The notes beneath the pieces are model-generated. The model was not told where the DNA came from. It worked only from the letters and a program-made list of their open reading frames with translations, and searched no databases. Made by a program: the position numbers and the translations under genes. 64,000 nucleotides of DNA, taken from NCBI RefSeq assembly GCF_039851975.1, contig NZ_CP156660.1, forward strand, positions 868,001 to 932,000, given 5' to 3'. Each line of letters begins with the position of its first letter. Position 1 is the stretch's first letter. This stretch comes from Desulfoscipio sp. XC116 (GTDB lineage Bacteria; Bacillota; Desulfotomaculia; Desulfotomaculales; Desulfallaceae). Shown piece by piece: positions 1 through 64,000 of this stretch.

Positions 1-3575
<3,575 letters not shown>

Positions 3576-3795
3576 TAAATTCGGTGCTCTGATTTTGTTA
3601 CGGAAGTTGGCGGTTGGTTGCCGTTAGGCGATAAACCAACCATACTGCTGCCGGATACAAGATAGTTTACTTGTTGAAATAAAACTTGCTTAGCTGTGCA
3701 TTTTTGAGGGAACTGCTTGACAAATACCTAAGCAATATGTTTAGATAATATACGTGACATAGTTTAATGAGGTTTCCTAAAAGTTTATAAAGTTT

Positions 3796-3909
<114 letters not shown>

Positions 3910-3920
3910 ATTAATTTTAA

Positions 3921-3955
3921 AAATAACCCCTTGGCAAAAACCAAGGGGTTATTTT
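3921..3955 (+). terminator. Intrinsic terminator of the rRNA operon
   Basis: A 14-bp perfect stem (AAATAACCCCTTGG paired with CCAAGGGGTTATTT) with a CAAAA loop and a following T-rich end, 12 bases after the 5S gene. The complementary flanking A/T tracts could let it work in both directions. Confidence 0.9.
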
Positions 3956-4210
3956 AGCGCGCCACTTGTGTTACGCCCCAAAGGGAATAAAATTTTTTGT
4001 AGAGCAAAACTTTATCTCAATGGGCATATTGACATGAAAGGCTGCAATATTAACCCCTTATCCTTATGGTCACTGTAGTTCAGCTTTATCAATACCGGGT
4101 AATTTCCGTCCACGGTTTTTATAATTGCCCGGTAGACTTCATAACCAGGGGTAATGATTGAGATGCTTTAGCGGTTTCTATGAACAGGCAAACTGAAAGA
4201 GAGGCGGATA

Positions 4211-5605
4211 ATGCTCAAGGCTATATTCGGCGGGCAGAACCGTAAATATGTTATTTTTTCAATAACTGCACTAGCATTATTAATGTCATCCGCTAATTCC
4301 ACCATCGTAGCTACTGCACTGCCGACTATCCAGCATAGCTTGAAAGCGGATCTCAGTTGGACGGCCTGGATAATTACCGCATATCAGCTAATGACTCTGA
4401 TCATGTTGCCTGTAATGGGACGCATTAGTGACCAGTGGGGAAGAAAGCGTGTACTGATAGTCTGTGTAGCCATTTTTACCACCAGTTCTTTTCTTTGTGC
4501 ACTTTCAACCAATATTTATATGTTAATACTGTTTCGTTTTCTGCAGGCACTTGGAGGCAGCGGCTTTATGCCTACCTCAATGGGAATCGTAGGCGACTAT
4601 TTTAAGGAAAACCGTGCCCGTGCTATTGGTCTGTTTACTACTATATTTCCCCTGGGGGGCATCATTGGTCCTGCTTTTGGAGGATTGATTTTAGACTTTG
4701 CACCCTGGCAGGCTATCTTTTTAATTAATATCCCGGCAGGATTAATGGTGCTGGCCATGACTTACTTGCTTTTGGAGCCTGATACCAGGGTGAATCGCAC
4801 CCGGTTGGATATAACAGGGATTAGCTTTCTCGCAGCTACCATGTTATGTCTGATGTTTTTTTTAACCCGTATTAGTGAAAATCCCTTGTCAGCTTATTCG
4901 TGGCTGACGTGGGCTATACTGTTAGCGGGCGCACTTTTGCTTTGGGCCTTTCTGCGCTGGGAGAATATGTCCGCATCACCGGTGCTGGAGTTAACTTTAC
5001 TAAAAAACCGCACCTTTATTATCATTAATGGACTTAATCTATTGTATGGCGCCTGCGTATTCGGTCTAATGGCTTTTATACCATATTATGGCCGTGTTGC
5101 CTACGGCCTTTCCAATCTGGCCAGCGGCGGGATGTTAACAGCTCGCGCGTTGGGCATGATGGTCATGTCTGTGTTAACCAGTATGCTGTTGAATCGTCTA
5201 GGCTATAGGATTCCTATGGCGGTGGGCTTTTTAGTCTTAGCTGTAAGCGTTTTGGCCTTAAGTTTTTCCCAGCACCCGGTTATACTGGGTCTGGCAATCC
5301 CTGATTTTTGGTGGTTGGCTCTTGTGATTTTTATTTCCGGGATGGGAGTTGGTATGGCCAGTCCATCTTCCAATAATGCGGCTATTGAATTAATGCCTGA
5401 TAAAATTGCAGAGATATCAGGTCTGCGTGGAATGTTCCGCCAAGCCGGAGGGGTAATCGGTACCTCGCTGATTGTGCTGGTACTTTCCCGGTTTCAGGAT
5501 AAAGCGGAGGGCTTTCATGTTATCTTCGGAGCTATGTTCATAATCCTAATTGCGGCTGCTCCCTTGATAAGAGAGGTGCCGAATGGGCGCAGGAAAGCCG
5601 CTTAA
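4211..5605 (+). CDS. MFS drug exporter, DHA2 (EmrB/QacA) type
   Basis: A 464-residue major facilitator protein, probably a proton-driven multidrug exporter of the DHA2 (EmrB/QacA) subfamily. Visible family marks: the N-terminal ANSTIVATALPTI segment (motif D1 of drug-proton antiporters) near residues 28-40, motif A (GRISDQWGRKR) near 74-84, an FRFLQALGG motif near 112-120, and the antiporter motif C region (GGIIGPAFGG) near 148-157. Hydrophobic segments run along the whole length, compatible with 12-14 membrane helices. The ATG has an AGAGGCGG ribosome site seven bases upstream. It follows the rRNA terminator and is convergent with the ABC exporter operon. The drug substrate cannot be told from sequence. 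Confidence 0.88.
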   Translation: MLKAIFGGQNRKYVIFSITALALLMSSANSTIVATALPTIQHSLKADLSWTAWIITAYQLMTLIMLPVMGRISDQWGRKRVLIVCVAIFTTSSFLCALSTNIYMLILFRFLQALGGSGFMPTSMGIVGDYFKENRARAIGLFTTIFPLGGIIGPAFGGLILDFAPWQAIFLINIPAGLMVLAMTYLLLEPDTRVNRTRLDITGISFLAATMLCLMFFLTRISENPLSAYSWLTWAILLAGALLLWAFLRWENMSASPVLELTLLKNRTFIIINGLNLLYGACVFGLMAFIPYYGRVAYGLSNLASGGMLTARALGMMVMSVLTSMLLNRLGYRIPMAVGFLVLAVSVLALSFSQHPVILGLAIPDFWWLALVIFISGMGVGMASPSSNNAAIELMPDKIAEISGLRGMFRQAGGVIGTSLIVLVLSRFQDKAEGFHVIFGAMFIILIAAAPLIREVPNGRRKAA

Positions 5606-5630
5606 AAGTCAACAGTCAGCTATTTGGGGG

Positions 5631-5681
5631 CTGACAGGGGGGGCGGAGTTGCCAATTATCAGCAGCCCGTCCCCCTGTCGG
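5631..5681. terminator. Hairpin between convergent exporter genes
   Basis: An inverted repeat (GACAGGGGG near 5633-5641 with CCCCCTGTC near 5670-5678) sits between the convergent MFS and ABC genes. It lacks a clear T-tract in either direction, so function as a bidirectional terminator is only plausible. Confidence 0.35.
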
Positions 5682-5723
5682 TTCTATGATTCTACTTGTT
5701 CAGACAGCAATGTCAAACCGGAC

Positions 5724-7622
5724 CTATACAGCTTCTTTTCCAACATTTACATTCGTAAACTGGCTTTGGTAAAGATCCGCGTAGAAGCCGCCCTGTGCCA
5801 GGAGCTCATAGTGGCTGCCTGTTTCAATAACCTCGCCGTTATTCATTACCAGGATCAAATCAGCATCCCGGATGGTGGATAGCCGGTGGGCAATCACAAA
5901 ACTCGTCCGTCCCTTCATCAGTGTTGTCATAGCCTTTTGGATCAAGAGTTCGGTTCTGGTGTCGACGCTGCTGGTCGCTTCGTCCAGGATCAGAATGGCC
6001 GGATCGGCAAGAATTGCTCTGGCAATGGTTAGCAGCTGCTTTTGCCCCTGCGAAATATTGGAGGCTTCTTCATTGAGAATGGTATTATAACCATCGGGCA
6101 GGGTTCGGATAAAGTGGTCCGCGTGCGCCGCTTTGGCAGCCAGCACAATTTCTTCTTCGGTAGCTCCCGCCCGGCCATAGGCGATATTATCTTTGATAGT
6201 GCCGTTAAAAAGCCAGGTATCCTGCAGCACCATGCCGAACAAAGTACGCAAATCACCGCGTTTTAGATCTCTGATATCGACACCGTCCACAGTGATTCTC
6301 CCGTCAAGCACCTCGTAAAAGCGCATCAAAAGGTTAACGAGGGTGGTTTTGCCGGCTCCGGTCGGACCTACGATAGCGATGGTCTGGCCCGGTTGAACAT
6401 CAATATTCATATCTTCCATCAGAGTGACATCTTCTTTATAGCCGAACCGGACATTCCGGAATTTCACTTCGCCTTTCGGGAAATCGACTTTCCTGGCATC
6501 TTCCCGGTCCGGAATTTGCTCGGCCTCGTCCAGCAGTTCAAACACCCGCTCGGCGGAAGCCACCGTGGACTGGACAATATTAGCGATATTGGCCATCTGG
6601 ATGATGGGATGGGTAAACTGCCTGCAGTATTGGATAAAAGCCTGTATATCACCGATTTCAATCGACTTTTTCATGACCAGAATACTTCCCACAACGCAAA
6701 CCAAAACATAGCCGATATTGCTGATAAAGTTCATTAGCGGAAAGATGATGCCGGAAACAAATTGGGCTTTCCAGCCCGCATGATAAAGTCTTTCGTTAAT
6801 CTCATCGAATCTGGCGATGGATTCGTTCTCCTGCCCGAAAGCTTTTACAATCTGGTGGCCGGTGTACATCTCTTCAACATGTCCGTTGAGTATACCCAGT
6901 TCCTTCTGTTGGGCCGCAAAGTATTTCTGAGAACGCTTGGCGATCATTGCCGTTACGGCAAATGAAAGCGGCAGAGTTACAAGCGCAATTAAAGTCATTA
7001 GCGGACTGATAGTCAGCATCATAATTAAAATGCCGACAATTGTCACGATCGAGCTGATTAACTGGGTTAAACTTTGCTGCAAAGTAGAACTTATGTTGTC
7101 CACATCGTTGGTAACACGGCTTAATATTTCACCGTGAGTGCGTGAATCAAAAAAATTGAGCGGAAGACGGGCCAGTTTATCATGGACATCATTGCGTATA
7201 TCAAAGACCGTCTTTTGGGCTACCCCGGCCATGATATATTGCTGCAGATAATTAAAGAAGGCGCTGAAAATATATAATCCGATTAAAAGCCAAAGTATCT
7301 GTATAATGTACTCAAAGTCAACTCTGGCCCCGGGCACATGGTGATATTTCATCATGACGCCTTCAAACAGCTTGGTAGTGGCTTTGCCCAGTATTTTCGG
7401 GCTCATAATACTGAAAACTGTGCCGAGAATAGCCATGACAAACACGGTTAACAGCCTGACTCTGCGGGGTTTTAAGTAGCCGAGCAGCCTTTTCATGGTT
7501 CCTTTAAAATCCCTGGCATTTTGTACCGGCATACCCATTTGTCCCCGCATCGGGCCTCGGCCGAAGCCTCCTCCGGGGCCTCCGGCCGTTGGTCCCTGCC
7601 CCCTGCGCTCTGTTGTCCTCAT
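5724..7622 (-). CDS. ABC exporter half-transporter, catalytically competent subunit
   Basis: A 632-residue membrane-ATPase fusion (type IV ABC exporter), second gene of a heterodimeric pair like B. subtilis BmrD/YheH or Thermotoga TM288. A Gly/Arg/Met-rich cytoplasmic N-terminus of about 40 residues precedes the six-helix membrane domain; the ATPase domain starts near residue 390. Walker A is GPTGAGKTTL near 418, Walker B LILDEATSS near 544 with the catalytic Glu present, and the H-loop His is present (IAHRLST near 576). The signature is ISQGQ rather than LSGGQ. Its ATG overlaps the stop of the upstream partner (ATGA), indicating translational coupling. Predicted role: drug or lipid export as a heterodimer. 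Confidence 0.9.
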   Translation of the reverse strand: MRTTERRGQGPTAGGPGGGFGRGPMRGQMGMPVQNARDFKGTMKRLLGYLKPRRVRLLTVFVMAILGTVFSIMSPKILGKATTKLFEGVMMKYHHVPGARVDFEYIIQILWLLIGLYIFSAFFNYLQQYIMAGVAQKTVFDIRNDVHDKLARLPLNFFDSRTHGEILSRVTNDVDNISSTLQQSLTQLISSIVTIVGILIMMLTISPLMTLIALVTLPLSFAVTAMIAKRSQKYFAAQQKELGILNGHVEEMYTGHQIVKAFGQENESIARFDEINERLYHAGWKAQFVSGIIFPLMNFISNIGYVLVCVVGSILVMKKSIEIGDIQAFIQYCRQFTHPIIQMANIANIVQSTVASAERVFELLDEAEQIPDREDARKVDFPKGEVKFRNVRFGYKEDVTLMEDMNIDVQPGQTIAIVGPTGAGKTTLVNLLMRFYEVLDGRITVDGVDIRDLKRGDLRTLFGMVLQDTWLFNGTIKDNIAYGRAGATEEEIVLAAKAAHADHFIRTLPDGYNTILNEEASNISQGQKQLLTIARAILADPAILILDEATSSVDTRTELLIQKAMTTLMKGRTSFVIAHRLSTIRDADLILVMNNGEVIETGSHYELLAQGGFYADLYQSQFTNVNVGKEAV

Positions 7623-9346
7623 GCTATCTCCTCCCCGGAAAGCTGTGAAAATACAATCTCACGGTATACTTCACAGGTATTCAAGAGTTCCCTGTGAGTA
7701 CCAATACCGGCAATTTGACCGTTTTCCATAACGATGATCCGGTCGGCGCTCATTACCGTGCTGACTCTCTGGGCCACAATCAGTACGGTTGCGCTGGCTG
7801 TTTCCTTTCTGAGCGCTGCGCGCAGCCCGGCATCTGTTTTATAGTCCAGGGCCGATAGGGCATCGTCAAACACATAGATTTCAGGTTTTCTTACTAAAGC
7901 TCTGGCGATGGAAAGACGCTGCTTCTGTCCACCCGAAACATTAGTGCCCCCCTGTGCGATTATTGCATCAAAACCATCCTTCATGCCGGTGATAAATTCA
8001 GTGGCCTGGGCGGTTTCAGCGGCATGCCTGATTTCTTCATCCGCGGCATCTTCTTTGCCATATCGGATGTTATCAGCAATGGTGCCAGTGAAAAGCACAG
8101 CCTTTTGTGGCACCAACCCTATTTTAGCTCTCAGGTTTTCCTGGGACATTTTTCGCACATCAACGCCGTCGATTAAAATGCTGCCCGTGTCAATATCGTA
8201 GAAACGCGGGATCAGGTTAATTAAAGTTGATTTTCCCGAACCGGTGCCGCCTATGATGGCCGTGACCTCGCCGGGGCCGGCTGTGAAAGAAATATTGCTG
8301 ATCGCGGGCTGCTCGGCGTTGGGATAGCTAAAGGTAACGTTTTTAAACTCTATAAAACCCCTCTGACCGGAAACATGCTTCGTTTTTTCAGCGTCCTTGA
8401 TTTCAGGCACCATATCAAGCACTTCGTTAATTCTCACAGCAGAAGCTTCCGCTCGGGGAAGCATGATAAACATAAAGGAAATCATAATAAGTGAAAACAT
8501 AATTTGCATGGCATATTGCAAAAAGGCCATCATATCACCTACCTGTATGTCGCCGTGGTCAACCCGGATACCGCCGAACCATACAATGGCAATGGTGGAA
8601 AGGTTCATCACCAGCATCATTACAGGCATTAAGGCGGCCATAAGCTTATTGACCTTAATGGCTGTACCGGTCAGGTCGCTGTTGGTCGCGAGAAAACGTT
8701 CCCGCTCATGGTCGAGGCGGTTAAAAGCGCGGACGACTCTGATGCCGGTAAGACCTTCGCGCAGAACCCGGTTTAATCTGTCGAGATTAACCTGCATGGC
8801 CTTAAATAGCGGCACGCCCTTACGGAAAATGAGCAGGATCGTACCGGCCAGGAACGGCAGCACTACGGCGAAGACCAGCGATAACACGGCATCTTTGGAA
8901 ACCGCCATAATAATGCCGCCGATACTCATCATAGGCGCGCCGACCATCATGCGCATCATAACAACCAATACTTGCTGTATCTGGGTAATATCGTTGGTGG
9001 TCCTGGTAATCAGAGAGGCGGTGCCCAACTGATCAAACTCGTGGAGCGAATAGCTCTCCACCCGCGAAAAAACTATGCCGCGCAGATTTCTGCCCAGTCC
9101 TGCGGCTATTTTGGAAGATAAAAAGCTTGCTGTAATCAGGCATAAAGCACTACCGGCAGCGAAAAACAGCATTAAAGCACCGGTTCTGATAATGTACCGG
9201 TTATCACCGGTGACGATACCAATATCCACAATATCGGACATCAGAGTCGGCAGATACAGGTCGGCAAGGGATTGAAAAAGCACAAGCACCAAAACACTGG
9301 CCACAGACCAGGCGAATGGCTTTAAGAACCTTAATAGCTTAATCAT
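7619..9346 (-). CDS. ABC exporter half-transporter, degenerate-site subunit
   Basis: A 575-residue ABC exporter subunit with an N-terminal six-helix membrane domain and a C-terminal ATPase, partner of the next gene. Walker A (GGTGSGKSTL near 365) and a canonical signature (VSGGQ) are intact. Walker B reads VFDDALSALD near 491, so the catalytic Glu is Asp, and the H-loop His is Gln (VAQRVST near 522). This is the pattern of the BmrC/TM287 class: one of the two nucleotide sites in the heterodimer is catalytically poor. A GGGAGAAG ribosome site precedes the ATG. It lies 50 bases downstream of the MarR regulator, same strand, so the three genes form one operon. Confidence 0.9.
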   Translation of the reverse strand: MIKLLRFLKPFAWSVASVLVLVLFQSLADLYLPTLMSDIVDIGIVTGDNRYIIRTGALMLFFAAGSALCLITASFLSSKIAAGLGRNLRGIVFSRVESYSLHEFDQLGTASLITRTTNDITQIQQVLVVMMRMMVGAPMMSIGGIIMAVSKDAVLSLVFAVVLPFLAGTILLIFRKGVPLFKAMQVNLDRLNRVLREGLTGIRVVRAFNRLDHERERFLATNSDLTGTAIKVNKLMAALMPVMMLVMNLSTIAIVWFGGIRVDHGDIQVGDMMAFLQYAMQIMFSLIMISFMFIMLPRAEASAVRINEVLDMVPEIKDAEKTKHVSGQRGFIEFKNVTFSYPNAEQPAISNISFTAGPGEVTAIIGGTGSGKSTLINLIPRFYDIDTGSILIDGVDVRKMSQENLRAKIGLVPQKAVLFTGTIADNIRYGKEDAADEEIRHAAETAQATEFITGMKDGFDAIIAQGGTNVSGGQKQRLSIARALVRKPEIYVFDDALSALDYKTDAGLRAALRKETASATVLIVAQRVSTVMSADRIIVMENGQIAGIGTHRELLNTCEVYREIVFSQLSGEEIA

Positions 9347-9396
9347 TGCTAGTCTTCTCCCGTTAGTTGGTAATTTATAAATAAAGCTGTGTCCTT

Positions 9397-9843
9397 TTAG
9401 ACATCCTTTCCCAATAATTCCCGCAGGGTTCTGAGTCCTTCAAGAATTTTCATTTGTTCCCCGGCTGTCGCCCGGTTAAAGGCGCCCAGAACACCTGAAA
9501 ACATTCGCTGTGTCATCATACTATTAAAGTAGTTTTTAGCTAAATCGGTTAACGATACTTTTGTGATACGCCGGTCCCGAGAGTCCTGAATACGTGTTAC
9601 CAACCCCTTACGTTCCAGCCTGTCTACGATTCCCGATATGGTACTGTGCGAAAGACCGACTTGTTGACTCAATTCTTTCACGCTCAAATTATCGAATTTG
9701 AATAGGTATCCCATAACAATTCTTTGCGGGATTGTATATCCGTCTGCCATTGTCCGGGGCTTTACTCCGTGGCGCAATGCCCTATGCAGAAAAAGCAAAT
9801 GTTCAACCAGTTCTTTACTTGCCCGATCTTCTTCTAACATCAT
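9397..9843 (-). CDS. MarR family transcriptional regulator
   Basis: A 148-residue winged-helix regulator. The core reads LSVKELSQQVGLSHSTISGIVDRLERKGLVTR, typical of MarR recognition helix and wing, followed by the DSRDRR turn seen across the family. An upstream in-frame ATG at 9921 is rejected: a consensus promoter covers it, while the ATG at 9843 has AGGAGAGGTG four bases upstream. It is the first gene of an operon with the two ABC exporter genes and probably represses its own promoter until a toxic ligand binds. The ligand is unknown. Confidence 0.88.
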   Translation of the reverse strand: MMLEEDRASKELVEHLLFLHRALRHGVKPRTMADGYTIPQRIVMGYLFKFDNLSVKELSQQVGLSHSTISGIVDRLERKGLVTRIQDSRDRRITKVSLTDLAKNYFNSMMTQRMFSGVLGAFNRATAGEQMKILEGLRTLRELLGKDV

Positions 9844-9865
9844 TCGCACCTCTCCTAATTGCGTC

Positions 9866-9892
9866 GTGTTGCGACGCGTCGTACCACAACAC
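9866..9892 (-). promoter_or_regulatory. Candidate MarR operator
   Basis: Directly downstream of the -10 hexamer lies GTGTTG-N15-CAACAC, and inside it the 10-bp perfect palindrome CGACGCGTCG (9872-9881). A dyad covering the transcription start is where an autorepressing MarR protein would bind. The two dyads have slightly different centres, so which one is the operator is open. Confidence 0.6.
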
Positions 9893-9921
9893 ATTATAGT
9901 GGCTATATTATCCTTTGTCAA
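9893..9921 (-). promoter_or_regulatory. Sigma-A promoter of the marR-ABC exporter operon
   Basis: On the minus strand, TTGACA (9921-9916) and TATAAT (9898-9893) are separated by exactly 17 bases: a full-consensus vegetative promoter. The transcript would start about 40-45 bases before the marR start codon. Confidence 0.85.
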
Positions 9922-10083
9922 GCAATCTTTAGCACCTAAAAGAGCATCGGGCCTTTAATGTCATGAGCATCTGCACTTATTTTTTCTGGACTTAACCGGC
10001 TGGATGCGGATATTATACTCATAGTAGTGTTTTTGCTGAGACAATGTCCGGCATAATCTGACCAAATATATTAGGGGTGCTTA

Positions 10084-10965
10084 ATGACCATAAATATGAA
10101 GAATAATGAACAGGAAGCGATGCAAACTTCTTTTGGGTATGGAAGTGATAGTATTGCGGATGATGCTGTGCAGGATGATGAATGTGTAGATGATTATTTT
10201 AATGATGGCTGCTGTGATGAATCTGATGACGGTGAATTAATTTCAAGCCGGCCTTCGTTGCTGCTGCGCATAGTAGCACTGATCACCGCCCTGGCATTTT
10301 TAGGTCTGGTTGCAGCCACTTCCTGGCCTGTTTTACAAGCACCTGTGGGAGATTTAATATCGCGGTCATTGCAGTTGGAAAAGGATATAGACATTCAGCG
10401 GTTACAAGCGGCGGTGGTGCAGATCAAGGTGGTGGCCCGTAAACAGGGTGCGCTGGCCCCGGTGGAACAAAAATCCGGTACCGGTTTTAATATTGACTCA
10501 TGCGGGATAGTCGTTACCAATCACCATGTCATCGAAGATGCGCTAAACATGGCGATTACTTTTCCTGATGGAAAAGTATATAAGGCCGTTAGCTGGGTTG
10601 ACAGACCGGAATTTGATCTGGCCGTGGTTACTTTGCAGGCTGATGATTTACCGGTAGTGCCGTTAAACGCTGATAAGTCTCCGGTGCCCGGTGATAAAAT
10701 AAGGGTGGTGGGCAACCCGCTGGGTCTGAATAATATTGTGGCTGAAGGCCGGGTGGAGCAATATCTGATGGTTGGTGGCAAGCCTGATAGAGTATTTAGC
10801 ATCAGTGCTCCTGTATACCCCGGTAATAGTGGCAGTCCTGTGTTCGACAGAGAAGGCCGGGTGGTGGGGGTGGTGTTTGGTAATTTGCACAGACAGGTAG
10901 ACGGCACCGACAAGGTTACCGGCTTAGCTATTCCCGTGCAAGAGGTGCTCAATTTACATAGATAG
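10084..10965 (+). CDS. Membrane-anchored HtrA-like (S1C) serine protease without PDZ domain
   Basis: A 293-residue trypsin-like protease. Residues 1-55 are acidic and Cys-containing (cytoplasmic), 58-80 form one membrane helix, and 105-293 the protease domain. The catalytic triad is visible: His148 in TNHHV, Asp178 in EFDLAVV, Ser249 in GNSGSP. HtrA/DegP proteins normally continue into one or two PDZ domains; here the protein ends just after the protease fold, so substrate selection must differ. AGGGGTG precedes the ATG. Probable role: extracytoplasmic quality control or signalling. It is monocistronic between unrelated neighbours. Confidence 0.87.
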   Translation: MTINMKNNEQEAMQTSFGYGSDSIADDAVQDDECVDDYFNDGCCDESDDGELISSRPSLLLRIVALITALAFLGLVAATSWPVLQAPVGDLISRSLQLEKDIDIQRLQAAVVQIKVVARKQGALAPVEQKSGTGFNIDSCGIVVTNHHVIEDALNMAITFPDGKVYKAVSWVDRPEFDLAVVTLQADDLPVVPLNADKSPVPGDKIRVVGNPLGLNNIVAEGRVEQYLMVGGKPDRVFSISAPVYPGNSGSPVFDREGRVVGVVFGNLHRQVDGTDKVTGLAIPVQEVLNLHR

Positions 10966-11227
10966 ATATCAATTGTTGATAAAAAACTTTAACCTTACAG
11001 TGAACTTGTTCAGCTAGAAGCTGAACATCAGGGCTTCAGATGGGGATTCTACCCCACTTGAATGAAATAGGAAGGGGTTGTGTTGCATAACGGGCTAAAT
11101 AGTTCGTAATACAATAGCTTTTTATAAAGGAAAGGAAGCATAGGTTATGCGCTGGCTTACCAGGAAAAACAGCCTGATGTGCGCTATCCCGAGGGCAAAA
11201 TAATGATTGGCTGAGCAGAGACTATTG
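10966..11227. other. Intergenic stretch with hairpin, no gene recognised
   Basis: About 260 bases before the degV remnant. It contains a hairpin near 11033-11063 (TTCA..TGGGG and CCCCA..TGAA arms with two mismatches) and a short open stretch near 11142-11212 that I cannot assign. The hairpin vaguely resembles ends of IS200/IS605-type elements, but no transposase is near. Confidence 0.35.
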
Positions 11228-11320
11228 CTATACCGCGCAGTAAGTCATACCGATGACCCGGGGGCCGACGTGGGTGCCCATGACAGGCCCGAATTCCGCC
11301 CGCCGTGCATTGAAAAGCCG
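11228..11320 (-). pseudogene. DegV-family 3' remnant
   Basis: The minus strand encodes a short C-terminal piece, FGPVMGTHVGPRVIGMTYC. It matches the highly conserved end of DegV fatty-acid-binding proteins (GPVIGTHVGPGALG type). The preceding 250 or so residues of the family are absent. It is a decayed leftover, not an expressed protein. Confidence 0.55.
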
Positions 11321-11401
11321 GAGGAAGGCTATGCTAAAGATGACTCTAAAAAAACATAATATGTTATTGACAGCACGTGCATGGCCACGTAAAATAGTTA
11401 T

Positions 11402-11540
11402 CAAAGGGGAGTAGCTGCCCGGTCCATGGGTTGTCAAATCGTCAATACGGCTGTAGCCCGGTTTGACATGGCTTAACGATTAAGTAAGCTAAGCGAGACC
11501 ATCACGAGCTTTGCGTGAGGGTTTCGCTTTTTTATTTATA
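11402..11540 (+). promoter_or_regulatory. Probable yybP-ykoY manganese riboswitch
   Basis: The leader of the CaCA exchanger gene has the conserved AAAGGGGAGTAGCT start (11403-11416) and the AAGCGAGACC 3' element (11490-11500) of the yybP-ykoY family, with paired segments between. The 3' element is also the 5' arm of a terminator: a 16-bp stem with two mismatches closes at 11521-11528 and is followed by T6ATTT. Ligand-bound aptamer would therefore sequester the terminator arm and turn expression on. Known members sense Mn2+ and control Mn2+ export genes, which fits the downstream antiporter. Aptamer limits are approximate. Confidence 0.72.
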
Positions 11541-11566
11541 AAAAAATCTAAGAAAGGAACTGTTGC

Positions 11567-12556
11567 ATGTTAATTTTATTTTACTTAGTTGGTGGTCTGG
11601 CTTTAATTCTATTAAGCGCGGAGATTTTTACCAACAGTATAGAATGGCTGGGAAAAAGATTAAAGCTATCCGAAGGTGCGGTGGGCAGTGTTCTGGCGGC
11701 TGTAGGCACTGCTTTACCTGAATCGATGATCCCCTTAATGGCTATTTTATTCGGTACGGGGGAGGCAGCCCATGAGATAGGAATCGGTGCTATTCTGGGT
11801 GCGCCGTTTATGTTGGCCACACTGGCGCTGTCCATTACGGGCATCGCCGCGCTGGTATACACGGTGAACGGTCGGAAACGGGAATTTATGCTGATTGATC
11901 ATGCCGTTATGAAAAGGGACCTGCGATTTTTTATTACGGTATACTCATTGGCCATAATAACCGCCTTTTTACCGGCCGCTTACAAACATCCCGTAGCTAT
12001 AATATTAGTGCTTGCCTACGCTTTTTACGCTGCTCGTACCATTAAAGCGGGAAGTACCCTTGGTGGGTCTGAACTGAAGCCATTGCATTTTGCCAGAAGG
12101 CACGAACAACCTGTGACTCCGGTAATATTGCTGCAGGTGTTTACCGCTCTTGCAGGGATTATTATCGGTGCGCACTTCTTTGTAGACGGCATTAAGCATG
12201 TGGCCGAACTTATGCACATATCACCCTTTGTATTATCCATTTTCATCGCTCCGATTGCCACGGAGCTGCCGGAAAAATTTAATAGCCTGATTTGGGTGCG
12301 CCAGGGTAAGGACACTCTTGCGCTGGGCAATATTACCGGGGCGATGGTATTTCAAAGTTCGATGATCCCCGCCCTGGGGATTGCTTTGACGCCCTGGGTA
12401 CTGTCCGATTTGGCTCTGGTCAGCGCTATACTGGCTCTGGCGGGTGCAGGTCTGGTTTACCTAAGCCTGCAGATAAAGAAGTCCATTCGCCCCGCAACGT
12501 TGGTTTTAACCGGCGGGTTGTATTTGATATTTGTTGTGTCCGCATTCATCATTTAA
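11567..12556 (+). CDS. CaCA-family cation exchanger (sodium/calcium-type)
   Basis: A 329-residue membrane antiporter of the Ca2+:cation superfamily. The two inverted alpha repeats are visible: GSVLAAVGTALPES near residues 43-56 and FIAPIATELPEKFNS near 223-237, each with the acidic residue that binds the cation. Hydrophobic segments fit ten membrane helices in two halves. Family members exchange Ca2+ or Mn2+ for Na+ or H+. The upstream yybP-ykoY riboswitch suggests Mn2+ efflux here. An AAAGGAAC ribosome site precedes the ATG. Confidence 0.85.
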   Translation: MLILFYLVGGLALILLSAEIFTNSIEWLGKRLKLSEGAVGSVLAAVGTALPESMIPLMAILFGTGEAAHEIGIGAILGAPFMLATLALSITGIAALVYTVNGRKREFMLIDHAVMKRDLRFFITVYSLAIITAFLPAAYKHPVAIILVLAYAFYAARTIKAGSTLGGSELKPLHFARRHEQPVTPVILLQVFTALAGIIIGAHFFVDGIKHVAELMHISPFVLSIFIAPIATELPEKFNSLIWVRQGKDTLALGNITGAMVFQSSMIPALGIALTPWVLSDLALVSAILALAGAGLVYLSLQIKKSIRPATLVLTGGLYLIFVVSAFII

Positions 12557-12714
12557 TAGCGAGAACAAAAAATACTAATACCATTTCCGGAAGCTTAATG
12601 ATATCCGGAAGTGCTGGTTACACAGAACGGTCCTTAGCTTAATAATGCCAGGTATTTTTGCTGGAGCTTGCATATAATAAAATTAGCTCGTAAGCACCCC
12701 CAAAGCGTAACGTT

Positions 12715-12747
12715 ATACTGTACAGTATGCGGGGCATATTATATAAT
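12715..12747 (+). promoter_or_regulatory. Promoter with palindromic operator before merR
   Basis: A 14-bp perfect palindrome, ATACTGTACAGTAT (12715-12728), lies at the position of the -35 element of a TATAAT box (12742-12747). It is a good candidate for autoregulation by the MerR protein, although classical MerR operators sit between -35 and -10. Confidence 0.5.
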
Positions 12748-12776
12748 AGATGCGAGGTGATAGCTTTGGGGAGTTG

Positions 12777-13208
12777 ATGCATTATAAAATCGGGGCCATT
12801 GCCAAGCTGGCCGGGGTGAGTAAGAGAACCATCGATTACTATACCAACCTGGGTTTGCTTAAACCCGTTCGCTTGGAAAACAATTACCGTTATTATACCA
12901 AGCATACCCTTGCGCGGCTCAAAGTTATCGAGACCCTGAAAGCACAGCGGTTTACCCTGGAAGAAATAAAGGAGCAAATTTCCTTTTTAGAACAAGAGCA
13001 AGACGGGCATGCGGATAATCGAATTAACATTGATTTTATCAGGGAGCAAATAAAACAGCTGGAAGACCAGCTTATCCGGCTGCAGCCCGCTACGGAAGGC
13101 CTGGATGCCGGCCAGGCGGCCGTATTGTCAAGGCAGGTGATGGTTAGGGGGATAACCGTTATGAATGCATTAATTATTTATATTAATGAAATGATTGCCT
13201 TGGTGTAA
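12777..13208 (+). CDS. MerR family transcriptional regulator
   Basis: A 143-residue regulator. The N-terminus (YKIGAIAKLAGVSKRTIDYY, then NLGLLKP and NYRYYTK) is a typical MerR winged helix. The middle (residues about 75-110) is a coiled-coil dimerisation helix rich in Glu, Gln and Leu. The C-terminus lacks Cys ligands, so a metal sensor is unlikely. I choose the ATG at 12777: the in-frame ATG at 12750 would lie at the transcription start of the TATAAT promoter and has no ribosome site. It is followed after 60 bases by htpX and may control it. Confidence 0.82.
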   Translation: MHYKIGAIAKLAGVSKRTIDYYTNLGLLKPVRLENNYRYYTKHTLARLKVIETLKAQRFTLEEIKEQISFLEQEQDGHADNRINIDFIREQIKQLEDQLIRLQPATEGLDAGQAAVLSRQVMVRGITVMNALIIYINEMIALV

Positions 13209-13240
13209 AAAACCGATGCTCATCCTTACCCGTCAGGTGA

Positions 13241-13256
13241 GTTAAATTAATTTAAC
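13241..13256 (+). promoter_or_regulatory. 16-bp perfect palindrome before htpX
   Basis: GTTAAATTAATTTAAC is a perfect palindrome directly before the GGAGGG ribosome site of htpX. It may be an operator or an mRNA structure that hides the ribosome site. Confidence 0.4.
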
Positions 13257-13268
13257 GGAGGGATGCAT

Positions 13269-14108
13269 ATGAATACCTTAAAAGCCTGGTTATTAATGGG
13301 TGTGCTATCCATTATACTGGTGTTGATGGGTAACGCTATCGGCGGCCAGTCAGGCGCTATGTTGTTTTTCCTTATCGCTATGGCCATGAACTTTTTCGGT
13401 TACTTCTACAGCGATAAAATTGCTATAAAAATGACGCGTTCTTACCCGGTTTCCCAAGCCGAGGCCCCCGAGCTTTATGATATAGTGCAGAGGTTATCCC
13501 GGCGGGCCGGTATTCCCATGCCCAAACTTTACGTGACACCATCGGACCAACCCAACGCCTTTGCTACCGGGCGCAGCCCTTCCCATGCGGCGGTGGCTGT
13601 TACCGAAGGCATTATGCGCTTGTTAAACCGGTCCGAAGTGGAAGGTGTGCTGGCCCACGAGCTGGCTCATATTAAAAACAGAGATGTGCTGGTCGGCACT
13701 ATAGCGGCTGCCTTAGCCGGTGCCATTACTATGTTGGCCAACGCTTTTCAGTGGGCTGCCATATTCGGGCTGGGCCGGGGTGATGATGATGAAGGAGGCG
13801 GCATGGTCGGCGGGCTGATTATGGCCTTTTTAGCGCCCATTGCGGCTATGATCGTGCAAATGGCCATTTCCCGGTCCAGGGAATATATGGCCGATGCCAC
13901 GGGAGCCCGCATTGCCGGGTCACCGGACGGGTTGGCTAATGCTCTTTTAAAATTGGAGTCGGCGGCGCACCGTATTCCCATGCAGGCTAATCCGGCAACC
14001 TCACATCTGTTTATAGTCAACCCGTTTTCCGGAGCTAATTTGGCCAGACTGTTCAGCACTCACCCGCCTATCCAGGACCGGGTGGCCAGACTAAAGGGAA
14101 TGAGGTAA
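13269..14108 (+). CDS. htpX: HtpX-type membrane zinc metalloprotease (M48)
   Basis: A 279-residue M48 protease of membrane-protein quality control. Two N-terminal membrane helices (residues about 7-24 and 30-47), the zinc motif HELAH near residue 130, two more hydrophobic segments (about 145-165 and 178-198), then the third zinc ligand region SREYMADATGA near 205. The length is standard for HtpX (about 280-290). The start at 13269 is preferred over the in-frame ATG at 13263 because GGAGGG ends directly before the latter. It acts at the inner face of the membrane, cutting misfolded membrane proteins. Confidence 0.9.
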   Translation: MNTLKAWLLMGVLSIILVLMGNAIGGQSGAMLFFLIAMAMNFFGYFYSDKIAIKMTRSYPVSQAEAPELYDIVQRLSRRAGIPMPKLYVTPSDQPNAFATGRSPSHAAVAVTEGIMRLLNRSEVEGVLAHELAHIKNRDVLVGTIAAALAGAITMLANAFQWAAIFGLGRGDDDEGGGMVGGLIMAFLAPIAAMIVQMAISRSREYMADATGARIAGSPDGLANALLKLESAAHRIPMQANPATSHLFIVNPFSGANLARLFSTHPPIQDRVARLKGMR

Positions 14109-14175
14109 ACGCCAAACACGGTGTTATGGCTGTTACGTTTTTTGTTGAAGTATGCATATTGGTGCGGAGTTGACT

Positions 14176-14268
14176 GTGCCTTTACGTGTAGTAATACCGG
14201 TAGCCCTTATGGTTACCGGTATTGTGTTAATGAGAAGAGAGAAAAAACAGAGATGCAATTTTAGTTGA
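14176..14268 (+). CDS. Putative 30-residue single-helix membrane peptide
   Basis: A GTG-started frame with GGAG six bases upstream encodes PLRVVIPVALMVTGIVLM followed by a basic tail (RREKKQR). It is one membrane helix with positive-inside charge. The coding region also forms a hairpin with 10-bp perfect arms (14193-14202, 14214-14223), so the frame could be accidental. No homologue is recognised. Confidence 0.3.
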   Translation: MPLRVVIPVALMVTGIVLMRREKKQRCNFS

Positions 14269-14317
14269 ATTTTTAGATTATCGAATTTAATTCAAAGATT
14301 GTAGTTAGGAGAAGCGT

Positions 14318-14932
14318 GTGGACTATAAAAGTGTGGCACTGGAATTAGTTGATCTATACGGTTACTGGGCGCTATTCTTTACCATGTTTATAGATACCCT
14401 GGGCATTCCCATGCCCTCAAAGACAATGCTCACCCTATCGGGGTATTTTTCCCATGTGGGTATTTTTAATTATACTCAGATTTTCATGGTGGCTATGGTC
14501 GGTACACTGGGCGGGTTTGCTTCCGGGTATACCATCGGTCGTAGAATAGGCAAACCGTTTATGGAAAGATACGGTCGGTATGTGCGCTTAACACCTGATA
14601 AAATCGCCGGGCTGGAAAAATGGTTTGGTAAATACGGCTCCTATGCTATTTTTATCGCATATTTCCTGCCGGTGGCCCGCAGTGTTGTACCTTACCTTTC
14701 CGGCATAAGTAAAATGCCCTTTATTACAGCGATAAGTATAGCGGCGGTGGGAGCCGCCTGCTGGATAACCTTGCTAGTATCCTTTGGGTTAGTCATTGGG
14801 CAAAACTGGGTTTACCTGGAAGTATTGCTGATAAGATACTATCCTTATTTAATTGCCGGGGCAGCGGTGCTTGCCGGAGTGGCTGTCTTTAGGAAAATAA
14901 GAAACAAGAAGAGACGCAAGCAAGTTCAGTGA
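14318..14932 (+). CDS. DedA family membrane protein (VTT domain)
   Basis: A 204-residue DedA-type integral membrane protein. Typical features: LYGYWALFFTMFIDTLGIPMPSK near the start (re-entrant helix region), then GTLGGFASGYTIGRRIG, and the basic motif FLPVARSVVPYLSGISKMP near 125-143, which corresponds to the conserved F..R..P..R..AG motif. Members flip or transport undecaprenyl phosphate or phosphatidyl lipids. GTG start with TTAGGAGAAG upstream. The C-terminus is basic (RNKKRRK). Confidence 0.85.
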   Translation: MDYKSVALELVDLYGYWALFFTMFIDTLGIPMPSKTMLTLSGYFSHVGIFNYTQIFMVAMVGTLGGFASGYTIGRRIGKPFMERYGRYVRLTPDKIAGLEKWFGKYGSYAIFIAYFLPVARSVVPYLSGISKMPFITAISIAAVGAACWITLLVSFGLVIGQNWVYLEVLLIRYYPYLIAGAAVLAGVAVFRKIRNKKRRKQVQ

Positions 14933-15305
14933 CGATTTTGTATTGTTCCAATACAATAACATGTGGGTTTAAATCTTATTTTGGTCCATCCTTTTAACTT
15001 ACGTATTTCAAAATGGCTTTGTAGCTTTGTAAAGGTCTAAATTTAACTCCTTTTTCAGCAAACTGAAAAATATTTTTCGTCTGGAATCATTTTTACCGTC
15101 TTGCCGTCTCAGTTAAGGCTCTGAAATGGAGGACAATTGCCGATTGCATTCTTGTTAATATAATTTGGTAAAATACTTTAATAAAGTAGCTGGATATGAA
15201 CGATAAAGGCGGGATTATGAAGGCTTGCCGGGGATGGGTATCAACACTAAACACGGTCGCTGATATAAACAACTCACATTGTGTCCCCAGGATTCCTGTT
15301 GCCCC
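14933..15305. other. Intergenic stretch between converging genes
   Basis: A small hairpin (TTGTATTG-TTC-CAATACAA, 14938-14956) follows the DedA stop and may end its transcript. I see no gene, RNA or repeat in the remaining 350 bases. Confidence 0.5.
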
Positions 15306-15764
15306 TTATGTTGCTTTTAATGCTCTGTTTTCCAACCAGCGTATTGTTTCAGCTAAAATCAGACCATAAACGGAACCTACGGTAAAGTCCGTTATTACGG
15401 TGCCTGTATCAAGCGGCGCCAGTTCGGGTATCCTGGCTAAGAATGTTATAGTATAAATGATAAACCATGATATAACGCCAAATAACCAGCCTTTAAAAAG
15501 ATAATTTGTGCTTGTAAAGAGTATGGTAACTAAATAAGTGAAGATTACCCCTAAAAACCCTACAAATATTAGCTGGATCAGCAGAGAGAAAACGGTTTCT
15601 ATAGTATTAGTGGGTTGATGGCCGAAAAGGATAACGGCAGCCCAGTCCGAGTGATGCAGATTCGCAAATTCAAGTTTTATTGAAATATAACTTAATATAT
15701 CCGTAAAAACGCCACCAACTACTCCCGCCAAGAAACCTCTGGTCAGTCTATCTGTAACCTCCAA
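15306..15764 (-). CDS. Small four-helix membrane protein of unknown function
   Basis: A 152-residue protein with about four hydrophobic segments (near residues 8-28, 58-82, 90-112 and 125-142). It has no signal peptide, no catalytic motif and no family I can name. The charged start (MEVTDRLTRG) and Trp-Leu-Glu-Asn end are typical of small integral membrane proteins in spore-forming anaerobes. Real coding is supported by length, regular hydrophobic pattern and isolation between gene-poor flanks. Confidence 0.6.
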   Translation of the reverse strand: MEVTDRLTRGFLAGVVGGVFTDILSYISIKLEFANLHHSDWAAVILFGHQPTNTIETVFSLLIQLIFVGFLGVIFTYLVTILFTSTNYLFKGWLFGVISWFIIYTITFLARIPELAPLDTGTVITDFTVGSVYGLILAETIRWLENRALKAT

Positions 15765-15895
15765 TAAAATTCACCATCCTGACAAAGCGTATTATGTTTT
15801 TTAGGTTGCCCATAGCATTAATAAACCATACTGAATAACGCAAGGGAAAGGCGGAAGCCACAGTGTATATTGATTATGAATCCAAAAATGCGCTT

Positions 15896-15975
15896 TTCGG
15901 GAAGTTATGATCGGGACGAAGCAACAGACAGCAGCGGCTACAAGACCTGAGTTTAATTGAGCGAAAAAACATTAA
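15896..15975 (+). pseudogene. Deletion remnant of a nucleotidyltransferase gene
   Basis: The sequence GGGAAGTTATGATCGGGACG (15899-15918) and the following bases match the GSYGRDEATD motif region of the nucleotidyltransferase gene at 34189-34872. It then jumps directly to that gene's 3' end and the shared downstream GAGCGAAAAAACA. About 500 bases of the middle are missing. It is a decayed paralogue. Confidence 0.6.
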
Positions 15976-15992
15976 TTTACCGGAGGATAACC

Positions 15993-16142
15993 ATGACACG
16001 GCAAGATGAGCGGGAATTTACCTGCGACAGCCTGCCGTCCGATATCGGTATGGTGTTTCAAAACGTATATAACGTATATATTGAATGGCCCCAGAGCCAT
16101 GTTGGGTATCCCGTAATCGGTTTGATGGATACACAAAACTGA
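15993..16142 (+). CDS. Small hypothetical ORF
   Basis: A 49-codon frame beginning MTRQDEREFTC with a good ribosome site (CCGGAGG, seven bases upstream). No homologue or domain is recognised. It lies among gene remnants and may itself be a remnant. Confidence 0.25.
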   Translation: MTRQDEREFTCDSLPSDIGMVFQNVYNVYIEWPQSHVGYPVIGLMDTQN

Positions 16143-16173
16143 TGTAGAATGAATTTGGCAGGGGGTGTCCATT

Positions 16174-16374
16174 ATGACAACAATGGGGAAAAGGTATGAC
16201 AAAGATTTTAAACTTAGCGTTGCCACAATGACAATCGCGAAGAACCGGTGCACAAACGGTGTTGCAGACAATCCTTGGGACAGTTATGACAGACGTTTTT
16301 GCCGCGGCGCTGTGGAATTTAACAAAAATGACTGCCGGCGGGGAATTGAGCTGACGAAGAAAATTGGTGAATAA
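16174..16374 (+). pseudogene. Possible IS3-type OrfA N-terminal fragment
   Basis: The frame starts MTTMGKRYDKDFKLSVATMT, which resembles the first residues of IS3-family OrfA helix-turn-helix proteins (KRYDKEFKLEAV type). The similarity ends after about 20 residues and the rest does not look like a transposase. Probably a relic of an insertion element. Confidence 0.3.
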
Positions 16375-16376
16375 AA

Positions 16377-17831
16377 TTGGGATATGCACTAACAACTAGC
16401 CACATTATTGGGATTATAATAACACTTACAGTTATTGCGTTGATTGGGGTTTATGCGGGGAGTAGGGTCAAATCCGCCAGGGATTTTTCAGTGGGAGGTC
16501 GTCGGGCCGGAGTGACTGTGGTGGCGGGTACCATTATGGGCACCCTGGTGGGAGGCGCCTCCACGGTTGGTACGGCACAACTGGCCTTTAACTTTGGTCT
16601 TTGTGCATGGTGGTTTACGCTGGGTGCGGGTATCGCATGCGCCGTGCTGGGACTGGGGCTGGCCCGGCAGCTATATGAAAGTAATCTTGAAACTATGCCC
16701 CAGTACCTGGTGAATGTATATGGAGATGGTATTGGCCCGATCTCAAGTGTTTTTTCTTCTGTCGGTATATTTTTAAACATAATTGCGCAGGGACTTTCAG
16801 CGGTGGCGCTGCTTACTTCCATGTTTCATATAAGCCCGGTTGTGGCTGCATTAATAAGTGTCTTTCTGGTGTTGGCTTATGTTTTTTCCGGTGGTGTTTG
16901 GGGCACTGGCCTGGTTGGAGTGGCAAAACTGATTCTTCTTTACCTGACGACTATTTTCTGTGGGATAATGGCTTTTGGAATGGTAGGCGGCTGGTCGGGG
17001 CTGATGGCTGATTTCCCGCTGTTTCCCTGGTTTTCTTTGTTCGGGCGCGGTTTTAACGCTGATTTTGCCGCCGGGTTTTCACTTTTGGTAGGAGTGCTTT
17101 CTACCCAGACATACATCCAGGCGATATTTTCTGCTAAAAGCCTGGCCTCAGCTCGTACGGCGGCATTAGTTTCTGCGTTTATGATTCCCCCGGTGGGCAT
17201 AGGCGGCATTCTAATCGGTTTATTTATGAGGGCTAATTTCCCCGATACTCCGTCTGATCAGGTATTGCCCATTTTTATTATGAATTTTTTACCGCCGTTA
17301 CCGGCAGGGGTAGTTCTGGCCACCTTGCTGGTGGCAATCATTGGTACATGGGCGGGTTTGACTCTTGGTGTATCAACTATGCTTACCAAGGATATCTACA
17401 AGCGGTTTATTTGCCGCGGTGCTGATGATCAAAGAATTCTAAAGATACAGCGCATATTAATCTTTATCGTAAGTGCTTTAGGGGTTTTATTTGTGGTCAG
17501 CAGTCTTAAATCAATGATATTGAGCTGGAGCTTTTTATCAATGGGATTGCGTGGCTGCACGGTATTTTTCCCATTGCTTGGGGCAGCGTTCTTCCCTCGA
17601 TTTGTTAAGCCGGCGGCTGGAATTATGGCCGCTTTGGTGGGCCCGTTAGTTGACCTGATCTGGCACTTTCTTTATCCGAAAGGGATTGATCCGCTTTATG
17701 TGGGACTATTGGCGAGTTTCTTGGCGCTCCTATTGTTAAGTATGTTTTTGAAACGAAAGCCTGATAATGATTTTCAGCGGGAATGCAATAATATCCTGTC
17801 CGTTAAAAAGACCATGCGCAAATCCACTTGA
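16377..17831 (+). CDS. Sodium:solute symporter family protein
   Basis: A 484-residue SSS-family (SSF) transporter. The N-terminus shows helix 1 followed by SARDFSVGGRRAG, the hallmark loop, then GTLVGGASTVGTAQLAFNFG near residues 58-77, the Na+/substrate helix of this family. About 13 hydrophobic segments follow. It would import an organic solute with Na+; the solute (carboxylate, amino acid or sugar) is not readable. The TTG start has only a weak ribosome site and lies right after a remnant region. Confidence 0.82.
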   Translation: MGYALTTSHIIGIIITLTVIALIGVYAGSRVKSARDFSVGGRRAGVTVVAGTIMGTLVGGASTVGTAQLAFNFGLCAWWFTLGAGIACAVLGLGLARQLYESNLETMPQYLVNVYGDGIGPISSVFSSVGIFLNIIAQGLSAVALLTSMFHISPVVAALISVFLVLAYVFSGGVWGTGLVGVAKLILLYLTTIFCGIMAFGMVGGWSGLMADFPLFPWFSLFGRGFNADFAAGFSLLVGVLSTQTYIQAIFSAKSLASARTAALVSAFMIPPVGIGGILIGLFMRANFPDTPSDQVLPIFIMNFLPPLPAGVVLATLLVAIIGTWAGLTLGVSTMLTKDIYKRFICRGADDQRILKIQRILIFIVSALGVLFVVSSLKSMILSWSFLSMGLRGCTVFFPLLGAAFFPRFVKPAAGIMAALVGPLVDLIWHFLYPKGIDPLYVGLLASFLALLLLSMFLKRKPDNDFQRECNNILSVKKTMRKST

Positions 17832-17871
17832 TGTTACTTTGTCGTATTTCATTTAAAGCATTCTGAATGAA

Positions 17872-18483
17872 CTATTTGCCGATAATCTCGGTTTTATGTT
17901 CACTTTTGCCTGCCTTATCCGCCTTTTTCGGCAGGATGAGCAGGGCGCTGACAAGCGTAAGCAGGAGGAGTACGCTTCCGGAGACAAAAAACCACAACGG
18001 CACTCCCCTGTTTTCGGCAATTGGGCCTGCTATAAGCAATCCCAAAGGCATAGTCGCTGAACTGAGGCTCCCGATCAGGGAAAAGGCACGCCCCATCCGG
18101 TCCGGGGCGATAGTTTCCTGCATATAGGCGATATAGGGGATGTTGTACAGGTTGCAGCTGGCCCCCAGCAGTGCGCACAACGCCGCGAACACCCAGAACC
18201 AGATCATTTCCGCAGGCAACAAGCCGCATAGCAATGAGGATGTTCCCATGCCCGAAAGTCCCAGGTGGATCATAATAGGCGATGCCGTTTCACTTGCCAG
18301 CCAGCAGATCAGGGAAAACTGCACGGCGGCGCTGCCTATGAGGGATATCGTTTGCCCACCGGCTATGGTGAGTTTCGCAGCAGGAATGAAATAAGGGTCA
18401 TCATTGAAACCGTTAATATGGCCGCCGTCCTGTAGAGACCTCTGGAAAAAATCTTTGCCGTACAGAATATAGCAATTTGCCAA
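17872..18483 (-). pseudogene. Internally deleted MFS transporter
   Basis: A 203-residue frame joins an MFS first-helix segment (GGQTISLIGSAAVQFSLICW near residues 42-61) directly to the C-terminal half (from about residue 72: GLLPAEMIWFWVFAALCALLG, then the conserved YMQETIAPDRMGRAFS loop). A normal member is about 400 residues, so roughly half the helices are missing. The first 35 residues do not look like a transporter start. Most likely a non-functional deletion relic. Confidence 0.65.
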
Positions 18484-18510
18484 ATACTTTTCTTGATAAT
18501 TGTAAAACAG

Positions 18511-18550
18511 AACCTCCCCTTACATTTTCTTGGGGGAGGTTATTATTTTG
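18511..18550. terminator. Hairpin upstream of collagen gene 1
   Basis: AACCTCCCC and GGGGAGGTT form a 9-bp stem followed on the plus strand by TATTATTTT. An almost identical hairpin lies before the second collagen gene (22212-22245). Confidence 0.6.
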
Positions 18551-18659
18551 CACCCTTGGACTCACGTCCCCTTTTTGCAGGCCACCCTTTCTTTTCTTTA
18601 CATAAAAATTTTTTTTGCTAAAGCGACGGCTATTAAGAGTTTTTTTAACCTAAATGCCC

Positions 18660-21911
<3,252 letters not shown>

Positions 21912-21918
21912 TTCCTTT

Positions 21919-21954
21919 GTACGAGAACATACCCGAAAGGGCATGTTCTCGTAC
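21919..21954 (+). terminator. Strong hairpin after collagen gene 1
   Basis: GTACGAGAACAT-A-CCC, a GAAA loop, and GGG-C-ATGTTCTCGTAC form a 16-bp stem with a single A/C mismatch, eight bases after the stop codon. There is no good T-tract, so it may end or stabilise the transcript. Confidence 0.65.
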
Positions 21955-21989
21955 ATTCTCTTAATTATAAACGGATCCACCGAGGCAAG

Positions 21990-22060
21990 AGAGACAGCAG
22001 GCATTAGCGCAATAATTCCGTTTACATCCGGAAGTCACGCCAATATTGCTACTGTTACAT
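21990..22060 (+). pseudogene. Remnant of a BclB-type C-terminal domain
   Basis: A short stretch reads ISAIIPFTSGSHANIATVT, resembling the start of BclB C-terminal domains (IPFASG.PV.LTTV). Nothing else of the domain follows in frame. It lies just behind collagen gene 1, whose own C-terminus is BclA-like. Confidence 0.4.
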
Positions 22061-22211
22061 TTCTCATGTATATCTCGTGCCCAAGGATTTGCTGGGCCGC
22101 GCCGGCGTGAGGGTATACGGCGGTTTTTGCCTGTACAGGGCCATTGAAAAACATCTGTATAAAGGAACATCATAAAAATCCGGCCGCAAAATAAAAAAAC
22201 TTGTAAAATCA

Positions 22212-22245
22212 AACCTCCCCAATTTGCAATTTCTTTGGGGAGGTT
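22212..22245. terminator. Hairpin upstream of collagen gene 2
   Basis: AACCTCCCC (22212-22220) pairs with GGGGAGGTT (22237-22245). It is the counterpart of the hairpin before gene 1 and part of the duplicated segment. Confidence 0.55.
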
Positions 22246-22324
22246 CCTATTTGCATATCCTTGGTACTGACTTACATTGCTTTCCTAAAATATTTTTTGG
22301 TTAAGACAATGATCTATTAAAACT

Positions 22325-28856
<6,532 letters not shown>

Positions 28857-28861
28857 GAAGT

Positions 28862-29035
28862 AATGCATTTTCTGTTCCCGGGGAGGGAACCGTTACCTCA
28901 ATTGCCGCATACTTCAGCAATACGTTGTCGCTGTTTGTTATTTCAACAACCATAACCATTGCGGCGCAATTATACAGTTCACCCACACCGAATAATATTT
29001 TCAAACCAATCCCGGGTGCTGTTGTGACGATTTAG
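28862..29035 (+). pseudogene. Detached 3' part of a BclB C-terminal domain
   Basis: Just after the collagen gene 2 stop, an open stretch without start codon reads NAFSVPGEGTVTSIAAYFSN, then ITIAAQLYSSPTPNNIFKPI, and ends PGAVVTI. This matches the middle of BclB C-terminal domains (GTITSISAYFS..., AQLYSSPTPNNTFTPIPGA). It is evidence of a third collagen gene or an older 3' end of gene 2. Confidence 0.7.
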
Positions 29036-29113
29036 ATCTTATTAATACAGTAACTGGTTATATAAGCGCAAGCGTTGCTATCAGTTGATTGATTATCGGC
29101 TTAGAACAAAAAA

Positions 29114-29154
29114 GAATCCGGGCCTTACATTACTGCCGGGCCCGGATCCTTTTG
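29114..29154 (+). terminator. Intrinsic terminator after the collagen region
   Basis: ATCCGGGCC pairs with GGCCCGGAT (9 bp plus flanking pairs), followed by CCTTTT on the plus strand. It separates the collagen genes from the glycosyltransferases. Confidence 0.7.
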
Positions 29155-29222
29155 CTGAATAGTTAAAGTAAATGGACATAAATATATTATATGTAACATG
29201 AATATTATTTGGAGTGATAACC

Positions 29223-30776
29223 ATGCCGTATAGTTCCGCTTCGGGAAAAGCTTGGTCCGAAAGAATAATAAAACGCTTAATTGGGAAATGCCGCAACAAC
29301 TCAATATTGGATGTTGGCGTCGGTGCGGGCAGCTACCATGCCATACTCCGGTCCCAATTACCCTCTACCGAATTCAACGGACTTGAAATATGGGAACCAT
29401 ATATCGAAAAATACTTCCTTAAAGAAAAATATGACAACATGATTAAAGCGGATATCAGAGACTTCACCCCGCAAAAAATCTATGGAATAACTCTTTTAGG
29501 CGATATCCTGGAGCATATGACAAAGGAAGAGGCCATAAAGGTTTACTATAAGCTGCTGAATGCCAGCGAATATGTACTGATCAGCATCCCCGTTGTTTAC
29601 TATCCCCAGGACGAATATATGGGCAATCCCTATGAAAAACATATAAAAGACGACTGGAGTCACAATGAAGTTCTTTCATCCTTTGACTGCCTATCACTTT
29701 ATCACCTTGAAAATGAAATTGGTGTCTATGTCGGATATAATCCCAAGCTGCAAAAAAAAGAGGATTTGTTGACAGCAAACAAACCAACCTGCGCGGTCTA
29801 TGGGATTTATAAAAATGAAGAAAAATTTATGGCCAGGTTCTTAAACTCGGTAAAAGACGCCGACGAAATAGTCCTGTGCGATACCGGTTCGGCTGATCAA
29901 ACAAATACAATACTTCAGAATTTCAAAGAACAGAACCCCGGGTCTAATCTTAAAACTTATAAAATATTTGTTTCTCCATGGAGATTTGATGACGCGCGCA
30001 ATACAGCGTTATCCCTGATTGACGGTGATATGGATATCTGCATCCCTCTGGATATTGACGAATATCTGATGGAAAACTGGCGGGAGGTTCTAGGCAGCAG
30101 GTGGGACTTTAACTTTACGCGCTATTACCATAAATTTAAAACTCCTTGGGCCAATGGCCGCTTTTCCGCGCACTGGCACGAAAGAATCCACAAAAGATAT
30201 GGCTACACATGGAAGCTGCCGGTACACGAAATATTGGAGCATCAAGGTGCGGAAAAAATTTGCCGGCTGGAAGATTTCTGGATTTATCACGAGCCCGAGC
30301 ATAAAAGATCCCGGTCGTCCTATTTGCCCATGCTGGAACAATCGGTCAAAGAAAGGCCCGACGTATGGAGAACCTGGAGCTTCCTGGCGGATGAGTATTT
30401 ATCTGCAAACAGGTTTGAAGAAGCTTTGGCGGCCATAGATAAAGCGCTGGCCTTAAAAGATTCCGATAAAGGTTACCTTTATAAAATGAAACACCATTTA
30501 TATAGCAATCAAAATAAACAAGAACTGGCCATGCTAAATCTCGATATTTCCACTTTTCACCTGTCAAACAGAAGAGAACCGTATTTTGAAAAAGCGCGTT
30601 ATTTGCGCCAATTGGGCAGAAATATTGAAGCTTATCTCACTCTAATAGAAGCTCAAAAGTTTAACCAGAAGATTGTAGATTATCATTACAATCCAGACTG
30701 TTGGGATGAAGAGTTTGACAAATTCATGCGGGAAATGCAGGAGCTCGCGAAAAAGGAATGGTTGCTATATGAATAA
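29223..30776 (+). CDS. Fused SAM methyltransferase - GT2 glycosyltransferase - TPR protein
   Basis: A 517-residue fusion. Residues about 20-150 form a SAM-dependent methyltransferase (motif I ILDVGVGAGSYH; LLGDILEHM as post-motif). Residues about 195-400 are a GT-A fold glycosyltransferase of family 2 type (AVYGIYKNEEKFM..., IVLCDTGSADQT, and DIDEYL as metal-binding acid motif). Residues about 390-500 carry TPR-like helices (WSFLADEYLSANRFEEALAAIDKAL). The ATG at 29223 has GGAG eight bases upstream; the in-frame GTG at 29214 overlaps that site. It is the first of three glycosyltransferase genes behind the collagen genes and may build or cap a methylated glycan on their threonines. Confidence 0.8.
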   Translation: MPYSSASGKAWSERIIKRLIGKCRNNSILDVGVGAGSYHAILRSQLPSTEFNGLEIWEPYIEKYFLKEKYDNMIKADIRDFTPQKIYGITLLGDILEHMTKEEAIKVYYKLLNASEYVLISIPVVYYPQDEYMGNPYEKHIKDDWSHNEVLSSFDCLSLYHLENEIGVYVGYNPKLQKKEDLLTANKPTCAVYGIYKNEEKFMARFLNSVKDADEIVLCDTGSADQTNTILQNFKEQNPGSNLKTYKIFVSPWRFDDARNTALSLIDGDMDICIPLDIDEYLMENWREVLGSRWDFNFTRYYHKFKTPWANGRFSAHWHERIHKRYGYTWKLPVHEILEHQGAEKICRLEDFWIYHEPEHKRSRSSYLPMLEQSVKERPDVWRTWSFLADEYLSANRFEEALAAIDKALALKDSDKGYLYKMKHHLYSNQNKQELAMLNLDISTFHLSNRREPYFEKARYLRQLGRNIEAYLTLIEAQKFNQKIVDYHYNPDCWDEEFDKFMREMQELAKKEWLLYE

Positions 30777-31857
30777 GTATAAGGTATGCGTCTATTCAAT
30801 ATGTAAAAACGAGGAAAACTTTGTCGATAGATGGGTTGCTTCAATGAGCGAAGCGGACCTAATCGTTGTATGCGATACCGGTTCGTCGGACGGCACGGTA
30901 CAAAGGCTCCGGGATAAAGGCGTGGCAGTCTACAGCATAAAGATTGCTCCCTGGAGATTTGACGTTGCAAGAAATATAGCGTTAAATTTTATCCCTTGTG
31001 ATTTTGACATTTGCATCTGTACCGACCTTGATGAGCTTTTTGAGGCGGGGTGGAGGGAAAAACTTGAAACCGTTTGGACTCCCGAAACTACAAGGCTGAG
31101 ATACATGTTCACCTGGAAGTTCAACCCGGATGGGACCCGGGGCGTTACCTACCAGCAGGAAAAAATTCACGGCCGGCATGGATACAGATGGGTAAATCCG
31201 GTTCATGAGGTACTGCGGTACTACGCGGAAAAGCCCGAGGTGTACGCATATGAACCGGCAATTTACATTGACCATTTTCCCGACCCCACTAAATCCAGGG
31301 GACAATATTTGCCCCTGCTTGAGCTTTCGCAAAAAGAAAACCCCGCTGACAGCATTACTGCTTTCTGGCTGGGCAGGGAATATATGTTTTACCGGCAATA
31401 CGACAAATGCATTGAAACGCTTCAGGGACACCTTGCCCTTCCAAGCGCCGTATGGGATCAGGAACGGTGCGCTTCAATGAGATATATTGCCGAGTCTTAT
31501 AAAGCTTTGGGCGATTTAAACGAGGCGAAAAAATGGTTCTACAGGGCCATCGCGGAGTGCCCTTCAATAAGGGAACCCTATGTGGATATGGCGCGCCTGG
31601 GATATGAGTTGAAAGAATGGTCTCTCGTTTACCAAATGCTTGATGAAACACTTAAAATAAATGTCAGGCCTTTTTCCTATCTGGCGGAAGAATCAAGCTG
31701 GGACAGCACCATCTACGATTTGGGAGCCATCGCTTGCTACAGGCTCGAATTGTTTGAAAAAGCCCGTGAGCTGGCCCAGATTGCCTTTGATATGAATCCC
31801 GACGATGAAAGGCTTAGAAGTAATCTTCAAATAATTAAAGAAAAAGTTAAAGACTAG
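30769..31857 (+). CDS. GT2-type glycosyltransferase with TPR C-terminus
   Basis: A 362-residue glycosyltransferase. GT-A marks: VYSICKNEENFVDRW at residues about 7-21, IVVCDTGSSDGT near 32-43 and the acid motif TDLDELFEAGW near 88-98. TPR-like helices near 200-360 (AFWLGREYMFYRQYDKCIETL, YIAESYKALGDLNEAKKWF). The start overlaps the end of the preceding gene by eight bases, so the two are translated together. It is a paralogue of the next gene with equal length and layout. TPR-bearing GT2 enzymes often glycosylate repetitive protein substrates, which fits the collagen arrays; the sugar is unknown. Confidence 0.82.
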   Translation: MNKYKVCVYSICKNEENFVDRWVASMSEADLIVVCDTGSSDGTVQRLRDKGVAVYSIKIAPWRFDVARNIALNFIPCDFDICICTDLDELFEAGWREKLETVWTPETTRLRYMFTWKFNPDGTRGVTYQQEKIHGRHGYRWVNPVHEVLRYYAEKPEVYAYEPAIYIDHFPDPTKSRGQYLPLLELSQKENPADSITAFWLGREYMFYRQYDKCIETLQGHLALPSAVWDQERCASMRYIAESYKALGDLNEAKKWFYRAIAECPSIREPYVDMARLGYELKEWSLVYQMLDETLKINVRPFSYLAEESSWDSTIYDLGAIACYRLELFEKARELAQIAFDMNPDDERLRSNLQIIKEKVKD

Positions 31858-31890
31858 GGACTAACCGAAGTTTTATGGGGGGCCGGCATC

Positions 31891-32982
31891 ATGAAAAAGC
31901 TAAAAATATGTGTCTATGCAGTGTGTAAGAATGAAGCGCAGTTCGTTGACCGGTGGATGGACTCAATGAGCGAAGCTGATTGTATCATAGTGACCGACAC
32001 GGGTTCTACGGATGACACGGTGGAAAAGCTGAAACAAAGGGGCACAACAGTCCACATTGATATTATCAAGCCCTGGCGGTTTGACAGAGCTAGAAACTCA
32101 TGTCTGGCGCAAATTCCTGAGGACATGGATATATGTGTAAGCACCGATCTTGATGAAGTTTTTGAAACAGGCTGGCGTAAAAGTCTTGAAAATGCCTGGA
32201 TTAACGGGACCACCAGAGCCAGGTACCATTACACCTGGAGCTTTAATCCGGACGGCACGCCCGGTGTTACATTCTATTATGACCGGATCCATGCCAGAAA
32301 GGGCTATCGGTGGTTTAACCCGGTCCACGAATGTCTGTATTTCACCGGCAAGGGGGAGGAAAAACATGTATGGTGCCCTGATGTGAGGCTTCGGCATTAT
32401 CCGGACAGTAGCAAAGACAGGAGTTCTTACCTGCCCCTGCTTGAACTGGCCGTTGCGGAAAGGCCCGACGATCCCAGGAGCTACCATTATCTTGGCCGGG
32501 AATATATGTTCTCCGGTATGTGGAATCAATGTATAGAAACCCTGCGTAAGCATATCTCATTGCCAAACTCGCACTGGAAAGAGGAAAGAGGCGCATCCAT
32601 GCGGTTTATCGCTCGGGCCTACAAAGCACAAAATAATTATATTGAGGCTAAAAGTTGGCTTTATAAATCAATTGCGGAGACACCACATGTAAGAGAGCCG
32701 TATGTTGAAATGGCCAAACTTATGTATGAGCAAAAAGATTGGGCGGGCATTTACCACATGGTAAAAGACGCGTTAAAAATAAAGGAGAAGTCGACTCATA
32801 TAAATGATGCCTGGTGCTGGGACTATACGATATATGACCTGGGCGCGCTGGCTTGTTATTATATAGGCTTGCAAAAAGAAGCAATGGAATATGCAAAAAT
32901 TGCACTGGATATGAATCCGCATGATGAGAGGTTAAAAAGAAATTATGAAATAATAAAAGGAAGTATCTCGGCTTCCATGTAG
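31891..32982 (+). CDS. GT2-type glycosyltransferase with TPR C-terminus (paralogue)
   Basis: A 363-residue close relative of the preceding gene (VYAVCKNEAQFVDRWMDSM, DTGSTDDTVEKL, STDLDEVFETGW, RIHARKGYRWFNPVHE). The TPR half is also conserved (YHYLGREYMFSGMWNQCIETL; YDLGALACYYIGLQKEAMEYA). It starts 33 bases after its neighbour, same strand. Two similar but distinct enzymes suggest successive sugar additions. Some SunS and SgtA-like enzymes share this GT2 plus repeat layout. Function on the collagen proteins is inferred from neighbourhood only. Confidence 0.82.
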   Translation: MKKLKICVYAVCKNEAQFVDRWMDSMSEADCIIVTDTGSTDDTVEKLKQRGTTVHIDIIKPWRFDRARNSCLAQIPEDMDICVSTDLDEVFETGWRKSLENAWINGTTRARYHYTWSFNPDGTPGVTFYYDRIHARKGYRWFNPVHECLYFTGKGEEKHVWCPDVRLRHYPDSSKDRSSYLPLLELAVAERPDDPRSYHYLGREYMFSGMWNQCIETLRKHISLPNSHWKEERGASMRFIARAYKAQNNYIEAKSWLYKSIAETPHVREPYVEMAKLMYEQKDWAGIYHMVKDALKIKEKSTHINDAWCWDYTIYDLGALACYYIGLQKEAMEYAKIALDMNPHDERLKRNYEIIKGSISASM

Positions 32983-33407
32983 AATGCTTGTTCCGCGGGG
33001 CCGGTGGCACAACGAATATAACCGTGCACAGACCCGTCGGCCAGGGCGAATCATGCTGTACAACCAGCAAGGCTCCTTAATTTTTTAGTCCTACTGTTAA
33101 ACCGGAGAGCTTGTATTGGAGCCTGGTTGGCGGACAGGCTACAATACATAACAGGGCAAACGCCGCCTACCCGATGGTCAAGCTCGCATTAAATGTATGC
33201 GTTTAATTAGTTGCGGTGATAGAGCAACCGAATAGATTCCTAAGATGGATAAATAATTATAATCCAGCGCTTTACATGTAGATTTAAATGGGCTGGCTTT
33301 AGAAACTAAAGAAAGTTATATTATTTATAAGGCAGGAATTTATTGAGCAGATAGCCATAATAAAAAGCACAAAAATTGGTCTTAGGTAAATTATCGGAGG
33401 TTTATAA
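32983..33407. other. Intergenic stretch after the glycosyltransferase operon
   Basis: About 425 bases. I see no convincing gene, terminator or RNA. An open stretch near 32996-33081 has no start or recognised product. The GNAT gene follows with its own AUCGGAGG ribosome site. Confidence 0.5.
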
Positions 33408-34052
33408 ATGAACAAAATGATTAAGATTAGGAATGAAGAAGAAACAGATTATGAGAGAGTGGAAGAGATCACAAGGAAAGCTTTTTGGAATTTATATATT
33501 CCGGGGTGCATTGAACACTATTTAGTTCATGTTATGCGATCCCACAAAGACTTTCTGCCGGAGTTGGATCTGGTGATTGAAGTTGATAATCAGATCATCG
33601 GGAATATTATGTATACGAAAACAAAACTAATTGATGAGTCTGGGGAAGAAAAAGACATTCTTACTTTCGGCCCAGTTTGCATTTTGCCGGAATATCAGAG
33701 AAAGGGATATGGAAAAAAACTAATGGAGTATTCCTTTGAACAGGCGGCCGCACTTGATTATGATGCGATTGTAATATTTGGAAATCCGAATAATTATGTA
33801 AGCCGCGGTTTTAAGAGTTGCAAAAAGTACAATGTCTGTCTTGAAAATGGGACATATCCGGCGGCAATGATGGTAAAAGAACTCAGACCAGATGTCTTGG
33901 ACGGAAGAAAATGGGTTTACCATCAAAGTCCTGTATTTGAGATAGATGAACAAGAAGCTGGGCGCTTTGACGAGGGTCTGGAAAGCCTGGAGAAAAAATA
34001 CAAGCCAAGTCAGGAAGAATTTTATATTCACAGCCATTCTATTATACAGTGA
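33408..34052 (+). CDS. GNAT family N-acetyltransferase
   Basis: A 214-residue acetyltransferase. The acetyl-CoA binding motif A is clear: FGPVCILPEYQRKGYGKKLM near residues 84-103 (Q-R-K-G-Y-G signature), followed by AIVIFGNPNNYVSRGFKSC. The N-terminal half (IRNEEETDYERVEEITRKAF) fits the YhbS-like group (COG3153). GGAGG lies eight bases before the ATG. It would transfer acetyl from acetyl-CoA to an amine; substrate unknown. Base composition is more AT-rich than the following nucleotidyltransferase gene, consistent with a patchwork region. Confidence 0.83.
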   Translation: MNKMIKIRNEEETDYERVEEITRKAFWNLYIPGCIEHYLVHVMRSHKDFLPELDLVIEVDNQIIGNIMYTKTKLIDESGEEKDILTFGPVCILPEYQRKGYGKKLMEYSFEQAAALDYDAIVIFGNPNNYVSRGFKSCKKYNVCLENGTYPAAMMVKELRPDVLDGRKWVYHQSPVFEIDEQEAGRFDEGLESLEKKYKPSQEEFYIHSHSIIQ

Positions 34053-34188
34053 GTTTTCTTTAGTGGTATAAGGATAAGCTACAACTTTTAATTTAACGAG
34101 CAAGCCACTTTCTATAATGAACATAATGAGAAGCGTACAAGTTCCGGTTTAGCGGAGGGATTATAAAACCAATCCAAAGGAGCAAAGA

Positions 34189-34872
34189 ATGGATTTTAAT
34201 ATAAACACTTGGATGAAAGGATATTTGGACGGGCTGAAAGCTTTGTTCGGTTCTCGCCTGCTGTTTGCCGGGCTTCAGGGAAGTTATGGACGGGACGAAG
34301 CGACAGACGGCAGCGACATTGACGCGGTTGTCATACTGGAGCAGGTCACTCCGGGAGATTTGAAGGCATACGGCACTATGCTGGACACGCTTCCGCACCG
34401 GGAGAAAGTCTGCGGGTTTATCTCCGGCCGGCAGGAGCTGCTGAATTGGGAACGCTCCGATCTGTTCCAGTTCTACCATGACACCACCCCGGTTTTCGGA
34501 AGCATTGACTTTCTGCTGTCGCTGATCGGCAAAGAGGATATTCGTCGCGCCATCCGAATCGGGGCCTGCAATATCTACCACATGTGCGGTCACAATATGG
34601 TGCATGAGAAGAACGCGGAGATATTGAAGGCCCTTTATAAATCAGCCGCTTTTACTGTACAGGCGGTCTATTACGACCAAACGGGAACTTACGTAAAGCA
34701 GAAGGCCGAGCTTATCCCCTTGCTGCAACCGCAGGAACGGGAGATTTTGCAGACCGGTATGACGATCAAAAAGCAACCCGATATGGCGCGGACGGAGTTT
34801 GAACGATTTTCCGAACTGTTGTTCAATTGGGCAGCGGGGTTGATTATTAAGTATAAGACTGAGTTGAATTGA
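34189..34872 (+). CDS. Nucleotidyltransferase-fold protein
   Basis: A 227-residue protein with the pol-beta type nucleotidyltransferase motif: GSYGRDEATDGSDIDAVV near residues 30-47 supplies the GS and DxD metal-binding residues. The C-terminal helical half (CNIYHMCGHNMVHEKNAEILKALYKSA) resembles the KNTase-C-like helix bundles of aminoglycoside nucleotidyltransferases, but I cannot name a substrate. It could be a minimal antibiotic-modifying or toxin-antitoxin-like enzyme. A deletion remnant of a close paralogue lies at 15896-15975. Confidence 0.7.
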   Translation: MDFNINTWMKGYLDGLKALFGSRLLFAGLQGSYGRDEATDGSDIDAVVILEQVTPGDLKAYGTMLDTLPHREKVCGFISGRQELLNWERSDLFQFYHDTTPVFGSIDFLLSLIGKEDIRRAIRIGACNIYHMCGHNMVHEKNAEILKALYKSAAFTVQAVYYDQTGTYVKQKAELIPLLQPQEREILQTGMTIKKQPDMARTEFERFSELLFNWAAGLIIKYKTELN

Positions 34873-34896
34873 GCGAAAAAACAGGAACTCATTAGA

Positions 34897-35034
34897 TGTC
34901 ATATTAAGCATTCGGGATATTGGGGTGAACTCTATTTTCGGGACTATTTACAGAAACATCTCAATGTTGCCGGAGAATATGAAAGCCTAAAATGGGGATT
35001 GAAAGAACAAATGGGCATTAGACGGCACCATTAA
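34897..35034 (+). pseudogene. GrpB-family 3' fragment
   Basis: An open stretch without start encodes GYWGELYFRDYLQKHLNVAG and EYESLKWGLKEQMG. This is the conserved C-terminal helix of GrpB (PF04229) proteins (FRDYL..HP..A..YE.LK). The first 100 or so residues are gone. Confidence 0.6.
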
Positions 35035-35072
35035 GGTATTGTAATTGCCTCTATATTTTAGGGGGGGGTTGT

Positions 35073-35261
35073 ATGAATATTAAATATCGCGATGCTCAAA
35101 AAAAGGATTGTTCGAAAGTTGCTGAGTATATTAATTATGCTTCAGATGGAGTACTTGATTTCCTTTTTGAAGGTACTGTTGGTGGTATGACAGTAACACA
35201 GATATTAACCCATGGCCTTTTGCCGAAGACTAAGCCGGGGCGTGGCGGCGCGCTGGCTTAG
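35073..35261 (+). pseudogene. Truncated GNAT acetyltransferase (N-terminal part)
   Basis: MNIKYRDAQKKDCSKVAEYI and the following 30 residues look like the beginning of a GNAT acetyltransferase, with a good GGGGGG ribosome site. After about 50 residues the frame runs into the GC-rich hairpin and serpin-tail segment and stops. The acetyl-CoA motif is missing, so the product is inactive. Confidence 0.6.
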
Positions 35262-35274
35262 CCGCGCCGCCGCC
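35244..35274 (-). repeat. GC-rich hairpin behind serpin tail, copy 1
   Basis: GGCGGCGCG and CGCGCCGCC form a 9-bp stem around CTGGCTTAGC. The same element follows each serpin copy (38675-38706 and 42012-42046) and is probably their terminator. Confidence 0.6.
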
Positions 35275-35304
35275 AGCTTAATATGGTGGTCATTGATCTA
35301 GATC

Positions 35305-35380
35305 CGTTATAGATCCGTTACAGTGCCGATGAAGATGGGCAGATTCGTATCGCAGTCGATGAGCAGGTAAACAAACGGCG
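35305..35380 (-). pseudogene. Serpin 3' remnant (third copy)
   Basis: The minus strand encodes FVYLLIDCDTNLPIFIGTVT, identical to the end of the two intact serpins at 38726-39982 and 42081-43331. About 1.2 kb of the gene is deleted and the tail is joined to the upstream region of the ada copy. Confidence 0.8.
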
Positions 35381-35466
35381 GCAAAAATAAACACATGTCA
35401 GGAAATAGCCGGATTTTTATAGAAGATATGTTATAATAATTCAAGCTCAAACAAAGAGGCGAGAAA

Positions 35467-35838
35467 ATGTTAGCGATTGATAACATCGGCCTATATGGCC
35501 GCATTCAACGCAGAGGACACACGTTTTGACGGCCGTTTTTTTGAAGGCATATCGGCCAGGGGAATATACTGTCGTCCGGTGTGTCGAACAAAACAGCCGC
35601 AAGCCGAAAACTGTACCTTTTATTCCACGGCGGCGGAAGCTGGACAGCCCAATACATTGCAATGCGAATAATGGAATGGCCTGATGCTTTCCTTGCAACA
35701 GATGTTGGTGTGAAAAAGGCGTTTGAACCCCATTCAGCAAAGGAATTGCTTGAAATGACGGAAGCATGGCGGCCCTGGCGCAGCTATGTGACAATCAACC
35801 TTTGGAACTCACTGCAAGCGTGGAAATTAGGAGGTTTA
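35467..35838 (+). pseudogene. ada-alkA pseudogene (frameshift and 1.1-kb deletion)
   Basis: The 5' end copies the intact gene at 40185 (same leader and ribosome site, MLAIDNIGLY for MLATDSTGLY). An extra G after codon 10 shifts the frame. After the zinc-finger region the sequence jumps from GGCGGAAGCTG to GGAAGCTGGACAGCCC, losing the AraC domain and most of the glycosylase. The last 65 codons of alkA are present and read on into ogt without a stop. Confidence 0.85.
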
Positions 35839-35841
35839 AAG

Positions 35842-36381
35842 ATGTATTACTCAACAACTTATCCTTCGTCTGTAGGTCTGCTTACGTTAGCAAGTGACGG
35901 TGAAAGTCTCGTTGGTTTGTGGATAGAGGGGCAGAAGTACCACGGCGATACCATACCCGAAGCAATGACGGAGAAGGACGCTATGCCGGTTTTTAACGCT
36001 GTAAAAAAGTGGTTGGACAGTTATTTTGCCGGTGCAAAGCCTGACGTTTCCGAATTGCCGTTAGCGCCCATTGGCAGCGAGTTTCGTCATGGAGTATGGA
36101 GCATTTTACGTGCGATCCCCTACGGTGAAGTTATCACTTATGGCGACATTGCGAAAAAAATGGTCGTAAAAATGAACAAGGAAAGTATGTCCAGTCAAGC
36201 AGTGGGCGGGGCTGTCGGCCACAATCCCATTTCAATTATAATTCCCTGCCACCGGGTTGTAGGGTCTAACGGCAGCTTGACGGGGTATGCCGGTGGCATT
36301 GGCATAAAGAAAAAACTGCTTGAGTTGGAGGGTGTTGACATGTCCCTCCTGTTCTCGCCCCAAAAAGGTACTGCGCTCTGA
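35842..36381 (+). CDS. ogt: Methylated-DNA-protein-cysteine methyltransferase
   Basis: A 179-residue suicide repair protein that removes the methyl group from O6-methylguanine. The active-site motif IIPCHRVVGSNG near residues 129-140 carries the acceptor Cys, and GHNP before it and GYAGG after it are typical. The helix-turn-helix part reads IPYGEVITYGDIAKKM. AGGAGG lies seven bases before the ATG at 35842. Upstream in-frame codons come from the broken alkA tail. In the second repair module the corresponding gene (41672) is truncated, so this is the only complete ogt here. Confidence 0.92.
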   Translation: MYYSTTYPSSVGLLTLASDGESLVGLWIEGQKYHGDTIPEAMTEKDAMPVFNAVKKWLDSYFAGAKPDVSELPLAPIGSEFRHGVWSILRAIPYGEVITYGDIAKKMVVKMNKESMSSQAVGGAVGHNPISIIIPCHRVVGSNGSLTGYAGGIGIKKKLLELEGVDMSLLFSPQKGTAL

Positions 36382-36422
36382 TAACCGTAGACTAAGGGGA
36401 CAATTAACAAGGAGGTTTTAGT

Positions 36423-37196
36423 TTGACAAAATATGTTGCTGTAGCTGGAAAGGGTGGCGTAGGGAAAACAACCTTTATAACTTTGATGTTAAGACAAATA
36501 ATACGTGAAAAAGAAATTTCCATTTTGGCTGTCGATGCTGATCCTAATGCAAATTTAAATGAAACATTGGGAATAACGGTCACTTCTACTATTTCCGAAG
36601 TTTTAGAGGAAAACAAGAATATAAAGGCTTCTCAGGACGAAACTTCCAAAGCATCTTTTTTTAATAGACTGGATCAATGCCTGCTTAAAACTCCCGGCTT
36701 TGATTTTCTAACTATGGGTGCTCCGCAAGGTTTCGGTTGTTATTGTTATCCTAATAACATTTTGCGGATGTATTTGGAGACACTTGGTAATAATTATGAT
36801 TTTGTGATAATTGATTCTGAAGCTGGAATGGAGCATATTAGCCGGCTGACAATTCCCCACATTGATATCATGTTTGTTGTTAGTGATTCCTCAGGTCGTG
36901 GAATTCGCTCAGCCGGACGAGTTCATGACTTGATCCGGGGATTACAGGCTGATGTTGATAAGATTTATTTGATAGTTACTCATACGGTTGAAAATAGCCT
37001 AAAGTCTCTGGCTGATGAAATTGCTCAAACAGGGTTACAGCTAATTGGAGATATTCCACTAGATGACTTAATATTTCAACAGGATATTATAGGTAAACCG
37101 CTCTTTGACTTGCCTGATAAAGCGATTTCACTGCAGGCGGTGGATAAAATACTACGACAAGCGGGAGTCGGGGGACGGTTCTCTGACTCAAAATGA
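36423..37196 (+). CDS. cooC: CooC-like carbon monoxide dehydrogenase maturation ATPase
   Basis: A 257-residue MinD/ArsA-type ATPase. Deviant Walker A GKGGVGKTTF at residues 9-18, LAVDADPNANL near 37-47, and the metal motif CYCYPN near 110-115, where CooC1 uses a C-x-C pair to bind nickel or zinc in the dimer. DFVIIDSEAGMEHISR is the CooC switch region. CooC drives Ni insertion into CO dehydrogenase in the acetyl-CoA pathway. TTG start with AGGAGG eight bases upstream. No CODH gene is in the window. The last ten codons (GVGGRFSDSK) are written by an inserted REP-like repeat, so the native C-terminus was altered. Confidence 0.85.
   Translation: MTKYVAVAGKGGVGKTTFITLMLRQIIREKEISILAVDADPNANLNETLGITVTSTISEVLEENKNIKASQDETSKASFFNRLDQCLLKTPGFDFLTMGAPQGFGCYCYPNNILRMYLETLGNNYDFVIIDSEAGMEHISRLTIPHIDIMFVVSDSSGRGIRSAGRVHDLIRGLQADVDKIYLIVTHTVENSLKSLADEIAQTGLQLIGDIPLDDLIFQQDIIGKPLFDLPDKAISLQAVDKILRQAGVGGRFSDSK
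37165..37189 (+). repeat. REP-like dispersed repeat, copy 1
   Basis: GAGTCGGGGGACGGTTCT followed by CTGACTC. It overlaps the 3' end of cooC. Followed by AAAATGAAGGAGTCAAAGAA, nearly as in copy 4 at 52712. Confidence 0.8.
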
Positions 37197-37218
37197 AGGA
37201 GTCAAAGAAGGAGAGAAG

Positions 37219-37263
37219 AAACCGAGGATAGATAATAAATCCATCCTCGGTTAATTGTTTTTT
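37219..37263 (+). terminator. Intrinsic terminator of cooC
   Basis: AACCGAGGAT and ATCCTCGGTT form a perfect 10-bp stem, followed by AATTGTTTTTT. Confidence 0.85.
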
Positions 37264-37296
37264 AGTCGCCCTGGGAGGATTTTGTTATCACACGCT

Positions 37297-37660
37297 TTAT
37301 TGCTTTGACAGTAACTTATAAAGCACCTGCGCCATTTCCGCCCTGGTCGTTATACCCATGGGAGAAAGTTTGCTTTCATTTCCACCGATGGTTCCGGTTT
37401 CCACCAGCAGTGTTATGGCTTCTTTGGCCCAGGGAGCAATTTCATCTGCATCCGTGAAAGCGGACAACGGTTTACCGGCTGTTCCTTCCGGCAGTCTCCC
37501 AATGGCCTTCAATGCATTGTGCAATAGGGTTAACATTTCCTGACGGGTGATTTCTTTGTCTGGGGCAAACATATTGTTTCCCACGCCGCCCGCTATATTT
37601 AACCGCTTTGCCGCCGCCAGATAACCGGTATAATAGGTGGCTCCGGCATCTGTAAAATTT
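37297..37660 (-). pseudogene. SLH-domain protein, 3' fragment
   Basis: The minus strand encodes about 120 residues of S-layer homology repeats: NFTDAGATYYTGYLAAAKRL, then FAPDKEITRQEMLTLLHNAL, then LSPMGITTRAEMAQVLYKLL, ending in a stop. SLH motifs bind pyruvylated cell-wall polymers. The frame has no start and breaks upstream at about 37660. A shorter copy of the same end lies at 52811-52884, again beside a REP-like repeat. Confidence 0.75.
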
Positions 37661-37734
37661 AAGTATACTGCAAGAATTAGCAGTACGCGCTACAAATAAT
37701 AAAGAACCCGTCTATCCCATAACGGGAAAACCGT

Positions 37735-38020
37735 GCTTGAGAATATCAGGGGGAGATAAGATTGCATTAATTGGAGAAAACGGTGTTGGCAAGACAACCT
37801 TGTTTAAAACAATATGCGGCTGGGATAAAGACTGCAGTGGCACAGTGCCATCAACCCTGCGGTTAAAATCGGCTATTTTGCCCGGAAACTTAATAATCTG
37901 CAGGGTGACGCCAGTATTCTTGATAATGCTTTAGATGAAGGAGCTACAGTTTCGGAAGCTGGATTATTCCTTGCTGTTTAAAGGGGATGATGTTTATAAA
38001 AAAACAGCCAACTTGAGCAT
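37735..38020 (+). pseudogene. ABC-F ATPase fragment with frameshifts
   Basis: LRISGGDKIALIGENGVGKT (Walker A) leads into TLFKTICGWDKDCSGTV. After a frameshift, VKIGYFARKLNNLQGDASIL and LDEGATVSEAG follow, then another shift and FKGDDVYKKTANLS just before the expected signature motif. This is the middle of an ABC-F protein. It ends against the isochorismatase gene. Confidence 0.75.
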
Positions 38021-38023
38021 CCC

Positions 38024-38566
38024 TTATTTTACGATTTTAATAAACTGCCTAAACAGTTCTCCTTCCGAGGTGTGCATGATTTCAAACAAGGCCATCTTGG
38101 TCGTAGTAATGACCGCACCCAACTCTCGCATTCGTTTCAAAGCCATGTCTCGATTCCATGCGGTACGTGAGGATACGGCATCAGATGCTACATGGACCTG
38201 GTAAGACGACTCTTTTAGAAGGCCGCTAACAGTTTGATAAACACAGACATGGGCCTCAATACCTGCTACAAGAAGCTGCTCTCGTTTTGTTTCCTTAAGC
38301 CTGTGCAAAAATTCTTCGTTTAAGCAGGCATTGAAGGTCATTTTTTGTATCGGAGGTAGATCTCCCAACAATCCACGCAGTTCAGGAATTGTCCTTCCCA
38401 GTCCATTAGAATTCTGTTCCACCAGGATAATGGGGAGTTTAAAAAGCTGGGCTGCCTTAATCAGTTTTTGCCAATTAGCATAGATTAGATGGGATTCATA
38501 TACTGTTCGGGCCAGTAACCCTTGTATATCTATAATCAACAAGGCGGTTTTATCCATAAGCAACAT
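38024..38566 (-). CDS. Isochorismatase-family hydrolase
   Basis: A 180-residue cysteine hydrolase. The triad is visible: Asp13 in ALLIIDIQG, Lys75 in PPIQKMTFNA, and Cys108 in VAGIEAHVCVYQT with the preceding cis-peptide region. Length is normal for the stand-alone family (YcaC-like or nicotinamidase-like). The substrate is unknown. The ATG has GAGGGGG about eight bases upstream. It is convergent with the ABC-F fragment and followed upstream by a REP-like hairpin and serpin A. Confidence 0.83.
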   Translation of the reverse strand: MLLMDKTALLIIDIQGLLARTVYESHLIYANWQKLIKAAQLFKLPIILVEQNSNGLGRTIPELRGLLGDLPPIQKMTFNACLNEEFLHRLKETKREQLLVAGIEAHVCVYQTVSGLLKESSYQVHVASDAVSSRTAWNRDMALKRMRELGAVITTTKMALFEIMHTSEGELFRQFIKIVK

Positions 38567-38600
38567 CGGGCATCCCCCTCTTGACTTGAATAACTAAAAA

Positions 38601-38655
38601 GTCAGGGGACGGTTCTTGGAGTCGTTTATTCTGAGTCGAAGAACCGTCCCCTGAC
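38601..38655. repeat. REP-like dispersed repeat, copy 2 (inverted pair)
   Basis: GTCAGGGGACGGTTCTT (38601-38617) and its exact complement AAGAACCGTCCCCTGAC (38639-38655) form a 17-bp perfect hairpin with a 21-base loop. This is the paired (BIME-like) form of the repeat. Confidence 0.85.
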
Positions 38656-38674
38656 TCCTGACTCGCCAAGCTTC

Positions 38675-38706
38675 CGGCGGCGGCGCGCTGGCTTAGCCGC
38701 GCCGTC
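38675..38706 (-). repeat. GC-rich hairpin behind serpin A
   Basis: Copy 2 of the GGCGGCGCG/CGCGCC hairpin, 20 bases past the serpin A stop. Likely terminator. Confidence 0.6.
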
Positions 38707-38725
38707 GCGTTTAATACGGTGGTTA

Positions 38726-39982
38726 CTAATCTATATCCGTTACAGTGCCGATAAAGATGGGCAGATTTGTATCGCAGTCGATGAGCAGGTAAACAAACGG
38801 CCGGTCCAGGTATACTGTTGGGGGTTCATCCAACAATGCACTTCCACATAGCATTTCCACCGCGGTGGCCGCGCCCGCCTTGGTGCCTTTTTCATCCACG
38901 GCGATGTAGGTCTTGTGGAGCACCCGGCTGATAAAGATATTACCATTCACAGGTTCACTAATTCCTGTAAAATCGGCGCTATCCGCATCGAAAGCATCCG
39001 TTATGCCCATAGCTTTGAGAATATCGTTCATCTCCACAGCGTATTCGCTTTCGAACTTGGGGATCGCGGTTTCTACCGCGACATCCTGCGCGTTGTTGAG
39101 GGTGCTCATAAGTCCGTCGCCGGTAAGGGAAGCGATATAATCGGCAACGGAGACGCCCTCGTTCGGCAGCAGGGCGGCAAAGGCGTATCTCCGGTCGGCG
39201 TAGTATTTGACAAAGCCTGTGGCATTGCCGTCCTCCAGGTAGCGGTGCTCGGTGTTATACATCATCTCCACGTCCCGGGTTGCCCCGGACTCCGTCGTGA
39301 AAGCGCCGTCCCTTACCTGATCTTCGCTGTAGATATTCGCCCACTCGGCGTCGAAGGCCAGGGCGTTGATGAGATACATAATGGCTCCGTTCGGGATCTC
39401 GTCGAGGATGTTTTCAATCATGCCGTCCGTGTTGTCGCTAACCCAGGCGTTGATATCCTTTAGCGTGGTTTCATCAAAAGCCGCTTTGTAGATGGAAGCG
39501 CTGTAATAATCGGCGTTTGTCTGGAGAAAATCCTTTTTCACCGTCAGGTTTTTGTCGTCTCTAAACCAAATAGAATCGGCGACACTCACCTTATACTTAT
39601 CGCCCGACGGCAGGTTCTGCAGGTAAGTGTGCAGGTAGTCGTTGAGCTCCGGAACGTGAAGGCCGAATGCATCCTCCATCTGCGCCAGCGTTGCGCCCTC
39701 GGCGCCGTTGGCCGTCATGGCGAGGGCGCATAACACGGAAAGGGGAGAGACAAGGGTGTTTTCTTCGGGAACCGCGCTGTTCTGCAACAGTTTTACGGCA
39801 AAGTTCGCAATTGCCCCGGAGTCGCCGCCGGCCAAATCCACAACAGCAGCGTTTACGGTATTGGCCTTCACGCCGGACATCAGGTCCGCGGCCTGTGCGG
39901 ATACCCCGCGGTCGGAGAGAAAAAACAGCGTGGAAGCCAGCAGCATAAAACCAAACACTCCCGCGATCATTCGTTTTTTCAT
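38726..39982 (-). CDS. Secreted serpin A (serine protease inhibitor)
   Basis: A 418-residue serpin with an N-terminal signal/anchor segment (MKKRMIAGVFGFMLLASTLF) and cleavage likely after VSAQA. The serpin core is clear: NTLVSPLSVLCALAMTANGA, MYLINALAFDAEW, FAALLPNEGVS and the C-terminal RPFVYLLIDCDTNLPIF. The hinge GTKAGAATAV (small residues) is of the inhibitory type. The reactive loop reads VEMLCGSALLDEPPTVYLD. Start chosen at 39982 because GAAAGGAG lies eight bases upstream; the in-frame ATG at 40012 contains that site inside its frame. It is divergent from ada-alkA. The target protease is unknown. Confidence 0.9.
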   Translation of the reverse strand: MKKRMIAGVFGFMLLASTLFFLSDRGVSAQAADLMSGVKANTVNAAVVDLAGGDSGAIANFAVKLLQNSAVPEENTLVSPLSVLCALAMTANGAEGATLAQMEDAFGLHVPELNDYLHTYLQNLPSGDKYKVSVADSIWFRDDKNLTVKKDFLQTNADYYSASIYKAAFDETTLKDINAWVSDNTDGMIENILDEIPNGAIMYLINALAFDAEWANIYSEDQVRDGAFTTESGATRDVEMMYNTEHRYLEDGNATGFVKYYADRRYAFAALLPNEGVSVADYIASLTGDGLMSTLNNAQDVAVETAIPKFESEYAVEMNDILKAMGITDAFDADSADFTGISEPVNGNIFISRVLHKTYIAVDEKGTKAGAATAVEMLCGSALLDEPPTVYLDRPFVYLLIDCDTNLPIFIGTVTDID

Positions 39983-40184
39983 ATTGCTGCTCCTTTCAAA
40001 TAATTTATTCATTAGTCATTGGACGAAAATTCCGGGGAAGTTGTTCCTCTATGGTAATAATTTTCATTGATCTGATAAAGACAATCTTGCCTGCCGTGGC
40101 AAAAATAAACACATGTCCGAAAATAGCCGGATTTTTGTAGAGGATCTGTTATAATAATTAGAGCTCTAACAAAGGGGCGAGAAA

Positions 40185-41660
40185 ATGTTAGCAACTGATA
40201 GTACCGGCCTATATGCCGCATTCAAGGCAAAGGACGCACGTTTTGACGGCCGTTTCTTTGTAGGCATATCGACCACGGGAATATACTGTCGTCCGGTGTG
40301 TCGAGCAAAGCAGCCGAAAGCTGAAAACTGTACCTATTATTCCACGGCGGCGGAAGCTGAACAAGCGGGATACCGGCCATGCCTTTTATGCAGGCCGGAA
40401 CTTGCACCTGGTTTGTCAATAACTGACGCTACTGTTGCTTTGGTTCATCGTGCGGCAAGAATGTTAGAGGAAAACTGCGGAAGCGGCCGGAGTTTAGATG
40501 AGCTCGCCGGGCGGCTTGGCTGCACGGACCGGCATTTACGGCGTGTGTTTAAGGCAGAATATAACGTGTCGCCGATACAATATCTCCAAACATGCCGATT
40601 GCTTTTTGCAAAAAATCTACTTATGGACACAAACTTGCCCGTGCTCGAAGTTGCAATGACTGCCGGATTTGGCAGCTTGCGCCGCTTTAATGACCTTTTC
40701 AAAAAGCATTACCAGCTTTCACCTACAATCTTGCGCAAAAGAATGTCGGAAGAAAAGAAACAAAGCAGCAATATAACTTTAGCTTTGGGTTACCGTCCGC
40801 CTTATCGCTGGGAAGAAATGCTGGCTTTTCTTGCTGGGCGTGCAATCTCCGGAGTGGAGGTTATCAAAGGCGGCGAATATTTGCGTACCGTGCATTTGGT
40901 AGATGCAGACCAAAAACATGTATATGGTTGGCTGCGGGTAGGCAATAAGCCGGAAAAGAATACCTTAATAGTTACAGTGAGCGAAAGGCTGTTGCCGGTG
41001 TTGCCGCAAGTATTGGCAAAGGTGCGTCAGCTATTCGATTTATATTGTGACCCGGAAGCGGTATATGAAACGCTTGCGCCAATGAACAATATCCGTCCCG
41101 GCCTTTGCGTTCCGGGGACTCGCCTGCCCGGCAGCTTTAATGCTTTTGAAATGGCGGTTAGGGCGGTTTTGGGACAGCAAATTACCGTGAAAGCAGCGAG
41201 TACGTTAGCGGCAAGGTTGGTTAACGCTTACGGTACGCCTATCCAAACCGGCATTGAGGGATTAACCCATGTTTTCCCCTCGCCCGAAGATATACTTGCT
41301 TTAGAGGGGCCGATCGAAAACCATCTTGGTCCCTTGGGTATTATTGCGGCGCGGGCAAGAAGTATCTATGAATTGGCAAAGTCATCGGAGCAGGGAAAAA
41401 TTGATTTTGGTCTTTGCGCCCAGCCGGAAATAGAAATGAAAAAGCTGTTGGCTATTCCGGGTATCGGAAGCTGGACAGCCCAATACATTGCAATGCGAAC
41501 AATGGAATGGCCTGATGCCTTCCTTGAAACAGATGTTGGCGTGAAAAAGGCGCTTGAACCCCATTCAGCAAAGGAATTGCTTGAAATGGCAGAAGCGTGG
41601 CGGCCCTGGCGCAGCTATGCGACAATCAACCTTTGGAATTCATTGCAAACGCGGAATTAG
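40185..41660 (+). CDS. Ada-AlkA fusion: methylphosphotriester sensor, AraC regulator and 3-methyladenine glycosylase
   Basis: A 491-residue fusion. Residues 1-75 are the Ada zinc domain: Cys35, Cys39, Cys66 and Cys69 bind zinc, and Cys35 accepts methyl from DNA phosphotriesters. Residues about 80-190 are two AraC helix-turn-helix motifs (LAGRLGCTDRHLRRVFKAEY). Residues about 200-290 are the AlkA N-domain (YRPPYRWEEMLAFLAGRAI). Residues about 310-490 are the HhH-GPD glycosylase (VRAVLGQQITVKAAS, IPGIGSWTAQYIAMR, catalytic Asp in ETDVGVKKAL). Methylation of the sensor would activate transcription of itself and ogt. Promoter: TATAAT near 40150. The downstream ogt is truncated, but an intact copy lies 4 kb upstream. 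Confidence 0.93.
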   Translation: MLATDSTGLYAAFKAKDARFDGRFFVGISTTGIYCRPVCRAKQPKAENCTYYSTAAEAEQAGYRPCLLCRPELAPGLSITDATVALVHRAARMLEENCGSGRSLDELAGRLGCTDRHLRRVFKAEYNVSPIQYLQTCRLLFAKNLLMDTNLPVLEVAMTAGFGSLRRFNDLFKKHYQLSPTILRKRMSEEKKQSSNITLALGYRPPYRWEEMLAFLAGRAISGVEVIKGGEYLRTVHLVDADQKHVYGWLRVGNKPEKNTLIVTVSERLLPVLPQVLAKVRQLFDLYCDPEAVYETLAPMNNIRPGLCVPGTRLPGSFNAFEMAVRAVLGQQITVKAASTLAARLVNAYGTPIQTGIEGLTHVFPSPEDILALEGPIENHLGPLGIIAARARSIYELAKSSEQGKIDFGLCAQPEIEMKKLLAIPGIGSWTAQYIAMRTMEWPDAFLETDVGVKKALEPHSAKELLEMAEAWRPWRSYATINLWNSLQTRN

Positions 41661-41671
41661 GAGAACTAAAA

Positions 41672-41947
41672 ATGTACTACTCAACAACTTATCCTTCGTC
41701 TGTAGGTCTGCTTACGTTAGCAAGTGACGGTGAAAGTCTCGTTGGTTTGTGGATAGAGGGGCAGAAGTACCACGGCAATACCATACCCGAAGCAATGATG
41801 GAAAATGACGCTATGCCGGTTTTTAACGCTGTGAAAAAGTACTTGGACAGTTATTTTGCCGGTAAAAAGCCTGACGTTTCCGAATTGCCGTTAGCTCCCA
41901 TTGGCGGTGAGTTTCTCGAAACCATTGCGGGCTTGAGAACCAAATAG
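41672..41947 (+). pseudogene. ogt: Truncated ogt
   Basis: The first 75 or so residues are nearly identical to the intact ogt at 35842 (MYYSTTYPSSVGLLTLASDG...). After GGEF the sequence departs into unrelated bases and stops. The Cys active site (PCHRV) is missing, so no methyltransferase activity is possible. Confidence 0.88.
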
Positions 41948-41952
41948 AGACA

Positions 41953-41988
41953 GAGTCAGGGGAGAGTCAGGGGACGGTTCTTTGACTC
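41953..41988 (+). repeat. REP-like dispersed repeat, copy 3
   Basis: GAGTCAGGGGA followed by GAGTCAGGGGACGGTTCT and TTGACTC: a partial duplication of the unit's first half. Confidence 0.8.
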
Positions 41989-42011
41989 TGGATTCTTTTG
42001 CCGAAGGCTAG

Positions 42012-42046
42012 GCCGGCGGCGGCGCGCTGGCTTAGCCGCGCTGCCG
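42012..42046 (-). repeat. GC-rich hairpin behind serpin B
   Basis: Third copy of the GGCGGCGCG...CGCG hairpin, about 35 bases past the serpin B stop. Its right arm has a substitution (CGCGCTGCC). Confidence 0.55.
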
Positions 42047-42080
42047 CTAGCTTAATGTGGTGGTCATTGATCTAGATCCG

Positions 42081-43331
42081 TTATAGATCCGTTACAGTGC
42101 CGATGAAGATGGGCAGATTTGTATCGCAGTCGATGAGCAGGTAAACAAACGGCCGGTCCAGGTGTACTGTTGGGGGTTTATCCAACAATGCACCGGTCAG
42201 CTTCATTTCCACCGCGGTGGCCGCGCCCGCCTTGGTGCCCTTTTCATCCACGGCGATGTGGGTCTTATGGAGCACCCGGCTGATAAAGATATTGCCCGCG
42301 GATTCGACAATTCCTGTAAAATCGGCGCTATCCGCATCGAAAGCATCCGTTATGCCCATAGCTTTGAGAATATCGTTCATCTCCACAGCGTATTCGCTTT
42401 CGAACTTGGGGATCGCGGTTTCTACCGCGACATTCTGCGCGTTGTTGAGGGTGCTCATAAGTCCGTCGCCGGTAAGGGAAGCGATATAATCGGCAACGGA
42501 GACGCCCTCGTTCGGCAACAGGGCGGCAAAGGCGTATCTCCGGTCGGCGTAATACTTGACAAAGCCTGTGGCGTTGCCGTCCTCCAGGTAGCGGTGCTCG
42601 CTGCTATACATCATCTCCACGTCCCGGGTTGCCCCGGACTCCGTCGTGAAAGCGCCGTCCCTTACCTGATCTTCGCTGTAGATATTCGCCCACTCGGCGT
42701 CGAAGGCCAGGGCGTTGATGAGATACATAATGGCTCCGTTCGGGATCTCGTCGAGGATGTTTTCAATCATGCCGTCCGTGTTGTCGCTAACCCAGGCGTT
42801 GATATCCTTTAGCGTGGTTTCATCAAAAGCCGCTTTGTAGATGGAAGCGCTGTAATAATCGGCGTTTGTCTGGAGAAAATCCTTTTTCACCGTCAGGTTT
42901 TTGTCGTCTCTAAACCAAATAGAATCGGCGACACTCACCTTATACTTATCGCCCGACGGCAGGTTCTGCAGGTAAGTGTGCAGGTAGTCGTTGAGCTCCG
43001 GAACGTGAAGGCCGAATGCATCCTCCATCTGCGCCAGCGTTGCGCCCTCGGCGCCGTTGGCCGTCATGGCGAGGGCGCATAACACGGAAAGGGGAGAGAC
43101 AAGGGTGTTTTCTTCGGGAACCGCGCTGTTTTGCAACAGTTTTACGGCAAAGTTCGCAATTGCCCCGGAGTCGTCGCCGGTCAGATCCACAACAGCAGTG
43201 TTTACGGTATTGGCCTTCACGCCGGACATCAGGTCCGCGGCCTGTGCGGATACCCCGCGGTCGGAGAGAAAAAACAGCGTGGAAGCCAACAGCATAAAAC
43301 CAAACACTCCCGCGATCATTCGTTTTTTCAT
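42081..43331 (-). CDS. Secreted serpin B (paralogue of serpin A)
   Basis: A 416-residue serpin, nearly identical to serpin A along most of its length, including signal segment and hinge GTKAGAATAV. Differences cluster at the reactive loop: here VEMKLTGALLDKPPTVHLD against VEMLCGSALLDEPPTVYLD. The scissile-bond region therefore differs while the scaffold is kept, pointing to different target proteases. Start by the same argument as serpin A (GAAAGGAG site before 43331). It is followed on the other side by arsR, divergently. Confidence 0.9.
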   Translation of the reverse strand: MKKRMIAGVFGFMLLASTLFFLSDRGVSAQAADLMSGVKANTVNTAVVDLTGDDSGAIANFAVKLLQNSAVPEENTLVSPLSVLCALAMTANGAEGATLAQMEDAFGLHVPELNDYLHTYLQNLPSGDKYKVSVADSIWFRDDKNLTVKKDFLQTNADYYSASIYKAAFDETTLKDINAWVSDNTDGMIENILDEIPNGAIMYLINALAFDAEWANIYSEDQVRDGAFTTESGATRDVEMMYSSEHRYLEDGNATGFVKYYADRRYAFAALLPNEGVSVADYIASLTGDGLMSTLNNAQNVAVETAIPKFESEYAVEMNDILKAMGITDAFDADSADFTGIVESAGNIFISRVLHKTHIAVDEKGTKAGAATAVEMKLTGALLDKPPTVHLDRPFVYLLIDCDTNLPIFIGTVTDL

Positions 43332-43533
43332 ATTGCTGCTCCTTTCAAATAATTTATTCATTAGTCATTGGACGAAAATTTCAGGGTAGTTGTTCCTATG
43401 GTAATGATCTTCACTGAGCCTGATAAAAAAAAGATTTGGAGATTTTAAAGTAGATACAAAGAAGAGATAATTTTAACATATGCCGGAAATTGATATGGTA
43501 CCAGTTTGATTTTACAATTATTTAGATAAGCTG

Positions 43534-43562
43534 TTGACAAGCATAATTAAGTGTATTATACT
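43534..43562 (+). promoter_or_regulatory. Sigma-A promoter of the ArsR gene with overlapping dyad
   Basis: TTGACA (43534-43539), 17 bases, TATACT (43557-43562). The imperfect dyad AAGTGTATTATACTT (43549-43563) covers the -10 box, as expected for an ArsR/SmtB operator. Confidence 0.75.
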
Positions 43563-43599
43563 TCAATTTAGCCTCCGCTTATCTGGAAAGGGGCAAAAA

Positions 43600-43941
43600 A
43601 TGGAGATGGAACAATATTATGAGGTATTAAAAGCAATTTCGGACGAATCCAGATTCAAAATTATAAATATTTTATTAAGCCATGATCTATGCGTTGGGGG
43701 TCTGGCCCAACAAATTAATATATCTAAACCGGCTGTTTCCCAACATCTTCAAGCGTTAAGGAAAATCGGCTTGGTTACAGGAGAAAAAAGAGGTTATTAT
43801 ACGCATTATGTTGTAAACAGATCTCTTCTAAAGCAGGTGGGTGAAAAAATAATTGAAGCTGCGTCAAAAACGAATGAGGGTGGATGCCAGCGTGAACAAA
43901 CTGGTGAATGTGTATGCCAATGTCAGTGTAGCAAAGGATAA
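43600..43941 (+). CDS. ArsR/SmtB family metal-responsive repressor
   Basis: A 113-residue winged-helix repressor: LKAISDESRFKIINILLSHD, then LCVGGLAQQINISKPAVSQH and LQALRKIGLVTGEKRGYYTHY. The Cys in HDLCVGG matches the alpha-3 ELCV metal site of ArsR proteins. The C-terminal tail is Cys-rich (GGCQREQTGECVCQCQC), giving extra thiol ligands. Start at 43600 with AAAGGGGC upstream; the in-frame TTG at 43534 is the -35 box. It probably senses a thiophilic or borderline metal and may control the transport cluster 380 bases downstream or the Cys-rich peptide at 50793. Confidence 0.87.
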   Translation: MEMEQYYEVLKAISDESRFKIINILLSHDLCVGGLAQQINISKPAVSQHLQALRKIGLVTGEKRGYYTHYVVNRSLLKQVGEKIIEAASKTNEGGCQREQTGECVCQCQCSKG

Positions 43942-44019
43942 AGCTTTTTAAATATAAGTTGGGTTTTGCTGATAGATTAAGCATATTAACCAGGGAGCTA
44001 ATTTTTTTTGACTTTTTGT

Positions 44020-44040
44020 TGATAATGAATCTCAATATCA
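44020..44040 (+). promoter_or_regulatory. Fur-box-like dyad
   Basis: TGATAATGA-ATC-TCAATATCA: nine-base arms with one mismatch around three bases. This is close to the Fur consensus (GATAATGATAATCATTATC). It lies in the leader of the transport cluster, suggesting iron-dependent repression. Confidence 0.6.
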
Positions 44041-44097
44041 CTTTTTGTCTGTTGGTTAATTAGATAAGGATTAAGTTAAGACAAAAAGTTAGGCCAT

Positions 44098-44113
44098 TCT
44101 AACCAGTGAATTG
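44098..44113 (+). promoter_or_regulatory. GTTAG-N6-CTAAC dyad, copy 1
   Basis: GTTAGGCCATTCTAAC. A second dyad of the same design lies at 44219. Two copies in one leader suggest cooperative repressor sites; the arms resemble DtxR/MntR-type half sites. Confidence 0.45.
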
Positions 44114-44218
44114 GTGAATGAAATAATTTGGTACACACTATTTCACTATATTATTAAATCCAATGATACAAAAATTTGACTACTATACCTATTCATGTGG
44201 TAGATTTTTAAAACATTG

Positions 44219-44234
44219 GTTAGCCATGTCTAAC
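44219..44234 (+). promoter_or_regulatory. GTTAG-N6-CTAAC dyad, copy 2
   Basis: GTTAGCCATGTCTAAC, a near-perfect palindrome 90 bases before the first gene of the cluster. See copy 1. Confidence 0.45.
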
Positions 44235-44323
44235 TATCAAAAATACAATGAGTATTTGCTATTTAGAGGTAATCACTCAAGGTAATCACTCAAGATATCT
44301 AATGGATAGGTTGGTGAATTAAA

Positions 44324-45142
44324 GTGCTAATTGCAAAAGCCCTTTGTTTTAGCTATGGTAAGCGAAATATTTTAAACAATGTAAATTTCATAGCGGAAGA
44401 AGGCCAGGTTATTTCACTGATTGGTCCGAACGGTTCGGGGAAATCGACATTGCTGCGTTGTTTATGCGGCTTGATTCCTGTAAAAAGCAATTCGGTATTT
44501 TTGTTTGATAAGCCTATAGGAACTTTGGGGCCAAAAGAAATCTCAAGAAAAATAGCCTTTCTTCCACAAGCTCATGAGCGATTGCAAGGCGTAACTGTTT
44601 ATGAACTGATTTCTATGGGCAGAGCCCCTTACCACCGCTCCGGATGGATAAATACACAGGAAGATCAGGAAAAAATTGCATGGGCTATAGACTACATGCA
44701 TATCGGTCATTTGACGCACCGATTGGTGGAAATGTTGTCGGGCGGAGAAAAACAACGAGTTTGGATTGCTATGGTTCTTGCTCAAAATACACCGATTATT
44801 TTACTGGACGAACCAGTTACATATATGGACTTAAAATACCAATGTGAACTTCTTCGAACAATAAAAGATTTAAAAGACACTTTCCAAAAAACTATTATTG
44901 CAGTTTTCCATGACATTAATCATGCTATCGAAATATCTGATTATGTATATCTTTTAAAAAACGGACATGTTTATCGGGCAGGAGCTAGTGAGCAGGTAGT
45001 TACAGAACAGTCTATTAGAGATGTGTATGGAGTATGTGCGCATATTTGCAGGTTCAAAAGATGTTGTCGCAATGTAGTTGTTCCGGCGGGTGTACATGAC
45101 AACTTATTGAGCACTTCGCTTGAAAAAGTACAAATAAAATAA
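44324..45142 (+). CDS. FecE/BtuD-type ABC transporter ATPase
   Basis: A 272-residue ATPase of the iron-siderophore/heme/cobalamin importer class. Walker A GPNGSGKSTLL near residue 34, the FecE-type segment PQAHERLQGVTVYELISMGRAPY near 81-103, signature LSGGEKQRV near 139-147, Walker B IILLDEPVTYMD near 156-167 and the H-loop His in VFHDINHA. The C-terminal 45 residues are unusual, with Cys-rich CAHICRFKRCC, which could bind metal. GTG start. It is the first gene of a same-strand cluster and partners the permease at 47893. Confidence 0.87.
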   Translation: MLIAKALCFSYGKRNILNNVNFIAEEGQVISLIGPNGSGKSTLLRCLCGLIPVKSNSVFLFDKPIGTLGPKEISRKIAFLPQAHERLQGVTVYELISMGRAPYHRSGWINTQEDQEKIAWAIDYMHIGHLTHRLVEMLSGGEKQRVWIAMVLAQNTPIILLDEPVTYMDLKYQCELLRTIKDLKDTFQKTIIAVFHDINHAIEISDYVYLLKNGHVYRAGASEQVVTEQSIRDVYGVCAHICRFKRCCRNVVVPAGVHDNLLSTSLEKVQIK

Positions 45143-45159
45143 GAGAGAGGATGATCTAA

Positions 45160-46074
45160 TTGGTACGCTTTATGGTTCACACTCCGGTTAATATGCGTGG
45201 ACGAATGACGGATTATATCAAGGATAACCTTTGGGCATTGGAAGAAAAAATCGGTGATAAAGTCGCACTTTACACACCTCATGATCCGGAGTACACATCG
45301 GACTGTAGCGAAGAATGGCTGGCTTCGGCGATTGAAAAGGGAATCGTCCCCGATGTGATAGTAACTCATGCTACGGAATTCGCGGCATTAGAGAACCGAT
45401 CAGAAGTTGGTTTGTTCTCTGATCTATCCAGCCGGTATTTAAAAGAAAATCCTGTACGGGAAGAATTGAGCATGCTGATAGACCCGCAGGGAATCTTTTA
45501 TCCAATCTCCGTAACGCCTTTGGCCATGATCTATAACACGGAAAAAATAAAGGAGCATGAGCTAAAACGCTCATGGGCTGACCTGTTTAATGAGAAATAC
45601 AAAATCATCTTTCCCGACCGGGATAAACCATTGTGCAGGGCAGTCGGAGCATTTTTAAAGGCAAAATTCCCTGAGCAGTTTCCGGCATTTGAGAAGAAAG
45701 TCGTATATGAGGGTTCTCCGGCCAACGTGGTTAAAGCGGTAGCTTCGGGAGAATACGATATGGCTATAACTAATTCCTCTTTTGCTGCGATGGCACAAGG
45801 TAGGAAAATCGCGATTAATGCTCCTAAAGAAGGATATATCCTTCTCCCACAGGTGCTTGTATGGAAAAAAGGTACGGATGAAAGGTTAACCGCCCTTGCG
45901 GATTTGCTGATAGGTGAGGAAATGCAACGTTATCTGTCTGAACAGGGCGCTTGGCCGGTACGCAAGGATATTCCAATATGTGACACGGTTGCCTATAACC
46001 AGCAGTTGACAAGCTGGCAAGGTTGGGACGCCTACATAAAAGCCGTTTCAGAGTTTGACAAATTTTCTGTGTAA
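45160..46074 (+). CDS. Substrate-binding-like protein without signal peptide
   Basis: A 304-residue protein with the type 2 periplasmic binding fold as in iron/anion solute-binding proteins: PDVIVTHATEFAAL, LSMLIDPQGIFYPISVTPLAM and YNTEKIK, then SPANVVKAVASGEYDMAITN, GYILLPQVLVWKKGTDE and LSEQGAWPVRKD near the end. The N-terminus (MVRFMVHTPVNMRGRMTDY) is not a signal peptide and has no lipobox, so the protein should stay in the cytoplasm. It could act as a metal or anion chaperone or sensor. TTG start with AGAGAGG upstream. It lies 17 bases after the ATPase gene. Confidence 0.72.
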   Translation: MVRFMVHTPVNMRGRMTDYIKDNLWALEEKIGDKVALYTPHDPEYTSDCSEEWLASAIEKGIVPDVIVTHATEFAALENRSEVGLFSDLSSRYLKENPVREELSMLIDPQGIFYPISVTPLAMIYNTEKIKEHELKRSWADLFNEKYKIIFPDRDKPLCRAVGAFLKAKFPEQFPAFEKKVVYEGSPANVVKAVASGEYDMAITNSSFAAMAQGRKIAINAPKEGYILLPQVLVWKKGTDERLTALADLLIGEEMQRYLSEQGAWPVRKDIPICDTVAYNQQLTSWQGWDAYIKAVSEFDKFSV

Positions 46075-46091
46075 AGAAAGGGGAGATAAAA

Positions 46092-46688
46092 ATGCTTAAA
46101 TCTGATAACTATGCAAAGTTGCAGCCTATGTATCCGCTCCTGATCCAACAATTTGTAGACGATTATAATCTCAGTAAAGGAATCGCTGTGGACGTCGGCG
46201 TTGGACCCGGTTGGCTGGGAATGGAAATGGCCAAGATCACCGATATGAAAATTGTTTTTTTGGATGTTAGTCAGGAATCCTTAGATTTGGCAAAAAAGAA
46301 TTTTGAAGCCTTGGACGTTGACAATGAGGTGGAGTTCATTAAAGCCGATGTTCAAGCCCTTCCGATGGAAGACAATTTTGCCGATTTTATCATGAGCAGA
46401 GGTTCGATTTGGTTCTGGAAGGAGCCGGAAAAAGGGCTGCGGGAAATTTATAGGATTTTAAAGCCGGGCGGCGTTGCAATAGTCGGTGGAGGTTTGGGAA
46501 GATACCTTCCCGCAAGTATGCGGGCAAGATTGCAGAAAGCTCTCAAACAGGGGCTAATTCAAAGAAACGAGAAAAGACCAAACCTTGAAGAATTTAAAGC
46601 AATTGTTGAGAAAGCTGAACTGCCAAACTATCGGATTTTTACAGATGGAGAAGCCGGCAGCGGCCGTTGGGTTGAAATTAAAAAATAA
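46092..46688 (+). CDS. Class I SAM-dependent methyltransferase
   Basis: A 198-residue methyltransferase. Motif I VDVGVGPGWLGMEMA near residues 33-47, LDVSQESLDLA as the acidic loop binding the SAM ribose, ADVQALPMEDNFADFIMSRG and REIYRILKPGGVAIVGGG as later motifs. It belongs to the UbiE/ArsM-like small-molecule group. No Cys triad typical of ArsM is present, so arsenic methylation is unlikely. Its place inside a metal-complex transport cluster suggests it modifies a chelator or cofactor. A GGGGAG ribosome site lies eight bases upstream. Confidence 0.83.
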   Translation: MLKSDNYAKLQPMYPLLIQQFVDDYNLSKGIAVDVGVGPGWLGMEMAKITDMKIVFLDVSQESLDLAKKNFEALDVDNEVEFIKADVQALPMEDNFADFIMSRGSIWFWKEPEKGLREIYRILKPGGVAIVGGGLGRYLPASMRARLQKALKQGLIQRNEKRPNLEEFKAIVEKAELPNYRIFTDGEAGSGRWVEIKK

Positions 46689-46715
46689 AAAACATCCATA
46701 AGGAGGGATAAAACA

Positions 46716-47684
46716 ATGAAATTTCGCATAACAGCATTCGCTTTAGCTGCAATCATGATGATAACGATGGGGCTTGCCGGTTGCGGCAGCAATTCCCCTT
46801 CGCAGTCCCCGTCCCCGGAGCAATCTTCGGGCGTACAGGCAAAAAACACCGTTACGGACGAACTTGGTCGTGAGGTAACGATTCCGGAAAATCCCCAAAA
46901 AATATTGGCGCTGACTTCCGCCGCCATGCAGGCACTTTTTAATATTGGCATTACACCGGTCGGAAAAGTTGATGACTACAAAGTTACGGAAGAAGGCATG
47001 GCACTGCCCTCTGTCGGAACGGCATCCAGTGTAAACATTGAAGCAGTTTACACGCTTCAACCCGATTTCATTATTGCAAGCAGCAGATTCCATGCCGCGC
47101 TTAAGGAAGAACTGGAGCAATCAGGGGCAGCCGTTTATTATTTTGATCCGGATAAGGTCGGTGATATTCCTGTAGTGGAAGTGACGGCGTACATTGGTAA
47201 GTTGCTAAATAAAGAAGACGTAGCCGAACAATATGTACAGTCGGTATATACTGCTGCGAATGAATTAAAAGAGAAGATAGCCTCTAAAACGGATATTAAA
47301 ACCGGGATTGTTATACAGGACGGTGACACCATCGTTGCGGCTCAAAATGCTTCTTCTTATGGTTCGATGCTTACTCTGTTGGGAATTGATAATATTGTAC
47401 CCGATAATCTTCCAAACGCAAAAAAATCTTCTTTTGTCCCCTTTGATGTTGAAACGATTATAGCAAGCAATCCGGATCTCGTTTTTATTATGACACCTAG
47501 TAAAGATGCCGAAAACAATAAAGCGATCTTGAAAAAATTCAAAAGCGATTCTCAGTGGGCGGCGCTGGATGCCGCGAAGAAAAATCAACTTTTAATCCTT
47601 CCATTTTCCGTTAACCCAAATAGGTCAACCCCTGAAATGATGGTCAAGGCAACGGCGGAAGCGGTTTTAAAAACCGCTAAATAG
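46716..47684 (+). CDS. BtuF/FhuD-type substrate-binding lipoprotein
   Basis: A 322-residue lipoprotein: signal helix and lipobox LAGC (Cys23), a Ser/Pro/Gln-rich tether, then the class III (helical-backbone) binding fold: VTDELGREVTIPENPQKILAL near residues 45-65, LQPDFIIASS, and NPDLVFIMTPS. These are marks of binding proteins for siderophores, heme or cobalamin. AAGGAGG precedes the ATG. It delivers substrate to the FecCD-type permease encoded next. A hairpin at 47777-47811 lies between the two genes. Confidence 0.88.
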   Translation: MKFRITAFALAAIMMITMGLAGCGSNSPSQSPSPEQSSGVQAKNTVTDELGREVTIPENPQKILALTSAAMQALFNIGITPVGKVDDYKVTEEGMALPSVGTASSVNIEAVYTLQPDFIIASSRFHAALKEELEQSGAAVYYFDPDKVGDIPVVEVTAYIGKLLNKEDVAEQYVQSVYTAANELKEKIASKTDIKTGIVIQDGDTIVAAQNASSYGSMLTLLGIDNIVPDNLPNAKKSSFVPFDVETIIASNPDLVFIMTPSKDAENNKAILKKFKSDSQWAALDAAKKNQLLILPFSVNPNRSTPEMMVKATAEAVLKTAK

Positions 47685-47776
47685 TTTAATTCCGGATGAA
47701 CAGATTCAGAGAGGATTTGAACGACAGCAGAAACCATCTTAACAGCAAGTGGTAAATAAATACCATTTAAGAATCT

Positions 47777-47811
47777 GTGGAACGATGGGATTGCATCTCC
47801 TCTCGTTCCAC
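47777..47811 (+). terminator. Intercistronic hairpin
   Basis: GTGGAACGA and TCGTTCCAC form a perfect 9-bp stem. The weak following T content (ATTATTT) suggests partial termination or mRNA processing, which would set a higher level for the lipoprotein than for the permease. Confidence 0.5.
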
Positions 47812-47892
47812 ATTATTTCAAGGCCGCAATTGATGGCGCAGCAAAATATTCCAACCATTATAAACTGTAAGTGAACGAGGTGACTTATCCGT

Positions 47893-48918
47893 TTGAATAA
47901 AATCGAAAAGCCTCCCACTCATCTAAAAGCATACCGATTGACAGTTATATTGATAGCGGCGGTCTTTCTGGTATTTGTAACTTTTTTTAGCATAGTAACC
48001 GGCACAATACAATTCTCTGCGCATGAAATAATAAGTTTACTGAAAGGAGAGCTGCAAGGAAGTCTAGCTAATCAAGTAATCTTTAATGTGCGAATGCCCA
48101 GAGTTTTTACCGGAGTATTTGTCGGAATGAATTTGGCGGTTGCGGGTGTTTTACTGCAAGGCATTTTACGCAACCCAATGGCTTCTCCCAACATCATTGG
48201 CGTCAATGCGGGAGCCGGGTTAGCCGCCGTGATTATTATGACTATATTGCCCGGAAAAATCGGCATGATTCCGCCTGCTTCTTTTTTTGGTGCTTTGCTG
48301 GCAGTATTGCTAATTTACATGCTTTCTACAACCTCGGGGAGTTCCGGTACCATATATATCATTTTAGCCGGTATTGCGGTTTCCAGTCTGCTAAGTGCGG
48401 TAACTTCAGCTTTGATGATGATTAACAGTGATATATTGGAAGTAACCTATTCCTGGTTACTTGGCAGTCTCTCGGGCCGAAGCTGGACGGCGGTGAGCAC
48501 GATTTGGCCATACAGTCTTATCGCCTTGACGGCGGCGCTGTTTATCAGCCCGAAAGTGAACCTTTTTGGATTGGGCGATGAAGTAGCCAGCAGTGTCGGT
48601 TTGCCAATTCGTTTATATAGAATTATCATCATGCTTACTTCGGCTGTTTTAGCGGGCAGTGCCGTGAGTGTCGCTGGAACAATCGGCTTTGTGGGCCTGA
48701 TTGCCCCTCATTCGGCAAGACTTTTAATTGGCAATGATCATCGTTATCTCGTCCCATTATCGGCAATACTGGGAGCTATTTTGCTTATCTTATCGGATAC
48801 AGTTGCAAGAACTATTTTTCAACCGGTTGAATTATCGGTGGGCATTATTACCTCGGTATTAGGAGCACCATTTTTCCTGTTGCTCTTATACAGGAAAGGA
48901 AAAGAAGGAAGATTTTAA
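47893..48918 (+). CDS. FecCD-family ABC transporter permease
   Basis: A 341-residue permease with about ten membrane helices. Family marks: RMPRVFTGVFVGMNLAVAGV near residues 57-76, LQGILRNPMASPNIIGVNAG near 79-98, WLLGSLSGRSW near 191-201 and the EAA-like region GTIGFVGLIAPHSARLLIG near 260-278. It forms the membrane channel with the FecE-type ATPase. TTG start with GAGGTGA upstream. Substrate is a metal complex of unknown kind. Confidence 0.88.
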   Translation: MNKIEKPPTHLKAYRLTVILIAAVFLVFVTFFSIVTGTIQFSAHEIISLLKGELQGSLANQVIFNVRMPRVFTGVFVGMNLAVAGVLLQGILRNPMASPNIIGVNAGAGLAAVIIMTILPGKIGMIPPASFFGALLAVLLIYMLSTTSGSSGTIYIILAGIAVSSLLSAVTSALMMINSDILEVTYSWLLGSLSGRSWTAVSTIWPYSLIALTAALFISPKVNLFGLGDEVASSVGLPIRLYRIIIMLTSAVLAGSAVSVAGTIGFVGLIAPHSARLLIGNDHRYLVPLSAILGAILLILSDTVARTIFQPVELSVGIITSVLGAPFFLLLLYRKGKEGRF

Positions 48919-48948
48919 TTATATTGTTAATCAAGGGGTGAGATTGCA

Positions 48949-49635
48949 ATGAAATTAATCACGATTTCCGGTCCCCCCTCCTCTGGAAAAACTTCAGTTT
49001 TGTTAAAAGCAATGGAGGAATTAAAGGACAAAAAGCTTAAAATCGGTGTACTGAAATTCGACTGCCTAACAACCGACGACGATAAACTATACGCGGCACA
49101 AAACATTGACAGCAGAGTTGGGCTATCAGGCAGCTTGTGTCCGGATCATTTTTTTGTAAGTAACATTGATGATTGCGTCGATTGGGGAATCAGGCATGCT
49201 TATGATATTTTAATCAGCGAGAGCGCCGGTCTGTGCAATAGGTGTTCCCCCCATATTAAAGGATGCACGGCAGTATGTGTTATCGATAACCTGATGGGTA
49301 TAAACACGCCCAAAAAAATCGGCCCCATGCTTAAGATGGCGGATATTATTGTGATTACTAAGGGAGATATTGTTTCACAGGCGGAAAGGGAGATCTTTGC
49401 TTTAAAAATCAGGCAGGCCAATCCGGATGGAATTATATTGCATGTTAACGGGATTACAGGTCAGGGAGCTGGAGAATTAGCAATATTGATAGAAAAATCC
49501 ACTCAGGTTGAAACGTTGAAAGGAAAAGAACTGAGAATAAGTATGCCGTCTGCTCTATGCTCCTATTGTCTTGGTGAAACGCAGATTGGAAAGGAAAAGC
49601 AAAAGGGAAATATAAGAAAAATGAATCTGGATTAG
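48949..49635 (+). CDS. HypB/UreG-like GTPase (CobW/HypB/UreG domain)
   Basis: A 228-residue P-loop GTPase. Walker A GPPSSGKTS near residues 8-16, LISESAGLCNRCSP near 86-99 and ITKGDIVSQ (guanine-specific TKGD) near 137-145. Related proteins (HypB, UreG) insert nickel into enzymes. Several Cys pairs (CNRC, CTAVC, C-terminal CSYC) offer metal sites. It follows the permease by 30 bases. It may pass imported metal to a target or to the ATPase encoded next. Confidence 0.8.
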   Translation: MKLITISGPPSSGKTSVLLKAMEELKDKKLKIGVLKFDCLTTDDDKLYAAQNIDSRVGLSGSLCPDHFFVSNIDDCVDWGIRHAYDILISESAGLCNRCSPHIKGCTAVCVIDNLMGINTPKKIGPMLKMADIIVITKGDIVSQAEREIFALKIRQANPDGIILHVNGITGQGAGELAILIEKSTQVETLKGKELRISMPSALCSYCLGETQIGKEKQKGNIRKMNLD

Positions 49636-49656
49636 GTTGGAAGGAAGTGATTTAAA

Positions 49657-50685
49657 ATGAGGGATTGTGTTCCATTGGAGAACTTAACGATAAAAAACTT
49701 ACTTGATACTTATCCGTACTCCAAGGAGTTTTTCGATATTAATGGTTTGCCAATTGATAGCTTAAGCAATACGGTCAAAAATTATATCTCTTCTCTTCCC
49801 TATGTATTTCTGGAAGACATGGGTGTTAATCGGGAAGGCTTACTCCAACGCTTCCTGGCTTTTATGGAGCGAATGGAGGATATCAGAAAAGAACGCTCCT
49901 TTAGTATCCATGATATTACTATTTTGGGCGGCAGAGATAAAAACGGTAAAACTGAAGAAATTGAATTAAAAATAAATATGGGCGAAATACTTTGCATTGT
50001 CGGTCCTACAGGCTCCGGAAAAAGCAGACTGCTTGCCGATATCGAGTGGATGGCACAAAGAGATACGCCCACCAAAAGACAAATATTAATCGACGGTTCT
50101 GTTCCGCCGGGAAATTGGCGTTTTTCAATTGAGCACAAGCTGGTAGCTCAACTATCTCAAAACATGAATTTCGTCATGGATATTTCCGTCAAAGACTTTA
50201 TAAAACTACATGCCCAAAGCCGAATGATTGACGATATTGAAAATAAAACACGGGAAATTATTGATCATGCAAATGACTTGTCCGGCGAGGTATTTGATTT
50301 ATATACGCCGCTCACTTCTTTAAGCGGCGGCCAATCCAGGGCCTTAATGGTGGCGGATACTGCCTTCTTAAGCACGTCCCCCATTGTGTTGATTGATGAA
50401 ATCGAAAATGCGGGGATTAGCCGAAAAAAAGCGTTGGAACTTCTGGTCGGTCAAAATAAAATTGTACTTATTGCTACGCATGATCCTCTCCTTGCCCTAA
50501 TGGGAAATAAAAGAATCGTTATCAAAAATGGTGGCATCAGGAATGTTATCGGAACCACATCAAATGAAAAAAAGTGCTTGATTCGGTTGACTGAAATAGA
50601 CAATGTTTTGTTGCGATACAGAGAAATGCTTCGTAATGGCGAGATGCTGGAAGATACTGAATATGAATTTCCTATTTCTTCTTGA
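49657..50685 (+). CDS. ABC-like ATPase with ScdA_N/DUF1858-like N-terminal domain
   Basis: A 342-residue soluble ATPase. Residues about 5-60 resemble the ScdA_N/DUF1858 helical domain (LENLTIKNLLDTYPYSKEFF) found with iron-sulfur and metal-centre proteins. The ATPase part has Walker A GPTGSGKSRLL near 112-122, signature LSGGQSRALM near 227-236, Walker B IVLIDEIENAG near 248-258 and an H-loop His in ATHDPLLAL. There is no membrane segment. With the GTPase before it, it looks like metallocentre-handling machinery rather than a transporter. Confidence 0.75.
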   Translation: MRDCVPLENLTIKNLLDTYPYSKEFFDINGLPIDSLSNTVKNYISSLPYVFLEDMGVNREGLLQRFLAFMERMEDIRKERSFSIHDITILGGRDKNGKTEEIELKINMGEILCIVGPTGSGKSRLLADIEWMAQRDTPTKRQILIDGSVPPGNWRFSIEHKLVAQLSQNMNFVMDISVKDFIKLHAQSRMIDDIENKTREIIDHANDLSGEVFDLYTPLTSLSGGQSRALMVADTAFLSTSPIVLIDEIENAGISRKKALELLVGQNKIVLIATHDPLLALMGNKRIVIKNGGIRNVIGTTSNEKKCLIRLTEIDNVLLRYREMLRNGEMLEDTEYEFPISS

Positions 50686-50710
50686 CAGAACCAGATAAGC
50701 TACATATAAT
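50682..50710 (+). promoter_or_regulatory. Consensus sigma-A promoter of the Cys-rich peptide gene
   Basis: TTGACA (50682-50687), 17 bases, TATAAT (50705-50710). It overlaps the stop codon of the preceding gene. A loose dyad (GTAAATAC...ATGTTTAC, 50719-50742) just downstream may be an operator. Confidence 0.85.
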
Positions 50711-50792
50711 TTGATTAAGTAAATACTAAATTAAATGTTTACCTTTATTTTACTAATGAAGTACAATGACATAACGGAATGGAGGTGTACAT

Positions 50793-50933
50793 ATGTGCGA
50801 TACTAATCAAAAAGACAAGTGCGGGTGTGAACATCCTGAATTGAAGCCCGCAAACGGCAAATGCAGTGCAGAACTAATTCAAAAATGTCATGGCAACACG
50901 CAAGAACATCCCTGCAAATCAGAGAAAAAATAA
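50793..50933 (+). CDS. 46-residue Cys/His-rich small protein
   Basis: ATG at 50793 with GGAGGTG six bases upstream. The peptide begins MCDTNQKDKCGCEHPE and has Cys2, Cys10, Cys12, Cys24, Cys32, Cys41 with three His, about half of them in C-x-C or C/H pairs. Charged and soluble, no signal peptide. The composition suggests a metal-binding (metallothionein-like or metallochaperone) peptide. A consensus promoter lies 80 bases upstream and a terminator directly downstream, so it forms its own strong transcript. No named family is recognised. Confidence 0.75.
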   Translation: MCDTNQKDKCGCEHPELKPANGKCSAELIQKCHGNTQEHPCKSEKK

Positions 50934-50943
50934 CATTGCCAAA

Positions 50944-50988
50944 ACAAAGCGGTTATCTTTGCTTCATTGCATAATCGCTTTGTTTTTT
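50944..50988 (+). terminator. Intrinsic terminator of the Cys-rich peptide gene
   Basis: ACAAAGCG and CGCTTTGT with extra pairs (GTTA/TAAT) form the stem, followed by TTTTT. Confidence 0.8.
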
Positions 50989-51013
50989 GTATGAAGTGAA
51001 AGAAGTGATTTGA

Positions 51014-51979
51014 TTGAATATTTTGGAAGTAGCGAATTTATCAAAAAAGTACAATGATTTTACAGCCGTTAAAGATGTCGCCTTTTCTGTTGAAGAAGAT
51101 GAAATTTTTGGGTTTCTGGGGCCGAATGGCGCAGGAAAAACAACGACTATAAATATGATTATCGGTCTGGCAAGACCGACTTCCGGCAGTATAACGCTGG
51201 CAGGGATAGACTGTGTAAAAAATACAAAGTTAGCGCAGCGTGTTATGGGGATCGTGCCTGACGAGAGTAATTTATATGATGATATGAATGGCTTTGAAAA
51301 TCTCTGTTTTTGCGCTTCCCTTTACGGGATGGGAAAAATGCAAAGAGAAAAAAAGGCACGTGAATTGCTTTTGGAATTTGACTTGGGGAAAACTGGTGAT
51401 CGTCCTTTTAAAGCATATTCCAAAGGGATGAAACGTAAGCTCACCATTGCTGCCGGAATTATCCACGAGCCTAAAATGCTTTTCATGGATGAACCAACCA
51501 CAGGTATCGACGTGGAAAGTGCGAAACAGATTCGTGAACTAGTTACTGGACTTAAACGGCGTGGAACAACGATTTTTTTAACTACACATTACATTGAGGA
51601 TGCGCAACGACTATGCGACCGAATTGCCTTTATCGTGGACGGGCGGATTGTCAAAATAGCGCCGGTAAATGAACTATTGAAAAATTCCCAGGCTGCAAGG
51701 CACATTGTGCACTTTGTTTTGAACGGCAGCGCGGCAGCGTTCGATGATGAGCTTAAGAAGCATTTTCCCGATTATAACTTTGAAGAGCAGGACGGCATTT
51801 GCGTTTGTTATGCCCATCAACCATTTTCTATTCTGCCGCTCGTAAGCTTTTTTGAAGAAAAAGGGCTTTCTGTTTATGAAGCTAAGAGCGTTTATCCTTC
51901 GCTGGAGGATGTCTTTGTAAAGATAACTGGGATTGAAGCAAAAAAGCTGGCAAAGGAAAAGGAAGGTGGTCGCAAATGA
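51014..51979 (+). CDS. ABC-2 type exporter ATPase
   Basis: A 321-residue CcmA/DrrA-type ATPase. Walker A GPNGAGKTTTINM near residues 36-48, PDESNLYDDMNGFENL (Q-loop region with D in place of Q), signature YSKGMKRKL near 136-144, Walker B MLFMDEPTTGID near 156-167 and H-loop TTHYIEDA. A C-terminal extension after residue 215 is usual for this class. TTG start. It overlaps the permease gene by four bases. Likely exports a drug, lipid or peptide. Confidence 0.86.
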   Translation: MNILEVANLSKKYNDFTAVKDVAFSVEEDEIFGFLGPNGAGKTTTINMIIGLARPTSGSITLAGIDCVKNTKLAQRVMGIVPDESNLYDDMNGFENLCFCASLYGMGKMQREKKARELLLEFDLGKTGDRPFKAYSKGMKRKLTIAAGIIHEPKMLFMDEPTTGIDVESAKQIRELVTGLKRRGTTIFLTTHYIEDAQRLCDRIAFIVDGRIVKIAPVNELLKNSQAARHIVHFVLNGSAAAFDDELKKHFPDYNFEEQDGICVCYAHQPFSILPLVSFFEEKGLSVYEAKSVYPSLEDVFVKITGIEAKKLAKEKEGGRK

Positions 51980-52710
51980 AAACATGGATTGCCTTTTGGA
52001 ACATATTAAAAAAGGATATGCAGAATTATTATCTAAAAGCCCCGAATATTAGTTGGGGATTGATTTTTCCTTTGGCCTGGACGCTTATGTTTTTTATTCG
52101 ATCCGAGCAAGCAGTCGATATAAATGAAATTCTTCCCGGCGTTATGGCAATGAGTATATTATTCGGAACGACTTCCATGCTGGCCGTCACTATTACTTTT
52201 GAACGTAAAGGTCGTTCCTTCGACAGGTTACTGCTCGCACCGGTCAGTCTTAATATAATGGTGCTTGCTAAAACCTTCGGTGCAATACTTTTTGGTATTA
52301 TAAACGCTTTTATACCTATTATGCTTTCTTCCTCTGTTATTAACTTTACAAATGTTAACTGGCTGATCGTTTTGTTAGCTGTTCTTCTTATTGCCGTGAG
52401 TTCAACTCTGCTGGGATTAGTGATTGCCACTTCCGCTAAAGAAGTATTTGAAGCGCAAACATTCTCTAATTTTTTCCGGTTTCCGATGCTTTTTTTATGT
52501 GGCCTATTCATACCGATAAATGATTTGCCTGTTTTTTTGCAGCCATTTTCCTATATCCTTCCTCTGACATATGGAACAGATGTATTAAATGAAGCCTTGC
52601 TTAATGCAGGGTTAATAAATATATGGGCTGATATAGCCGCATTGATTGGATTTACCGTGTTGCTATTTATTTTGAGCCTAAGCAACATAAATAAGAAATG
52701 GATATTATAG
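51976..52710 (+). CDS. ABC-2 type permease
   Basis: A 244-residue membrane protein with six hydrophobic segments. LIFPLAWTLMFFIRSEQ follows an amphipathic start, then TFERKGRSFDRLLLAPVSLN (the conserved intracellular loop of ABC-2 permeases) near residues 75-94, and LFLCGLFIPINDLPVFLQPFSYILPLTYG near the end, a hallmark of the family. The start codon overlaps the ATPase stop (ATGA). A REP-like repeat begins two bases after its stop. Confidence 0.85.
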   Translation: MKTWIAFWNILKKDMQNYYLKAPNISWGLIFPLAWTLMFFIRSEQAVDINEILPGVMAMSILFGTTSMLAVTITFERKGRSFDRLLLAPVSLNIMVLAKTFGAILFGIINAFIPIMLSSSVINFTNVNWLIVLLAVLLIAVSSTLLGLVIATSAKEVFEAQTFSNFFRFPMLFLCGLFIPINDLPVFLQPFSYILPLTYGTDVLNEALLNAGLINIWADIAALIGFTVLLFILSLSNINKKWIL

Positions 52711-52711
52711 A

Positions 52712-52736
52712 GAGTCGGGGGACGGTTCTTTGACTC
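52712..52736 (+). repeat. REP-like dispersed repeat, copy 4
   Basis: GAGTCGGGGGACGGTTCT followed by TTGACTC, then AAAAATGAAGGAGTCAAAGAA as in copy 1. It abuts the permease stop codon. Confidence 0.8.
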
Positions 52737-52810
52737 AAAAATGAAGGAGTCAAAGAAAGAATAGAGATTGACAATGGAGTGTTGGAGGATGGGGATGATG
52801 ATTTGCTTTA

Positions 52811-52884
52811 TTACTTTGACAGTAACTTACAAAGCACCTGTGCCATTTTCGCCCTGGTCGTTATACTCATGGGAGAAAGTTCGC
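52811..52884 (-). pseudogene. SLH-domain 3' end fragment
   Basis: The minus strand encodes ELSPMSITTRAKMAQVLCKL and then LSK before a stop, nearly the same as the end of the SLH fragment at 37297. Only about 23 codons remain. Confidence 0.7.
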
Positions 52885-53028
52885 AAATAAGGGTTCACAC
52901 CATTCAAAGATCTTTGTAAGACCACGTCCTTTGGATGCGAAACTTAAGTGATGGCCTCCTTTAGACAAAATAAAGGGTGCCCTCCCGGACCTGACCGGGG
53001 AATGCCGCCCATCTTTCGGCCTTTATTT

Positions 53029-53070
53029 CCGGAGGGAAGGCGGCCTCGGGCCGCCTTCCCTCCGGTTTTT
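53029..53070. terminator. 17-bp perfect hairpin with T-tract
   Basis: CCGGAGGGAAGGCGGCC, loop TCG, GGCCGCCTTCCCTCCGG, followed by TTTTT on the plus strand. It lies three bases past the stop of the minus-strand SLH fragment, whose terminator it could also be. Confidence 0.75.
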
Positions 53071-53073
53071 GGC

Positions 53074-53702
53074 CTATTTTACAAAGCCTTCGATAAACCG
53101 TATCAGGATCGTCGCAACCTCGGCACGGGATGCGCTGCCCTCCGGAGCCAGGGTGGTGGCGGTGCGTCTGGTGATCAGTCCTGCCGCATTTGCCCACTTC
53201 ATGGCCGGCTCCGCCCAAGCGCTGATGTCGGATGCATCGGTAAAGGAACTCAAATCAACTGTAATAAAGGCGCCGAACTTCATGTAGCTTGGATGGCCGC
53301 TTTTATATATTGTCCAGACTCCGGGGTATTCCGTCTTCAACGCCGCCGACCACGCGGTTATAGCGGCGGAGCCTTCCGGTACGACAGCGAGCGTGTCTTC
53401 CCAGACGATAGTCTCTCCGCCAATGCCGCGCGAGGCTTTTTCGAGAGCGGTTTTGGAGCCCGCGAGGGTTTCGCTGATTGCTTCGGCGTTTTCAGCGCCG
53501 TTTATATTTTGACGACAGGTATTATATGTTTGCCTCAGATAGTATCTGTATCGGCTATACTTAATTTAGTTCGCGTCGCGCGGGTCATTTTCGGTAAAAT
53601 ACGCGTTGCCAAACTTGTTGTTCCCGTATTTCGTGAAGTACTCGTTTTCGAGCTCGGTCAAAGCGGCTTGCTTTGCGTAGCAAAAGGAATATTGTTCAAA
53701 GG
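53074..53702 (-). pseudogene. C-terminal part of a secreted SLH protein with in-frame stop
   Basis: A single minus-strand frame runs over 200 codons without a start. The first part (PFEQYSFCYAKQAALTELEN...TENDPRDAN) ends in a TAA at 53566-53568. The same frame then continues (YYLRQTYNTCRQNINGAENA..., VVPEGSAAITAWSAALKTEY) and ends with a clear SLH repeat (SSFTDASDISAWAEPAMKWA; LAPEGSASRAEVATILIRFI). It is either two leftover pieces or one gene broken by a stop. The upstream end is cut by a REP-like repeat. Confidence 0.6.
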
Positions 53703-53712
53703 GTTAAAAGAT

Positions 53713-53737
53713 GAGTCAGAGAACCGTCCCCTGACTC
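53713..53737 (-). repeat. REP-like dispersed repeat, copy 5
   Basis: On the minus strand GAGTCAGGGGACGGTTCT followed by CTGACTC. It covers the last codons of the ABC-F gene, as copy 1 does for cooC. Confidence 0.8.
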
Positions 53738-55188
53738 TCAAGGCGCCGGTCTTTAATGGTATAGATCCTGTCTGCCACATTTTCCAGCAATCTTTGGTCA
53801 TGGGAAATGAACAGAATAGTTCCCGCATAATTTTTCATTAGTATTTCCAATGCTTCCACGCCGGGTAAGTCAAGAAAGTTGCCGGGTTCATCCATCAGCA
53901 GGATGTTATATTGCCCCAAAAGCATTTTGACCAACAATAATTTGATAATCTCTCCGCCGCTTAAAACCGATAATTTTTTTTGGATGTCATTTGGTGAAAA
54001 ACCCATGGAGGCAAGTACGGAACGAATTTCTGACTGCCGATAGTCGCAGTTTTCTTCCATAAACGACATGACTCCTTGATCGCGCCGGAATTTATAGCCG
54101 TTTTGGGCAAAGTAACCGATTTCCGCTTTTGGAGAAACAAAGATACCGGTTTCCCGATCCAAAATCATCCGCAGCAGCGTGGTCTTTCCCGCCCCGTTTC
54201 CGCCGGTGAAAGCCACTTTCCCTCCCAGCGGAATTTGAAAAGATGTCTTCTCAAACAGCACTTTATCGCCAAAACGCTTGTTGATTTCCGTTCCCATAAT
54301 GGGATAGGGATTATGCAGCGCCAGCGCCTTGCTTTGACGAAAGCGGATGGCCCGGGCTTTTTCAGGAGCTTGCACAGCACCCATGGTCTCTATGCGGTGT
54401 TCCATGGACTTGGCGGCATTGTAAAGGGTTTTTTGCTTGCTTCCCATTGTTTTTTGATGCCCAAGGCGGCCGCTGCTTTTGGTCATGTCTTTGGGAGCCG
54501 CTCCTTTTACTTTTTGCTCGACCTTGCGCGCCTGCTTGCGTTTATCTTTGGCGGCCCGTTCCAGACGGTCCCGCTCTGCAACAAATTGTTCATAGCGGAT
54601 TGCCAGATTTTGAAGTTCTTCCTCCTTCTGGCGGAGATAGTCGGAATAATTTCCCCAGTACTCTGTAATTTTACCGTCCTTCAGTTCCCAGATTTTATTC
54701 ACGACTTCATCGAGAAAGTAACGGTCATGGCTGATGATTAGCAATGCGCCTGAGAAATATTTGAGCTGACCGATCAAAAAGTCAATTCCCTCGCGGTCGA
54801 GGTGACAGGTAGGTTCATCGGCAAAGAGGCCATGCACCTGCCCGGAGAGTGCTTGGGCGACCTTCAGCCGGGTTTCTTCACCGCCGCTCATATTCTGTGT
54901 ATCCAGCCCGCTGACACCAAGCCTACCTATTAGAGAATAATCCACGGATTCCTGCACGGCAGTTTCCTCTAACTGCGGGATATACGCGAAATTCCCTGAG
55001 CGTTTTACCTTGCATCCGGGTGGAATTAATTCTCCAAGCAGCACTTTGAGCAAAGTGCTTTTCCCTGCTCCATTGCTGCCGACCAATCCGATACGGTCAT
55101 CATCATACAACGCCAGTTCCTTAATATTTAATACCTCGCGGCTTGTATATTCCACGCAAATATCATTTGCCTTTAATAACAATTCCAT
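53716..55188 (-). CDS. ABC-F ribosomal protection-type ATPase
   Basis: A 490-residue protein with two ATPase domains and no membrane segment. Domain 1: Walker [12 protein letters not shown] near 37-47, signature MSGGEETRL near 99-107, Walker [12 protein letters not shown] near 120-130. A charged linker of about 90 residues ([20 protein letters not shown]...) joins domain 2: [11 protein letters not shown] near 330, LSGGEIIKL near 409, [12 protein letters not shown] near 430. Such ABC-F proteins of the Vga/Lsa/Msr type dislodge ribosome-targeting antibiotics. The length and long linker fit. AGGAGG lies seven bases before the ATG. Attenuator-like hairpins and a leader peptide precede it. Its last residues (SQGTVL) come from the REP-like repeat. 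Confidence 0.86.
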
Positions 55189-55363
55189 AATTGATTCCTC
55201 CTGTTTTGAAATCGCATACTTTTATTGACTGAATCGCAAAGGAAATCCTGCGATTTAAACAGGAAGGTTTACATAAAGATACATTGCGATTCCTCCTGCA
55301 TTATCCCTTAACAAACGTTTAACCGGTAAAAGCTTTTTCCTAATTTGATGTTTGTTCCGGCAA

Positions 55364-55412
55364 TAAAAAATGCAGGCCGCAAGTCCACAATATGGGCTTT
55401 AGGTCTGCATTT
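55364..55412 (-). terminator. Attenuator hairpin in the ABC-F leader
   Basis: On the minus strand AAATGCAG.CC (55412-55402) pairs with GG.CTGCATTT (55378-55368), followed by TTTATT. It lies about 180 bases before the coding start and downstream of a leader peptide. Premature termination here would keep the resistance gene off until ribosomes stall. Confidence 0.7.
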
Positions 55413-55504
55413 TAGCGAGAAAAGACAAATATACAGATAGGAATAGCCTGCAACTGCTATATCTAGTCTGTTTCTATGTCCTGGTTCGTAAAGACAAACA
55501 CAAC

Positions 55505-55543
55505 AAAAAAGCCCACAATTGTGGAAGGACTTACTGCTTTTTT
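55505..55543 (-). promoter_or_regulatory. First leader hairpin of the ABC-F transcript
   Basis: On the minus strand AAAAAAGC ... CCACAATTGTGG ... GCTTTTTT: outer arms and an inner 12-bp palindrome, starting ten bases after the leader peptide stop. It may be a first terminator or an alternative pairing partner. Confidence 0.5.
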
Positions 55544-55552
55544 ATTGCCTGC

Positions 55553-55576
55553 TTATCTTAAACGAACAGAATACAT
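55553..55576 (-). CDS. Leader peptide MYSVRLR of the ABC-F gene
   Basis: A seven-codon frame (MYSVRLR, TAA stop) with GGAGAC seven bases upstream, placed between the promoter and two hairpins. Antibiotic-resistance ABC-F and erm genes are commonly controlled by ribosome stalling on such short leader peptides. Stalling by a drug would prevent formation of the attenuator. Confidence 0.6.
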   Translation of the reverse strand: MYSVRLR

Positions 55577-55609
55577 ATGTGTCTCCTTTATCAATATGAT
55601 TTTCAATCT

Positions 55610-55639
55610 ATCTTACCATTTTGAGGCCAAAAATGTCAA
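55610..55639 (-). promoter_or_regulatory. Promoter of the ABC-F leader transcript
   Basis: On the minus strand TTGACA (55639-55634), 18 bases, TAAGAT (55615-55610). Confidence 0.65.
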
Positions 55640-55871
55640 TTTATTAAAATTCTCAGGGCATTAGGGATGGCCATCGACTTTTAAGAATTTTGCCTTGATG
55701 AGCAGCCCATCATTGTGGGAGATATGGTAGAATTAAAATCATGATATAACGTTAAAGGAAGCATGCGTTAATTTTCGAGCATTTGGAGTGTGTGAACGAT
55801 AAATGCTGAAATACGTTCGACAGCCATTAGAAAAAATGAGTGGAATTGTACGCGGTTAGGGAGGATTAATA

Positions 55872-56291
55872 GTGCTTGAAGAAGTGCCGACTACTGAAGA
55901 AATGATTGCTTTAATTGGGCAACCGCTATTTGAAGTCTGGATTAAGCTAAGTGCTTTGATTGAATCAAAATATGATATGGAACGTTTTTGGAATAGCGGC
56001 GGGAAAAAGTGGACATATGAGTATAAATATCGCAGAGGCGGTAAAACCCTATGTGCTTTATACGCTAAAGAAGATGTTTTTGGTTTTCTGATTATCCTTG
56101 GCAAAGACGAAAGAGCCAAATTTGAAGCAAGTAGGAAAGGTTTTTCGATAGAAGTGCAAAAAATTTATGATGAATCTGTAACCTACCATGATGGAAAATG
56201 GATGCTGTTTGAATTAACTGATACATCACTATTTCCGGATCTGGAAAAGTTGTTGCTAATTAAGAGGAAGCCTAACAAAAGGCACCCTTAA
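55872..56291 (+). CDS. DUF3788-family protein
   Basis: A 139-residue protein of the DUF3788 family: WIKLSALIESKYDMERFWNS, then GGKKWTYEYKYRRGGKTLCA and FGFLIILGKDERAKFE (conserved aromatic and Lys/Arg pattern), ending DGKWMLFELTDTSLFPDLEKLLLIKRKP. The family is small, soluble and of unknown biochemistry, often found near stress or resistance genes. GTG start with GGGAGG eight bases upstream. Confidence 0.8.
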   Translation: MLEEVPTTEEMIALIGQPLFEVWIKLSALIESKYDMERFWNSGGKKWTYEYKYRRGGKTLCALYAKEDVFGFLIILGKDERAKFEASRKGFSIEVQKIYDESVTYHDGKWMLFELTDTSLFPDLEKLLLIKRKPNKRHP

Positions 56292-56444
56292 CTACCAGCT
56301 ATGGGTAAAATTATGAGCATAATGAACGTTTTAAAGGCAATAGCGCCGGCAAAATTCGTCTAATAATATATGTAGCGGCATTCAATCTAATCGAATGCCA
56401 AGCGTTGGAATATTGCCTAAATTAAACGGAAAGGGGGGATTCTA

Positions 56445-56648
56445 ATGCCCTATGTAAACATTAAAATTACAAATGAGAATGTTACGCCTGAAAAAAAAGC
56501 TGAACTAATAAAGGGAGCGACACAATTACTAGTCGATGTATTAGGTAAAAATCCAAACACAACCGTTGTCGTTATTGATGAAGTTGATACGGATAATTGG
56601 GGCGTTGCCGGAGAATCAATAACCGTTCGCAGAAAGAATGGTCGGTAA
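56445..56648 (+). CDS. 4-oxalocrotonate tautomerase-family enzyme
   Basis: A 67-residue tautomerase. After Met removal the N-terminal Pro (PYVNIKIT) is the catalytic base. ATQLLVDVLGKNPNTTVVVI and WGVAGESI give the conserved helix and strand. The enzyme forms hexamers of the 4-OT type; its substrate is not known from sequence. Ribosome site GGGGGG upstream. Confidence 0.88.
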   Translation: MPYVNIKITNENVTPEKKAELIKGATQLLVDVLGKNPNTTVVVIDEVDTDNWGVAGESITVRRKNGR

Positions 56649-56694
56649 TAAATCAGACGAAAATTTGGGGGAAGTTGTTCTTAAAAAAAACAAT

Positions 56695-56735
56695 CGTCCT
56701 TGAACCGATATAAGCGGATTCGAGGGCTTTTTTCT
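56695..56735 (+). terminator. Terminator after the tautomerase gene
   Basis: CCTTGAACCG and CGGATTCGAGG form a stem followed by GCTTTTTTC. The rest of the gap to 57006 (270 bases) holds no gene that I can see. Confidence 0.7.
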
Positions 56736-57006
56736 TTTCCTACGGTACTTTTCGTTTACCGCTCATCATACCGTCACATGATACGTTTTAGCGATTTATG
56801 TTCCGTAAAGCACCTGGCTATATGGCTTTGTACTAAAGTATTAGCCGTAAGCAAAAACTAAATTGAAAAGTATGATTTTTTTCATTCTCCGGGTTAATAT
56901 TTTTAGTTGCTGGATTCTGTTAGGATTTCATTAGCATGTTAAATTACTACATGCGGAAGAGTAAATAGTCTTAAAAATATTTTTAAAAGGAAGGAAGTAC
57001 CCGGAA

Positions 57007-58179
57007 GTGAAGCCGATAATTAAGCTGCCACCTAAAGATTGGATGATCGTCATCGCTGTTTTTTTAGGTGTATACCTGCTGCTAAATATAATATTACCTA
57101 AAATATATACCGGTTTATTGGCTGCTTACTTAATTAGGCCCCTTGTCTGGCTCCTTCTGGCATATTATATTTATCGCCTACCTAAATATAAAGGCATTAT
57201 AAAAAAGCGCTTCAAAAATTTATTGGTTAAAATTGCTGTTGGTATTGCCGTTTTTCAGATATATCTGTCTCTTATTGCCGGTCTTTTTGATAAATTCGGT
57301 AAAAACCCCAATTCTTTTACCTTTATATGGATACTTATCAACATTTTTTTTGTTTTATCTGCCTTGCTCGGCATGGAATTAAGCAGGGCTTGGTTAATTA
57401 ACCGGTTGGTTAATATAAGAAAACCTTCTACATTAGTTCCTTTTTTTATAGCTTTTTTGTATACCTGCACTTGTATTCCATTAAACCAACTTTCTAAGTT
57501 AACCGGTTCATTGGAGGGCGCAACCAAATTTTTGGGATCGGATTTTATACCACAATTCATGGAACACTTAATGGCATCCTTCCTGGCCTTATGGGGCGGT
57601 CCTTTGCCAGCCCTGGCTTATCGGGGGATTATACAAACCTTTGTATGGTTTTCCCCCGTTTTACCTGATTTAAACTGGGCTATGAAAGCGTTTTCCGGAA
57701 CTGTGGTACCTATAATTGGAATTGCAGCAGGCCAGCATATCCTCAGATTGACGCCCGCCAGAGGTAATAAGGGTAGCAGCGAAAACCTGTTGGCAACAAC
57801 AATTATTTGCATAATCTGCGTATTGTCTATCTGGTTCGCGGTTGGAGCATTCCCTGTTCGTCCGACGATAATTATAAGCGGTAGCATGCGTCCTACAATT
57901 GAGGTGGGTGACATGGCTATTGTAGGCAAAATAAATCCACAAATCTTAAAGGTTGGGGATATTATTCAATTTAAAACGGAAAATCGCTCAATCCCGACAT
58001 TGCACAGAATTATTGAAATACAAAAGGAGGAGGATAAAAAAACAATTTATATTACCCGGGGGGACGCTAACGATGTCCCTGATGACCCTGTGCAGCCCCA
58101 ACAAGTAGTTGGAAGGGTTATTTTCACTGTGCCCAAGGTGGGCTGGGCTACAATCACCATTAGGGAAATATTCTCTTAA
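57007..58179 (+). CDS. SipW-like signal peptidase I (S26B) with large membrane domain
   Basis: A 390-residue enzyme. Residues 1-275 hold about eight hydrophobic segments of unknown role. The catalytic domain follows: IISGSMRPTIEVGDMAIV near 296-313 with the nucleophile Ser, TLHRIIEI near 339-346 with His in place of the usual Lys, and ITRGDANDVPDDPV near 355-368 with the Asp. Ser/His/Asp is the eukaryote/archaea-type (S26B) signal peptidase signature of SipW. It should mature the three secreted proteins encoded convergently at 59.5-62 kb. GTG start. Confidence 0.85.
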   Translation: MKPIIKLPPKDWMIVIAVFLGVYLLLNIILPKIYTGLLAAYLIRPLVWLLLAYYIYRLPKYKGIIKKRFKNLLVKIAVGIAVFQIYLSLIAGLFDKFGKNPNSFTFIWILINIFFVLSALLGMELSRAWLINRLVNIRKPSTLVPFFIAFLYTCTCIPLNQLSKLTGSLEGATKFLGSDFIPQFMEHLMASFLALWGGPLPALAYRGIIQTFVWFSPVLPDLNWAMKAFSGTVVPIIGIAAGQHILRLTPARGNKGSSENLLATTIICIICVLSIWFAVGAFPVRPTIIISGSMRPTIEVGDMAIVGKINPQILKVGDIIQFKTENRSIPTLHRIIEIQKEEDKKTIYITRGDANDVPDDPVQPQQVVGRVIFTVPKVGWATITIREIFS

Positions 58180-58210
58180 GGGACTTCATTAAGGAGAATG
58201 GAGGTTTTTA

Positions 58211-59356
58211 ATGAGGCACGAAAATATCTTTATGAAGTATAATAAATATTACCTGAACAAAAAAACCCGTTTAGCATTAATTTTATTATGTATATTGTCT
58301 TTCCTGGCAGCACTCTGCTTCCTGTATTATTTATACCGGAAGCCCGCTGAAATTGTAAAGGAAGTCCCCACTTATACATACGAGCATCAGGGGGATATTT
58401 TTTACAGAGCGGATATAAAGCCTAATATGGTTTTTAAAGAAACAACCGTTATGGGTCCCGGTAAAACTATTTATAGGGATTTAATGGACTCTTTTACCTC
58501 CATTTGTGCATACCGGTTTAAAGGGAGTCAGCCGGCCGAAATAAAAGGAACCTATAATGTCACTGCCGCTCTTGAAGCAAAGGATATGTGGAAATTAAAC
58601 TATGTTTTGATTCCGCAAACTTCTTTCAGTCGGTCTGGGAAAGAGGTGTCATTCCGAGCTGAACGGGCAATAGATTTGGATTATTTTGAGCAAGTTATTA
58701 AACAGGTGGATGAGGAACTCGGGGTCAATGCCAGGGAACCAATTCTAACCATCAAAACGAACATTGACCTGGAAGCCGATACCGGCGGCCAGGTGCTAAA
58801 GGATAAGCTGACTCCGACAATGATTATTCCCTTGACCAGTGGCTCTTTTCAGGTCGGAGATGATGAGCTTACTGTAAAAAAGAAAGGTTTATTAACCAAA
58901 GAAGTAATGGTTTCCAACCCTATCAGGAGTAAATTGATTTACGCATACGTTGCCGCTATTACCTCCGGGGTGCTGCTATTGATGTTATTGCTGTTAACGC
59001 AAAATAAACCTTTAATACAAGATCAGCGTAAAAATATACAGGAATTTTGGAAGGAGTTCTGGAAGAAATACGGGGATCGTATTATAAAAACAAACAACGA
59101 AATAAGTCCGACAAAATTTGTTTCTGTTAATTCCATGGAAGATTTGGTTAGGGTGGCGGATGAATTGGCTAAACCTATTATCCATAAGGAGATTGTAAGC
59201 GCGAACGAACCCGCCGTTTGTTATGTCCTCGATGGGCCAATAGCATATAAACATGTGCTATGCATTAACAATGAAGGGGAAAAGGAAGGGGCAAAGGAAG
59301 AAAACAATTATTACAACGACGGGCAAATAAAAAATTTGGATATATCATTAAGATAG
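58211..59356 (+). CDS. DUF5305-family membrane protein
   Basis: A 381-residue protein with membrane helices near 20-40 and 237-259 enclosing an extracellular beta-rich domain (ADIKPNMVFKETTVMGPGKT; IKGTYNVTAALEAKDMWKLN). This layout is that of DUF5305 proteins, regular neighbours of SipW-type signal peptidases in archaea and Firmicutes. A cytoplasmic tail of about 120 residues follows. It starts 31 bases after the signal peptidase gene with GGAGG upstream and probably helps assembly of secreted fibres. Confidence 0.78.
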   Translation: MRHENIFMKYNKYYLNKKTRLALILLCILSFLAALCFLYYLYRKPAEIVKEVPTYTYEHQGDIFYRADIKPNMVFKETTVMGPGKTIYRDLMDSFTSICAYRFKGSQPAEIKGTYNVTAALEAKDMWKLNYVLIPQTSFSRSGKEVSFRAERAIDLDYFEQVIKQVDEELGVNAREPILTIKTNIDLEADTGGQVLKDKLTPTMIIPLTSGSFQVGDDELTVKKKGLLTKEVMVSNPIRSKLIYAYVAAITSGVLLLMLLLLTQNKPLIQDQRKNIQEFWKEFWKKYGDRIIKTNNEISPTKFVSVNSMEDLVRVADELAKPIIHKEIVSANEPAVCYVLDGPIAYKHVLCINNEGEKEGAKEENNYYNDGQIKNLDISLR

Positions 59357-59371
59357 ACACAATAAAAGAAA

Positions 59372-59402
59372 GACCACCACTTTTAGAGCAAGGTGGTTTT
59401 CC
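59372..59402 (+). terminator. Terminator after DUF5305 gene
   Basis: ACCACC and GGTGGT arms with TTTTCC following, 15 bases after the stop codon. Confidence 0.6.
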
Positions 59403-59456
59403 TTTTAACGGATTGACTTAGGCTAAGTATACAATTAGCTATGCAGCTAAAATCTA

Positions 59457-59490
59457 ACAGCCGGACTCATTATAACCCCGGCTGTTTTTA
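59457..59490. terminator. Hairpin between convergent transcripts
   Basis: ACAGCCGG and CCGGCTGT form a perfect 8-bp stem with TTTTT on the plus side and TAGATTTT on the minus side. It can serve both converging operons. Confidence 0.65.
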
Positions 59491-59523
59491 GGTGTTTTAA
59501 CATCGTGAAAATTACATTGTTTA

Positions 59524-60234
59524 TTATGGTCTATGCCCTGGAATAGGACTTTCGTTCCACTGGATGCCCTGAATGCTCAGACCGAAATTATACGTGGTGT
59601 CTTGCCGGGCAGGCTGAACCACATGGAACGTAAATGATTGCTCAACACTCTCATGCGGGTGCAGTTGAAGGCCGACGTTGTCCCCCCACTTAAGTTCAAT
59701 CATACCGTCCACTTCTTCATAATAATCCGCTAAGCGACCCATTTGACCGCCGGGAACTTCAAATAAATTGTAGGTTCCGTTGTCCCTATCTTGGCAAAGG
59801 ATATAAAGCCTGCCGGATTTAATATCGTATTCGGCGCCACCCCACGTAAGCTTAGCTCCCTGGATAATGATCGGTATTGAACCGGTACTTTCAACCCACC
59901 AGCTAATATCGTTGAAATAACAGGGATAAGCGTTATTAACGGCCACATTTATTTTATCTTGAAACCCGTCGCCATTTGTATCTTCCATGCTTGTAGCTGT
60001 GGAACCGACGTCTTTTCCTTCGGGAGTAACGCAGACGTTGCCAAGACCGTAATCACATGTCCAGTCCCCGCCAATATCTTTGCTGTCGGCTGTGCCTGAC
60101 ACATAGTGAAATTTCAGATCGCCGGCCTGGGCGGATGCGCTGATGGCGACGGTGTCAGACCACATGGCAAAACCAAAACCCATCATCGCAAAGGCCATAA
60201 TGACCAGGATACTGATTATTGAAGTTCTTTTCAC
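59524..60234 (-). CDS. SipW-dependent secreted protein (TasA/camelysin-like) 1
   Basis: A 236-residue secreted protein with an atypical signal: VKRTSIISILVIMAFAMMGF followed by GFAMWSDTVAISASAQAGDL, the hallmark of SipW substrates such as TasA and CalY. The mature part is acidic, with conserved NAYPCYFNDISWWVESTGSI and a beta-rich C-terminus. Start: GTG at 60234 with AAGGAGG eleven bases upstream; the in-frame ATG at 60282 runs into the end of the upstream gene. Expected to be part of an extracellular fibre. Confidence 0.8.
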   Translation of the reverse strand: MKRTSIISILVIMAFAMMGFGFAMWSDTVAISASAQAGDLKFHYVSGTADSKDIGGDWTCDYGLGNVCVTPEGKDVGSTATSMEDTNGDGFQDKINVAVNNAYPCYFNDISWWVESTGSIPIIIQGAKLTWGGAEYDIKSGRLYILCQDRDNGTYNLFEVPGGQMGRLADYYEEVDGMIELKWGDNVGLQLHPHESVEQSFTFHVVQPARQDTTYNFGLSIQGIQWNESPIPGHRP

Positions 60235-60265
60235 AGAATTAACTACCTCCTTGTTGTTTAATGAT

Positions 60266-61249
60266 CTACCGCCATTGCTCATTCCAGCGGCGGTAGGTTA
60301 TAGCTATGGTTCCTGTGGCGGAACCGCACTGAATCTCCTCCGGTGCTGCGTTAATCCCCGTCACTGAAGAACCCCCAGTCGCTTTTGAAACCGGTTCTTC
60401 GGGAAGAGCATCAACAGGCACATTCGAGGTTGCTTCGCTTGTCGTCGGTTCGTCGCCCGGCGGCCGGCTATCCGGTGCTTCGGTTGCCGGTTCCCCCGTT
60501 TCTACTGGCGGAGAGGAATTATTATCCGGCGGCGGTTCATTGTTTTTTTCACTCCCGGAAGCCGGATCGGCTTCCGTGGTATTTGTTGCTGTTGCAGCTG
60601 ATGAGTCTTGATTATTTTCCGCTGCTTCCGCTGCGTTAATTATCAGTGCTGTGTTGAATGCTTTATTAACTGCTTCCAAGTTTTCTTTTAAATTATTTTT
60701 TTCACCAACCCGAAATTCCAGATCAAGCCACATTTTTTGTCCCGGATCGAGACATAAGTACTTGATTGTATCTCCCAAAGAGCTTAAGCCCTTACCCTCT
60801 TTCCGGTACCCGTCGGGGCAGTCAATCGACCAGTTTCCCAGCTGGATATTACTCGCCAGATCACCGTCCCAGTCGATTAATATCTGGTCCGCCTTAACCG
60901 GAATGCTGCCGCAGTTGGCCATTTCCAGGGTGCAAACCGGGGCGTATGAGCGGTAGCCGTAAATATCTACTTCTATGTTTTCCGAGTAGGATTTTCCGTC
61001 CAGCTTATACTTGTAAGGGCCGTCTCCGCAGCGGGTATACCCTATATCCCGGTTTTCCCGGTTTGGACTGCCATGACTGCACGGGTCCGAACCATAATCG
61101 TTTGTCCCGTGATTTCTGATACCGGCGCTGACGATGCCGGTTGCCACGTCGTACCTGGTTGATATTACATCATGCCACCCCGCGCAGCCCATACCCACGG
61201 CGCCAATTGAAAACAGCAAGATCATGCAGATAATGCCCAGTTTTCTCAT
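60266..61249 (-). CDS. SipW-dependent secreted protein 2 with Pro/Thr-rich linker
   Basis: A 327-residue secreted protein. The signal segment (MRKLGIICMILLFSIGAVGM, then GCAGWHDVIST) is the SipW type with a helix and aromatic/Asp region. Residues about 30-195 match the fold of the neighbours (EVDIYGYRSYAPVCTLEMANCGSIPVKADQ). Residues about 205-295 are a low-complexity linker rich in Thr, Pro, Glu and Ser, then a short conserved end (CGSATGTIAITYRRWNEQW). Many Cys. GGGAG before the ATG. Tail could span the cell wall. Confidence 0.78.
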   Translation of the reverse strand: MRKLGIICMILLFSIGAVGMGCAGWHDVISTRYDVATGIVSAGIRNHGTNDYGSDPCSHGSPNRENRDIGYTRCGDGPYKYKLDGKSYSENIEVDIYGYRSYAPVCTLEMANCGSIPVKADQILIDWDGDLASNIQLGNWSIDCPDGYRKEGKGLSSLGDTIKYLCLDPGQKMWLDLEFRVGEKNNLKENLEAVNKAFNTALIINAAEAAENNQDSSAATATNTTEADPASGSEKNNEPPPDNNSSPPVETGEPATEAPDSRPPGDEPTTSEATSNVPVDALPEEPVSKATGGSSVTGINAAPEEIQCGSATGTIAITYRRWNEQWR

Positions 61250-61340
61250 GATTTAACTCCCAATAGATTGATTAAATATGACATGGAGACTTTTATGAAA
61301 AGTCTCCCATGCCATAGATTTATTTATGAAAGTTTATGGT

Positions 61341-62063
61341 CTAAAAATCATCGCGATACGGGTCATCCTGGCCGGCTTCGTTCCACTGAGCAGCGTGTAC
61401 TGTGAATGTGATGTCGCCACTGCTGCCTTGCACAGTTTCCTGCAAGAACGAGAGTTGCAAATCAACGGTTACCGCATCACCTTGATGGAGTTGGAGCATA
61501 TACAGGGCGTCAAGCAGTGCATCAAGTCCGGTACCGGTTGCAGTAGATCCATCGGGATAGGTAACTGTCCAGGATTCATATACCAGGCCGCTCAAATCGC
61601 CGGATTGTTCAATTTTAACGTTATCAAGCTTTACAGGAATGGTGCCGTTGCTGGCAATCTCAAACCTGGTGGTGGGAGCGTAGTACGGGTAAGCATTGTC
61701 GATGGTTTCGGTGATGGAAGAATAGTAATCGGTTCCATTAATTGTAAAGTCAGCACTGCCGATATTTTCGCTAATCATTGACGCAACGTTTTTACCTTCA
61801 TCGTTAACGCCAGGGGAAACCTGAGGGTCGCCGCCAAGAGCCATGGCATCCGCAACACCGTCCTCGGTGTTTGTGGCTGTACCGTTAAGAATATCGCTTG
61901 TTAAAATGTTATCGTCGGTACCGACGTCCCTGATCCCAACCGCAACGTTACCGGTGTCGACCGTGGCCGCGACTGTAACAGTGTCCGACCACATGGCGAA
62001 ACCGAAGCCCATTAAGCCGAACATCAATACGGCTGCCAAGGAAACTAATAATGATTTCTTCAT
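61341..62063 (-). CDS. SipW-dependent secreted protein (TasA/camelysin-like) 3
   Basis: A 240-residue protein: MKKSLLVSLAAVLMFGLMGF, then GFAMWSDTVTVAATVDTGNV as cleavage region. Mature part: acidic, with NAYPYYAPTTRFEIASNGTI and PVKLDN matching the same positions of proteins 1 and 2. First gene of the three-gene minus-strand unit. GGGGG ribosome site. Homologous mature fold in all three indicates major and minor subunits of one filament. Confidence 0.82.
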   Translation of the reverse strand: MKKSLLVSLAAVLMFGLMGFGFAMWSDTVTVAATVDTGNVAVGIRDVGTDDNILTSDILNGTATNTEDGVADAMALGGDPQVSPGVNDEGKNVASMISENIGSADFTINGTDYYSSITETIDNAYPYYAPTTRFEIASNGTIPVKLDNVKIEQSGDLSGLVYESWTVTYPDGSTATGTGLDALLDALYMLQLHQGDAVTVDLQLSFLQETVQGSSGDITFTVHAAQWNEAGQDDPYRDDF

Positions 62064-62347
62064 TAAAAGATTTACCCCCTTATTATTTTACTTTTAGTAA
62101 CTCGAAAATTGACTCCGCAATTTGGCCGTATCGCTTGGAACATGGCCTGTTTCAGAAATAAAGTTTCATTGCTGAATTTTCATCTACCACCTCCATAAAC
62201 AGGCTGCTTGCGAAAATTTGAATACAAATATAAATTTAGCAGAAATTGATTTTATTTCTATCGGCTGGCGGTATGAAAAAATATTTTGTATTATTAGATA
62301 AAAATAAACTAAAGTAGTTGTTTGATTAAAGAAAAGAATTAGGCATA

Positions 62348-62776
62348 TTAGTGAGATTTAAGGTCAGTTGGGTGCCAAAAGGTGTGCTTTAAACCCAGAA
62401 AAAAGAAGTGGCCTGAGTAACAAGCCAATTCCATTGACTTGAGTAAAAAACCGGGTATAAGCGGGCCTTGCATGTAACCGTCACAGACAGATAAGTACTG
62501 TTTTAAGTCTTCTTTGTTTAAAGGTGTGGATGAAAAAAGGATAAGTTTGGTCCAACCACATAGATCCTTGACCTTAATTAATACCTCAAAATTGTTTTTC
62601 TCCTCCGGACTTAACTCATACACCAGTAAATCCGGTTGTAGTTCGAATGTTTCTTTAACTACGTCGGCTCCGTTATTACCTATGACTTGAATATTTTCAG
62701 CGGAACCTAATATAAGTGCCACGCCGTTCCGAATTACTTTTTGCTTTGATGCGACCATGCATTTTATTATTTGCAA
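62348..62776 (-). CDS. Stand-alone degenerate response-regulator receiver protein
   Basis: A 142-residue receiver-like fold: IKCMVASKQKVIRNGVALIL, then AENIQVIGNNGADVVKETFE and LQPDLLVYELSPEEK. The phospho-acceptor Asp position reads Glu (VYEL instead of VMDL), and the acidic pair at strand 1 is missing, so phosphorylation is unlikely. No DNA-binding domain follows. The start is TTG with GGGGGAA upstream. It lies upstream of the SipW substrate genes and may be a phosphorylation-independent regulator. Confidence 0.6.
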   Translation of the reverse strand: MQIIKCMVASKQKVIRNGVALILGSAENIQVIGNNGADVVKETFELQPDLLVYELSPEEKNNFEVLIKVKDLCGWTKLILFSSTPLNKEDLKQYLSVCDGYMQGPLIPGFLLKSMELACYSGHFFFLGLKHTFWHPTDLKSH

Positions 62777-62804
62777 AATAAATTCCCCCTATAGCAACTT
62801 AAAG

Positions 62805-62834
62805 GGACCCCACAATAAAGGGGTCCCCTTAAAT
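62805..62834. terminator. Hairpin upstream of the receiver gene
   Basis: AAAGGGACCCC and GGGGTCCCCTT form an 11-bp stem with an ACAATAAA loop. No T-tract is clear. Confidence 0.5.
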
Positions 62835-63130
62835 TTACGTTATGTTGAATATTTATAGCAATCCGACCTGGGTATGATTCCGTTTCTGTGTACAGGCTTT
62901 AAAAAAATTGAGGTATTGATCCTAAATGGCATTTAGATATTTCATAACCGGCCCCCCAAATAATTATATCGATACGTATTATTGGGTAAGAAATAGTGCT
63001 AAAATATCCCATCTTCGGCAGCCGGCCCGCGACCTCGAATTTTTCCGGGGTAGCCCTGGCTTTGCGTCCTCTAACCGTTTAAATTGTTAAATAATACAGA
63101 CCAAAGGTTGCCCTTTCGGAATAGGACTAA

Positions 63131-63173
63131 TACCTTTAAAGTATTAATAAGGTATTAATACTTTATTAATACC
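63131..63173. repeat. AT-rich nested palindromes
   Basis: GGTATTAATA-CTT-TATTAATACC (63151-63173) is a perfect hairpin; the preceding AATACCTTTAAAGTATT is a further dyad using the same letters. Function unknown (operator or cruciform). Confidence 0.5.
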
Positions 63174-63212
63174 TTTGAAAAAAACTTCTTGCGCGAAATA
63201 AATTTTTTAGAA

Positions 63213-63252
63213 AGAGAAGAACGCCTCACGAAGTGAGGCGTTTTTCTCTTTG
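63213..63252 (+). terminator. Strong intrinsic terminator
   Basis: AACGCCTCAC, loop GAA, GTGAGGCGTT followed by TTTCTCTTT; outer AGAGAA/TTCTCT arms extend it. No gene lies directly upstream on either strand. Confidence 0.8.
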
Positions 63253-63351
63253 CAAAATAAATAAAAAAATTTTTAAATCTGAAAAGTGTCAATGCGAACT
63301 TTTTTGAAATGAAATACAGTATAGCCATCAAGTTTAGGAAGGTGATGATAA

Positions 63352-63501
63352 GCGTACCCGGAAATAATTGAATTTCCAGGGGAAATACCAGCCAAAGTCT
63401 CGGTGCGGAGGATCGACGAATACCCCTACCACTGGCATAATGCCGTGGAGGTCATCCTTGTGCTGGACGGTCAGGCGGAGATGATTTTGTGCTTTTCTTA
63501 A
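63352..63501 (+). pseudogene. AraC-type regulator, N-terminal cupin fragment
   Basis: A stretch without start codon encodes EIIEFPGEIPAKVSVRRIDE, then YPYHWHNAVEVILVLDGQAE and a stop. HWH..VE..LVL.G is the cupin arm of AraC regulators. The DNA-binding half is missing. Confidence 0.6.
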
Positions 63502-63540
63502 GTTGACAGCTTAACTTGCATCCTGTAACATATTACTTAA

Positions 63541-63646
63541 CAATTAAAAGCTGAGCGGGTAATCAAGAGAGCAGAGCGGAGAGATTTTTTTGAGACGACT
63601 CGGAGACCTACGGGGTGAGAACCAGCATATTTGTGCTGGTTTTTTT
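63541..63646 (+). promoter_or_regulatory. Leader of trpG/pabA with terminator hairpin
   Basis: The leader holds seven GAG triplets (63553-63620) and a hairpin AACCAGCA/TGCTGGTT (63620-63641) with T6 after it. It looks like a transcription attenuator. No T-box (GGTGG.ACCGCG) is seen. The GAG spacing is irregular, so TRAP control is only a possibility. Confidence 0.5.
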
Positions 63647-63671
63647 AATGTCCAATGAAAGGAGCGCAGTG

Positions 63672-64000
63672 ATGATCCTGTTAATCGACAACTACGATTC
63701 TTTCGTGTACAATTTGTACCAGTACCTGTCAGAACAGGGTAAAGACGTGCTGGTTTACCGCAACGACCGGATTACGGTGCCGGAGGCGGAGGCAATGGCT
63801 CCGGAATGCATAGTCCTCTCGCCGGGGCCGTGCACGCCGGACGAGGCGGGCATATCGCTGAACATAATCAGGCAGCTGGCCGGCAAAATACCAATCTTCG
63901 GCGTTTGCCTGGGCCACCAGGCTATTGGACAGGCTCTGGGCGGCCGGGTGGTGCGCGCGGGCCGGCCCATGCACGGCAAGGCGTCCCGGGTGTTCCACAA
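63672..64000 (+). CDS. Anthranilate/aminodeoxychorismate synthase glutaminase subunit (5' part)
   Basis: The first 109 residues of a class I glutamine amidotransferase: [19 protein letters not shown] at the start, [15 protein letters not shown] near 45-59 (oxyanion strand) and the nucleophile elbow [16 protein letters not shown] near 74-89 with the catalytic Cys. TrpG (tryptophan) and PabA (folate) cannot be told apart from this part. The ATG has AAAGGAG seven bases upstream; the in-frame GTG at 63669 is less well spaced. The gene continues outside the window. Confidence 0.9.

Follow-up and report, generated by a model that had tools for sequence, protein, structure and literature searches.

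Complementary gene loss in a duplicated ada-alkA/ogt repair module of Desulfoscipio sp. XC116

Two adjacent ada-alkA/ogt modules were located by domain and alignment comparison inside a serpin array of the sulfate-reducing bacterium Desulfoscipio sp. XC116. We consider it likely that they arose by tandem duplication followed by complementary degeneration, with ogt drifting from Ada control while still under constraint. The original prediction, that a duplication was followed by loss of one gene from each copy, agrees both with the lesions and with the polarised substitutions. All coordinates use the numbering of the window, the whole 64,000-nucleotide stretch of DNA analysed (NZ_CP156660.1, positions 868,001 to 932,000).

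Structure of the two modules

Module 2 carries the intact ada-alkA (40185..41660, + strand). Its product combines four diagnostic domains (Ada metal-binding, AraC-type HTH, AlkA_N and HhH-GPD) in one protein and is therefore assigned as an Ada-AlkA fusion. Cysteines C35, C39, C66 and C69 (module 2 numbering), which we take to be those of the Ada metal site, are present in this protein and in 35/35 external rows covering them. The ogt2 remnant behind it (41672..41915, + strand) matches the N-terminal domain only; homology ends at 41915, and the domain search returned no domain carrying the active site. As predicted, then, ada-alkA is whole in this copy and ogt2 is cut ahead of its active-site domain. 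The adjoining sequence (41916..41948, + strand) is unrelated; 34 nt at chromosome position 3693930 resemble 41915-41948 at 91%.

In module 1 only a relic of ada-alkA is left (35467..35825, + strand), with a broken frame, an internal deletion and the alkA stop lost. The two modules are 90% identical in DNA over 267 nt and 93% over 452 nt, which excludes chance likeness, and the lesions are visible in this module-to-module alignment. A 1-nt insertion at about 35497 breaks the ada frame, leading to a stop TGA at 35527, and the alignment offset jumps from 4717 to 5831, which corresponds to a 1,114-nt deletion in module 1. Both lesions had been proposed earlier and are borne out. The direct repeats proposed at the deletion are also present; their length is 9 nt, one more than claimed. 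The repeat CGGAAGCTG marks the junction (35634..35642, + strand), with module 2 counterparts at 40351-40359 and 41465-41473. The relic keeps part of the Ada domain only, plus the alkA tail, and the second pair of metal-site cysteines (C66, C69) falls within the deletion. The alkA tail has a dN/dS between copies of 0.25, low for a long-dead gene.

A sequencing error at the frameshift is unlikely, as the source paper describes a PacBio plus Illumina hybrid assembly and such an error would leave the 1.1-kb deletion unexplained. The deletion by itself kills ada-alkA.

An additional 1-nt difference at the module 1 alkA stop opens the frame of the alkA tail into ogt1. This difference, the serpin array setting and the damaged module 1 operator described below were not part of the original prediction. 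Though its frame is open, a working AlkA-tail/Ogt fusion is disfavoured, since the Ada start meets the stop at 35527 and just a short alkA tail is left.

The module 1 ogt1 gene (35842..36381, + strand) encodes an intact O6-methylguanine-DNA methyltransferase of 179 aa. It contains both MGMT domains, including the DNA-binding domain with the PCHR active-site motif, in line with the intact ogt expected for this module, and a Shine-Dalgarno-like AGGAGG is retained before it. Compared with the ogt of a congener (G001), its dN/dS is 0.15 overall and 0.09 in codons 82-179. Among the 75 columns with conservation of ≥90%, ogt1 deviates at 2 (tblastn pieces below 45% identity were dropped from the ogt columns). 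The MGMT tree was built from ogt1, 16 further MGMT loci and 19 operon loci out of a set of 38 (the 36 from genome_contigs together with L044 and L045).

Polarity of the losses and origin of the copies

The ancestral gene order is read from the 36 genome_contigs loci: a near-full-length ogt match lies directly downstream of ada-alkA in 28, the match is partial or broken in 4, and the available DNA shows none in the other 4. Relatives were used to polarise the differences between the modules. In the ada/alkA relic the modules differ at 14 residues, and at 13 of these module 2 has the commoner one. In ogt, with G001 as outgroup, codons 1-81 hold no residue private to copy 1 and four private to copy 2. 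Fisher's test on these two sets of counts gives p 0.0016. At the nucleotide level, 243 nt of ogt hold 3 private changes in copy 1 and 10 in copy 2 with G001 as reference (p 0.09), and the two copies share 18 sites against G001. Measured against relatives, then, copy 1 is the one whose ada-alkA has changed and copy 2 the one whose ogt has changed, and judged from these sequences the decay is real and reciprocal.

The same counts bear on whether both copies are simply decaying junk, with ogt1 intact merely through shortage of time. We regard this as improbable. The damaged module 1 operator would suit it, as would the interval at 37.3-37.9 kb, whose short ORFs resemble gene fragments by eye. Against these stand the lesion-free ogt1 with its AGGAGG and the dN/dS of 0.15 against G001, although the constraint counts cover pre-duplication time and so do not isolate the recent branch, for which the 3 against 10 private changes have p 0.09.

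The flanking serpins were copied as well. Serpin A (38726..40012, - strand) is the divergent neighbour of module 2 and serpin B (42081..43361, - strand) lies beyond it, both identified by domain match. Ahead of module 1, a serpin 3'-end relic comprising the C-terminus and downstream region (35244..35379, - strand) is 97% identical to its counterpart beside serpin B; the remainder of that serpin is absent. The duplicated serpins count against separate acquisition of the two modules from similar donors, as do the 18 shared ogt sites. The operon is patchy in distribution and occurs across distant taxa, as separate acquisition would have it, but the modules are 90-93% alike in DNA whereas none of the external ada-alkA genes found comes closer than 82% protein identity, and we consider that origin very unlikely.

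Under tandem duplication with complementary degeneration, an ada-alkA/ogt alkylation-response operon beside a divergent serpin gene would have been acquired in this Desulfoscipio lineage and then duplicated in tandem, serpin included. Copy 1 would have lost ada-alkA by the frameshift and the 1,114-nt deletion between short repeats, in either order, and a rearrangement would have removed the active-site half of ogt from copy 2. One single duplication cannot date all the pieces, since dS is 0.055 between serpins A and B and 0.10-0.15 in the module pieces (0.38 in one 10-codon piece). Gene conversion is possible.

Candidate operator and control of ogt1

A 19-nt candidate operator, ATGTCCGAAAAYRGCNRGA, sits 17-19 nt upstream of the ada-alkA -10 element in 34 of 36 relatives. 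Its core, GTCCGA, is kept in all 36 operators counted, which comprise those 34 genome_contigs loci plus L044 and L045. Loci L034 and L041, where matches begin past the Ada domain, were excluded from the operator columns; neither has an operator site with two or fewer mismatches. Two weaker cases were retained in the counts: L025, whose best site has 3 mismatches, and L027, whose site is 309 nt upstream of the match with a poor -10. Among the matches listed in open-licence literature on ada-alkA operators and operons, nothing on point was found for the 19-nt operator.

Module 2 has the sole perfect consensus site in the genome (40113..40131, + strand), followed by a -10 TATAAT with a TG extension (40150..40155, + strand). 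The module 1 counterpart (35395..35413, + strand) has 2 mismatches, at positions 6 and 8, both in the core and both invariant in 36/36 operators. The module 1 -10, also TATAAT with a TG extension and 18 nt past the operator (35432..35437, + strand), is intact, as are its extension and the operator spacing. A genome scan allowing two mismatches returned three operator-like sites, the two module promoters and one at 1339573. With up to three mismatches the pattern had 19 matches compared with 30 for the reversed pattern, so the weight rests on the perfect site and, by its position in a copied promoter, on the 2-mismatch site. The 90 nt before ada hold 6 private changes in copy 2 and 2 in copy 1 (G001 reference), so that taken as a whole the promoter region of copy 1 shows no faster decay.

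We infer that module 2 produces a methyl-sensing Ada-AlkA that would activate its own promoter through the 19-nt operator, which would adjoin the missing -35 element. The leftover module 1 promoter, with its extended -10, and the gene's own Shine-Dalgarno may drive ogt1 at a basal level, largely independent of Ada because the module 1 operator core has decayed. An internal promoter in the relic was also considered for ogt1. A 9-of-12 consensus match exists at 35541-35570, yet the scan is at chance level (12 sites in the region compared with 9.5, sd 3.1, in shuffles); neither module's promoter appears in this consensus scan, since both are without a -35 match.

The original prediction took Ada to activate ogt1 in trans and held both modules to be needed. 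The half-modules would then be a working pair, both required for the full adaptive response, which we consider unlikely. In its favour, ogt1 is intact and constrained, two of the three genome sites within two mismatches are the module promoters, and in locus L039 a distant ogt has its own one-mismatch operator and a TATAAT, making Ada control in trans possible in principle. Two changes in 19 nt need not abolish Ada-AlkA binding at module 1. However, both changes fall at positions invariant across the operators, which weakens the case for trans-activation, and G001 retains its ogt though no Ada-AlkA was found in that congener. From the sequence comparisons, Ada control of ogt1 is doubtful.

Redundancy also speaks against such a pair. 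Genome searches found no complete or additional ada-alkA/ogt module elsewhere. The genome does hold a second MGMT, apparently an Ogt of the genus's native type, and encodes a predicted AAG glycosylase and a predicted AlkC/D-family protein. These leave a need for both modules unsupported. They probably protect the cell as well, which makes it unlikely that either module is essential. A further HhH-GPD protein is encoded at 1971114; our guess is that it is endonuclease III-like.

Parallel losses and known systems

Similar losses were seen in relatives. Both G001 and G033, a genome of the same order, have lost ada-alkA and kept the promoter and ogt. In G001, the operon-type ogt has apparently taken the place of the native gene. 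The operator of G033 is perfect despite the loss, so operator decay is not an invariable sequel. Our tentative reading is that ada-alkA/ogt operons have split recurrently, with ogt turning Ada-independent, and that Ada-AlkA proteins of many phyla have in common a so far undescribed 19-nt operator, separated from the -10 by 17-19 nt. Internal excision would remove ada-alkA and leave the promoter, start region and ogt; the operator core would then decay and ogt would end as an Ada-independent housekeeping gene.

The duplication-degeneration-complementation model holds that a different sub-part is retained by each duplicate. The Desulfoscipio modules resemble it in that each copy lost the part kept by the other, and differ in that the sub-parts are whole operon genes and native genes probably cover the function too. 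As a case of complementary gene loss the pair is tidy but ordinary, and the cell does not clearly depend on it. Events of this kind have been documented well; useful additions here are the operator and the recurrence of the loss. The locus offers a compact example of an operon split through duplication and complementary loss, in which the promoter evidence lets one ask if regulation vanished together with the split. If confirmed, the operator would make Ada-AlkA regulons predictable in many anaerobes.

In the adaptive-response system of M. smegmatis, the Ada A domain is fused to AlkA and the methyltransferase is a separate Ogt (PMC7432924). The Desulfoscipio modules share this arrangement of fusion and separate Ogt; unlike in Mycobacterium, the operon has been duplicated and split, each copy minus one gene. 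EMSA in M. smegmatis is reported to show DNA binding that is not sequence-specific, and neither "promoter" nor "operator" appears as a word in that text (PMC7432924). E. coli Ada senses methylation through one of its domains and is thereby turned into an activator, both of its own gene and of further repair genes (PMC4437013). Desulfoscipio shares this type of Ada domain, whereas its candidate operator is a 19-nt sequence different from that of the E. coli regulon. Caulobacter Cada2 is likewise an Ada-type regulator that has diverged and has an operator sequence of its own; unlike Desulfoscipio, it uses GCAA plus CGG boxes and has a methyltransferase domain in the same protein (PMC10957082).

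Mobile carriage of the operon was considered and set aside. Six viral_contigs stretches have a perfect operator; neither gene was found by tblastn in five of them, and the sixth (L121), which holds the operon, seems to be the same stretch of DNA as Yanshouia L036. Plasmid relatives at E 1e-60 (36/36 records) are all less than 60% identical.

Complementary lesions in the two modules

Modules 1 and 2 could be aligned at the DNA level in pieces (267 nt at 90% identity and 452 nt at 93%), and the lesions of each copy were located in this way. In module 1 (ada-alkA relic, 35467-35825; ogt1, 35842-36381; both on the plus strand), a single-base insertion near 35497 brings the Ada frame to a stop at 35527. 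The offset between the modules shifts from 4717 to 5831 at CGGAAGCTG (35634-35642), so module 1 lacks 1,114 nt, and with them the HTH and AlkA_N domains and the greater part of the glycosylase domain. The module 1 alkA tail is open into ogt1 owing to another one-base difference where alkA ends, and a domain search found both MGMT domains in ogt1. In module 2 (ada-alkA, 40185-41660; ogt2 remnant, 41672-41915; both plus), the same search identified the Ada metal-binding, AraC-type HTH, AlkA_N and HhH-GPD domains of Ada-AlkA and, in ogt2, the N-terminal MGMT domain alone, with homology to ogt1 stopping at 41915. These lesions bear out the original prediction of a broken ada-alkA with an intact ogt in one module, and an intact ada-alkA with an ogt cut before its active site in the other. 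DNA at the ogt2 break (41915-41948) resembles a stretch at chromosome position 3693930, which, by eye, seems to belong to a nucleotidyltransferase gene.

Judged from sequence comparison, the ada-alkA/ogt two-gene operon is the ancestral state, since 28 of the 36 genome_contigs loci (loci of relatives gathered by protein similarity) have a near-full-length ogt match directly downstream of ada-alkA. The ogt is partial or broken in four (L011, L012, L027 and L039), and no ogt match was found within the locus DNA examined in four (L019, L033, L034 and L037). The in-register ada/alkA pieces of module 1, counted without the first 10 codons that precede the insertion, hold 14 residue differences between the copies; of the two residues, the commoner is in module 2 at 13 of these and in module 1 at one. 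At residue 30, one of the 13, the common residue is absent from both copies. Over ogt codons 1-81, with the congener G001 as outgroup, private residues number zero in copy 1 and four in copy 2, the latter including a tryptophan conserved in 32 of 33 relatives. A 2 x 2 table of ada/alkA versus ogt residue changes by copy gave p = 0.0016 (Fisher's test), and the polarised residues support duplication followed by loss of one function per copy. At the nucleotide level, the same ogt stretch has three private changes in copy 1 and 10 in copy 2 (p = 0.09). dN/dS for ogt1 against the G001 ogt is 0.15 overall and 0.09 for codons 82-179; between the copies it is 0.91 for the longer Ada piece, 0.37 for the first 10 codons, 0.25 for the alkA tail and 0.43 for ogt, all from small counts. 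Complementary loss is already known among duplicated genes, and the present case, though real and well supported, is ordinary in kind. Of more use are the candidate operator and the finding that ada-alkA has been lost repeatedly while ogt was retained.

Repair genes elsewhere in the genome

For Desulfoscipio sp. strain L, which comes from contaminated groundwater and is a putative sulfate reducer, a chromosome of 4,259,676 bp and a plasmid of 1,530 bp were assembled with PacBio and Illumina reads (PMC12896167). The assembly used here comprises 4,261,206 bases in two contigs, and the window is 868001-932000 of the larger (4,259,676 bases). Neither domain nor DNA searches found a complete module elsewhere in the genome: the DNA search gave no third module, both Ada metal-binding matches lie inside the window, and a single HhH-GPD protein occurs besides that of module 2. 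The two MGMT DNA-binding matches are ogt1 and a gene at 3393200, which has 67-89% identity to an MGMT in each of five further genomes of the genus and 34% to ogt1; by these identities it is of the genus's native type. Profile searches of the genome also matched an AAG glycosylase (233.5 bits) and an AlkC/D-family protein (51.5 bits), with no match to Tag. With native-type MGMT, AAG and AlkC/D-family proteins predicted in the genome, the proposal that both modules are required has no support.

A candidate operator and its proposed role

A 19-nt candidate operator, ATGTCCGAAAAYRGCNRGA, is common to relatives upstream of ada-alkA and is followed after 17-19 nt by a -10-like hexamer. The loci compared were chosen by protein, independently of this sequence. 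GTCCGA is present in all 36 operators counted, namely those of L044, L045 and 34 genome_contigs loci; the other two genome_contigs loci, L034 and L041, were left out, their matches starting after the Ada domain and neither locus having such an operator. Two of the 34 are weak members, L025 having three mismatches and L027 a poor -10 and a site 309 nt upstream; 27 of the 34 have a TG extension ahead of the -10. By record titles and tree labels, the loci belong to Bacillota, Spirochaetota, Pseudomonadota, Planctomycetota and further groups; several are metagenome bins that are possibly misassigned. Across 511,254 scanned bases, made up of 36 loci, L105, L118, L119 and the window, every site with two mismatches or fewer preceded ada-alkA, an ada-alkA relic or ogt. 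The only perfect operator in the whole genome is that of module 2 (40113-40131, plus strand); two mismatches are seen in that of module 1 (35395-35413, plus strand) and at one other place, and at up to three mismatches there are 19 matches versus 30 for a reversed control pattern. The module 1 changes affect positions 6 and 8, neither of which varies in the 36 operators counted. A search of 113 genomes in the class gave perfect operators in three, namely the present one, G033 (same order) and G038.

No report of this operator was found among the matches listed in open-licence literature. E. coli Ada boxes are AAT and GCAA (PMC4437013) and Caulobacter Cada2 boxes are GCAA and CGG (PMC10957082), whereas the candidate here is ATGTCCGAAAAYRGCNRGA; mycobacteria have an already known system of this type, an Ada-AlkA fusion with Ogt as a separate protein (PMC7432924).

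The operator position and, by analogy, E. coli Ada (PMC4437013) suggest that methylated Ada-AlkA most likely binds the operator adjoining the missing -35 element, switching on its own promoter. For ogt1, basal transcription would start from the extended -10 of module 1, with translation from the gene's own Shine-Dalgarno. Given its two core changes, the module 1 operator is probably weak, so ogt1 is probably no longer under strong Ada control. Two observations count against this reading. In G033, ada-alkA is deleted over roughly codons 22 to 419, yet a full-length ogt and a perfect operator remain. In the 90 nt before ada, private changes number six in copy 2 and two in copy 1, although the operator of copy 2 is itself perfect.

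Parallel cases and surroundings

In G001, a draft of about 50 contigs in which a gap could hide genes, one MGMT was found, and neither Ada-AlkA nor a native Ogt was. Its ogt is sister to ogt1 (support 100/98; 90% DNA identity), and its ada-alkA is shortened, leaving a 22-codon leader in frame from the Ada start to ogt (L090; G001:C8:62938-63195). The Ogt can be read from the old Ada start with this 22-residue leader. The G001 operator has three mismatches by operator columns, one at position 6 as in module 1, with another base. At L039, a Clostridia draft locus, another split is seen (7457-7783 and 11225-11953): a relic ogt lies behind ada-alkA, and a second ogt with its own one-mismatch operator stands just under 4 kb downstream. 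Both ada-alkA and this second ogt show a frame change, which in a draft may be error. The ada-alkA/ogt pair is patchy yet close over distant, often anaerobic taxa (L007-L042; spirochaete records, for instance, share 81-82% protein identity), which suggests frequent horizontal transfer.

Serpin A (38726-40012, minus strand) is divergent from module 2, and serpin B (42081-43361, minus strand) lies beyond its end; by eye, both start with a signal-peptide-like segment. A serpin tail relic precedes module 1. A serpin 5' relic likewise precedes the G001 version of the operon, which makes it probable that the serpin already lay beside the operon when the duplication took place. Serpins A and B differ at 19 columns of a 428-column alignment; five of these fall within residues 388-396, the likely reactive-site loop, so the two may differ in the proteases that they inhibit. 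Repeated elements like GAGTCAGGGGACGGTTCTTTGACTC, some as inverted pairs, occur at chromosome position 2817194 and, by DNA comparison of the window, at 37165-37189, 38600-38657, 41964-41988, 52710-52736 and 53713-53739.
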